In this document: piece after piece, positions 1 to 35,087 of the stretch | Numbering within the stretch: position 1 is the stretch's first letter | Layout of the letters: each line of letters starts with the position of its first letter | Source of the DNA: a virus | IMG/VR virus record: IMGVR_UViG_3300038701_001938 | Span: 1-35,087 of that record | DNA length: 35,087 nt | Direction: 5' to 3' (one strand) | Program-made: the position numbers and the translations under genes | Notes under the pieces: generated by a model | Told to the model about the DNA's origin: nothing | Database searches by the model: none | What the model saw: only the letters and a program-made list of their open reading frames with translations

Positions 1-150
1 ACGCAGGGGCGAGTGAGACTGCGGCGGCCGCGAGTGCGGCGGCGGCGGCGACCTCGGAGACGAACGCGGCCGCGAGCGAGAGCGCGGCGGCGACCTCGGA
101 GACGAACGCAGGGGCGAGTGAGACTGCGGCGGCCGCGAGCGCGGCGGCTG
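1..150 (+). repeat. Ala/Ser/Glu/Thr coding repeat, left end
   Basis: Degenerate in-frame repeats of the fibre stalk. Bases 1-34 recur exactly at 106-139. Bases 64-96 are identical to the last 33 bases of the window (35055-35087). The repetition probably explains why the sequence was opened here. Confidence 0.85.
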
Positions 151-1112
151 CGGCTGCGAGCTACGACGATTTCGACGATCGGTATCTCGGCCCCTTTGCC
201 AGCGACCCGGCAACGGACAACGACGGCGATCCATTGCTTGCGGGCGCGCTCTATTTCAATACGACTTCAAACGAGATGCGTGTCTGGGATGGGGCCGCGT
301 GGCAGGCAGCCTACGTTTCTTTGGCCGGGGCGCTTCTGGCGTCGAACAACCTGAGCGATCTGGACGACGCCTCGATTGCCCGCAGCAACCTCGGGCTTGG
401 CTCCGCTGCGACAACCTCGAGTTCAGATTACGCCACCGCCGCGCAGGGCGGCAAGGCGGACACTGCCCTGCAACCCGCCGATCTTGTTACCCAATCCAAC
501 GCTACTTGGGAAGCAGGCTCCAGCACGACCGAGGGTATTGTTAGTCCCGCTAAGGTGAAAGCGGCGGTTGACGCCCTCGCGCCCCAACCCGGCCTTGTCC
601 CGCTGGCCACGGCCACGGCCTCCAATGACGCGGTAATGGATTTCACGGCGTTCGATAGCAGTCTATACGACAGCTATGTGTTTGTTTTATCAAACGTAGT
701 TACAGCTACGGACGGGGCGTATCTGGGCTTCCGGACTTCGACAGACGGTGGGGCAAATTTCGATTTTGGCTCGTCTGACTATCACGTTATTATCAAAGCA
801 GCGGCCTCAGACGGTGCCAGCTTGGACTATGCTGATTCCACAGAGAACATGGCGTATGTGTCATTTAACGTTGGCTCCGGTTCGGGCGAAGATGGGGTTT
901 CTGGGCTACTTCACGCATTTGGTGCCCATGCAAACAAGACGACGCAGTTTGTAGTCCATAGCAGCTATGAGAACAACGGCGGCGACCTAGAGACGTGTTG
1001 GGGCGCTGGCATGAGGGCTTCATCTGCTGACGTAGACGCAATTCGGTTTCGTTGTTCATCGGGTAACATAGAATCCGGCACTGTCACTATGTATGGAAGG
1101 AAGAAAGTATGA
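1..1112 (+). CDS. Tail fibre protein, C-terminal part (continues from right edge)
   Basis: This is the distal part of a receptor-binding tail fibre, open at the left edge. The frame starts at base 3 with Ala/Ser/Glu/Thr repeats to about base 160. It continues into a linker with DDRYLGPFASDP and an ALYFNTTSNEMRVWDG block, common where phage fibres leave a coiled stalk. The C-terminal ~170 residues end in a block including SSGNIESGTVTMYG, typical of small jelly-roll fibre tips. The N-terminal part lies at 34022-35087; the two frames agree when the ends are joined. An ATG at 234 exists, but the repeats upstream are in the same frame and match the other half, so it is not the start. The stop overlaps the next gene by four bases. 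From about base 640 the composition changes (few GATC, more A/T), suggesting an exchanged tip domain. Confidence 0.88.
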   Translation, partial: AGASETAAAASAAAAATSETNAAASESAAATSETNAGASETAAAASAAAAAASYDDFDDRYLGPFASDPATDNDGDPLLAGALYFNTTSNEMRVWDGAAWQAAYVSLAGALLASNNLSDLDDASIARSNLGLGSAATTSSSDYATAAQGGKADTALQPADLVTQSNATWEAGSSTTEGIVSPAKVKAAVDALAPQPGLVPLATATASNDAVMDFTAFDSSLYDSYVFVLSNVVTATDGAYLGFRTSTDGGANFDFGSSDYHVIIKAAASDGASLDYADSTENMAYVSFNVGSGSGEDGVSGLLHAFGAHANKTTQFVVHSSYENNGGDLETCWGAGMRASSADVDAIRFRCSSGNIESGTVTMYGRKKV

Positions 1113-1501
1113 CTACCAAACTAGTCAACGGTGTCCGGGTTGAAATGACCCAAGCGGAGATCGACGCTAACAAACCCATCACGCCCACCATCGAAGAACT
1201 CCGCGAAAAGACCCGACTGCCCCGGCACAAATTCGCCATTGCTGCCGCGCAGGCAGGGCTTATCACGGACGTGGAGGCCGAAGAATGGGCCGCTGGCGCG
1301 GCCATCCCTGCATGGGTTTCTGACACCATCGAAGCCGCCGTGACCGACGGGGCCATCCCCGAGGCCGAACGCCTGCCGGTGCGCGTCGCTGTCCGGACCC
1401 AAGCCACCATCGGACGCACGGACAGGCTTATCCCCATTTTGGCGGATAGCGCGGACCTCACCCCGGAGCAAGTTGATGCGTTGTTTGGGATCAATGTTTG
1501 A
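1109..1501 (+). CDS. Hypothetical protein downstream of tail fibre (130 aa)
   Basis: No family recognised with confidence. The ATG overlaps the fibre stop (ATGA), so it is translationally coupled to the fibre. The protein is acidic and Ala-rich, with no membrane segment and no cysteines. It has a helical middle (IAAAQAGLITDVEAEEWAAG) and a C-terminus near LTPEQVDALFGINV. Position suggests a fibre-associated or fibre-assembly role, but that is inference from location only. Its base composition resembles the fibre tip upstream rather than the rest of the genome, so the two may have moved together. Confidence 0.75.
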   Translation: MTTKLVNGVRVEMTQAEIDANKPITPTIEELREKTRLPRHKFAIAAAQAGLITDVEAEEWAAGAAIPAWVSDTIEAAVTDGAIPEAERLPVRVAVRTQATIGRTDRLIPILADSADLTPEQVDALFGINV

Positions 1502-1763
1502 CCGCCTGATCGCCATGGGGGACGCCGCCTCGCAGCTTTTGCAGGTGACTGTCTGCCCGCACCGCGACCGTCCGCCGAATGCCAACGAGAGCCTGTCCGG
1601 TCGCAGCCATCGCGAGGGCTGGCGGACGGAGCCGGTGATTGATGCGCTTTTCTTTTGGCAGCGCACGCCGGGGCACTGCGAGCGGGCCTATTGGAAAGAC
1701 GTAGATCGGGCCGAGCAGACGGTTCGGGAGGTTAAGAGCAGGAAGGCAGCGAGCGATGCGTGA
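1494..1763 (+). CDS. Hypothetical small protein (89 aa)
   Basis: Start chosen at the ATG at 1494, which overlaps the upstream stop by eight bases; the frame is open to an upstream ATG at 1473 but that would overlap more. The N-terminus (MFDRLIAMGDAASQLLQV) followed by an NESLSGRSHREGWR segment resembles a short conserved protein I recall between fibre and lysis genes in alphaproteobacterial phages; its function is unknown. Two cysteines and two tryptophans, no membrane segment. The stop overlaps the start of the holin candidate, so it belongs to the late operon. Confidence 0.72.
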   Translation: MFDRLIAMGDAASQLLQVTVCPHRDRPPNANESLSGRSHREGWRTEPVIDALFFWQRTPGHCERAYWKDVDRAEQTVREVKSRKAASDA

Positions 1764-2076
1764 AAGCGATCTGGTCAAATGGCTATCGGATAAGCCGGTC
1801 GCGTTTTGGCTGACCTTCTGCGGGGCGTTTCTGATTGTCGCTGCGCGGGACGCAGAGCGTGCGCCGTGGCGGGTCCGTATGGTCAAGGTTGTCACCGCTG
1901 CGCTGCTGGGGCTCGGGTTGCACGAAAACGTATCCGATCTGGCAGGCACGCCGGAAACCATCACGATGGCCGCAATCTTCATCTTCGGCCAGATTGTTCT
2001 CGACACCCTGTCCTCTCTCCTGCGCGACAAGGATGAGATCATTGCCTTAGTAAAGGCGCTGCGGGGGCGGAAATGA
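1756..2076 (+). CDS. Putative holin (106 aa)
   Basis: A small membrane protein at the head of the lysis cassette. Hydrophobic segments lie at about residues 15-30 (VAFWLTFCGAFLIVAA), 44-56 and 69-84 (ITMAAIFIFGQIVLDT). The C-terminus is charged and basic (KALRGRK). Size, two or three membrane segments, the charged tail and position just before the endolysin fit a phage holin, which would form inner-membrane holes that release or activate the amidase. A LydA-type holin is possible, but the family assignment is not firm. Start ATG overlaps the upstream stop by eight bases; no better start is nearby. Confidence 0.7.
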   Translation: MRESDLVKWLSDKPVAFWLTFCGAFLIVAARDAERAPWRVRMVKVVTAALLGLGLHENVSDLAGTPETITMAAIFIFGQIVLDTLSSLLRDKDEIIALVKALRGRK

Positions 2077-2210
2077 TGCGCCACACCGTCGAAACCCAAA
2101 AGCGCGGCTGGCACCTATGGGTTGCCTTGGCGCTACTTATGGGGTTGGCGTGGTGCCAATCTGAAACGCCGCCGGAACAGCCCGCATATTTCAGCGAGGG
2201 AAGCCCATGA
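2073..2210 (+). CDS. Small membrane or exported peptide (45 aa)
   Basis: A short reading frame fills the gap between holin and endolysin. It starts ATGATG (2073 or 2076) overlapping the holin stop, and its stop overlaps the amidase start. After a basic N-terminus (RHTVETQKRG) there is one hydrophobic segment (LWVALALLMGLAWC), then a polar tail. The cysteine follows LAW, so it is not a standard lipobox; it could be a signal anchor or an atypical lipoprotein. Tight coupling at both ends argues that it is translated. It may be an accessory lysis factor or holin regulator, by position only. Confidence 0.6.
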   Translation: MMRHTVETQKRGWHLWVALALLMGLAWCQSETPPEQPAYFSEGSP

Positions 2211-2728
2211 GCTATCTACCTGACCGCCGCGTGACACATATCGTGATCCACTACAGTGCCACGCCGATCGAGCGGGACTATCCGATTGCCGCCATTGACA
2301 GGATGCACCGCCGGCGCGGCTTCAAGGAAGTGGGCTACCATATCTACATCCGAAAAAGCGGCGCCAAGGAATACGGCCGAGATCTTTCAGAGCCGGGCCG
2401 GTTCGAGCAAGGCGCTCACTCGCGCGGCGAGAACGAGAGCTCGATCGGGATCTGCTACGAGGGCGGCGTGAGCCTCTCGGATCCAAACCTCGGCTATGAC
2501 AGCCGCACACCGGCGCAGATCCGGGCGATGATCGAGGAGATCGACAAGCTCCTCGAGCGGTTTCCCGGCGCGATCGTGAAGGGGCACCGGGACATGCCCG
2601 GCGCGGCGACGCAATGCCCCGGCTTCGATGCGCAGGCGTGGTGGGATGGCGTGGTCGCACGACGCAATCGCCGAAGCCCTTTGGCGCGGGCGATCGAGAA
2701 CATCCTTCGCAAGGCGGGGCGGATCTGA
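2207..2728 (+). CDS. Endolysin, N-acetylmuramoyl-L-alanine amidase (173 aa)
   Basis: Amidase_2 / T7-lysozyme fold, a zinc amidase that cuts the bond between N-acetylmuramic acid and L-alanine in peptidoglycan. Likely Zn ligands are H15 (IVIHYSAT), H127 (KGHRDMPG) and C137 (TQCPGF). Y44 in VGYHIYI matches the catalytic tyrosine. T135 stands where T7 lysozyme has its lysine, a substitution also found in other members of the superfamily. There is no signal peptide, so release probably depends on the holin. The C-terminal 30 residues are basic. It sits in an overlapping lysis operon, with starts and stops coupled on both sides. Confidence 0.93.
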   Translation: MSYLPDRRVTHIVIHYSATPIERDYPIAAIDRMHRRRGFKEVGYHIYIRKSGAKEYGRDLSEPGRFEQGAHSRGENESSIGICYEGGVSLSDPNLGYDSRTPAQIRAMIEEIDKLLERFPGAIVKGHRDMPGAATQCPGFDAQAWWDGVVARRNRRSPLARAIENILRKAGRI

Positions 2729-2841
2729 TGTGCGTTCTTTCTTTCTTCGCGGGCATGCTGGTTGCCGTCGTGGTGGCCGTCGTCGTGATCTGGCTGATCA
2801 CGAAGGCGATGTATAACGACCCGCCGGGGCCGAGGCTTTGA
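2728..2841 (+). CDS. Single-TM small protein (37 aa)
   Basis: ATG overlaps the amidase stop (TGATG). The peptide is almost wholly one membrane helix (FFAGMLVAVVVAVVVIWLIT) with a short polar tail. The stop overlaps the TTG start of the spanin gene. It could be a second holin, an antiholin or another lysis accessory; the sequence alone does not decide. A longer frame reaches upstream to 2614 inside the amidase gene, but that would be a large overlap with no ribosome-binding advantage. Confidence 0.62.
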   Translation: MCVLSFFAGMLVAVVVAVVVIWLITKAMYNDPPGPRL

Positions 2842-3164
2842 CCCGCTACGCCCTCATAGCCGCGCTGGTGGCCGCTCTGGGCCTGTCTGGGGCGCTGATA
2901 TGGACCATGCGGACCAATGCCGCCCTAGAGGCCGAGAACGCCTCACTGAGCCGCTCTAAGGCCGCTCTCGAGGCATCACGCGATCAGGCCAAGGAGGCGC
3001 GCCGTGTGGAAGCGGCACGGGCCGAGCGGGCGCGACGTGATGCGGAACGTGCCGACGCGACGATAGAGCAAATCCTGACTTCTGATTTTGGGGAATGTGC
3101 TGATGAGGAAATTGATCCCGATCTTGGCGAGCTTATCAATGGGCGGCTCCTGCCTGCCGACTGA
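2838..3164 (+). CDS. Rz-like inner-membrane spanin (108 aa)
   Basis: Start is TTG at 2838, overlapping the previous stop; no ATG is available near the beginning of the membrane segment. Residues 4-22 form one N-terminal membrane helix (LIAALVAALGLSGALIW). Residues 28-80 are a long Ala/Glu/Arg-rich coiled coil, the standard i-spanin layout. The protein would sit in the inner membrane with its coiled coil in the periplasm and pair with the outer-membrane lipoprotein encoded in another frame from 3103, bridging and fusing the membranes at the last step of lysis. Confidence 0.78.
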   Translation: MTRYALIAALVAALGLSGALIWTMRTNAALEAENASLSRSKAALEASRDQAKEARRVEAARAERARRDAERADATIEQILTSDFGECADEEIDPDLGELINGRLLPAD

Positions 3165-3336
3165 ATACGTCAACGTGCTGCCGGATATTCCCGAGGAAAC
3201 GCTGACCCCGTGTCCGATCAGCGACCGGCAGGTTGAGACATACCGCGAGCTGGCCGTTCTGGCGACGGAACATCTTGAAAGCGCGCGCTGCAATGCGGGT
3301 AAGGTCGAAGCGGTGGCAGAGGTATACGCTAGCTAA
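3103..3336 (+). CDS. Rz1-like outer-membrane spanin lipoprotein (77 aa)
   Basis: It starts at ATG 3103 inside the Rz-like gene in another frame, overlapping it by 62 bases, the classic Rz/Rz1 nesting. A GGGGA element lies just upstream. The N-terminus (MRKLIPILASLSMGGSC) is a short signal peptide with a cysteine at residue 17. The GGSC box is a weak match to a lipobox, so lipidation is likely rather than certain. The mature part has a PxxPxE-like stretch and two further cysteines. It is the last gene of the rightward operon, ending nine bases before the convergent stop at 3346. Confidence 0.72.
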   Translation: MRKLIPILASLSMGGSCLPTEYVNVLPDIPEETLTPCPISDRQVETYRELAVLATEHLESARCNAGKVEAVAEVYAS

Positions 3337-3345
3337 TAGCAGGCT

Positions 3346-3894
3346 TCACGCTTCCCCCTCGTCTGTGTCAGGAATGAGGGCGAGAATGTGATATTCGATC
3401 CATTCGGCTGTAATCCCGCCGGGTTCATAGTGCGCGTATTTCGCAGCTATCGAGGCCGCCTCCCTCAGCGCCTCTTCCCTGATCCGTGCATCGCGTTTGG
3501 CGAGGGCATCGGTGCTGCCTCGGGCGCGGATGGCGGCGGTCACGTCCATCGCGCCGTCCCGTTTACCAAAGTAGCGCTCTGGGACAGCAACATCGTAGGC
3601 TCTGTTCGCGTAGGTTTCAGAAAGCCGCATCGCCACCTCAGCACACGCCTCCCTCTCCTCAGCCACGGCGGCGTCGATCTGAGATTGCACGAGGTCGGTG
3701 CGGGTGTTCCATGCGGCGACTGCTGTTGTGGCGTCAACGCCATAATCACCTTCTTCGCCGTTTATCCGTGCACTGCATCCATGACACAGCACAAAGGGGT
3801 GGTGCCTGTGAGTGGCTTGCCTGTGAAGGTGGTAAAAGAAGACTTTCGCGCTCCCGCAAAATGGGCAGGGCAGTAGTTCCGGTGCATCACCCAT
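3346..3894 (-). CDS. Lar-like zinc-ribbon protein (182 aa)
   Basis: The N-terminal ~65 residues match the Lar restriction-alleviation pattern: ELLPCPFCGSAKV, then a second pair VLCHGC, then AVAAWNTR. Four cysteines form a zinc ribbon. Lar-family proteins can reduce host type I restriction, but many members are uncharacterised, so the function here is inferred. The C-terminal two thirds is helical, Ala/Glu/Arg-rich and lacks a known domain. It is the last gene of the leftward block and overlaps the upstream gene by eight bases. Its composition (few GATC, no CTCGAG) differs from most of the genome. Confidence 0.72.
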   Translation of the reverse strand: MGDAPELLPCPFCGSAKVFFYHLHRQATHRHHPFVLCHGCSARINGEEGDYGVDATTAVAAWNTRTDLVQSQIDAAVAEEREACAEVAMRLSETYANRAYDVAVPERYFGKRDGAMDVTAAIRARGSTDALAKRDARIREEALREAASIAAKYAHYEPGGITAEWIEYHILALIPDTDEGEA

Positions 3895-4147
3895 CGTCTT
3901 TCTCCTGTTCTGCTAGGGCGGCACGGGCGGCATCGACACGATCCATCTGGTGATGCGAATAGATCGGTTCTCCAACATCCTCGACGGCCTCATAGTATTC
4001 CCTCAACCGCGCGACCTCGGCCTCCAGTTCCTCGATGCGGTCGGCCATACGAAGGATCAGGGTCTCAGCGTTCATCGTCCCGAAACTCACCTTCGGCAGT
4101 AGATCGCTATCCTTTGCCCGGCGGGCTGTTTTCACCAGATCATCCAT
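3887..4147 (-). CDS. Hypothetical coiled-coil protein (86 aa)
   Basis: Start chosen at the ATG at 4147, behind a GGAGAAGAG ribosome-binding site; a GTG one codon upstream is also possible. The middle has a heptad-like stretch (ADRIEELEAEVARLREYY). No membrane segment or metal motif. The start overlaps the previous stop by one base. The coiled coil resembles the tail of the next gene upstream (RIEELEAKVARLLKGEE), suggesting that the two share a module or interact. Confidence 0.68.
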   Translation of the reverse strand: MDDLVKTARRAKDSDLLPKVSFGTMNAETLILRMADRIEELEAEVARLREYYEAVEDVGEPIYSHHQMDRVDAARAALAEQEKDDG

Positions 4148-4347
4148 CACTCTTCTCCTTTCAGAAGTCGCGCGACCTTGGCTTCCAGTTCCTCGATGCG
4201 GCGAAGCAACTCCTCCTCTGGTGCCGTAGGGGGTAGCGTTGCAGGGGGCTGGGGATCAAACGGGGTGAACGGGGTGGCCGGGGTTCTGCACCGACAGGGC
4301 ATTCCCGGAACACCGCCACCGCAGAAAGGGCACGCAATATACGACAT
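4147..4347 (-). CDS. Zinc-ribbon and coiled-coil small protein (66 aa)
   Basis: The N-terminus has a compact cysteine cluster (IACPFCGGGVPGMPCRCR), a likely zinc ribbon. A Pro/Thr-rich linker follows, and the end is a coiled coil (RIEELEAKVARLLKGEE). Start at ATG 4347 with AGGAGA upstream; a GTG lies directly before it. A single-metal adapter that binds nucleic acid or protein is plausible, but no function can be assigned. Confidence 0.65.
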   Translation of the reverse strand: MSYIACPFCGGGVPGMPCRCRTPATPFTPFDPQPPATLPPTAPEEELLRRIEELEAKVARLLKGEE

Positions 4348-4365
4348 CACTCTTCTCCTGTTCTG

Positions 4366-4617
4366 TCACTCAACATAGTGGCGGCGGGTTAGTTCGTCGA
4401 AGGCGGCGAGGGCTTCAACAAGAGATGTGTCAGCGTCATCATGGATCGTCCCGTGTGCTGATACTGCCAACTCCTTTGCCGCCTCGATCACCTTGGCGTC
4501 GGCAAGGATGCGGGCTGAAAGCCTGTCTATAAGCCAATTGGCGCGGTCTATTTCGTCATCCGATGGTTTTGTCCCAATTCTAAAGCCATCACTTTGCTCA
4601 ATCAGTTTGTCAGTCAT
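4366..4617 (-). CDS. Hypothetical protein (83 aa)
   Basis: Small acidic, helical protein starting MTDKLIEQSDGF. No cysteines, no membrane segment and no motif recognised. The ATG overlaps the end of the ERF gene by eight bases, so it is coupled to it and may accompany recombination. Composition is less GATC-rich than the ERF gene, grouping it with the three genes downstream as a possible later addition. Confidence 0.66.
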   Translation of the reverse strand: MTDKLIEQSDGFRIGTKPSDDEIDRANWLIDRLSARILADAKVIEAAKELAVSAHGTIHDDADTSLVEALAAFDELTRRHYVE

Positions 4618-5365
4618 GATCGGCCGCGCTCCTCTTGAGGCTCTCGTGATGGCCCTCGTCGAGGAGCCAGCCGCGTTCGAGGTTGGTCCGATCTTTGAAC
4701 CATTTTTGATAGGCGTCGGTTCCGTCGATCGCCGCGCGCTGGGCGTCCTCGAGGAGCTGCGTCCACTTCTTTTCGATCGACCCGCTCGAGGCGCGACCCA
4801 TGTTGCCGTCGTCGTCCTCTCCGACGGTCACGATATTGAACGCAGCGCAGAGCGTGTATCGCTGGCCATACTTCCCGGCGGATCCCGCGCCTTGCGTGGC
4901 GTTCTTCGAGCCCGTCGTATCGATGCTCAGCGGCATCGGGCCGAACCGCTCCTCGTGGCCGCCGACATGGCTGACAATGCACGTTACCAGCACCCGGCCC
5001 TGCTCGCCTTCTTTGAAGTCGAAGCCGTAGGTCAGCCCCTCCTCCTCGACCAGCGGCCGCACGATCTGATCTATCGCCTCATAATGGGCGTAGCGGGATT
5101 GCACCTGACCGGCCTTGTTGGTGATGCGGCCGTCTTTCTGGATCCTCGGCATCTTCGCTCGAGCGGCGTGCATGGCCTTTTGGTATTCCGACCGGGCTTG
5201 CCGGTCGATCATGCGCTCCTGCATCCCGAGGATGGCTTCCATTTTCGCGGGGTCGACATCGGGATCCTTGGCCAGATCCAGCATGCCGTTGAACATTTGC
5301 GACAGGGACAAGCCGCTGCTTTCCTCGTCGCGCTTGGCGATTGCGGTTGCGGTTTCTTTTTCCAT
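4610..5365 (-). CDS. ERF-family single-strand annealing protein (251 aa)
   Basis: ERF-superfamily recombinase, which anneals complementary single strands and in P22-type phages helps circularise terminally redundant DNA. The signature runs from MPRIQKDGRI (about residues 72-81) through YAHYEAIDQIVRPLV (92-106). It continues to GSAGKYGQRYTLCAAF (161-176), closing with EDDD (183-186), the usual ERF ending. Residues 1-60 form a helical N-terminal extension. A Gly-rich, acidic C-terminal part follows. The start has AAAGGA upstream. It lies 99 bases downstream of the exonuclease gene, forming the usual exonuclease/annealase pair. Confidence 0.92.
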   Translation of the reverse strand: MEKETATAIAKRDEESSGLSLSQMFNGMLDLAKDPDVDPAKMEAILGMQERMIDRQARSEYQKAMHAARAKMPRIQKDGRITNKAGQVQSRYAHYEAIDQIVRPLVEEEGLTYGFDFKEGEQGRVLVTCIVSHVGGHEERFGPMPLSIDTTGSKNATQGAGSAGKYGQRYTLCAAFNIVTVGEDDDGNMGRASSGSIEKKWTQLLEDAQRAAIDGTDAYQKWFKDRTNLERGWLLDEGHHESLKRSAADHD

Positions 5366-5416
5366 TTACTAGGTTCCTTTCATGAGTTCGCTCTCTCCGA
5401 GCGGGTTCGGTGCATA

Positions 5417-5457
5417 GAGGCCCGGTGCAAAACGCCAAACGGTGAGCGCCGGGCCTC
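5417..5457 (-). other. Hairpin between exonuclease and ERF genes
   Basis: Perfect 9-bp arms, GAGGCCCGG at 5417-5425 and CCGGGCCTC at 5449-5457, with a 23-base loop. It lies in the 99-base gap between the two recombination genes. No T-run follows on the minus strand, so it looks more like an mRNA processing or stability element than a terminator. Nothing else is seen in the gap except the ERF ribosome-binding site. Confidence 0.6.
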
Positions 5458-5464
5458 GTCTATT

Positions 5465-6667
5465 CTAGCGCGGATCGTCCACGCTATCGAGCCAGAACGG
5501 CGAATAATCATCATCTTCGAGGCGGCCCACCAGATCGCGCGGGAACCACGGCTCGCCCTCGGTGCCGTAGATCTCGCAGCACTCGGCGTAGAGCCGCAGG
5601 CAGGACCGGACCTCGAGCTCGGCTTTGCGGCCGATGGCCGAGATTGATGTCGTTTGAACGGTCGCCTCGGCGCCGATCGATTGCTCCTCGATCCCCGGCG
5701 CGGCCGCGAAATACATCACCTGCCGGCCGCGCACGTCGGGGATCCCTGACCGGCGCACGAACAGAAACCAGTTGTTCCAGATCTTCGGGGTCTGCCACGC
5801 GGCCACAATCTGCCGCACGTTCTCCTCGAGATCAGTTGTCTTGCGCGGGCGGCCTGCCGGCTTCTCGACCTTCTCGCCTTTCATGATCGGCTCGGCGTGC
5901 CGGAGTTTCAGGTCGGGCATTGCGGAGATCCCCATAAGGTAGAACCAGCCGGTCCGGTAATATCCGTTAAAGCGGAACGTGTCCGCGATCGCGCGGTTCG
6001 CCGGCTTGCCGGATGCTTTCAGATCCCACGTTTTCAAGTGAGTGATCCAGTCGCGGCCGAGGTAGTCCGGCCGGGCCTTGCACTTTATCCCGGTGTCGGG
6101 GTCCGTCCACAGGATCGAAACCTCGGCCATGCCGCCGCTGATCAGATCCGCGAGCTCCGGGTTCATGCGGATCCGCGCGGCGTCGCGCTGGATCTCGTCC
6201 CATTGCTTGCGCCCGATCCATGTCAGATCCGCGCACGCCTTCTCCCATTCATCGCGGGCAGCGTGCCACGTCTGCGGGCCGCCGATCGCCTCGACCCGCC
6301 GGGCGCGATCGAGCACTGTCTCGCCGGCCTTGGTCTGGGCCTCGCCCATGTTTTTCAGCCAGATCTTATAGTCGGTGTCTTTGAGGAGTGATCCCTCGGG
6401 CATGTCGTCGACATCCATTTCCCGAATGAACAGATCCTCGAACACGTCGGGCTCGAGCCGGGCGCAATGGTAGGCGCGGCCAAGTTTCATCGCGTCGGTT
6501 TCTTCGCGCTCCTCGCGCTGGGGGTTCATCCAGCTATCGGCCCAGAACGAGCTCGGCCCTTCCATCAGCTTTGTCAGGTCTCCGGATGAAACCCGGCGCT
6601 GCGCGAGGTATTCGGCAAACGAAAGGTCGATATAGATCCCGTCGGGCAGTTCGGTGCGGTCGGTCAT
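5465..6667 (-). CDS. RecE-like PD-(D/E)XK exonuclease (DUF3799 type, 400 aa)
   Basis: Predicted 5'-3' double-strand exonuclease that supplies single strands to the ERF protein. Family features are KLGRAYHCARLEP (residues 61-73, the conserved histidine), E182 in GMAEVSILW, D201 in KARPDYL, and the DLK triad at 215-217. It is followed by a helical FRFNGYYRTG segment where RecE has its conserved aromatic helix. An LKTW lies just before DLK, but spacing to the following helix favours D215/K217 as the metal and catalytic pair. A C-terminal ~130 residues unlike RecE (GRPRKTTD and beyond) is extra. The start overlaps the preceding gene by four bases. Confidence 0.85.
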   Translation of the reverse strand: MTDRTELPDGIYIDLSFAEYLAQRRVSSGDLTKLMEGPSSFWADSWMNPQREEREETDAMKLGRAYHCARLEPDVFEDLFIREMDVDDMPEGSLLKDTDYKIWLKNMGEAQTKAGETVLDRARRVEAIGGPQTWHAARDEWEKACADLTWIGRKQWDEIQRDAARIRMNPELADLISGGMAEVSILWTDPDTGIKCKARPDYLGRDWITHLKTWDLKASGKPANRAIADTFRFNGYYRTGWFYLMGISAMPDLKLRHAEPIMKGEKVEKPAGRPRKTTDLEENVRQIVAAWQTPKIWNNWFLFVRRSGIPDVRGRQVMYFAAAPGIEEQSIGAEATVQTTSISAIGRKAELEVRSCLRLYAECCEIYGTEGEPWFPRDLVGRLEDDDYSPFWLDSVDDPR

Positions 6668-6900
6668 TGTTCAATCTCCTGTTTCAGTTCTTCGCGGGTC
6701 TTGCGAAGGTCGGACCAACGCCCTTCGATCAGCATGTCGACAAGCGTGGATCCTCGGGTCTGTCGCCATGCGGCGCGAGCGATCCGGCAATCAGTGCTGC
6801 AAAACTCCTGATCTGCGCGGCTGGGGGTGAACCGGCCGCGTGAACCGGCCGGCCCTTTCGTGCACTTGTGCCATTTGCAGGTCTGCTCTGTCTTACGCAC
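6664..6900 (-). CDS. Cys-rich zinc-finger-like protein (78 aa)
   Basis: The start is GTG at 6900, overlapping the previous stop. Cysteines and a histidine sit as TCKWHKC near residue 8 and FCSTDCR near residue 33, a probable treble-clef or ribbon zinc site of the type seen in small phage and plasmid proteins ending in RAAWRQTRG. The rest is charged and helical. Coupling to the exonuclease gene suggests a role in the same recombination unit; function unknown. Confidence 0.68.
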   Translation of the reverse strand: MRKTEQTCKWHKCTKGPAGSRGRFTPSRADQEFCSTDCRIARAAWRQTRGSTLVDMLIEGRWSDLRKTREELKQEIEQ

Positions 6901-7207
6901 TTTGCGGCTCCTCGCTCTGGATCTCGTCGTCGCTCTCCTGATCTGCCAGCGCGTCGCGGATGGCGGGCAGGAGCTTCTCGCGGTATTCGTCGCGCAGCAG
7001 GCCGATGGTCGACAGGATCTCCGCGTCGGTGTCGTTCATCCGAAAGGCCGTGACCTCCGTTTGCACGGTGTCGAAATCATACTGCGCGCGACGCTCCAAG
7101 CTCCAAAAGAACAGGCTGACGCAGTTCCCGTTGTCTTTCATGGCGGGGCTCGCCTTGAAGTGCAGGCGGTTGTAGGAAACGGGATGGATGTTAAGTTGTG
7201 TGGACAT
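6893..7207 (-). CDS. Hypothetical protein (104 aa)
   Basis: Starts MSTQLNIHPVSYNRLHFK, with a GAGGAAAA ribosome-binding site. The sequence is a mixed N-terminal half (KDNGNCVSLFFWS) and an acidic helical C-terminal half (DEYREKLLPAIRDALAD). No domain recognised. The N-terminal strand-rich segment ahead of the helix could be a small single domain. It is the first gene after the 52-base gap that follows the LPD29 gene. Confidence 0.66.
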   Translation of the reverse strand: MSTQLNIHPVSYNRLHFKASPAMKDNGNCVSLFFWSLERRAQYDFDTVQTEVTAFRMNDTDAEILSTIGLLRDEYREKLLPAIRDALADQESDDEIQSEEPQSA

Positions 7208-7233
7208 TGGGTTTTCCTCTCTTTGGGGGTGGT

Positions 7234-7252
7234 GCGGGGCTGGGCGCCCCGC
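7234..7252 (-). other. Intergenic hairpin
   Basis: Perfect 7-bp arms GCGGGGC (7234-7240) and GCCCCGC (7246-7252), loop of five. It sits between the LPD29 gene and the gene downstream, with no T-run, so it is more likely a processing or attenuation structure than a full terminator. Confidence 0.55.
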
Positions 7253-7259
7253 GTGGTGA

Positions 7260-7916
7260 TCAGGCGGCCTCGATCGCCGGCATGGCGTCGGGCATCATCC
7301 GCCGGGCGGCCATTTCGTAAAGGTAGCAGTCGGCCATGTGCGGCGCCCGAACCGGCGCGGCGCTCTTGAACCGGCTGGCGTGGTGGAATTCGGTGACTTC
7401 GCCGGCCCGGATCGCGTCTGCGAGCTCGTCGTTCCACTTTGCGGCGTAAGCCTTCAAGACCCGATCTTTTGCCGGCTCGCTCAGGCTCCGGTTGGTAAAG
7501 ACGAAATCCGCCCCGAACGAAACCGGGACCGCGCCATTGTAGTCGGGGCCGGCGGCGGCGGCTGGAACGACGCCATTTCCCTCGGTGCCCCGCGTCTCGC
7601 GAAAGGCGGCCTCGCCGTTGGGGTAGAGCCATGCGCCGACGTTGTATTTCATGTCGCACATGCCGTCGAAACCGGATCCGGCGAAGGGGGCGATATAGGC
7701 GTCGACCAGCTTGGCGGTCGGTCCGTCGGTCCAGCTGACATCGATCGAGCTGCCGCCGGCGTAGATCTTCGACCGAACGCTGAATTTGGTGGTCGGAAAC
7801 TTGCGCTTCAAAAGGGCGCGGATCGCCTTCGCGGTGTCGGTGGTGCCGACGTGCGCGCTGCGCGCCGGGCGGGCTTTCCACTCGGCAAGGGCAGCTTTGT
7901 AAACGGCGTTGGTCAT
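7260..7916 (-). CDS. LPD29-domain protein (218 aa)
   Basis: Start chosen at ATG 7916, behind GGAGAT; the frame is open further up but only through the promoter. Residues about 25-90 match large polyvalent protein-associated domain 29: AIRALLKRKFPTTKFSVRSK, then GGSSIDVSWTDGPT, then GFDGMCDM. LPD domains were described as parts of large polyvalent proteins of phages and conjugative elements; their biochemistry is mostly unknown. Here the domain is in an early-type protein. The C-terminal part (SAAPVRAPHMADCYLYEMA) has no match. It is the first gene behind the promoter at 7935-7978, so it should be strongly expressed early. Confidence 0.75.
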   Translation of the reverse strand: MTNAVYKAALAEWKARPARSAHVGTTDTAKAIRALLKRKFPTTKFSVRSKIYAGGSSIDVSWTDGPTAKLVDAYIAPFAGSGFDGMCDMKYNVGAWLYPNGEAAFRETRGTEGNGVVPAAAAGPDYNGAVPVSFGADFVFTNRSLSEPAKDRVLKAYAAKWNDELADAIRAGEVTEFHHASRFKSAAPVRAPHMADCYLYEMAARRMMPDAMPAIEAA

Positions 7917-7934
7917 GTGTCGATCTCCTTTTCG

Positions 7935-7978
7935 GGTTGGTGCAATAGTTATAATAATCATTACCGGGCCGAGGTCAA
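7935..7978 (-). promoter_or_regulatory. Early promoter copy A
   Basis: Read on the minus strand: -35 TTGACC (7978-7973), 16-base spacer, -10 TATTAT (7956-7951), then a conserved TATTGCACCAACC leader before the LPD29 gene. One of three 44-bp blocks; 30 of 44 positions are identical in all three by my alignment. Unique to this copy, the -35 lies in the loop of a 7-bp hairpin (arms 7964-7970 and 7981-7987). Confidence 0.82.
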
Positions 7979-7992
7979 TAGGCCCGGCGGGA

Positions 7993-8331
7993 TTATTTTC
8001 GCCGGACTGCGAGCTCGGCGCCGCAAGCGATCATCCGGTCGACGAGCTGCTGCGTCGACAGGCTGGCCAGCGTTTCAATTTCGCAGGCAACGGGCGCCGC
8101 GACATCCTCGGCCTGCGGCATGCGCGGCCGCAGCTCGGCCTCGCTTTCGGCGATCTCGGTGTCTCCCCACTCCATCGCGGCGATGCGGTCGCGCAGGGGC
8201 TCGAGGAGCTTCCAGACGGCCGCATCATCGATCCGCATGCTGGCGGCGCTTTTCTGGATGTGGCCGAGCTGGTCGCGGGCGCGCTGAACGCGCGGCCCGT
8301 TGATGCGGTTGAATTCGTCGATCTTTGTCAT
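7993..8331 (-). CDS. Hypothetical early protein (112 aa)
   Basis: Start at ATG 8331, behind GGAGATCGACAC, an initiation region nearly identical to that of the LPD29 gene and the next gene upstream. The protein is helical and charged (MTKIDEFNRINGPRVQRA at the start), with an acidic middle (ESEAELRPRMP) and a C-terminus LVDRMIACGAELAV. No domain recognised. The stop lies just before promoter A, so the unit probably ends or is partly re-initiated there. Confidence 0.68.
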   Translation of the reverse strand: MTKIDEFNRINGPRVQRARDQLGHIQKSAASMRIDDAAVWKLLEPLRDRIAAMEWGDTEIAESEAELRPRMPQAEDVAAPVACEIETLASLSTQQLVDRMIACGAELAVRRK

Positions 8332-8353
8332 GTGTCGATCTCCTCTCTGGGGG

Positions 8354-8605
8354 TTAGTAAAGGTCGAGGGTGTCGTTCTCGACGTGGTAGGCGAGCCGCG
8401 CTTCTGCTGCCTCGCGTGCAACCTCGCTCTCGCGGCGCTCGAGGATCTCACGCTGTTCAGACAGAAGGCGCCACTTCACGTTGAGGATGCGTTCCTTGCT
8501 CTCGGCGGCGAGGCTGTCAGGGTTGAGGGCGTCGAGCTCCTTCTCGAGGTAGGTGATGTCGTCTTGCAGGACGCGGATGTTCTCGCGGATTTGGTCTATG
8601 TGCAT
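8354..8605 (-). CDS. Hypothetical coiled-coil early protein (83 aa)
   Basis: Almost wholly helical, with heptad-like repeats (IRVLQDDITYLEKELDAL and EQREILERRESEVARE). ATG at 8605 follows GGAGATCGAC. It is a likely dimeric coiled-coil protein with no enzymatic motif. It belongs to the unit driven by promoter B. Confidence 0.68.
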   Translation of the reverse strand: MHIDQIRENIRVLQDDITYLEKELDALNPDSLAAESKERILNVKWRLLSEQREILERRESEVAREAAEARLAYHVENDTLDLY

Positions 8606-8639
8606 GTCGATCTCCTTTCGGGCTGGTGGGCTTGGTGAC

Positions 8640-8658
8640 GCGGCCGGATCCCGGCCGC
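8640..8658 (-). other. Intergenic hairpin
   Basis: Perfect 8-bp arms GCGGCCGG (8640-8647) and CCGGCCGC (8651-8658) around a three-base loop, in the 63-base gap between two early genes. There is no T-run on the minus strand. It may be an RNA processing or differential-expression element. Confidence 0.55.
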
Positions 8659-8668
8659 GCTGCGAAGC

Positions 8669-9085
8669 TCACGCGGGGCTAAAGGTGATGTTGTTGTTCG
8701 GCGCCTTCTCGATCCGGTAAGCCTGATCTTTGATCAGGATCCGATCGCCGATCATTGCGCCCGCCAGATATTCCTTGGCATGCGCCTCGGCGGTGATCGA
8801 GACGCTCTTGCCGTAGGCCAGCGGGGTTCCGTCGTCGTCGAAGCAGATCCCGAAGAATTTGAACATCATGCCGTGCCGAATGGTGGGGAAGGGAACCGCA
8901 ATGCCCGGCGCGGCCTGACCCAAGTGCCGGCCGCCGTTGTCTGCCATCAGGGTCAGCTCCTCGGGGTTGTCGCTGATCAAGATCGCGTAGGCGGGCCAAT
9001 CAATCATGGTCATGTGCTGGCCCATGTCGGTGACGGTGCAGCCCCGGAAATCCATGCCGGCAAAATTGTGGAAAGCGTTGTTCAT
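8669..9085 (-). CDS. Hypothetical early protein (138 aa)
   Basis: Start at ATG 9085 behind GGAGAGAG; the longer frame would begin in the promoter. N-terminus MNNAFHNFAGMDFRGC, then mixed strand and helix with DNGGRHLGQAAPG and an MMFKFFGICFDDDGTP segment. The C-terminal part (IGDRILIKDQAYRIEKAP) looks like a small beta domain. No family recognised. It is the first gene behind promoter B, a place where phages often keep host-takeover genes; that role is inference. Confidence 0.7.
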   Translation of the reverse strand: MNNAFHNFAGMDFRGCTVTDMGQHMTMIDWPAYAILISDNPEELTLMADNGGRHLGQAAPGIAVPFPTIRHGMMFKFFGICFDDDGTPLAYGKSVSITAEAHAKEYLAGAMIGDRILIKDQAYRIEKAPNNNITFSPA

Positions 9086-9097
9086 GTCTCTCTCCTT

Positions 9098-9141
9098 GGT
9101 TGGTGCAATATACATAGTAATCATTATTGCAACGGGGTCAA
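9098..9141 (-). promoter_or_regulatory. Early promoter copy B
   Basis: Minus strand: -35 TTGACC (9141-9136), 16-base spacer, -10 TACTAT (9119-9114), then the TATTGCACCAACC leader. A GCAATA-N14-TATTGC dyad covers the -10, a possible repressor site. The TGA stop of the preceding gene (9140-9138) lies within the -35 element. Confidence 0.85.
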
Positions 9142-9332
9142 GAGGGGTCGAGAATTTTTTTCAGCCGGTCCAGCTCGCGGCCGTAGCGCATCAGCTCTGC
9201 CTTGGCGTCGCGCATGGCTTGGACCTGTGCGAAATTCGGGTTTTCGTTCCGGGCGAAATTCTCGATCACGGCGATCGAGATCGCGGTCGCTTCTTCGAAG
9301 GTCGGGGTCAGGTCGATGGTGTCGATGGTCAT
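9138..9332 (-). CDS. Hypothetical early protein (64 aa)
   Basis: Short helical protein (MTIDTIDLTPTFEEATAI at the start) with a charged C-terminal helix ending ELDRLKKILDPS. No domain recognised. The start overlaps the end of the gene upstream and its stop is embedded in promoter B. Confidence 0.62.
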   Translation of the reverse strand: MTIDTIDLTPTFEEATAISIAVIENFARNENPNFAQVQAMRDAKAELMRYGRELDRLKKILDPS

Positions 9333-9562
9333 TGCTTGTTTCCTTTCGTCAGGGTTTCAATTTTGCGGCGGATGGTGCGGGCCTCGCGCATGTATCGGTC
9401 GCGGTGCGCGGCATCGATCGCGATGTCGCTGGACACCCACGAGGGCCGGGCGCCGGTGCCGTATTGGGCGAGGGTGCGGTCGATCCTGTTTTGCGCGCGC
9501 TCGGCGCCGGCCTCGAGGATCTCGAGCTCCTGTCGCAGGTGGGTCAATTCGATCTGGTCCAT
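9329..9562 (-). CDS. Hypothetical coiled-coil early protein (77 aa)
   Basis: Starts MDQIELTHLRQELEILEA, a coiled-coil helix, and ends in a basic helix (YMREARTIRRKIETLT). The organisation is like that of the gene at 8354-8605, so the two may be distant copies of one coiled-coil type. ATG preceded by GGAGAT. Function unknown. Confidence 0.64.
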   Translation of the reverse strand: MDQIELTHLRQELEILEAGAERAQNRIDRTLAQYGTGARPSWVSSDIAIDAAHRDRYMREARTIRRKIETLTKGNKQ

Positions 9563-9574
9563 TTTGGGATCTCC

Positions 9575-9811
9575 TCAGTATTGGCGGAAGTAGAGCAGGG
9601 GTGCGGGGGCGCCGCATTTTTGCGTCGTGCTCATCGGGCGGCGTTCGCCGGGCGCCATGTCGGCGAACCGCTGGGCCTCGATGGGGGTCATGGGCAGGCC
9701 GAGGCGATCGGCGTCGGTGGCCTCGCAGGCCCGGCCGTTAAGCTCGTCCCATCCGATGAACCAGAAGCCCGGTGCGCCTGCGGCGCCGATTTCGATGTTG
9801 AAGCGTGCCAT
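9575..9811 (-). CDS. Hypothetical early protein (78 aa)
   Basis: MARFNIEIGAAGAPGFWFIG at the start suggests a beta-rich N-terminus, followed by ELNGRACEATDADRLGLP and a proline-rich end. No family recognised. It has an AAGGAGG-like ribosome-binding site. Second gene behind promoter C. Confidence 0.62.
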   Translation of the reverse strand: MARFNIEIGAAGAPGFWFIGWDELNGRACEATDADRLGLPMTPIEAQRFADMAPGERRPMSTTQKCGAPAPLLYFRQY

Positions 9812-9835
9812 TAGTGCTTTCCTCCTTGGATTTGT

Positions 9836-10000
9836 TTAGGTGTAGCTGCCGGCGGCGGCCTGATCGGCGGCCCGCTGGGCAAAGAAGGCATCGGTCGCGG
9901 TCATGGTTTCCTGTGCGGCCTCACAGGCGGCGCCCCGTGCGCCGTAGAATTGGTGGGCGGCGAAGGCGGCGGCAAAAGCGAAAGCGAAGAACAGTTCCAT
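9836..10000 (-). CDS. Small hydrophobic-headed early protein (54 aa)
   Basis: First gene behind promoter C, start ATG 10000 behind GAGGAGAG. The N-terminus is a Phe/Ala-rich hydrophobic stretch (MELFFAFAFAAAFAAHQFYG), possibly one membrane segment or signal anchor, followed by an Ala/Gln-rich polar tail. Promoter-proximal early position plus a membrane-inserting head could fit superinfection exclusion or host-membrane targeting; this is speculation. Confidence 0.6.
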   Translation of the reverse strand: MELFFAFAFAAAFAAHQFYGARGAACEAAQETMTATDAFFAQRAADQAAAGSYT

Positions 10001-10015
10001 TTCGTGTCTCTCCTC

Positions 10016-10059
10016 GGTTGGTGCAGTAGTTATAGTAATCACTATTGCTTGCAGGTCAA
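10016..10059 (-). promoter_or_regulatory. Early promoter copy C
   Basis: Minus strand: -35 TTGACC (10059-10054), 16-base spacer, -10 TACTAT (10037-10032), then the conserved TGCACCAACC leader. An imperfect dyad GCAATAGTGAT / ACTACTGC covers the -10. It lies in the divergent gap between the leftward early genes and the rightward gene at 10121. I see no equally good rightward promoter in this gap. Confidence 0.85.
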
Positions 10060-10120
10060 CTAGGAAAGTGAAAAAAAATGCGCTATGGTCTCGAACATTC
10101 AGCACCGGAAAGGAAAAATC

Positions 10121-10486
10121 GTGCCAGATCATTCACCTACAGACGACGAAATCCTCGAGCTCGCCTATCAGATCCGAGACGAGCGCGGCTTGCCGCTGGT
10201 TGAGGCGATGGATATTGCGGCGACAAAGCTGGCCAACGCCGGGGCCGAGATCGATTGCACTTTCGATCTGCGGATCGAGCTCAAGCCTCGCGTGGCCAAG
10301 TTCTTTCGCGAGAGTTTCGCCGGGCACCCGGATCTCTCGGTCGAGGAGCGGCTTGCCAAGTTCCTTGAAATGCAGCTGAACCGGCTGCGCGGCGAGGCGC
10401 TGGCCAGAACGCGGCAGGACGCGGACATCACCGACGGCAAGGCGGTCACGCTGCGGCGTTCCGTGTTTCTTGAAAAGACGGGATGA
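10121..10486 (+). CDS. Hypothetical protein, first rightward gene (121 aa)
   Basis: Start chosen at GTG 10121 because a GGAAAGGA ribosome-binding site lies directly upstream; an in-frame ATG at 10085 has no such site. The N-terminal half is helical (DEILELAYQIRDERGLPLVE) and could contain a helix-turn-helix, but no standard motif is clear. The C-terminal half is charged (VEERLAKFLEMQLNRLRGE). A position divergent from the early block is typical of a regulator; no function can be assigned. Confidence 0.66.
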   Translation: MPDHSPTDDEILELAYQIRDERGLPLVEAMDIAATKLANAGAEIDCTFDLRIELKPRVAKFFRESFAGHPDLSVEERLAKFLEMQLNRLRGEALARTRQDADITDGKAVTLRRSVFLEKTG

Positions 10487-10515
10487 CACGGCGTCCTGCG
10501 CGGTGTAGAAAAGGC

Positions 10516-10548
10516 GGGCGGGGAGTGTTGGAAGCACTCGACCCGCCC
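10516..10548 (-). terminator. Strong hairpin, possible minus-strand terminator
   Basis: Arms GGGCGGG+GAGTG (10516-10527) and CACTC+GA+CCCGCCC (10535-10548), a 12-bp stem with a two-base bulge and a seven-base loop. On the minus strand it is followed by GCC then TTTTCT, a proper terminator tail; on the plus strand there is no T-run. It could block antisense transcripts from running into the early promoter region, or act as an RNA structure in the rightward leader. Confidence 0.55.
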
Positions 10549-10576
10549 TCACCATAACCGATAAAGGGGATCGGCC

Positions 10577-10840
10577 ATGACGACCGACAATCTACCCGCT
10601 CCACCGGGGTGCATCAAGCCCTCAGACGAGTTTCTCGACGAGATATTCGAGGAGGTCGCGCGCTGCGCTGAGGCATTGCAGATGGACGGATCTCAAGTGG
10701 AGCTCCTGACCGAGATCACGGCCGTCTTGACCCCGTGGCTTGATGATGACGCGGGCGAGGCGGCCACATTGGCGGCGTGGCTGATGATCCATCTCAAGCG
10801 GCACGGGTGGACGTTCGCGAAAGGGGGGGGCAATGGCTGA
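10577..10840 (+). CDS. Hypothetical acidic protein (87 aa)
   Basis: Start ATG behind AAGGGGATC. The protein is acidic and helical (EFLDEIFEEVARCAEALQ; LLTEITAVLTPWLDDDAG) and ends in a Gly-rich tail encoded by a G-run. The stop overlaps the DUF1376 start by eight bases, so it is coupled to that gene. No family recognised. Confidence 0.68.
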   Translation: MTTDNLPAPPGCIKPSDEFLDEIFEEVARCAEALQMDGSQVELLTEITAVLTPWLDDDAGEAATLAAWLMIHLKRHGWTFAKGGGNG

Positions 10841-11441
10841 GCTTCCCTATCTTCCGATCTACATCGACGATCTGCACATGGATACGCGCCACCTGTCGAA
10901 TGAGCAGTTCGGGCTCTACGTCAAGTTGCTGATGGCCGCGTGGCGGGATCACGATAATTCGCTGCCGAATGACCCGGCCATGATCTGCCGGCTCGTCGGG
11001 GAAACCGGGCACCGAAAGGGCAAAATCATGGAGCTCGTCGAACAGTTCTTTCACGTGGACGAAAACCGCTGGCGGCAAAAAAGGCTGGACAAAACTCGGA
11101 GAAAAGTCTCGAGAAACTACCGACAAAAGGTGGCAGCTTCTCGGAAGGCTTCTGAGGCTAGACGGTTGAAAAATAACAAAACACGTTCACCGGCCGGAAA
11201 ATCGGCCGGAGGTCCAAACCAAAACCAAACCTTCTATAAAGAAGGGGGCGCGCGTAAAAACGCGCGGGGGGATTTGTGTATTTTGGAAGATGGCTCAGCC
11301 GTGGGCGCCGCAACCGTCAGCGCCGTCAAGAACGGCGAGCCGTGGGTTCGCGCAACCCTTTCATCGCACAAGGCGAGGATGATGCTTAGGGCCGAGCTCG
11401 TCACAGCCGAGGAGCTGAAAGCGGCAGGGATAGAGGTCTAG
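10833..11441 (+). CDS. DUF1376 family protein (202 aa)
   Basis: The N-terminal ~90 residues fit DUF1376 (YdaU-like): LPYLPIYIDDLHMDTRHLS, then FGLYVKLLMAAWRDHDNSLP, then VEQFFHVDENRW. In phages and prophages this family usually sits with replication genes, and a DNA-binding role in replication initiation is suspected, not shown. The middle (residues ~90-150) is basic, Lys/Asn-rich and encoded by AT-richer DNA holding three hairpins. The C-terminal ~50 residues (PWVRATLSSHKARMMLRAEL) form a separate small region. It is the only replication-linked candidate in the genome. Confidence 0.8.
   Translation: MAELPYLPIYIDDLHMDTRHLSNEQFGLYVKLLMAAWRDHDNSLPNDPAMICRLVGETGHRKGKIMELVEQFFHVDENRWRQKRLDKTRRKVSRNYRQKVAASRKASEARRLKNNKTRSPAGKSAGGPNQNQTFYKEGGARKNARGDLCILEDGSAVGAATVSAVKNGEPWVRATLSSHKARMMLRAELVTAEELKAAGIEV
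11190..11266 (+). repeat. Three tandem perfect stem-loops inside the DUF1376 gene
   Basis: Within 77 bases: CCGGCCG/CGGCCGG (11190-11209, loop GAAAAT), CCTTCT/AGAAGG (11230-11245, loop ATAA) and CGCGCGT/ACGCGCG (11249-11266, loop AAAA). All loops are A-rich and all lie in the linker-coding part. No T-run follows. They could be an RNA element or an inserted non-coding sequence that stayed in frame. Confidence 0.7.
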
Positions 11442-11445
11442 AGAT

Positions 11446-11907
11446 ATGGCACCACCAGTCCGAATTCTCGCACTCTCTGCAAGCGAGATCTCCGAGCGGG
11501 CTCAGGAGTATTTCGAAAGCAGGATCGGAACGCGCAAGATCTTCCCCAAAAATGGCGAGCCATACGAGGAGGAGTATGTGAAGCCGCCAACCTTCACAGG
11601 GTTAGCACGAGCTTTCGATATCTCGAGGCACACGCTATGGCGGGCTTTGCATAGAAGGGATGATTTGCCGGAGGATCTGCACCTCGCCCTAGCGCGCGCC
11701 TGCGATGAGCTGGCCGAAATGGTCGAGGAGGCGCTCTATAACCGCGAGACGCACAACGGCGCCCGGTTCTCTCTCGAGGTCAATCACCGGCACGGCCGAG
11801 AGGACGAGGGATCAGGCGAGGCAGGGGGGTTCATGCAGACGATCATGCCGCCCGGCGGATCCCACGAACCGATTGCAATTCCCAAGTGGGGAGACGACGA
11901 TGAATGA
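11446..11907 (+). CDS. Terminase small subunit (153 aa)
   Basis: Recognises phage DNA for packaging together with the large subunit encoded downstream. Residues ~49-68 form a helix-turn-helix (TFTGLARAFDISRHTLWRAL). A later GARFSLEVNHRHGRED segment matches the conserved end of the terminase small-subunit family whose members have ALKN-GW-like motifs at this point. The acidic Pro/Gly-rich C-terminus may contact the large subunit. The N-terminal helix probably drives ring assembly. The context, one to three small genes ahead of the large subunit, supports the call. Confidence 0.82.
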   Translation: MAPPVRILALSASEISERAQEYFESRIGTRKIFPKNGEPYEEEYVKPPTFTGLARAFDISRHTLWRALHRRDDLPEDLHLALARACDELAEMVEEALYNRETHNGARFSLEVNHRHGREDEGSGEAGGFMQTIMPPGGSHEPIAIPKWGDDDE

Positions 11908-12226
11908 ACAGCACCGAAACCAAACAGGAGATCTATCCATGAAACGCCCACGCTATTTTTCCCGCATCGACGGCAAGCTGCATTACGACGGCTTTCCGCT
12001 CTCGACCGACACGCCGCCGGCCCGGCTTCTCGCCGCGATCGAAAGCGCCTTGGGTGCGGCGCATCATTACCAGATTGAGGCACAGCGATACCGGGAAACT
12101 CTGCAGGACGTGCGGCGGCCGATCATAGATTGGCGCTCGAGGGGTCAGGCCGGTTCGCTTCTTGTCGCGGCGTTCGGCGCCGGGATGGCGGTCTCGGCGC
12201 TCATTCGGATCGTGGTGGGGGTCTAA
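11900..12226 (+). CDS. Hypothetical membrane protein (108 aa)
   Basis: The ATG at 11900 overlaps the terminase small-subunit stop and has GGGAG upstream. An ATG at 11939 with AGGAG eight bases before it is an equally good start and would give 95 residues. The C-terminus holds one membrane helix (SLLVAAFGAGMAVSALIRIVV). The soluble part is helical (LLAAIESALGAAHHYQIEAQ). Placed between the terminase subunits but not part of the motor by sequence; function unknown. Confidence 0.64.
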   Translation: MNEQHRNQTGDLSMKRPRYFSRIDGKLHYDGFPLSTDTPPARLLAAIESALGAAHHYQIEAQRYRETLQDVRRPIIDWRSRGQAGSLLVAAFGAGMAVSALIRIVVGV

Positions 12227-12227
12227 A

Positions 12228-12428
12228 ATGGAAAACCTCAGCACCGGCGACGACTGGAAGGGCGAGCACCTGATCCGAAGCGCGCGCAGCGGCAAGCCAA
12301 AGCCCGGCTCGGGGCTATGCCGTGAGTGCAGCAAGAAGCTATCTGACGACAACGTGACGGGCTACTGCAAGGATCACCGGAACCTTGGGCGGCGATACGG
12401 CGGGCGAGGAGGGGCTTTCAAGGTATGA
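12228..12428 (+). CDS. Zinc-finger-like small protein (66 aa)
   Basis: Start ATG 12228, two bases after the previous stop. It has a CxxC...CxxH pattern (LCRECSKKL then GYCKDHR), a likely zinc site, and a basic Gly/Arg-rich tail (GRRYGGRGGAF) suited to nucleic acid. The stop overlaps the terminase large-subunit start by four bases. A packaging accessory or HNH-like nuclease partner is possible, but no active site is seen. Confidence 0.68.
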   Translation: MENLSTGDDWKGEHLIRSARSGKPKPGSGLCRECSKKLSDDNVTGYCKDHRNLGRRYGGRGGAFKV

Positions 12429-14050
12429 CGGCGGCAGAGGCCCATTGGGACTATTCGAGCTCTCCGACGGCGTGGGATTTCCGGGGCAACCGGGATTTCG
12501 CGTCGTTCATTATCGGGCCTGTCGGATCCGGTAAGTCGGTCCCGCTTCTGCAGCGGATCCTCGAGCACGGCCGGGAGCAGATGGCCTCGCCCGACGGGGT
12601 GCGGAGATCCCGGTTCGCCGTGGTCCGGAACACCATGCCAGAGCTTCGATCGACGACGGCCGTGACATACGACCAGATCTATCCGTCGGACCATTTCGGC
12701 GATATCGTATGGCGCTCGCCGGCCACGCACATGATGCGCGTCAACGACTGCGAGATCGAGATCAACCTGATCGCGCTCGACAAGCCGAAGGATGTCAAGA
12801 AGCTCCTCTCGCTCGAGCTGAGCGGCGCGGCCTTCAACGAAATGCGCGAGGTTCCTCGATCCGTGGTCACGCGAATGACCGAGCGGGTCGGCCGGTATGG
12901 GCTGAACGAGCGGCCCTCGACGTGGCGCGGGATCTGGGGCGACAGCAACCCGCCCGATACCGATCACTGGCTCTACGACTGGCACCACCAGAACACGCCG
13001 GCGGGCTATTCGTTCTACACCCAGCCGCCGGGCGTCCTCGAGGTCGAGCCCTATCGCGATGGCGTGGTCGTGATCGACGAGAATTTCCCGCAATGGCAGG
13101 GCGTCAAGATGCGCTCGGCTGTCGTGCGGATCTGGTGGAAGGGCAAGGTCCAGCCGGTCGAGTGTCCTATCGAGATTATCCACGCGGCCGAACGGCAATG
13201 GATCGTCAACCCGTTCATGGAGAACCTGCCGGCGCTCTCGCGTGTCTCGGCCGGGGATAACCCGCTCGGCGGCCGGAGCTACTACGGGCAGGCTCTCGCC
13301 GGCAAGACGCTGCCTGAGATCCGAAGCTACCTGCAGGGCGTCTATACGTTCGTGCTCGAGGGGCGCCGCGTGGTGCCGCAATACAATCCGCAGGTTCACG
13401 GCGTCGATCGGCTGCCGGTGATGGAGGATCAGCCGCTTCTCGTCGGGATGGACATCGGCGGCGGCACGCTGCAGCCCTCGGCGCTGATCTTCCAGAAGCA
13501 CCCGCGCGGCGTCTATCTCTGCCACCGCGAGGTTGTGTGCTTCGATATGGGCGTGCAGCGGTTCGGCGAGCTCCTCGCGGAAACGATTGTCAAACACTAC
13601 CCCGGCCACGCGGAGAAGGGGCTGGTTTCGACCATGTGGGGCGACCCGGCCGGCGAGAAGCGCGACGAGATATTCGAGACGGCGAGCTTCGATTACCTGC
13701 GATCGACGCACGGCTTCAAGGTTTTCGCGGCGCCGTCACAGGATCCGAAGATGCGGGTCGCGGCGCTGTCTGGCCCATGCGAGCGGATGATCGATGGCAA
13801 GCCCGGCATGCTGGTCAGCAAGCCCGGCTGCCCGATGCTACACAAGGGGCTGCAGGGTGGGTGGCATTACAAGCGGGTCGAGGTCAGCGGCGAGGATCGG
13901 TTCCAAGACAAGCCGAACAAGAACGAATATTCGCACGTTTGCGACGCGGCCGGATACGGCCTGCTTGGCGCCGGCGAGTTCTTGAAGCTGGGCGGCCGCA
14001 CCCAGCACGACGAGACGCCGATGGTTGCCGATGGTGACTTTGATCCTTGA
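12425..14050 (+). CDS. Terminase large subunit (541 aa)
   Basis: ATP-driven DNA packaging motor and headful or site-specific nuclease. Walker A is GPVGSGKS at residues 31-38. The Walker B-type strand is LELSGAAFNEM, with E139 as catalytic glutamate and asparagine 138 in the usual aspartate place, as in related podophage terminases. The C-terminal RNase-H-like nuclease has D343 in GMDIGG, D407 in GDPAGEK and D507 in HVCDAAGYG, a complete acidic triad. Length is normal for the family. The start overlaps the previous gene. There is no intein or break. Confidence 0.95.
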   Translation: MTAAEAHWDYSSSPTAWDFRGNRDFASFIIGPVGSGKSVPLLQRILEHGREQMASPDGVRRSRFAVVRNTMPELRSTTAVTYDQIYPSDHFGDIVWRSPATHMMRVNDCEIEINLIALDKPKDVKKLLSLELSGAAFNEMREVPRSVVTRMTERVGRYGLNERPSTWRGIWGDSNPPDTDHWLYDWHHQNTPAGYSFYTQPPGVLEVEPYRDGVVVIDENFPQWQGVKMRSAVVRIWWKGKVQPVECPIEIIHAAERQWIVNPFMENLPALSRVSAGDNPLGGRSYYGQALAGKTLPEIRSYLQGVYTFVLEGRRVVPQYNPQVHGVDRLPVMEDQPLLVGMDIGGGTLQPSALIFQKHPRGVYLCHREVVCFDMGVQRFGELLAETIVKHYPGHAEKGLVSTMWGDPAGEKRDEIFETASFDYLRSTHGFKVFAAPSQDPKMRVAALSGPCERMIDGKPGMLVSKPGCPMLHKGLQGGWHYKRVEVSGEDRFQDKPNKNEYSHVCDAAGYGLLGAGEFLKLGGRTQHDETPMVADGDFDP

Positions 14051-14114
14051 TGTTGACCGCCTGCCGGTATACGGTTTTCGCCACGCACCGAACGAAACAA
14101 GGGGTTTAGCTGAA

Positions 14115-14309
14115 ATGCCCAAGAACGACGTTGACCGCATCAAGGTAGTCATGCCCAAGTGGCGCGACCACTTAAAAGATGTGGAAAAACAAAGGCTTGC
14201 GATCATTGAAGCCCGCCTAGAGCGCAAAGAAAAGACGATAATGGAGCTTGCCGCCGAACGGCGGGCGCTCATGCGTCGGTGCATCATGCGATCAAGGAGA
14301 GCAAAATGA
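14115..14309 (+). CDS. Small basic coiled-coil protein (64 aa)
   Basis: Start at ATG 14115 behind AAGGGG; the frame is open upstream but overlaps the terminase gene. Basic, helical (KQRLAIIEARLERKEKTIME) and ending in an Arg cluster. Codon use is AT-richer and GATC-poor compared with flanking genes, which suggests a recently inserted accessory gene. No function recognised. The 64 bases before it hold a TTGACC but no matching -10 at a normal spacing. Confidence 0.6.
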   Translation: MPKNDVDRIKVVMPKWRDHLKDVEKQRLAIIEARLERKEKTIMELAAERRALMRRCIMRSRRAK

Positions 14310-14635
14310 TTGACCCAATGGAAGAAACCACCCGCCGCGCAGATCTGGAAAAGTGCCGGATTATCGATGTCAAATTCGCCAGTTATTGCGCGATGGTTTA
14401 CGGGGTTGCTCCAGACAAGCTGCCACAGACCCAGCTCCGCGAGGTTCGCAATGCGTTCTTTGCCGGCATGGTGCTTTATCAGGGCGATGTTCTGTTCAGC
14501 GGCGCGGGGGATCCGGATCTCGAGGAGGAGCGGGACGAAAAGATCTCCCGATACACTCAACGGATTGCTGACGAGCTCGAGGCATACGCCGAGGGCGAGC
14601 TGGCAAGATTGATGCCGACGGAGGGCACGGCATGA
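14306..14635 (+). CDS. Hypothetical protein (109 aa)
   Basis: Start at ATG 14306 behind AAGGAG, overlapping the previous stop. The N-terminal half is mixed (CRIIDVKFASYCAMVYG) and the C-terminal half acidic and helical (DEKISRYTQRIADELEAYAE). No family recognised. It lies in a run of small genes between terminase and portal. Confidence 0.67.
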   Translation: MIDPMEETTRRADLEKCRIIDVKFASYCAMVYGVAPDKLPQTQLREVRNAFFAGMVLYQGDVLFSGAGDPDLEEERDEKISRYTQRIADELEAYAEGELARLMPTEGTA

Positions 14636-14934
14636 CCGACGCGAGCCTGATATTCCCAGCGCGGGATCTGCCCAGCCGGACCCCGATTGCCGAGCGCCAG
14701 AAGCTATACAAGGCCGGGCAGGCCACATGGCCCGAACCGCTTCTCGGAACGACGTGCCGGGACTGCGTGTTTTTCGATCAGAGCTTCGACGTGATCGCCC
14801 CCAAAAGCGCAAGCAAGGGCTTTGGAAAGTGCCGGCGCGCGGCGCAAATGCAGGGCGGTCGATGGGGTGTCCGGATCGAGGCTCGTTTCATGTCGTGCGC
14901 GGAATTCGCAATGGAGGATCGCGAGGATGTCTGA
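14632..14934 (+). CDS. Four-cysteine protein (100 aa)
   Basis: The start overlaps the previous stop (ATGA). Cysteines occur in TTCRDCVFF, GKCRRA and MSCAEF, a spacing that could hold one zinc. The central GRWGVRIEARF has strand character. I recall similar four-Cys small proteins in phage accessory regions, without a known role. Nothing ties it to packaging apart from position. Confidence 0.66.
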   Translation: MTDASLIFPARDLPSRTPIAERQKLYKAGQATWPEPLLGTTCRDCVFFDQSFDVIAPKSASKGFGKCRRAAQMQGGRWGVRIEARFMSCAEFAMEDREDV

Positions 14935-15172
14935 CGGCTTTTCTATGATCGTCGGCAACGGGGCCGAAACCCGCCGGATGGCCGAGCAGAGCTTTCGCGA
15001 GGCGTCGGTCGAGCTGCCCGAGGGGTATAGCTCGGTGGGGCTGGCGATCGCCGCTGACAGCATGGCAGGAGCCAATGCTTCGTCCCGGCTTTTCATCACC
15101 GGGCCAGACGTGCCGGCGATGTTCTGGGATGGCTCCCAATGGGTGCGGGTGATCGACGATCTCGATGGCTAA
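14927..15172 (+). CDS. Hypothetical protein (81 aa)
   Basis: Start at ATG 14927, overlapping the previous stop by eight bases. The sequence has alternating strand-like parts (VGLAIAADSM; RLFITGPDVPAMFW) and an aromatic C-terminus (DGSQWVRVIDDL). No family recognised. The stop overlaps the nuclease start. Confidence 0.62.
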   Translation: MSDGFSMIVGNGAETRRMAEQSFREASVELPEGYSSVGLAIAADSMAGANASSRLFITGPDVPAMFWDGSQWVRVIDDLDG

Positions 15173-15614
15173 GCGGCGGCCGAAATACGAAACAGCTCGG
15201 GACCGTGCGCGAGAGCGTGCGGTTCTCGACGTTCTGGCCGAGAAGTGGATCTGCGAATACCGCGTCGCCGACGATTTCGCGAGCTATGATGCGATGCTTT
15301 TCCGCGATGGCGTTCTGCGCGGGCTGGTCGAGATCAAGTGCCGGGAAATGGCAATGGCCACCTATCCGACGCTGCATATCTCGAAAGCGAAGATCGACAA
15401 GCTGATCGCGACCTGCACGGGGCTCAACCTCAAACCCTTGCTTGTCGTCTCGCTATGGGATCGGATCCTCGGGCTCACGCTCGATCCCGATGGCTACCCG
15501 GTCGAGAACGGCGGCCGCACCGATCGCGGGGATCCCAAGGATCTCGAGCCAGTCTATGCAATTCCGTGGCCAGCGTTTAAGCTGGTCGCCACCAAAGGGG
15601 GGAAGGCGCCATGA
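15165..15614 (+). CDS. PD-(D/E)XK-type nuclease (149 aa)
   Basis: Small predicted endonuclease. The active-site pattern is D42 in ASYDAMLFRDG followed by E56-I-K58 in LVEIKCR, the standard PD-(D/E)XK spacing. A basic N-terminus (MAKRRPKYETARDRARER) could bind DNA, and a core strand LKPLLVVSLWDR follows. Similar small nucleases resolve branched DNA, and this one sits between terminase and portal, so trimming recombination intermediates before packaging is plausible. It may instead attack host DNA. The start overlaps the previous gene by eight bases. Confidence 0.75.
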   Translation: MAKRRPKYETARDRARERAVLDVLAEKWICEYRVADDFASYDAMLFRDGVLRGLVEIKCREMAMATYPTLHISKAKIDKLIATCTGLNLKPLLVVSLWDRILGLTLDPDGYPVENGGRTDRGDPKDLEPVYAIPWPAFKLVATKGGKAP

Positions 15615-16147
15615 CCGACCACAACACCGATCCCGTTCTGGATCTCTCGAAGGAGACGCTCCTGCGCGCCTGCAAGGGCGACATCCGCAAGCTGCCCTCG
15701 TTCATCGTTCACGACGACGACGCTTGGCCGTGGTTCAACTCAGTGCGGCCGGCGAAGGGCAAGATCCACATGCGCCGCTCGACCTTCAATCGCGTTGTGG
15801 CGCCGCAGGTGCCGGTCAAGCCGGGCCTGTTCGTGCGAGCCGATGCGCAGGAATTCACGATCGATCTCCGGGTCGATCAGCTCGAGGGATCGAGCGACAT
15901 CGCCAGCGCCGCGCCAGACGCGAAAAACCACGACACGGCCCGGCGCGTTGCCGTGGCTGACGAGGCCGGGCGCCTGCCCGACGAGGAGGACTATGGAACG
16001 CAGATTGTGGAACGATCTCCGGGGCGGGAAGTCGACCGGGACGATCTTGAGAGAATTGCGCGAGATCCCGAGAAGCGAGGCATTGGCAGCGCCGTATTTT
16101 CTGGTGTCCGCGACACAGAGCCCGATCCAGTGGGGGATGACGATTGA
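15611..16147 (+). CDS. Hypothetical protein (178 aa)
   Basis: Start overlaps the nuclease stop. The N-terminal ~110 residues (LRACKGDIRKLPSFIVHDDD; PGLFVRADAQEFTIDLRV) have normal phage codon bias. In the last ~50 residues third-position GC falls to about 54 percent by my hand count, where an overlapping gene starts at 15993 in another frame. The C-terminus is acidic and looks disordered. Function unknown; possibly a head-associated protein from its place before the portal. Confidence 0.66.
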   Translation: MTDHNTDPVLDLSKETLLRACKGDIRKLPSFIVHDDDAWPWFNSVRPAKGKIHMRRSTFNRVVAPQVPVKPGLFVRADAQEFTIDLRVDQLEGSSDIASAAPDAKNHDTARRVAVADEAGRLPDEEDYGTQIVERSPGREVDRDDLERIARDPEKRGIGSAVFSGVRDTEPDPVGDDD

Positions 16148-16445
16148 CGATCGATGGATCTTCGGTTGGGCGGTCCTCGAGGATCCGGTGCCCGGTCGCG
16201 GGTGGTTCGTCGCCTACGCCGGCGAGGGGCTGTCAAGCCCGTTCCAGATCCGGCCGATGCTGTCGCGGTTTCAGGATCTCGCGCGCCTCGGGCCGTTCGA
16301 CGAGCTCCGGGCGTGGATCGTCGCGGGGGCCGAGCGCGAGGAACGATTTGCCAAATGGTTCGGGTTCGAGCTAGATTGCGGCCCAGCGTCAGGTTACAGC
16401 CCGACAGGGCGAGACATGAACCTTTGGCTATGGAGACGGGAATGA
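15993..16445 (+). CDS. GNAT-like protein overlapping the upstream gene (150 aa)
   Basis: Start at ATG 15993 is preferred because a strong GAGGAGGA lies directly before it, and the frame keeps about 73 percent GC at third positions in the overlap. A later ATG at 16137 would give 102 residues with no long overlap. The C-terminus (ERFAKWFGFELDCGP, then GRDMNLWLW) resembles the end of small phage acetyltransferase-like proteins encoded before the portal in several podophages, where some are called internal virion proteins. Catalysis is not evident from motifs. Confidence 0.6.
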   Translation: MERRLWNDLRGGKSTGTILRELREIPRSEALAAPYFLVSATQSPIQWGMTIDDRWIFGWAVLEDPVPGRGWFVAYAGEGLSSPFQIRPMLSRFQDLARLGPFDELRAWIVAGAEREERFAKWFGFELDCGPASGYSPTGRDMNLWLWRRE

Positions 16446-16645
16446 GCGGAGTTTTCGGAGGCGGCAGCAACGGCGAGCAAAAGAAAGCTCGCGCACAGGC
16501 CCGCCGGCAAGAACAGCGGGCAAACCAGCAAGAACAGCGAGCCCGGCAGACCGCCGAGCGCGGATCAGTCGGCGGTCGAGGGCGCGGCCTTTTGGTCGGG
16601 CGTCTCTCGAAGGTTCTGCCCACCAACCTCGGCGGCGTCGAATAG
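16442..16645 (+). CDS. Small pre-portal protein (67 aa)
   Basis: Start overlaps the previous stop. The protein begins MSGVFGGGSN, continues with a Gln/Arg/Ala-rich helix (ARRQEQRANQQEQRARQ) and ends GRGLLVGRLSKVLPTNLGG. A short protein of this layout is regularly found just before the portal in podophages and may be a minor virion or assembly component. The portal ATG follows immediately after the stop. Confidence 0.68.
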   Translation: MSGVFGGGSNGEQKKARAQARRQEQRANQQEQRARQTAERGSVGGRGRGLLVGRLSKVLPTNLGGVE

Positions 16646-18265
16646 ATGGCGCAATGGTCCGAAGAAGAAGCCGGGCGGCACATTCGTCGGGCCAAGGATG
16701 ATAAGGCGGCCTCAGACGAGATCTATCGCGAGGCCGTCGAGCTCACGTTCCCCGATCGGGAAAACTGGACAAAGCAGAAAGAGGGCTCCGACAAGAGCGG
16801 TTACGCTTGGGACAGCGCGCCGCAGGTCAACGTGATCCGCGCGGCGAACCGGCTGTCGTCGGATTTCACGCCGCAGTTCGTGCCGTGGCTCGAGATCGGG
16901 CTCGGCCCGGCTGCGCAGAAAATGCCCGACGGCGCGTTCACCGAGGCGACCGGCAAGACGAAAGACGAGGCGAAGCTCGAGCTCGAGGCGACAACGGCGA
17001 TCGTGCAGGCGATCTTTCAAGGGCCGGGCTTCCCGACCGCCTCAAACGAGCTCTACATCGATTGGCATTTCGGGCAGGGCGGCATGCAGATCATGCCGAA
17101 CGACGACCCGCTCGACAGCCCGGTTCAGTTCTCCTCGCTGCCGCTGTCGCATTTCTACGCATACGAGGGGCCGAACGGGAAACTCGATCGCTGGTTCTTC
17201 TGGCACGAGAAGCGCGTCGACGCGATCCAGCAAGAATGGCCCGACGCAAAGCTGTCCGATCAGCTGGGCGAAATGATCGCCGAGGCCAAAGAGGGCAAGA
17301 AGCGCACGGCGAAGCTCTGCGGCGTGGTCTATCGGGACTATGACGAGAAAGATCGGCAATTCCGATACGAGGTTTTCCACGTCCACTCGAAAGGGTGCGA
17401 TCGGATTGTCCAGCGCCAGACCCGCACGCCGCCCTATGTGACGCCGCGCTATGCCAAGTTGCCCGGCGAGAACCGGGGGCGCGGGCCGGTGCTGTTCGCG
17501 ATCCCCGACATCCGGACCGCGAACAAGATCGTCGAAATGACCCTGCGCGCGGCCGCGCTGGCCGTCTCCGGGGTCTACACCGTCACCGAGAGCGGCGTGT
17601 CCGGGCCGGTTCGCATCAAGCCGCTGGCCGTCATGAAAGTCCGCTCGAACGGCGGCGCCAATGGCCCGTCGCTGCAGCGGCTCGACACGCCCTCGCAGAT
17701 CGATTTCGGCGAGTTGCTCCTTGAGAAGCTGCACGAGAACATCCAGAAAGTGATCGGCGATAACAGCCTGCCGGCCGAGGCTGGCCCGATCCGGACCGCA
17801 ACCGAGTTCATTCAGCGATCGCGCGAGCTGATCGCGGATCAGGCCGGCGGGCTGGGGCGGCTCTATGCCGAGTTTATCATTCCGTCGGTGCAGCGCGTGG
17901 TCGACATCCTCGAGAGCAAGGGGATGCTGCCCACGGATGGCTTGAAGATCGACCAATTCCTGATCGAGGTCCGCATGCTCTCGCCGATGGCGAAGGGCGA
18001 GGCCATGTCGGAGGTCGAGAACGTCGTGCGGTTCATCGAAATGCTCAAGATGCTGGGCGGCGACGAGGTTCTCGCGCTCGAGGTCGACGTGACCAAGGCA
18101 ACGGAATTCATTGGCGATCGCATGAACGTGCCGCACGCGATCCGCAACTCGCAGAAAAAGAAGGCTGAGCTCATGAAGAAATACGCCGCAGTTGGCGCGG
18201 CCGAGGCCGGCGGGGATCCGGCGGTCGCGGAGCAGTCTGTAGAGGATCAAATGAATGAGCGTTGA
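16646..18265 (+). CDS. Portal protein, head-tail connector (539 aa)
   Basis: T7-type head-tail connector, which forms the dodecameric ring at one vertex through which DNA enters and leaves. Length is typical for the family. Recognisable parts are the N-terminal helical region with YAWDSAPQVNVIRAANRLSS and the central clip/stem region (YRDYDEKDRQFRYEVFHV). The late region around GPIRTATEFIQRSRELIADQ is conserved in this family. It follows the terminase cluster and precedes scaffold and capsid, as expected. The stop overlaps the next start by eleven bases. Confidence 0.9.
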   Translation: MAQWSEEEAGRHIRRAKDDKAASDEIYREAVELTFPDRENWTKQKEGSDKSGYAWDSAPQVNVIRAANRLSSDFTPQFVPWLEIGLGPAAQKMPDGAFTEATGKTKDEAKLELEATTAIVQAIFQGPGFPTASNELYIDWHFGQGGMQIMPNDDPLDSPVQFSSLPLSHFYAYEGPNGKLDRWFFWHEKRVDAIQQEWPDAKLSDQLGEMIAEAKEGKKRTAKLCGVVYRDYDEKDRQFRYEVFHVHSKGCDRIVQRQTRTPPYVTPRYAKLPGENRGRGPVLFAIPDIRTANKIVEMTLRAAALAVSGVYTVTESGVSGPVRIKPLAVMKVRSNGGANGPSLQRLDTPSQIDFGELLLEKLHENIQKVIGDNSLPAEAGPIRTATEFIQRSRELIADQAGGLGRLYAEFIIPSVQRVVDILESKGMLPTDGLKIDQFLIEVRMLSPMAKGEAMSEVENVVRFIEMLKMLGGDEVLALEVDVTKATEFIGDRMNVPHAIRNSQKKKAELMKKYAAVGAAEAGGDPAVAEQSVEDQMNER

Positions 18266-18581
18266 CCCGTTTCAAGAGCTCATGAATGTCGCCTCGGATC
18301 CGGCGTTTCGTGATCGCATCGGCGAGATCCGGTCAGAGGTCGAGCTCGATCTCGAGGATCAGGTGACGGCCGAGGTCTATCTCGCCTGCTTCTCGACGCC
18401 GGCCGGCCGCGCGGTTCTGGCAGATCTCTACAACCGCTATGCCAACGTGTCCCGGTGGGTGCCGGGCGAGCCCGAGTTCTCGGGATACTATCGCGAGGGA
18501 ATGGCCCAAGTGGTCTATGACATAGCGGAAAAAGTCGAAGTTGCAGCACAAGGAGATTTGGACGATGGCAACGAAAGCTGA
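18255..18581 (+). CDS. Bbp19-like phage protein (108 aa)
   Basis: Residues ~45-100 (CFSTPAGRAVLADLYNRY, then YYREGMAQVVYDI) match the small Bbp19-type domain found beside portal and scaffold genes in podophages. Its role is unknown, though its constant position suggests head assembly. The protein is acidic, with no membrane segment. The start overlaps the portal gene and the stop overlaps the next gene by 17 bases. Confidence 0.7.
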   Translation: MSVDPFQELMNVASDPAFRDRIGEIRSEVELDLEDQVTAEVYLACFSTPAGRAVLADLYNRYANVSRWVPGEPEFSGYYREGMAQVVYDIAEKVEVAAQGDLDDGNES

Positions 18582-18960
18582 GATTGCAGACGAGATCACG
18601 GAGATCACAGGCGAGCCGATCGAGGCTGGCGAATACTCGAAAGAGGAGCTCGAGGCGAAGCTCCACGAGATCAAGGGCAACCTTGATCCCGTCGCCGAGA
18701 CCGAGGACAAGCTCGAACAGCTCCGACAGCCCGGCGGCGTGACGCGCCGCAAGGTCAATCGCGGATCCACCCGGCGCCTGCATCGCGCGCTCGAGGAGGC
18801 CGAGAAGGCCCTTGCCGAGTTCGAGAAAGAGGTCGACCTGCAGGCATATGTGACCGACGACGAGGGCAACCGGGTCGACGATCTGCCGCTGGTCCATGCT
18901 GTCCGCGAGGCCCGGCAGCTGTTCCGCGACGGGATCAACGAAATCACCAACCCGGCCTGA
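18565..18960 (+). CDS. Hypothetical head-region protein (131 aa)
   Basis: Start at ATG 18565 behind AAGGAG. Helical and very charged, with coiled-coil character (LHRALEEAEKALAEFEKEV) and an N-terminal part (EIADEITEITGEPIEAGEYS) that could be a small SAP-like or HeH-like helical unit. It lies between the Bbp19-like gene and the scaffold. Virion or assembly function is inferred from position only. Confidence 0.64.
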   Translation: MATKAEIADEITEITGEPIEAGEYSKEELEAKLHEIKGNLDPVAETEDKLEQLRQPGGVTRRKVNRGSTRRLHRALEEAEKALAEFEKEVDLQAYVTDDEGNRVDDLPLVHAVREARQLFRDGINEITNPA

Positions 18961-18995
18961 TACTGTCCACGCGCCAAGCTAGAAGGATCTAAGAC

Positions 18996-20042
18996 ATGAA
19001 ACCCGAATGGATGAAGTTTCTGCCCGTGTTCTCGCCCGCTGACGAGGGCGGCTCGGGCGGTGGAGACGACGGGGCCTCTCCCCCAGCAGGCGACGGCCAG
19101 CAAGGCTCCGGAGAGGGCGAAGGGGGAAATTCGCCCGACGGCGGCGGGCAGGGTGACGGCGGCGATGGGACTGGCCGCCAGCCCGGCTCGTCGTCAATTC
19201 TCGATTACGCGCCCAAGGGCGGCGATGGCGGTGACGGCGGCGATGGCGGCGATGGCGATGGCTGGAAGCTGCCCGAGGGCCTCGACGTTCCCGAGCACCT
19301 GCGCGGCGCCTCGGCCGAGGACACGCTGCGAAAGATGGCCACGGCCTACAAGGGCGCGCGGCAAGAGCTGTCGACCCGCAAGAAAGAGGACGGCGTTCTC
19401 GAGGGGGCGGTTCCAAAGGATCTCGACGGCTATGAAATCACCGGCGAGGATCCCGACGATCCCATTTTCAAGGATCTGACCAGCGAAGAAAGCAAGCCCA
19501 TTGTCGATGCGTGGCGCAAGGCCGCCCTCGAGCTCGGCGTGCCCGATGCGACGTTTTCCAAGTTCATGCAGATGGGCGTTAAGAACATGCAGGAGGAGGG
19601 GCTGAGCATTGCCGCGGATCCGGCCGAACAGACGCGGATCAACGGCGAGGCTGAAATGGAAGCCCTGCAAGAGGCGGTCGGCAAAGAAGGCGCCGATCAG
19701 ATGCTCCGGCAGATCGACAAGTTCGCGCAGGACATGGCGCAGCGCGGGGTGCTGCAGGATCAATCCGATGTCGAGGAATTCGCGCAAATGGTCGGCACGT
19801 CCAAGGCGCTGCAGATCATGAACCGGATTATCGTCGCGGAAATGGGCGAGAAGCCGATCCCCCGCGCCGATGGTGTCGAGGGTGCTCCGACGATCGAGGA
19901 GGCCTATCAGATGCAGAGCGAGGCTTACAACATGCCGCCGGGATCCGATCGCGAGGCCGCCGTCGAGCGTGCCGACAAGGCCCTCGAGCGGGCGATGGCA
20001 AACAACTCGACACCGGGGCAAGTTCGGTCTAGAGTGCTCTAG
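18996..20042 (+). CDS. Scaffold / capsid assembly protein (348 aa)
   Basis: T7-type scaffold: directs capsid shell assembly and then leaves. The N-terminus is a long low-complexity acidic Gly/Asp-rich tail, including a GGDGGDGGDGGDGDG run encoded by 9-bp repeats near 19219-19262. It is followed by LPEGLDVPEHLRGASAED, a segment common in podophage scaffolds. The rest is helical and ends with a basic-acidic coiled region (VERADKALERAM), the likely capsid-binding end. It lies directly before the capsid gene, separated by terminator and promoter. Confidence 0.82.
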   Translation: MKPEWMKFLPVFSPADEGGSGGGDDGASPPAGDGQQGSGEGEGGNSPDGGGQGDGGDGTGRQPGSSSILDYAPKGGDGGDGGDGGDGDGWKLPEGLDVPEHLRGASAEDTLRKMATAYKGARQELSTRKKEDGVLEGAVPKDLDGYEITGEDPDDPIFKDLTSEESKPIVDAWRKAALELGVPDATFSKFMQMGVKNMQEEGLSIAADPAEQTRINGEAEMEALQEAVGKEGADQMLRQIDKFAQDMAQRGVLQDQSDVEEFAQMVGTSKALQIMNRIIVAEMGEKPIPRADGVEGAPTIEEAYQMQSEAYNMPPGSDREAAVERADKALERAMANNSTPGQVRSRVL

Positions 20043-20087
20043 CGGCGAGAGTGGTCGCTTTCATTGGAAACCTTCCTGTCAACTAAG

Positions 20088-20116
20088 CCCCCGGCCATTG
20101 CGTCGGGGGTTTTCTT
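20088..20116 (+). terminator. Rho-independent terminator before the capsid gene
   Basis: Stem CCCCCGGC / GTCGGGGG (20088-20095 and 20102-20109, one G-U pair), loop of six, followed by TTTTCTT (20110-20116). Good intrinsic terminator for the transcript from the terminase-scaffold unit. Its U-tract overlaps the -35 of the next promoter. Confidence 0.85.
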
Positions 20117-20143
20117 GACAAGAGGTCGCGTCTCGCGGATAGT
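20115..20143 (+). promoter_or_regulatory. Sigma70-type promoter for the capsid and tail genes
   Basis: -35 TTGACA (20115-20120), 17-base spacer, -10 GATAGT (20138-20143). The -35 is perfect. It starts a transcript with a leader of about 110 bases before the capsid ATG, which has GGAG upstream. The rest of the gap 20043-20259 shows only a short CGCC/GGCG hairpin and no gene. Confidence 0.78.
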
Positions 20144-20259
20144 GCGGCACTAGATGCAGACCCGCGAAGGATCGGCACCCGGCGCCCTCGAGGCGATCTA
20201 GGCCCGCTTCCCTCAAGGCCCTCGATCTAATCAATCGAAACCTTGTTGGAGAATGGCAA

Positions 20260-21108
20260 ATGTCCACTTCACTTTCTTCCGCCGCTATCGCCTCTTTCGA
20301 CGCGATGGTGAAACACGCATATCAAGAGCGCGGCAAGCTCCGCTCGACGGTGCGTATCAAAACCGGCGTCGTCGGCTCGACGCACCGCTTCCCGAAGCTC
20401 GGCGCGGGCACCGCGACCAAGCGCGTTCCGCAGACTGACGTTGTGCCGATGAACCTCGCGCACACCAACGCGACGGTGACGCTCGAGGACTGGAACGCGG
20501 CCGAATACACGGATGTATTCAACCAAGCCAAGGTCAACTTTTCCGAGCGTGAGGAGCTGGCCGGCTCGATCGCGGCCGCAATTCAGCGCCGCGAGGATCA
20601 GCTGATCATCGACGCCCTCGAGGCGACGGCAACCTCGCTGACCGTGGCGAGCTCGATCGGCGGCGCAAATACCGACCTCAACGTCGCCAAGCTGCGGCGC
20701 GCGTCGCGCCTTCTGGGCGACAACTCGGTCGGCGAGGACGAGGATATCACCTATGTCGGCTCCTACATCGGCCGCGAGGCGCTCCTCGGTGAAACCGAAA
20801 CCACAAGCTCCGATTACAACACGATCAAGGCGCTCGTGAATGGTGACATCAACACCTTCATGGGCATGGACTTCAAGTGGATCGCCTCGCGGTCCGAAGG
20901 CGGCCTTGATCTGACCGGCGGCGATCGCTCGACCTTCGCCTATGCCAAGTCGGCCGTGGGCCATGCGATCGGCATGGATCAGCGGATGGAGGTCAACTAC
21001 ATCCCGCAGAAAACCGCGTGGCTGGCCAACATGCTTTTCTCGGCCAATGCGGTCGAGATCGACGCCGGCGGCGTGGTGGATATCACCTGCGACGAGGACG
21101 GCGCGTAA
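20260..21108 (+). CDS. Major capsid protein (282 aa)
   Basis: Main shell protein, HK97 fold expected from its family position. It starts MSTSLSSAAIASFDAMVKHA. It has the podophage capsid features FPKLGAGTATKRVPQTDVVP, then FSEREELAGSIAAAIQRRED, and an ending with VGHAIGMDQRMEVNYIPQ close to the C-terminus, typical of this lineage. Its own promoter and terminator context implies high expression. The ribosome-binding site GGAG is at a good distance. Length is slightly below the T7 capsid but normal for this group. Confidence 0.9.
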   Translation: MSTSLSSAAIASFDAMVKHAYQERGKLRSTVRIKTGVVGSTHRFPKLGAGTATKRVPQTDVVPMNLAHTNATVTLEDWNAAEYTDVFNQAKVNFSEREELAGSIAAAIQRREDQLIIDALEATATSLTVASSIGGANTDLNVAKLRRASRLLGDNSVGEDEDITYVGSYIGREALLGETETTSSDYNTIKALVNGDINTFMGMDFKWIASRSEGGLDLTGGDRSTFAYAKSAVGHAIGMDQRMEVNYIPQKTAWLANMLFSANAVEIDAGGVVDITCDEDGA

Positions 21109-21114
21109 TCAACG

Positions 21115-21140
21115 GAGGGCGGGGGCTGATCCCCGCCCTC
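21115..21140 (+). terminator. Hairpin after the capsid gene
   Basis: Perfect 10-bp stem GAGGGCGGGG / CCCCGCCCTC with a six-base loop (21115-21140), six bases after the capsid stop. There is no T-run, so it is a leaky or RNA-stabilising structure, like those that raise capsid yield relative to downstream genes. Confidence 0.6.
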
Positions 21141-21165
21141 TCAGCAAAATCGATGGAGGTCAGAA

Positions 21166-21414
21166 ATGGCTCTTACCCTTGCAAATCTGGAAAACCACGG
21201 CGGCTCGGGTGCCGGCGTCAAGGTCTGGTCCTACTCGACCAGCGACAACAAGGCGGCCGTGAAGGGCGCCAACTATTTCGACGGCGCGGCCGGCCTGCTT
21301 ACCGTGGGCGACCGCATCCTGATCCACGCTTCCGACGCGGATTTCGATGCGCACGTCTCTGCGATTTCGGGGGCCGGTGCGGTCACGATCGCCGCGATCG
21401 ACGCCTTCGCGTAA
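21166..21414 (+). CDS. Small capsid-adjacent protein, possible head decoration (82 aa)
   Basis: ATG behind GGAGG. A beta-rich small protein (AGVKVWSYSTSDNKAAVKG; LLTVGDRILIHASDAD) of a type often found directly after the capsid gene in alphaproteobacterial podophages. Size and position suit a capsid-cementing or decoration protein, but no biochemical evidence is visible in the sequence. Confidence 0.68.
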   Translation: MALTLANLENHGGSGAGVKVWSYSTSDNKAAVKGANYFDGAAGLLTVGDRILIHASDADFDAHVSAISGAGAVTIAAIDAFA

Positions 21415-21456
21415 GAGGATCGCTCGGTCCAGTTCTGGCGCGTGGACAGAGTGACA

Positions 21457-21493
21457 GGGGCCGGGCGGGGAAACCTGCCCGGCCCTACTTTCT
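21457..21493 (+). terminator. Hairpin with weak T-tract after the decoration-like gene
   Basis: Perfect 9-bp arms GGGCCGGGC (21458-21466) and GCCCGGCCC (21477-21485), ten-base loop, then TACTTTCT. It is a probable partial terminator reducing tail-gene expression below capsid level. The 91-base gap 21415-21505 holds nothing else except the next ribosome-binding site. Confidence 0.62.
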
Positions 21494-21505
21494 AGGAGAA
21501 CAGGC

Positions 21506-22159
21506 ATGGCAAGCTCGAAAGAGGACATCGCATCGCAGGCATTGGCCCGGCTGGGCGAGCCCTCGATTTCGGCGTTCGACGAAAACACCGAAACGGCCGA
21601 GCGGGTTCGCCAGCTCTACGAGGACACGATCCTCGATCTTCTGGGGTGCTACGAATGGCAATTCGCGTCGGCTCGGCAGGCACTTCCCCTCGATGGCGCG
21701 GTGACGCCGGCGAACGAGTGGGAATATGCTTTCCTCATGCCGGCCCTGCGGACTGTTCGCGTCGGCAACCCGATCCGGGTTTACAACTCGACATCGCTCC
21801 GGGCGCGGCCCGTGTTCGATTACGAGCTCGAGGGCAAGCACATCCTGACGAATTACAAGACGATCGTTGTCGAGTTCATCGAGCGCAAGGCCGAAAGCCT
21901 TTGGCCCGGCTACTTTGTGCGGCTGGCGCGCGAGGCCCTCGCTGCCAATCTGGCCCTGCCGATCACCGAGAACGCCTCGAAGGAACAATACCACCAGCAA
22001 ATTGCCTTTGGCACGCCCTCTGAGGGCGGCGAGGGCGGCCTGTTCGGCCGTGCTATGGCCGCCGATAGCCGCTACGCCCCCACGCGCTCTCTGCTCGACG
22101 ACAGCGACCCTATGGCCGAAGCCCGGTTCGGGGGATCCGGCACAGGAGGAACGTGGTAA
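21506..22159 (+). CDS. Tail tubular protein A, gp11-like adaptor (217 aa)
   Basis: Adaptor ring between portal and tail nozzle in T7-type virions. Family-typical start MASSKEDIASQALARLGEP, then VRQLYEDTILDLLGCYEWQF, the conserved helical core with Trp and Phe. The C-terminal extension is Gly/Ser-rich. Length is near the T7 protein. The ribosome-binding site AGGAG is strong. It precedes the nozzle gene directly, with no gap. Confidence 0.87.
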   Translation: MASSKEDIASQALARLGEPSISAFDENTETAERVRQLYEDTILDLLGCYEWQFASARQALPLDGAVTPANEWEYAFLMPALRTVRVGNPIRVYNSTSLRARPVFDYELEGKHILTNYKTIVVEFIERKAESLWPGYFVRLAREALAANLALPITENASKEQYHQQIAFGTPSEGGEGGLFGRAMAADSRYAPTRSLLDDSDPMAEARFGGSGTGGTW

Positions 22160-24916
22160 ATGCCGGTCGATCGGTTTCTGCAGGCGACATTCTCGAGCGG
22201 CGAGTTCGATCCGCTTCTGGCGGCCCGCGAGGATGTCGGGTTTTACTACACCAGCGCGGCCCGGATCGAGAACGCAATCCCCTTGCCTCAAGGCGGGGCA
22301 AAGCGGCGCGAAGGGCTGAAAGCCTTGGGCCTGCAGCGCGGCCCCCTGTCCGAGGTCGATATCTCCGGCTTCACCTACGGCGCCCCGAACGGCGGCACGG
22401 CCGCGAACCTGATCTCAGACAGCGCGCAGCTCGAGACGACAACCGGGATCAGCACGACGGCGGCCTATGTCGTTGCCACGATCGACGCCGGATCAGCGAC
22501 GCGGCTCTCGATGCTCTCGATCGATGCGAACCTAGTGGGCGGCACGATCGCAACCGGGACGCTGGCGCTGCAAAGCTCCGACGACGACATCACCTATACG
22601 ACGCGGGCGACGCTCGAGATCGGCACCGCGCGATACAGCCGGCGCTTTGCGCTGGCGCCCGACGCGGATCTCGGCACGCATCGATATTGGCGGGTCATTC
22701 TGGACAACTCCGGGGCCGAGGATTTCGGGACCGACACGATCAACGTCAGCGATGCAGAGTGGTTTACCGAGGCCGGCTATTCGCAGAGCTCGGCCGAGCC
22801 CGGCGCCGTGATCATGCGGCGCATCACGACATCGATCGTCGACGAGTATTTCGCCGTGATCACAGATCGGAACGTCGATATCTGGACCGATGGCGGGGTC
22901 TGGAAGGCGGCGATCGGGATCTCGCACACTGACGCCCAAATCTCCGAGATCACCACGTCGCAGAACCTCGATACTCTGGTGCTCTATCAGGAGGACAACC
23001 CCCCGACCGTCGTGCAGCGGCTCAACAATGCTGACGCCGAGTGGCGCTCGGGCGAGTTTATCTTCGACAGCGTTTCGCAATTCGCCTTCGACGACGCGAC
23101 GGCGGGCGGCCAGAACGAAATTCAGGAGATCTCATTCGGCAGCATGTCGTCGGGCGATCGGTTCGTGTTTGAATTCAACGGTCAGATTACCGACGAGATC
23201 ACATGGAGCACTACCGCCGCCACGAACGAGACGAATATCGAGGCGGCGCTCGAAGGGCTGGACGACTTCACCGATGTAACGGTCACTGTCGACGCGAGCG
23301 GCGGGCAGGAATATGCGGTCGAGTGGGTGAACGAGGACGCAAAGACCTTCTTCGCCACGCTGATCAGCAAGGTTCTAGACGGATCCGGAACGATCAACAT
23401 TTCCCGCAAGCAATACGGCCGGCCGGATCAAGACGACCTTTGGAGCGCGACGCGCGGCTATCCCCGGTGCGGCACGTTCTACCAAGGCCGGCACTGGATG
23501 GGCGGCTTTCGCTCGCGGCCGGATGTCATTGTCGGATCCCGCGTCGGGGATTTCACCGACTTCAAGGAAGATGCGGATCCGGTGGCGACATCGCCGCTCG
23601 TTCTGGCGCCCGACATCGACGAACAGGTCACGATCGAGGCAATCTATCCCGGCCGCAGCCTGCAGATCTTCACGAGCTCGGCCGAGATCTACATCCCCGA
23701 GGAGCCGATCACGCCGAGCAATGTGGCGCTCAAGGTCAGCTCGAAGCGCGGCGCACGGGCCGCGACGCAGCCGGTCGACGTGCAGGGCGGGACGTTCTTT
23801 GTGGATCGCAACGGCACCAACCTGCGCGAATACCTGTTCATCGAAACTGAACAGAGCTACACGGCCGAGCCGATCTCGACCCTCGGTGGACACCTTGTGC
23901 AAGAGCCGGTTTCTCTGTCGCTTCGCAGATCGCGCGACACGAACGAGCCGACCATGCTCTACCTGATCAACCAAGGTCGCGATCGGCAGTTCGAGAAGGT
24001 GCCGGCGGCGGCCGTCACGATCGACCGGGCGCAACAAGTCACCGCGTTCGCGCGAATGACCTCGAGCGGCGGCCAGTTCAAGGCCAGCGCCGCGACCCAA
24101 GGCGGCGATGTCGCGTTCATCGTCGAGCGCCAGCTCGCCGGCAATGAATGGAATTACCTCGAGCTGTTCGACAGTGAGCAATGGAGTGACCACTCGGCCG
24201 AGATCGAAAACCCGGATCTCGACGAGGCGACCGCGACCGACGGGCAAACCGTCTTTTCCTACACCTTCACCAACCCGACCGACGAGAACGACATCGGCGT
24301 TTTTCGCCGGGATGATGCAACCGATAAATGGGTTCGGGTCGATCAGTCGGAATACACGCTCGACACCGGGGCAAAGACCGTGACGCTCGGCACGGGCGTT
24401 GACGCTGGCGTTCTGGTGGCGATCGCCAAAAGGCAGACCTCTTTCTCGACCGCCCTGCCCGAGCTGGACGGGATCACCTGCTACGTTCATTGCGACGATC
24501 GCGCGGTCGGAGATCATGTGCCGAGCTCAGGATCCGTGACGATCGCGGGCGACGAGGGGTTTTTCTTCGACGCGAAGATCGGGCTCGAAATGGTGCCGAC
24601 GGTGGTTCTGCAGCCCTACAAGGGAAAGGGCGGCCGCTCGCCCACCATGCAAAAGCAACGGATATTTCGCTGCATCTTGAACATGGAACGCACCGCGAAC
24701 ATCGCGGTTTCTATGGAAGGCGACACGCCGCGCCCGATCGCGTTGACCAGCTATGATGGCAGCGTTTGGGATGCGGATTTCGAAGAAACGCTCTATACCG
24801 GGACCAAGCGGGTTTCGGGAATGGGCCGATGGCAGGTCGAGCCGCAGTTGAAGATCACGCAAACCGAGCCGGGGCCGTTTCTGTTGCGGTCGGTCGCATA
24901 TGACATCCGGTTCTAG
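22160..24916 (+). CDS. Tail tubular protein B, gp12-like nozzle (918 aa)
   Basis: Large beta-rich nozzle protein, the tube that contacts the adaptor. The N-terminus (VDRFLQATFSSGEFDPLLAA; VGFYYTSAARIENAIPLPQG) matches the T7 gp12-like family start. It contains PVDVQGGTFFVDRNGTNLRE and NEPTMLYLINQGRDRQFEKV in the middle, motifs I associate with this family. It is longer than T7 gp12 (~794 aa), with the extra mass in the N-terminal third around residues 70-220. The start lies one base after the adaptor stop. Confidence 0.88.
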   Translation: MPVDRFLQATFSSGEFDPLLAAREDVGFYYTSAARIENAIPLPQGGAKRREGLKALGLQRGPLSEVDISGFTYGAPNGGTAANLISDSAQLETTTGISTTAAYVVATIDAGSATRLSMLSIDANLVGGTIATGTLALQSSDDDITYTTRATLEIGTARYSRRFALAPDADLGTHRYWRVILDNSGAEDFGTDTINVSDAEWFTEAGYSQSSAEPGAVIMRRITTSIVDEYFAVITDRNVDIWTDGGVWKAAIGISHTDAQISEITTSQNLDTLVLYQEDNPPTVVQRLNNADAEWRSGEFIFDSVSQFAFDDATAGGQNEIQEISFGSMSSGDRFVFEFNGQITDEITWSTTAATNETNIEAALEGLDDFTDVTVTVDASGGQEYAVEWVNEDAKTFFATLISKVLDGSGTINISRKQYGRPDQDDLWSATRGYPRCGTFYQGRHWMGGFRSRPDVIVGSRVGDFTDFKEDADPVATSPLVLAPDIDEQVTIEAIYPGRSLQIFTSSAEIYIPEEPITPSNVALKVSSKRGARAATQPVDVQGGTFFVDRNGTNLREYLFIETEQSYTAEPISTLGGHLVQEPVSLSLRRSRDTNEPTMLYLINQGRDRQFEKVPAAAVTIDRAQQVTAFARMTSSGGQFKASAATQGGDVAFIVERQLAGNEWNYLELFDSEQWSDHSAEIENPDLDEATATDGQTVFSYTFTNPTDENDIGVFRRDDATDKWVRVDQSEYTLDTGAKTVTLGTGVDAGVLVAIAKRQTSFSTALPELDGITCYVHCDDRAVGDHVPSSGSVTIAGDEGFFFDAKIGLEMVPTVVLQPYKGKGGRSPTMQKQRIFRCILNMERTANIAVSMEGDTPRPIALTSYDGSVWDADFEETLYTGTKRVSGMGRWQVEPQLKITQTEPGPFLLRSVAYDIRF

Positions 24917-24928
24917 GGGGTAGGGCAA

Positions 24929-25492
24929 ATGGCCGAGACATTCATTGCGATCGGATCAGCGATCACGTCGACGATCGGATCTGCCGGGACGGCGATCTCC
25001 TCGTTTTTCACGGGCGGGTCAGCCGCGGCATCGACGGGGGCGGCCGCAGCCACCACGACGACGGCAAGCACGTTCTCCAAGGTTCTGACCGTGGGCTCGG
25101 CCCTGTCCTCGATCGCGGGCGGGTTCTCGATGGCAGAGGCGAAAAAGGATCAGGCCCGGCAGGTCGGGGTCCAGATGGCGCAAGAACGGGCGCGGGACAG
25201 CCAGCGGCGCGCGACGATTGCGGAGGAATATGCGGATATGGTCGCGGATCAGAAGGCGGTCCAAATTGCCAACGGCCTCAACCCGAATGTCGGGACACCG
25301 GCCTCGGTGCGCGGCGCGACGCGCGACATCGCTGAGCGCAATCTCTCGATCAGCCGGGAAAACACCCGGTCGCGTATGGCGGTTGCACGTCTCCGGCAGC
25401 GGTCGCTCTACCGGGGCGCCAATACGGCGATGCTGGGCGGCTTCACACAGGCGGCCGGCACCTATGCCGACGGCATGCAGGCTTGGGGGTGA
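24929..25492 (+). CDS. Internal virion protein, gp14-like (187 aa)
   Basis: Ejection protein thought to form the outer-membrane part of the DNA-entry channel in T7-type phages. The N-terminus is Ala/Ser/Thr/Gly-rich and weakly hydrophobic (FIAIGSAITSTIGSAGTAIS), the middle contains a Gly/Ala segment (LTVGSALSSIAGGFSMAEAK), and the C-terminal half is helical with NPNVGTPASVRGATRDIAE. Size and order (nozzle, gp14-like, gp15-like, gp16-like) fit. No catalytic motif. Confidence 0.75.
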   Translation: MAETFIAIGSAITSTIGSAGTAISSFFTGGSAAASTGAAAATTTTASTFSKVLTVGSALSSIAGGFSMAEAKKDQARQVGVQMAQERARDSQRRATIAEEYADMVADQKAVQIANGLNPNVGTPASVRGATRDIAERNLSISRENTRSRMAVARLRQRSLYRGANTAMLGGFTQAAGTYADGMQAWG

Positions 25493-25495
25493 TCG

Positions 25496-28009
25496 ATGGC
25501 AGAGGTTCGCAGATACTCGCGGCGCAATAGGATCTATACCGAGATCCAGCCGGATTACACGCCGGCCGCAGCTGAGGCCGCAAAGCAGTTCGACCAGATC
25601 CGCAAAGGCTTTGACGCCGGGATCAAGTTCCTCGAGCCGGCGGTTAAGCAGGAACAGACTATGCTCGGCGAACAGGAGGCGGCCGAGGCTTTCGAAAACG
25701 ACAGCTTCGAAATGCGCAAGCCGTTCTCAATTCGCGATGCGGCGTTCAATAAGACCGGCGAGCGCCTCGTCACGAACCGGGCCATGATCGAGCTCGACGA
25801 GGGGATCCGCGAGGCCATGCAGCGCGCCGATGGCAGTATGGGGCGCCTCGAGGGCGAGCTCGCCAAGGTGAACGGGCTCCTCGAGGAGCTGCCCGACATT
25901 CCCGGCCTGCGCACGCGCTGGATGGAGACGTTCGAGCGCGGGGCGGTTACGGCCCGGCGCCGCACGACCGAGCTCGCAGAGCGCCGCGCGATCGCTGCCC
26001 AAAGGCGCGCAGCTGCCGAGGCGGCGGCCGTGGCTGAGCAAGAGACGGCGCGGCTCGCGTTGATGTCTGGCAACCCCGAGGAGCTGGCGGCCGCGATATC
26101 CAGCGGGACCGACGCCCTCGCACAGTTCGGCCCGCGCGGCGAGTTCACGCTCAACGGCACGACCTACGAGGCGGATCCGTCTCGCGCCGGGGTCTATTCG
26201 GCCGGTCAGCTGGCCACGCTTTCGCAAGGCATGTCGCAACAGGCTTACGAGCTTTTCCTGCGCGCCGATTACGAACGCAGCGACAGCCCCGGCGAATGGG
26301 CGAGAGAGTTCGAAAGGACGGTTCTAAGCGGCAACGCTCCTTTGCCGCCTGACCGGGCGCTCGATCTCTTGTCGACGTTTGAGAGCAAGGCCCGGACCGA
26401 CGAGAACGCGCGGATCCGCGAGGAGAACCGCGTCGCGACCGAGCTGACCGCTGCCGCAGAGGAGCGGCTGAGCCCTTACGTCACGGCCGCAGAGAACGGC
26501 GTGCCGGTGGCCATGCCGGAGGACGAGCGCGCCGAGCTGTTTGAGCTCGTTTCTGGCAATGCGGATCTGACGCGGCAAGTGCAGCTGCAGCTCTCGGCGG
26601 CCGATACGATCGTCGAAATGACGGGCATGGGGCCGACCCAGCGGATCGAGTATATCGAGAGGATCCAGACACAGGCGGCCGAGGATGGCCGGATCGACGC
26701 CGAGGAGGCAAGCCAGATCCAGCTCCTCTCGAGCTACATGACGGCGGCCAAGAGCGCGATCACGCGGGAAAGTGTCGGGGTGACGGCGGCCGAACAGCTA
26801 TTCAGCTCGGGATCCATGCCGTCGGATGAAATGCTGGCTGAGATGTCGGCAGCCGCTCGGGGTCGGCCCGAGGTCGAGCGCGGTGTCGCAACTCTGCAGG
26901 ACGCGATCAGCCTGATCCAGTCGACCGAGGGCATGACCGGGGCCCAGCGCCGGGAAGTCTTGGAGGACATCGATGAACAGGTTTCGCGCTTGGCCTCTCG
27001 CGGTGGCGAGGTCGGGCTCGGGGCGCGGCTTCGCCTCGACGCATTGGAGCTGGCCGAGGCGCACTTGAGCGAGCTCGAGAAGCTCGCCGGATCCGACGTG
27101 ACGCGGTTCGCCTCGAAGATGGGGATCGAGCTCGAGCCGTTCCCGACCGACGCCGATGCAGGCCCGGCCGAGCTGGTGGCGGTGATCGCGGCCCGAACGA
27201 TGCAGGTGCAGGACGCGGCAAGCAATTTCGGGAACGATACGCCGGTTCCCCTATCTGCATCCGAACAGGCGGCCCTCGGAGAATACATGGTCGCAGCGCA
27301 GCCCAGCCAGCGCGTCGCGATTGTCGAACAGCTTTACAACAGCTTGCCGCGAGCCAAGGCCAATGCGATCCTCGACAGCATGGGCGAGACGACGCCGGCC
27401 GTTCGCACGGCGGCTCGGATTGTCGACAGCAACAAGCCGGCGGTGGCGACAATTCTCTCGGGCGTGGGCGTCACGCTGGGCGGCGATACGCCAACCGTGC
27501 GAGCTACGGCCGAGGCGAACACCTTGGGCGATTTCCTTGGCCAGCTCTCGCCCGCAGGCCGCACGCGCGTCATGGATGATGCGGTTCTCTATGCGCGCGG
27601 CCGCGCTGCGAGAGAGGGGCTGACCGAGATCCTTTTGGCCGACATCGAAAAGGGGATCGATATCGCCCTCGGAGCTGATCAGGATGGCGTCGGGGGGATC
27701 GAGGATCTCGGCCGGTTCGGCAAGGCGATCCTGCCGACCGGCGTTTCCGGCCGCGATGTCCGAAATGCGTTCATGGGCATGCAGGAAGCCGAGGCGTTCG
27801 ACCTGTTCAACGGGAACATGATGGGCGCCGACGGCGAGGCCATGACGACGCGCGAGGTCCAGCGATCGATCGCCGGTTTCTACCCAGACCCGAGCGATCC
27901 CGGCCGCTTGATCCCGGTCAATGACATGGGCGAGTATTTCCGCGTGCGCGGCCCTGACGGTGAAACTCTCGCCTCGTTCTCGATAGAGGAGCTCCTCGGC
28001 GATGGTTGA
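25496..28009 (+). CDS. Internal virion protein, gp15-like (837 aa)
   Basis: Long, helical, very acidic and Ala/Glu/Arg-rich ejection protein, consistent with gp15-like tube components, although sequence conservation in this family is low. It begins MAEVRRYSRRNRIYTEIQ and has long coiled stretches (TTELAERRAIAAQRRAAAE). No enzyme motif is evident. The stop overlaps the next gene by eight bases, so it is co-translated with the 1181-aa ejection protein. Confidence 0.75.
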   Translation: MAEVRRYSRRNRIYTEIQPDYTPAAAEAAKQFDQIRKGFDAGIKFLEPAVKQEQTMLGEQEAAEAFENDSFEMRKPFSIRDAAFNKTGERLVTNRAMIELDEGIREAMQRADGSMGRLEGELAKVNGLLEELPDIPGLRTRWMETFERGAVTARRRTTELAERRAIAAQRRAAAEAAAVAEQETARLALMSGNPEELAAAISSGTDALAQFGPRGEFTLNGTTYEADPSRAGVYSAGQLATLSQGMSQQAYELFLRADYERSDSPGEWAREFERTVLSGNAPLPPDRALDLLSTFESKARTDENARIREENRVATELTAAAEERLSPYVTAAENGVPVAMPEDERAELFELVSGNADLTRQVQLQLSAADTIVEMTGMGPTQRIEYIERIQTQAAEDGRIDAEEASQIQLLSSYMTAAKSAITRESVGVTAAEQLFSSGSMPSDEMLAEMSAAARGRPEVERGVATLQDAISLIQSTEGMTGAQRREVLEDIDEQVSRLASRGGEVGLGARLRLDALELAEAHLSELEKLAGSDVTRFASKMGIELEPFPTDADAGPAELVAVIAARTMQVQDAASNFGNDTPVPLSASEQAALGEYMVAAQPSQRVAIVEQLYNSLPRAKANAILDSMGETTPAVRTAARIVDSNKPAVATILSGVGVTLGGDTPTVRATAEANTLGDFLGQLSPAGRTRVMDDAVLYARGRAAREGLTEILLADIEKGIDIALGADQDGVGGIEDLGRFGKAILPTGVSGRDVRNAFMGMQEAEAFDLFNGNMMGADGEAMTTREVQRSIAGFYPDPSDPGRLIPVNDMGEYFRVRGPDGETLASFSIEELLGDG

Positions 28010-31000
28010 CCTGCGACAAGATCTTGCCTTGCCGGATATGCGCCCGGCTGCCGGCCGCACAACGTCGAATTGGGAAGGCGTGGTCGCGTCGTTCTGGAAC
28101 ACGCCGACCACCGTGTCGGGGATCCGGCGCGATAACGAGCTTGCCGCGCCGGTCATGGGGCGCCTGATCACGTCTCCGGATGGCCCGGATATGATGTATC
28201 GCGACGAAACCGGAGCCGAGGTGACGTTCTCCCCGAACATGCAACAGCGCATGTTTGACGACGACATTTCGCTCGATTTAATGCGCGATCTCTGGTCGGA
28301 GATCGAGGCCGGGGGCGCCGCGCCACCAATGCCATTCGAGGCATATCAGGAGCAATACAACGCAATCCTCGAGCGCCGTCGTTCCGAGTTCGAAGCGAAC
28401 GAGCGGATCATTGCGGCCTCGGAAAACCCTTTCCGCAACCGCCTGATCGGCGGCGTGGCCGGTGGCTTTGCCGACCCCGTGAACCTTGCGACGATCCCGC
28501 TGGCGGCGCCCGTGCGGCTCGGGGCGATGGGAACGGTCGCTTTCGAGGCCGCGCTCAACGCTTCGATCGAGGGCCTGTCGACCCCGGCGCGAAATGAATA
28601 TCTGCGCAGCATTGGGCAGGAGGAGGAGGACATCCTCGTGAACATGCTTGTCGGCGCGACCTTTGGTGGTGTGGTCGCCGGCGGGCTCCAGCTCGGTGGA
28701 GCTACGGCACGCGCGACCGGCCGGGCGCTGGATGTCCGCAACCCGGCGCGCGCCCTCGGCCGCGAAATGGACGCGATCCTCGACCAGCTCGACCCGGCAG
28801 CCGCAGATCTGGCGCGTGAAGCGTTCATGGCTGGATCTCGGGGCCTGCAGGATCCGCGCGCCCGTATGGAGGTTGCCGAGGCGCTGACGAATTCCGAGGA
28901 TCCGGAGATCGCAGCCTTTGCCGAGAGCGTTCTCAGGGACGCAGAGGACGAGGCTACGGCCACGACAGACCTTTCCCCCGCTGCCCGCACCGAGCACCTG
29001 CAGCGCGCGCAGGAGGCTTTCGAGGCGCTCGAGAGCGGCGGCGAGATCACAATGCCAGACCGGCCGGCCCGCGCCGTTCCCCGCGGCAGTCTTTTGGGCG
29101 GCAATCTCGAGGAGTTCGATCCGCGCGAGCTTGTCGTCGATCCGGAGCGATTTCAGTTCAAGTCCGAGGGCACCGGGCCGGAGGGGCTGACGGACAAGCT
29201 GACGGAAGTGACGGAATGGCAGCCTCGAGCGGCCGGCACGATCATTGTTTTCGAGGACATCAACGGCGTTCGGTTCGTGGCGGATGGCCACCAGCGCAGC
29301 GGCCTTGCCCGGCGCCTGATGGAAAGCGACCCGTCGCAGGACATCAAGCTCGCTGGTTTCGTGATGCGCGAGCGCGACGGCTGGACGGCTGAGCAAGTGC
29401 GGATGGAAGCGGCGCTCGTCAACATCATGCAGGCGGCCGATGGCATGACGCAGGCGATGGCGCGGGACGCGGCGCGGGTGCTGCGGGTTTCAGCCGAGGC
29501 GATCGAGCGGCTGCCGCGCGGGCCGGGGATCGCGCGTGCCCAAGCTCTCGCCAAGCTCGGAGACGATGCGTTTTCGCTGGTGATCAATGACGTGGTGCCC
29601 GATCGGTTCGCTGCGCTGGTGGGCAACCTGACCAGCGACCCGCGCCTGCAAATGGCATATATGCGGCTCCTAGAGCGCACCGGCCCCTCGAGCGAGGCTC
29701 AGGCCCGGAGCATACTCGAACAGGCCCAGCGGTCGCCCCTGACCGAGGAAGTCACCGAGGATCTGTTCGGCACGGAAGTCATTGCCGAGAGCCTCTATGT
29801 AGAGCGGGCCAAGGTTCTCGAGCGAGCCATGCAGTTGATGCGCGACGATCAGCGCACATTCCGCACGCTGACCGACCGGGCAAGCACGATCTCGGAGGCT
29901 GGGAACGAGCTCAACGAAATCACCAACAAGCAGATGCGCGAAATGATGGACACCGCGCTCGGAGCTGTTGACAAGCTGGCCTATCGGGCCGGCCCAATAT
30001 CGGAGGCCCTCGACGATGGCGCGAGACAATACAAGGAAACCGGCCGGCTCAAGGATGCAGCCCGAGCCGTCACAGATGCAATCCGAGCCGAGATTGAACG
30101 AAATGGTCTCGCTGGCGCAGAAGCTAGCCCTCGCGTCGGAGCTGCAGAACCTACGGGTTCGGGCACAAGAGCATCTGATCCAAACGAGGGGTTCGACGAC
30201 CCGATCGATGGCGCAGGAGCGAAGGATCAGATCCGAGCGACAAGGATAGACGCGAACGAGCGACCCGAGGAAGGCTTTAACTCCGACGAGGAGGCTCGGC
30301 GGGATCTCGGTCAGAGGGTATCTGCGGGCGCCACGCGCGACGAGATCGACACGCACCCGGCCGTTGTCAAGGCCATCGAGGACATGCTTGCGCGCCGCGA
30401 AAGCGCCACCAACCTCGACGAGGCATATGGCTCACCGCAATGGCACGAGGCGCGGGAATACGTTTTCCCGGCCGAGCAAATTGAAGGGACGGATTTCGAG
30501 GAGGTTGTGATCACCGGCACCGATGCGGCGATGGACGCATGGAAGGCGCGCGCCGAGGCGTTTGCCGGTCCGGAGGGGGCGGGGCGCAATCGTCGCATCA
30601 AGTTCCTGCTAGGGCCGCCGGCCGCCGGAAAGAGCACGATCGCAGAGGCGCTTGCCGCGCAGCAACGCTTTGCCATTGTCGACAGCGACGAGATCAAGAA
30701 AACTCTACCGGAGTTCGAGGGCGGGATCGGCGCGGCCGCCGTCCACTCGGAAAGCTCGGATCTTTCAAAGGCCATGTTTGCCGACATGCTGGACGAGGGC
30801 ACCGATATCATTTTTCCGAAAGTGGGTGACGATGTTAAATCGATCCGCAAGGTGATGGATCAGGCGCGCGCCGCCGGCTACACTGTCGAGCTCGTCAACA
30901 TGGCGGTCACGAGCGACAACGCTTATAACCGAATGATCGGCCGTTTTGTCACCAAGGGGCGTCTGATCCCACCGGATTATTTCGACACGATCGGCGAGAA

Positions 31001-31547
31001 GCCGAGCGCAACTTACAATGCACTGAAAGGAGAGGCCGATGGCTACGCGAACATCGACAACAACACAGGGTTCGGAGAGCCCTCGCCGGTCCTCGAAAGG
31101 TCCGAACGCAACAACCCTCTCGAAGGGTCTGACCTCGACATATACGAAAGTGACGCAGGAGGAGGGCGACCCGGTGACGGGCGAGCTGGCAGAGATCTTG
31201 AAGCGCCGGAAGGAACGGCGCCGGAAGGCTCGGGGCCAGTAATCGAGGAGACGCCGGCCGGATCTCAAATGCTGATGGATGGCGTCGATCCGATTACCAC
31301 GCGCGATAGGGTGCAGGCTGCGGCCGACAAGCCCCTTCTTGCCCCGACGCGGACAACCGACACCGAAATCGGCGGGCTGTTCGATGCGAGCGATCCGGCG
31401 CGGTATGACCTGTTTGATCAGGTGCCCGTCGGTGTCGAGCAGGTGGACGGCGAAACCGTTGTGCGCACGGTTTCCCGAAAGGATCTGGCCGACGAGCTGG
31501 ACGCCGATGATCTATTCGCGCAGCAAGTGGGGATCTGTATGACATGA
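28002..31547 (+). CDS. Ejection protein with ParB-like and zeta-toxin-like kinase domains (1181 aa)
   Basis: Polyvalent virion protein. Residues ~1-360: helical ejection part with a Gly-rich hydrophobic patch (NMLVGATFGGVVAGGLQLGG). Residues ~370-480: ParB/DdrB-like domain (ELVVDPERFQFK, then D428-GHQR-432). Residues ~862-1010: zeta-toxin-like P-loop kinase with Walker A GPPAAGKST (871-879), D894/D896 in VDSDEIKKTLPE and Arg pair R977/R981. Zeta enzymes phosphorylate UDP-sugars and block wall synthesis; that activity here is inference. The C-terminal ~100 residues (LMDGVDPITTRDRV; DLADELDADDLFAQQ) are again typical of this ejection protein. Residues ~672-749 and ~1013-1080 are linker-like and coincide with two overlapping ORFs. 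Confidence 0.85.
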   Translation: MVDLRQDLALPDMRPAAGRTTSNWEGVVASFWNTPTTVSGIRRDNELAAPVMGRLITSPDGPDMMYRDETGAEVTFSPNMQQRMFDDDISLDLMRDLWSEIEAGGAAPPMPFEAYQEQYNAILERRRSEFEANERIIAASENPFRNRLIGGVAGGFADPVNLATIPLAAPVRLGAMGTVAFEAALNASIEGLSTPARNEYLRSIGQEEEDILVNMLVGATFGGVVAGGLQLGGATARATGRALDVRNPARALGREMDAILDQLDPAAADLAREAFMAGSRGLQDPRARMEVAEALTNSEDPEIAAFAESVLRDAEDEATATTDLSPAARTEHLQRAQEAFEALESGGEITMPDRPARAVPRGSLLGGNLEEFDPRELVVDPERFQFKSEGTGPEGLTDKLTEVTEWQPRAAGTIIVFEDINGVRFVADGHQRSGLARRLMESDPSQDIKLAGFVMRERDGWTAEQVRMEAALVNIMQAADGMTQAMARDAARVLRVSAEAIERLPRGPGIARAQALAKLGDDAFSLVINDVVPDRFAALVGNLTSDPRLQMAYMRLLERTGPSSEAQARSILEQAQRSPLTEEVTEDLFGTEVIAESLYVERAKVLERAMQLMRDDQRTFRTLTDRASTISEAGNELNEITNKQMREMMDTALGAVDKLAYRAGPISEALDDGARQYKETGRLKDAARAVTDAIRAEIERNGLAGAEASPRVGAAEPTGSGTRASDPNEGFDDPIDGAGAKDQIRATRIDANERPEEGFNSDEEARRDLGQRVSAGATRDEIDTHPAVVKAIEDMLARRESATNLDEAYGSPQWHEAREYVFPAEQIEGTDFEEVVITGTDAAMDAWKARAEAFAGPEGAGRNRRIKFLLGPPAAGKSTIAEALAAQQRFAIVDSDEIKKTLPEFEGGIGAAAVHSESSDLSKAMFADMLDEGTDIIFPKVGDDVKSIRKVMDQARAAGYTVELVNMAVTSDNAYNRMIGRFVTKGRLIPPDYFDTIGEKPSATYNALKGEADGYANIDNNTGFGEPSPVLERSERNNPLEGSDLDIYESDAGGGRPGDGRAGRDLEAPEGTAPEGSGPVIEETPAGSQMLMDGVDPITTRDRVQAAADKPLLAPTRTTDTEIGGLFDASDPARYDLFDQVPVGVEQVDGETVVRTVSRKDLADELDADDLFAQQVGICMT
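30016..30249 (+). CDS. Overlapping +1-frame ORF before the kinase domain (77 aa)
   Basis: Lies wholly inside the ejection-protein gene, one frame ahead. ATG 30016 has GGAGG nine bases upstream. From 30103 on, about 34 of 48 codons end in G/C, against 23 of 49 in the main frame (hand counts), so this frame carries the usual coding bias. The product is Gln/Arg-rich with a helical stretch (MVSLAQKLALASELQNLRVR) and a basic end. No family recognised. It could be an overprinted gene or a remnant captured with the kinase; a chance open frame is not excluded. Confidence 0.42.
   Translation: MARDNTRKPAGSRMQPEPSQMQSEPRLNEMVSLAQKLALASELQNLRVRAQEHLIQTRGSTTRSMAQERRIRSERQG
31039..31242 (+). CDS. Overlapping +1-frame ORF after the kinase domain (67 aa)
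   Basis: Inside the ejection-protein gene, one frame ahead, starting where the kinase domain ends. AAAGGAGAGG lies directly before ATG 31039 (AGGAG six bases away), the best internal ribosome-binding site I saw. In 31130-31242 about 28 of 34 codons end in G/C, against roughly 16 of 34 in the main frame. The product has a Ser/Thr-rich N-terminus and a helical, very basic C-terminus (GELAEILKRRKERRRKARGQ). It resembles a small nucleic-acid-binding or antidote protein in general build, but no family is recognised. Confidence 0.52.
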   Translation: MATRTSTTTQGSESPRRSSKGPNATTLSKGLTSTYTKVTQEEGDPVTGELAEILKRRKERRRKARGQ

Positions 31548-34018
31548 GCTTTCGAGACTGCATCAACAGGGGCGTCGCCGGGGGCGATATGGATCCGGTT
31601 CGCGCGCAGAAGGTTCTCGCGGAATACGATGGGTTGCTCCGCGATTTCCAGCAAAGCATGGGGCCGACACAAGCCGAGGCGCGAGCCGCCCGGCACGTCG
31701 TCGACAAGACGAAACGCGAGGCCGCCGAGAAGCGCCGGGTCCACCAGCTGCAGGCGTCGATCGCTCAGCGCAATCTCCGGCGCATGGAGGGGTATGTCAG
31801 CCTTTTGGGCAAGAGATCCCCCTCGGCATTTCTGCGAGATTTCATTTCGGCCCCGCAAGGCGCGAAGGGGATGACGCTCGAGGGCGCGAAAGAGGGCGTG
31901 CGCCGGACATTCCGCTCTCAGATGGGCGACGCCGTGCGCCAGTTCTCCGCGAACATTGTGGGCATGCGGCGCAACAAGGAGACGCTGCGCCAGACGACGC
32001 GGGCGATCTTCGGCGAAAGCACCGACGACGAAATGGCGCAGGCTGTCGCGAAGGCGTGGGCCGAGGTCAGCGAGGCGATGCGCAAGCGGTTCAACGCGGC
32101 CGGCGGTCATATCGGCAAGCGCGACGATTGGGGGCTGCCGCAGGCCCATGACGTGCGCAAGGTGGGTGCGGTGCCTTACAGGGAATGGCGGGATTACATC
32201 TTGCCCAAGCTCGACCTCGAGGCGATGGGGCGCGACTTCAATGATGGCGTGCCGTTCACTCCGGAGACGATCGAGCTCCTCATGAAAGACGCTTACGACG
32301 CGATCAAGACCGATGGCTATTCGCGGCGCTCGCCTTCGGCCAAGCACGGCGCGGCCATGTATAACCGCCGGGCAGATCATCGGTTCTTCAAGTTCAATAG
32401 CGCCGATAGCTGGCTGGAATACAACGACCGCTTCGGGTCCGGGCAAGATCCCTTCCGTATCATGATGGGCCATATCGACAATATGAGCACCGAGATTGCC
32501 TTGATGGAACAGCTCGGCCCAAACCCAACGCACGGCTACCAGTTCCTAAAGGACGCGGCTCTGCAAATGACGGCGCGAGATCCGAATGTGAAGGACTGGC
32601 GGCGCGCGACGCAAGCCACGATCGGCCTCGCTGACAGCATGTTTGATCACGTCACCGGCGCAACGCAGGTGCCCGTCTCCAACGGTTTCGGAAAAGCTAT
32701 GAGCACGATCCGTCAGTTCAACGTCGCGGCGATGCTGGGCTCGGCGGCGCTGTCGAGCGTTACCGATTTCAACTCGCAGAGAGTGACCGCCAAGCTCGCG
32801 GGCATGGGCAAGCAGGGGCTTGGGTATCTGAACCAAATGCGCCGGCTTATGAGCTCGAAAGAGTTTCGCAACGAGGCGAACCGCGCCGGCCTGATCTTCG
32901 AGAACGCGGTCGATATGGGCAACGCGGCTCAGCGATATCAGTTTGAGGATCTGCACAACGAGGTTGCCGGCCGCCTCGCGGATTTCACGATCCGGGCGTC
33001 GGGCCTCGGTCCGATAACCGAGATCCAGCGGCAGGCGTTCGGCATGGAGTTCATGAGCGTGGTTGCAAGCAAGTGGCGGCAATCTGGCTTCGACGAGCTC
33101 GAGCCGGCAACACGCAACATGATGCAGCAATACGGGATCACGGGGCAGGATTGGGATCTGATCCGCTCGGTGGATCCGCACCGGATGGAGAACGGGCTCG
33201 AGATCACGCGCGCACAAGATATCGCGGATGCAACCGGCCGGCAGGATGTTGCGGATCTTTACATGCAGATGATGCTTGGCTTGATCGATTACGCGGTGCC
33301 CTCGACAAGCACGCTCGGCCGGGCGGCTGTTCTCAATTCCACCAAGCCCGGCACGATTGCCGGCGAGTTCATGCGGACCGTCATGCAGTTCAAGGCGTTC
33401 CCCGTCACATGGCTCGTGAACAACGCGGCGCGGCTGATGGGCGAGGTTGGCGCCGGGCGCTATGGATCGGCCCTCAAGTTCTCGGCCGGGATGTTTGTCG
33501 GGGCAACCGTCATGGGCGCTTTGGCGTTGCAGATGAAAGAGGTTTCGAAGGGCCGGGATCCGCGCGACATGACGACGATCGAGTTCTGGCAGGCGGCCAT
33601 GCTGCAAGGTGGCGGGCTCGGGATCTTCGGCGATTTCCTGTTCTCCGATCAGAACCGTTTTGGCGGCGGGCTGGCGCAAACCCTTTCCGGCCCGAGCGTG
33701 GGGCTGGCTTCGGATGTCGCCAAGTTCACGGTAGGCAATGCGCAAGAGCTCATTCGCGGCGAGGACATGAACGCCGGCCGAGAGCTCACGAACCTGTTGA
33801 GGCGCTACACGCCCGGCGGCTCGCTTTGGTATGCGCGCCTCGCCTATGAGCGCGCCGTCCTCGACGAAATTCAAATGGTGCTCGATCCGAAACATCGTGA
33901 TAGCTTCCGAGCGAGGATGCGAAGCGCCGAGGATTACGGCACGCAGTTTTTTGCGCCACCCGGCCGGGGCCTCTCTGGAATGAGGGCACCGGATTTTGAA
34001 AACGCTCTCGGAGGGTAA
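31544..34018 (+). CDS. Internal virion protein, gp16-like C-terminal type (824 aa)
   Basis: Large ejection protein after the polyvalent one. The N-terminus (MSFRDCINRGVAGGDMDP) and a helical region (AQKVLAEYDGLLRDFQQS) are followed by long mixed segments. The C-terminal ~250 residues contain hydrophobic stretches (SAGMFVGATVMGALALQM; FWQAAMLQGGGLGIFGDFLF) typical of the membrane-entering part of gp16-like proteins. No lysozyme-type transglycosylase motif is seen, unlike T7 gp16. Start overlaps the previous stop by four bases. It may act with the polyvalent protein as a split gp16 equivalent. Confidence 0.78.
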   Translation: MSFRDCINRGVAGGDMDPVRAQKVLAEYDGLLRDFQQSMGPTQAEARAARHVVDKTKREAAEKRRVHQLQASIAQRNLRRMEGYVSLLGKRSPSAFLRDFISAPQGAKGMTLEGAKEGVRRTFRSQMGDAVRQFSANIVGMRRNKETLRQTTRAIFGESTDDEMAQAVAKAWAEVSEAMRKRFNAAGGHIGKRDDWGLPQAHDVRKVGAVPYREWRDYILPKLDLEAMGRDFNDGVPFTPETIELLMKDAYDAIKTDGYSRRSPSAKHGAAMYNRRADHRFFKFNSADSWLEYNDRFGSGQDPFRIMMGHIDNMSTEIALMEQLGPNPTHGYQFLKDAALQMTARDPNVKDWRRATQATIGLADSMFDHVTGATQVPVSNGFGKAMSTIRQFNVAAMLGSAALSSVTDFNSQRVTAKLAGMGKQGLGYLNQMRRLMSSKEFRNEANRAGLIFENAVDMGNAAQRYQFEDLHNEVAGRLADFTIRASGLGPITEIQRQAFGMEFMSVVASKWRQSGFDELEPATRNMMQQYGITGQDWDLIRSVDPHRMENGLEITRAQDIADATGRQDVADLYMQMMLGLIDYAVPSTSTLGRAAVLNSTKPGTIAGEFMRTVMQFKAFPVTWLVNNAARLMGEVGAGRYGSALKFSAGMFVGATVMGALALQMKEVSKGRDPRDMTTIEFWQAAMLQGGGLGIFGDFLFSDQNRFGGGLAQTLSGPSVGLASDVAKFTVGNAQELIRGEDMNAGRELTNLLRRYTPGGSLWYARLAYERAVLDEIQMVLDPKHRDSFRARMRSAEDYGTQFFAPPGRGLSGMRAPDFENALGG

Positions 34019-34021
34019 AGC

Positions 34022-35087
34022 ATGACCGTCAACTCAAATGATCTTCTCGTCGGCCCGGTAGTTCCGTCCAACGGCACGACGCTGATCTCGATCGATTTCT
34101 ATTTCGAGGACGAGACACACCTTGAGGTTTACAAAAGCGGATCCAATACTCCGCTCTCTCTCGGGGTCGATTACACCGTGTCGGAGCCGACAAGCGACGG
34201 CGCGACCGATGGCTCTATCACGCTGGCCGTTGCGGCCAACGGATCCGACAGCTATTCGATCTTCGGCAAGCAACCGCTCGAACGCTCGAGCGACGTGCAG
34301 TTCCGTGGTGACTATCGATCGGAGGTAATCAATCAATCCCTCGATCGTCTGTGGCGCGCGGTGCAGGGGATCAACACGGCGCTGACCCGAACCTTCCGTT
34401 TCTCGGCGACATCGAATGTCGCTGACGAGCTCGAGAGCGTGACGGCCGCCGGCCGGCAGAGCAAGGCGCTTGTTTTCAGTGCAGATGGCAGCGCCTTGGA
34501 GCTTGGGCCAACGACAGACGACATCGAGAACGCGCAGACCTATGCCGGCAACGCGAGCACGTCGGCGAGCGAGGCGGCCGCGAGCGCGGCGGCCGCTGCG
34601 ACCAGCGAGACGAACGCGGCGGCGTCGGAGACGGCGGCGGCGGCGTCGGAGACTGCGGCGGCCACGTCGGAAACCAATGCGGCCGCGAGCGAGACGGCGG
34701 CGGCGGCGTCGGAGACTGCGGCGGCCACGTCGGAAACCAATGCGGCCGCGAGCGAGACGGCAGCGGCGGCGTCGGAGACTGCGGCGGCCACGTCGGAAAC
34801 CAAGGCGGCCGCGAGCGAGACGGCGGCGGCGGCGTCGGAGACTGCGGCGGCCACGTCGGAAACCAATGCGGCCGCGAGCGAGACGGCAGCGGCGGCGTCG
34901 GAGACTGCGGCGGCCACGTCGGAAACCAATGCGGCCGCGAGCGCGAGCGCGGCGGCGGCATCGGAGACTGCGGCGGCCACGTCGGAAACCAATGCGGCCG
35001 CGAGCGAGACGGCAGCGGCGGCGTCGGAGACTGCGGCGGCCACGTCGGAAACCAACGCGGCCGCGAGCGAGAGCGCGGCGGCGACCT
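34022..35087 (+). CDS. Tail fibre protein, N-terminal part (continues at left edge)
   Basis: Starts at ATG 34022 behind GGAGGG and has no stop before the right edge. Residues 1-~150 match the T7 gp17 N-terminal virion-attachment domain: FYFEDETHLEVYKSG, LSLGVDYTVSEP, and VINQSLDRLWRAVQ. A short linker leads into Ala/Ser/Glu/Thr repeats from residue ~180. The frame at base 35087 continues into base 1 without a shift. Joined as given, the protein would be about 725 residues, plus any bases lost at the join. It is the fibre that attaches the host-recognition tip to the tail. Confidence 0.9.
   Translation, partial: MTVNSNDLLVGPVVPSNGTTLISIDFYFEDETHLEVYKSGSNTPLSLGVDYTVSEPTSDGATDGSITLAVAANGSDSYSIFGKQPLERSSDVQFRGDYRSEVINQSLDRLWRAVQGINTALTRTFRFSATSNVADELESVTAAGRQSKALVFSADGSALELGPTTDDIENAQTYAGNASTSASEAAASAAAAATSETNAAASETAAAASETAAATSETNAAASETAAAASETAAATSETNAAASETAAAASETAAATSETKAAASETAAAASETAAATSETNAAASETAAAASETAAATSETNAAASASAAAASETAAATSETNAAASETAAAASETAAATSETNAAASESAAAT
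34616..35087 (+). repeat. 63-bp tandem coding repeat of the fibre stalk
   Basis: Units of 63 bp (21 residues, three heptads, general form AAASETAAAASETAAATSETN) start at 34616, 34679, 34742, 34805, 34868, 34931, 34994 and 35057. Most differ at only a few bases. The unit length keeps frame and heptad phase, so copy number can vary without harm. The last unit is cut by the window edge. Confidence 0.92.

Follow-up and report, generated by a model that had tools for sequence, protein, structure and literature searches.

Three near-identical putative promoters were found within 2.1 kb of a single leftward operon in the window analyzed here (the whole stretch of phage DNA, 35,087 nt in length), and a conserved gene next to the first of them, gp10121, probably encodes a DNA-binding protein which controls all three. 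In the complete reading, early promoters recognized by the host sigma-70 factor were duplicated along one leftward operon and are repressed by gp10121, acting as a ribbon-helix-helix protein; we give this chain as a whole about an even chance of being correct. Gene control of this kind is ordinary for phages, and the new element is the candidate regulator at the junction.

The window belongs to a marine bacteriophage, and the related phages probably infect Rhodobacteraceae. The nearest named relative was Dunaliella viridis virus SI2 (NC_023841), and one of the relatives recognized by its terminase was located in a Rhodobacteraceae MAG (L035). Relatives were sampled as 28 viral loci with a related terminase, after two loci with a related exonuclease. 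Matches to gene families included tail proteins, the major head protein, head-tail adaptor, terminase, endolysin, exonuclease VIII, a primosomal protein, and Lar. Neither an integrase nor a CI-like repressor was found among the scanned ORFs, which were part of all ORFs. Both ends of the contig (34022–35087 and 1–1112) lie within a gene of tail-fibre type that contains tandem repeats in frame, with 63-bp and 42-bp units (SETAAAASETAAAT); therefore, the assembly was probably interrupted within one such repeat, and a near-complete genome is likely.

All three promoter blocks are encoded on the minus strand. P3 (10016..10059), located at the divergent junction, is the first of the leftward early promoters, and its transcript start is predicted inside CTGCACCAACC; P2 (9098..9141) and P1 (7935..7978) are internal and precede gene 8669–9085 and the LPD29-domain gene 7260–7916, respectively. 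The first-pass annotation had described three 44-nt blocks at these places, and an ungapped three-way alignment confirmed them, with 30 of 44 positions identical and a 16-bp spacer in each. Pairwise identity was at least 34/44 (77% or more). The −35 hexamer was TTGACC in all copies and the −10 hexamer was TATTAT in P1 and TACTAT in P2 and P3, so that P3 reads TTGACC-16-TACTAT; the hexamers and their spacing are of the sigma-70 type, with 9–10 of 12 consensus positions matched in P1–P3. The conserved stretch YTGCACCAACC follows the −10 element, and GCACCAACC closes all three blocks, with a Shine–Dalgarno sequence and then ATG downstream. An A/T tract, a possible UP-like element, is located 12–20 nt upstream of the P2 −35 hexamer (9153..9161, minus strand), and similar tracts were present upstream of P3 and P1. 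These blocks make up three of the five promoter-like sites on the minus strand within positions 1–18,000 of the window, and a simple composition model of the window gives a chance expectation for such triples of about 5e-10. No match to tRNA or an Rfam family was obtained. The earlier view of the blocks as promoters is well supported by where they lie, by how they are built, and by the homologous promoters of related phages, and we hold with high confidence that they are promoters at all; their activity is predicted from these sequence features.

The first small gene under P3 (9836..10000, minus strand) encodes a 54-aa protein with an N-terminal hydrophobic stretch and without a family match. 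The gene directly under P2 (8669..9085, minus strand) encodes 138 aa, and the gene directly under P1 (7260..7916, minus strand) encodes an LPD29 domain protein (PF18847, E 1.9e-21), which is 48% identical to its orthologue in relative L005. The downstream part of the operon (4610..6667, minus strand; phrog_412) comprises genes of an exonuclease VIII-like protein (5465–6667) and an Erf-like annealing protein (4610–5365), the latter having orthologues with 72% identity in L005 and 68% in SI2. A Lar-type restriction alleviation protein is encoded at the far end of the operon (3346–3894, minus strand; PF14354, phrog_599). No terminator-like site was found on the minus strand between P3 and about 3.9 kb. 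The content of the operon (exonuclease VIII, Erf, Lar) suggests that P1–P3 act early. The regulon had been thought to be phage-wide, which was not borne out: all copies fall within 2.1 kb of a single leftward operon, and a scan of the 35-kb record allowing up to three mismatches did not reveal a fourth copy or any copy elsewhere. A near-identical ribosome-binding region is also found just 5' of three start codons (7918–7935, 8333–8350, 8605–8622; repeat families D2, D6, and D8), independent of the promoters.

P2 and P3 are the closest pair: they share 37/44 positions once the compared stretch is shifted to take in the ribosome-binding site, and their likeness extends into this site (56-nt repeat family D1). 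Such recent duplication, ribosome-binding site included, also suits duplicated constitutive promoters without any phage regulator, whose copies would offset weak readthrough into distal genes and whose likeness would reflect only recent duplication together with selection for strength. Phage sigma-70 promoters can act early with no regulator, and we regard this explanation as possible, although on balance we doubt it; the conservation of the transcript-start element and of the gene at the junction, both described below, speaks against it.

A junction promoter alignable with P3 was found in three relatives, SI2 (L001), L005, and L026; in SI2, it scored 26.8 bits versus 12.3 bits for the next site. 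L005 also contained a second promoter, found only with the profile of the window, ahead of the orthologue of the LPD29 gene served by P1. We failed to find a counterpart of P2 in the relatives. The junction and LPD29 promoters thus appear to be older, while P2 and gene 8669 look specific to the window. Each of the four foreign promoters matched the transcript-start element TGCAYCRAMC at 7–9 of 10 positions (P 0.0002–0.02 each), whereas the spacer diverged. This element lies outside the core −35 and −10 hexamers, and its retention between phages is not what purely constitutive promoters would lead one to expect. An A/T tract of 8–9 nt was present upstream of the −35 hexamer in five of the seven promoters; tracts of at least 8 nt occur in 0.7% of random 50-mers. 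In a more distant clade, the promoter was not alignable with confidence.

Looking for the 44-bp block in related phages, as had been suggested, thus yielded homologous promoters in SI2, L005, and L026; exact-pattern scans of IMG/VR with the conserved core returned no other contig. A search for repeated 44-mers in 14 relatives did not reveal a second near-identical promoter copy upstream of gp10121: the best repeats had 28–31 of 44 positions in common versus 27–30 in shuffled sequence, and most of them resemble coding sequence. These comparisons also bear on whether the blocks are something other than promoters, namely, binding sites of a host regulator or sites of recombination or replication. 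Repeats rich in A/T that precede recombination genes might function as an origin or as targets of recombination, and exchange would naturally take place at a cassette present in several copies. However, every copy precedes a Shine–Dalgarno sequence and ATG in the orientation and position of a promoter, and the homologues elsewhere keep the promoter layout rather than the repeat number; we consider a role of this kind very improbable.

The first-pass annotation had further proposed a shared dyad, GCARTA..TATTGC. It is real in P2, with perfect 7-bp arms (TGCAATA/TATTGCA), and imperfect in P3 (5/6), but its role as a shared operator is supported neither by P1 (about 3/6) nor by the homologous SI2 promoter, in which the dyad is not kept. 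A perfect dyad with 6-bp arms occurs in 8–10% of shuffled blocks, and this dyad alone is therefore not beyond chance. That dyads of single blocks are at about chance level agrees with constitutive promoters. All of P1–P3 as well as SI2 contain an inner near-palindrome of 14 nt (ATARTNATTAYTAT), one arm of which is the −10 hexamer; the P1 and P2 versions have mismatches. The joint score of this near-palindrome over the four promoters was reached by 0.2% of column shuffles (P 0.002), so that it appears better supported than the outer dyad once SI2 is included. The L005 and L026 promoters lack the inner dyad, which could thus have operator function in this sub-lineage alone or could in part follow simply from the −10 sequence. 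The heptamer CTATTGC was also considered as a half-site common to these phages and was rejected because it coincides with the likely −35 element in the distant clade.

Gene gp10121 (10121..10486, plus strand) encodes a protein of 121 aa with a GTG start codon; a helical hairpin is followed by residues 46–98, which resemble a ribbon-helix-helix domain. Conservation of the gene extends to about 20 related phages, and orthologues in 17 or more relatives had 34–71% identity (68% in SI2). In all 17 relatives in which the junction was read, the orthologue is oriented rightward with a leftward reading frame on its other side. The earlier remark that no clear regulator gene is seen can thus be improved upon, as 10121–10486, which that annotation had proposed for a gel shift, is conserved, divergent from the first promoter, and possibly encodes a ribbon-helix-helix protein. 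A single-sequence protein search with gp10121 found no relative, while a profile search did. No family match, to ribbon-helix-helix proteins or to others, was obtained in Pfam, PHROGs, NCBIfam, or PDB sequences, and the profile of the C-terminal half had no similarity to P22 Arc in hhalign. Since these sequence searches were all negative, gp10121 is described only as resembling ribbon-helix-helix proteins and is not filed as a member of the family. No gp10121 homologue was found in 295 genomes of the family of the L035 MAG; the MAG itself was unmatched too, and this result carries little weight.

The structural model of gp10121 consists of a helical hairpin (residues 8–39), an extended stretch (44–54), and two helices (56–65 and 74–98), and the C-terminal half folded alone gave the same elements. 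The models were poor (pLDDT of 69–70, pTM of 0.33–0.38). Foldseek alone gave no significant PDB match, and the viral library returned only an SI2-like orthologue. When Foldseek candidates were re-aligned to the C-terminal half, the six best aligned PDB entries were 5ceg (ParD), 5xe3 (its antitoxin chain), 2wvd (NikR), 7r5a (ParD2), 1par (Arc on its operator), and 3kxe (ParD), all of them ribbon-helix-helix proteins. Their Z values, obtained with a low-confidence model, were 3.6–4.2, below the level at which the tool is reliable, with rmsd of 2.8–3.9 and 44–61 residues aligned; for the full model, ParD chains were matched over the same residues. Singly these matches are weak; the uniformity of the top rows is what counts, and it points weakly but consistently to a ribbon-helix-helix fold of the C-terminal half. 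The presence at this junction of a conserved gene whose product may have a DNA-binding fold is a further point against the absence of any phage regulator. In the predicted strand, as expected for such a fold, conserved hydrophobic residues (F48, L/V50, I52) alternate with variable ones (47, 49, 51). The corresponding outward strand residues of Arc read operator bases. Variable contact residues and diverged promoters would fit a regulator with changed specificity. It is conceivable, although we think it less likely than not, that gp10121 founds a new family of ribbon-helix-helix-like regulators in marine phages, probably of Rhodobacteraceae, in which residues 47, 49, and 51 changed between phages along with the operator of the early promoters, and that the operator was copied with the promoter, thereby recruiting new genes to the regulon.

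Upstream of gp10121, a −10-like site GCGCTATGGT was found (10080–10089, plus strand), nearly conserved in SI2 (GCGCTATAGT) and without a good −35 element; it is possibly an activator-dependent rightward promoter. Activator-dependent promoters often have a −10 element without a good −35 element. The retention of this site (GCGCTATRGT) between the window and SI2 would suit gp10121 as an activator of early or late promoters instead of a repressor of early ones. In contrast, a good −35 element is a feature of the leftward promoters, and overlap with the −10 element, as seen for the inner dyad, is typical of repression; an activator therefore seems unlikely to us.

In the repressor reading, which we prefer, each cassette would consist of the A/T tract, TTGACC, a 16-bp spacer, TAYTAT, the conserved start TGCACCAACC, a short leader, and a Shine–Dalgarno sequence. 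Three copies would drive three successive gene blocks of the leftward early operon, which ends in recombination genes. P3 would be the long-standing promoter of the junction and P2 a recent copy of it, whereas P1 would be an internal copy of greater age, given its L005 counterpart before the same gene. After entry, the host RNA polymerase would start at P3, P2, and P1, yielding nested leftward transcripts, and copies placed within a long operon would keep distal genes strongly transcribed and all blocks under one control. Expression of the rightward operon would then supply the gp10121 protein, which would attach close to the −10 element, at the inner dyad ATARTNATTAYTAT, at flanking half-sites, or at both, and turn the early promoters off. 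Observed are the copies, their homologues, and the fact that gp10121 and the transcript-start element are conserved; we infer promoter activity and timing, the ribbon-helix-helix fold, DNA binding, and whether regulation is negative or positive.

Several known systems are comparable. The SAS/ESAS elements of Cluster K mycobacteriophages (a 13-bp element that occurs 11–19 times close to start codons and was suggested to act in translation) are likewise short conserved elements before several small phage genes, about half of them with an inverted repeat just upstream (PMC3203893), whereas the window has three copies, each laid out as a complete promoter. Cluster O mycobacteriophages (the Corndog group) resemble the window in having several sigma-70-type promoters in one long leftward region and a divergent pair at an AT-rich junction; they carry more than 30 dyads, mostly away from promoters, and the excerpted account does not describe their promoters as near-identical copies (PMC4351075), unlike the pairwise identity of 77% or more found here. 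P22 Arc and other ribbon-helix-helix repressors (1par) share with gp10121 the small size, the predicted strand-helix-helix, and a gene beside a promoter that it possibly controls. Unlike Arc, gp10121 has an additional N-terminal helical hairpin and a C-terminal tail, its binding is a prediction, and no sequence similarity was detected. SI2 has the same early operon layout, a homologous junction promoter, and the gp10121 orthologue, but in the 17.6-kb stretch scanned, only a single promoter copy and no LPD29 gene were found.

The window shows how a phage can place small genes that it has recently acquired under early control: a single cassette of promoter, leader, and ribosome-binding site is copied. 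For about 20 marine phages, uncultured or poorly studied, it also provides a concrete and testable candidate for an early regulator. Among the relatives, locus L008 (61–1, minus strand) contained a consensus-like promoter, the 17-bp spacer of which holds the inverted repeat GTTCCG-GGAT-CGGAAC.

Follow-up and report, generated by a model that had tools for sequence, protein, structure and literature searches.

Two out-of-frame genes nested in a probable phage ejection-protein gene are each linked to one module of that protein

The host gene and its modules

The DNA that we have analyzed, which we call the window, is an IMG/VR virus record (IMGVR_UViG_3300038701_001938) taken at its full length of 35,087 bp. 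Its plus strand carries, at positions 28002..31547, an open frame for a large protein of the ejection or polyvalent type, 1181 aa long, and it is inside this host gene that both of the small genes discussed here are nested. The host gene is flanked on one side by a homologue of the head protein phrog_992, and on the other by a homologue of the virion structural protein phrog_684 that is 58% identical to that of phage SI2 and about 29% identical to that of phiV10. A large protein occupies the equivalent position in both SI2 and phiV10, and SI2 gene 8 aligns to the host protein with 55% identity over 40% of the host protein. Judging by synteny, the host protein is probably an ejection protein.

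The host protein matches phrog_10691 at aa 381-734, and it also has a Zeta_toxin match. Its ParB-like core (aa 376-696; 29127..30089, plus strand) is conserved across relatives and includes an ADGHQR motif; the core matches nothing in Pfam or the PDB, and the name ParB-like (ParB/sulfiredoxin-like) comes from that motif only. The zeta-type kinase module (aa 867-1011; 30600..31034, plus strand) has the Walker A motif GPPAAGKS, and belongs to the zeta toxin family by its match to PF06414 (E-value 1.2e-17; 64.4 bits vs. a gathering cut-off of 22.3). It also matches the PDB zeta toxin 1gvn (E-value 0.0018), and GxPAxGKS, D30, D32, R113, R117 and R123 are invariant in the kinase of 13 relatives. 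After the insert formed by the kinase and the second small gene, the host protein ends in a conserved tail (31400..31544, plus strand) like the C-terminus of SI2 gene 8, DLFDxVPVGxExVDG...TVSRxDLxDE. In SI2, the tail directly follows the core, and there is no kinase.

What occupies the module slot varies among relatives: it can be a zeta kinase, a Tas1-like module (E-value 1.8e-6 vs. 6ox6), an ART-PolyVal domain beside the kinase (in the relative L041), or nothing. Tas1 is a (p)ppApp synthetase toxin. For the Tas1-like module we see no conserved partner in the +1 or +2 frame, thus there is no universal rule of one antidote per toxin. A long antisense open frame at this module was also considered and rejected, as a shortage of Tyr, His, and Gln codons alone explains it. 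The contents of the slot match the concept of polyvalent phage proteins (Iyer et al. 2017, PMC5512222), which are large, are predicted to be delivered into the host along with the DNA, and have swappable effector domains that include ParB-like, RelA/SpoT, zeta-type kinase, and ART domains. A polyvalent protein has at least two effector-type domains; here the zeta domain is present and the ParB-like core is a candidate second one by its motif, and the relative L041 has both zeta and ART-PolyVal.

Two nested genes in the +1 frame

The two small genes, ORF1 (30016..30249, plus strand, 77 aa) and ORF2 (31039..31242, plus strand, 67 aa), are both in the +1 frame relative to the host gene. A first-pass annotation had placed them there with coordinates, frame, and stops that are exact, and each does have, as it had reported, a Shine-Dalgarno site ahead of its start: GGAGG at 30002..30006 for ORF1, and AAGGAG at 31027..31032 for ORF2, both on the plus strand and both kept in relatives. 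The start of ORF2 coincides with the terminal ADGY motif of the kinase.

The same annotation took the GC content of third positions (GC3) as the sign of coding, and the values it quoted (about 71, 82, and 47 percent) are reproducible: the +1 GC3 is 0.71 for ORF1 (counted in 30103-30249) and 0.82 for ORF2 (31130-31242), and the main-frame GC3 is 0.47 in both. The third position of the +1 frame is the first position of the main frame, which has a GC content of 0.66-0.73 all along the gene; thus a high +1 GC3 is uninformative by itself, and we have discarded it as coding evidence. The real compositional signal is the fall of the main-frame GC3. It goes from 0.78 upstream to 0.49 within ORF1, and in 60-codon windows it gets down to 0.45 at ORF1 (mean 0.79, SD 0.10), the lowest dip among the seven ORFs scanned with the exception of 8780-9814, an ORF unlikely to be a gene.

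How surprising are two open frames of this length? If main-frame codons are drawn anew according to the codon usage of the gene, an uninterrupted +1 frame arises with P = 0.24 for ORF1 and P = 0.73 for ORF2, so from the window alone both could be chance open frames. It is the related sequences that settle the question. Using profiles of the neighbouring structural protein, the core, and the kinase, we collected the loci L005-L018, L028-L119, and L124-L203, to which annotated phage records were added. These loci are related and the pairwise tests share branches, so all p-values should be taken as descriptive, and the conclusion leans instead on different kinds of evidence agreeing with each other.

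For ORF1, the agreement is very good. SI2 has a +1 ORF that aligns to ORF1 over its full length (53%, E-value 6e-15), and a profile finds ORF1 in 93 of 104 core-bearing loci, in the +1 frame every time; this count includes some of the profile seeds, and loci fetched later by the kinase also carry ORF1. The proportion of synonymous differences in the main frame (pS) drops from 0.51 in the flank upstream of ORF1 to 0.26 across it, and does so in 25 of 26 pairs; a sliding constraint profile has a sharp trough exactly on ORF1. In the half of ORF1 that overlaps the linker, identity is highest in the +1 frame (0.61, vs. 0.52 in the main frame and 0.44 in +2), and the flank has the opposite pattern (0.72 main, 0.40 in +1). 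A Shine-Dalgarno match of at least 4 nt precedes 46 of the 47 distinct ORF1 starts, compared to 189 of 1678 (11%) other +1 ATGs. A candidate ORF1 in Prochlorococcus phage P-SCSP1a was rejected, as the +1 frame there is packed with stops. From these comparisons, we regard ORF1 as a real gene with near certainty. Its product is predicted, with moderate confidence, to have a basic flexible N-terminus and a long helix at residues 24-76.

The evidence for ORF2 is somewhat different, and the family needs to be distinguished from the copy in the window. For the family, the first set has 29 complete loci with the kinase, all of which carry ORF2, and no kinase-less locus has it. Among the 80 loci that the kinase itself brought in, 74 have a +1 ORF of 40 codons or more beginning at the ORF2 position, and of the six that do not, two are truncated contigs. 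Against the same 11% of control ATGs (189/1678), a Shine-Dalgarno site is found before 53 of 61 ORF2 starts. At the family level, pS is 0.52 for the kinase and 0.36 for ORF2, and the sliding profile has its second constraint trough exactly there. All this makes it very likely that the ORF2 family is real, and it evolves faster than ORF1.

The window copy of ORF2 is matched by a profile built without the window (E-value 3.2e-9). The kinase frame partly dictates the first ORF2 residues, and without them the general profile no longer yields a reportable match; using a subfamily profile, the body of the window ORF2 scores above 2000 of 2000 shuffles. L041 is the one relative close enough for a pairwise comparison, and there the constraint is barely visible (pS from 0.82 to 0.77). 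In the ORF2 body, the +1 identity (0.37) is not above that of the main frame (0.44), although stops number 3, vs. 65 in +2. Because of the L041 pair and of those identities, the case for the window copy rests on position, Shine-Dalgarno site, and profile, and on these it is likely to be functional. The predicted ORF2 structure is largely flexible, with a low-confidence C-terminal helix at residues 48-64.

In sum, conserved families, constraint, and Shine-Dalgarno sites bear out the first-pass proposal that both small genes are overprinted coding genes. Neither family shows the +1-frame stops or the missing synonymous constraint that the proposal had named as evidence against itself; for ORF2 that constraint is seen in relatives, and hardly at all between the window and L041. 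As for initiation, we discarded a programmed frameshift as a general route: in L028-L036, L040, L041, and L043, the +1 frame opens no more than one codon before the ATG, and there is a good Shine-Dalgarno site ahead.

Linkage of each gene to a module

To count linkage, we reduced the collection at 90% identity, which leaves 84 non-redundant complete genes. ORF1 is present in 72 of the 76 genes with the core, and in none of the 8 without it. ORF2 is present in 44 of the 47 genes with the kinase, and in none of the 37 without it. The two links are separate. SI2 and 33 non-redundant kinase-less genes have ORF1, and kinase genes outside the ParB-like family lack it, thus ORF1 is part of the ejection-protein core. 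It accompanies the core irrespective of what comes next, be it the kinase, the Tas1-like synthetase, or nothing.

The kinase genes that lack ORF2 are L137, L138, and L189 (plus the near-duplicate L190), and in these the gene terminates after the kinase. The next gene starts 1 nt further on, in the same +1 frame and without overlap, and its N-terminus is ORF2-like (phmmer E-values of 5e-6 to 2e-5 vs. the ORF2 set, and only 0.003-0.01 vs. all six-frame pieces). L138 has a fusion of kinase and portal protein, and the L189 protein that begins with the ORF2-like sequence carries an ADP-ribosyltransferase domain. Because the ORF2-like sequence is separate and non-overlapping in these four loci, it is plausible that kinase and ORF2 moved into the ejection gene as a cassette.

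The first-pass annotation had suggested that the ejection gene captured a toxin neighbourhood arranged as small gene, kinase, and small gene. Its association of small genes with the kinase holds for ORF2, and kinase and ORF2 do act as a single cassette; ORF1 goes with the core. The presence of ORF1 without the kinase, in SI2 and dozens of kinase-less relatives, and its absence from core-less kinase genes refute the capture for ORF1, and make it very improbable as a whole.

We found no stand-alone ORF1 or ORF2 in annotated phages or plasmids, only the nested ORF1 of SI2. Neither protein matches a known family, including known antitoxin or immunity families, and for ORF2 there is no Pfam, PHROG, or PADLOC antitoxin family. 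By the usual standards for a type II toxin-antitoxin system, kinase and ORF2 have the linked small gene, and not the known antitoxin family.

What the nested genes may do

Sequence comparison establishes the genes, their start sites, the frame-specific selection, and the linkage to modules. For their function, we propose that the two +1 small genes are translated by internal initiation, each from its own ribosome-binding site, and that each small product would bind the adjoining module within the virion-producing cell. Up to assembly, the bound module would be held inactive or in a packageable state (the small product being an antidote or a holding chaperone), and the large protein alone would enter the next host. 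We give this module-binding role a probability of about one half; translation, binding, neutralization, and absence from the virion are steps that we infer. That each ORF is tied to a single module is an argument for binding to it, and small proteins predicted to be part flexible and part helix fit the role of binding partners. The toxin-like nature of the modules in the slot (zeta kinase, Tas1-like, ART-PolyVal) gives the producing cell a reason for protection. And since each partner is encoded in the 3′ end of the DNA of its module, a module swap between phages would bring along the right partner.

A stricter version of this proposal, which we hold only tentatively, has true antidote pairs, with an out-of-frame antidote inside the module's coding DNA: ORF2 against the zeta-like kinase, and ORF1 guarding the ParB-like core. 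If true, these would be self-contained cassettes in which recombination is unable to part toxin from antidote. Against an antidote stand the lack of a match to known antitoxin or immunity families, the Tas1-like module with no visible partner, the barely visible constraint on the window copy of ORF2, and the ParB-like core, which has no known toxicity. This last fact favors the main rival, in which the small proteins are docking or packaging adaptors that load modules into the procapsid or hold them unfolded for passage through the tail, with no toxicity to counter. Adaptors would be equally expected to show the observed module linkage, and the ORF2-like segment that starts another protein in L137, L138, L189, and L190 looks like a docking tag; its fusion to the ADP-ribosyltransferase protein in L189 fits docking just as well as an antidote, and L138 has its kinase fused to a portal protein. 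Yet kinase-less genes do without ORF2 and the same protein is still packaged, and the toxin-like contents of the slot favor protection, and we consider docking the less likely reading.

The small genes could also be independent of the adjoining modules, with jobs in, for example, late regulation or the take-over of the host, and sit where they do because linker DNA is tolerant. Most of each ORF overlaps a host-protein linker that is poorly conserved, and the basic N-terminus of ORF1 could bind nucleic acid; what makes this improbable is that, over 84 non-redundant genes, each ORF strictly follows a single module and the two links are dissociable. That they are not genes at all, but chance open frames or an RNA or DNA element behind the synonymous constraint, agrees with the unsurprising window-only probabilities. 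We find it hardly credible given the protein-level conservation in +1 and not in +2, the Shine-Dalgarno sites at the starts, the ORF2-like sequence that is elsewhere a separate reading frame, and a product of open-frame probabilities of about 1e-33 across 26 ORF1 loci (a descriptive value, as the loci are related).

The lambda Rz/Rz1 pair consists of a phage gene with a smaller one nested inside it in +1, and the products, both lysis proteins, cooperate. The arrangement described here is alike in its +1 nesting within a phage gene (joint action of the products, a feature of Rz/Rz1, is here proposed), and unlike in that a single virion-protein gene contains two unrelated families, each going with a module that can be exchanged. 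The zeta toxins (PF06414) and their epsilon-type antitoxins also combine a zeta-family kinase with a small linked partner gene; here, however, ORF2 is out of frame within the same gene, at the 3′ end of the kinase, and matches no antitoxin family. The MuF polymorphic toxins of temperate phages are reported (PMC5576092, PMC12226406) to be phage-encoded proteins with a swappable toxic domain and immunity proteins able to counteract it. The likeness is in the swappable toxin-like module; the difference is that the variable module is internal here, with the candidate partner overlapping it out of frame. The polyvalent proteins are likewise large and have swappable effector modules. The text of PMC5512222 mentions neither overlapping frames nor nested partners (“overlap” has 0 occurrences); our search covered the open-licence literature, and a description elsewhere is possible.

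The two protein families, which have no Pfam or PHROGs match, have remained unannotated across many, mostly environmental, IMG/VR phage contigs, and they make an unusually clean comparative case for nested genes in tailed phages. Because the presence of each gene follows its module both ways, there is a simple testable prediction for how a phage-producing cell could survive making toxin-like packaged proteins. Probably, the products of the small genes are cognate partners, perhaps antidotes, overlooked in annotation, and this is a reason for re-annotating the genes of polyvalent and ejection proteins, looking for out-of-frame partners.

Synonymous divergence in the Tas1-like module

In some relatives, the variable slot of the host protein holds a Tas1-like module as an alternative to the zeta-like kinase. 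In these loci (L028-L034, L043, L076, L083, L086 and L103), main-frame synonymous divergence (pS) shows a milder trough, at about 0.25, some 345-390 codons past the ORF1 anchor. The dip coincides with a conserved STRKNLxxDTS-type peptide, and no conserved +1 or +2 ORF that would account for it was found in the Tas1-like module loci.

Other open frames in the window

A third +1-frame ORF (31279-31542, plus strand, 87 aa) stops shortly 5′ of the stop codon of the host gene; no counterpart was seen among the relatives, and it is probably a chance open frame. Elsewhere, the long plus-strand ORF at 8780-9814 has very low GC3, 0.35-0.45 across much of its length; instead of being a gene itself, it may simply lie opposite genes encoded on the minus strand.

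ORF1 and its host frame in relatives

One relative, L041, combines a zeta-like kinase and an ART-PolyVal domain within a single ejection-type protein (open frame 5512-9426). In another, L042 (5527-7317), the host frame is broken 5′ of ORF1, by either a sequencing error or a real frameshift, and the downstream ORF1 is still intact.

Because short ORF1-like +1 ORFs seemingly also occur inside giant proteins carrying the ParB-like core in Rhodobacteraceae genomes (profile matches at L112 6755-7075, L114 6686-7042 and L115 6905-7135; E-values 6e-4 to 0.57), the range of the nested ORF1 gene may extend beyond podovirus ejection proteins.
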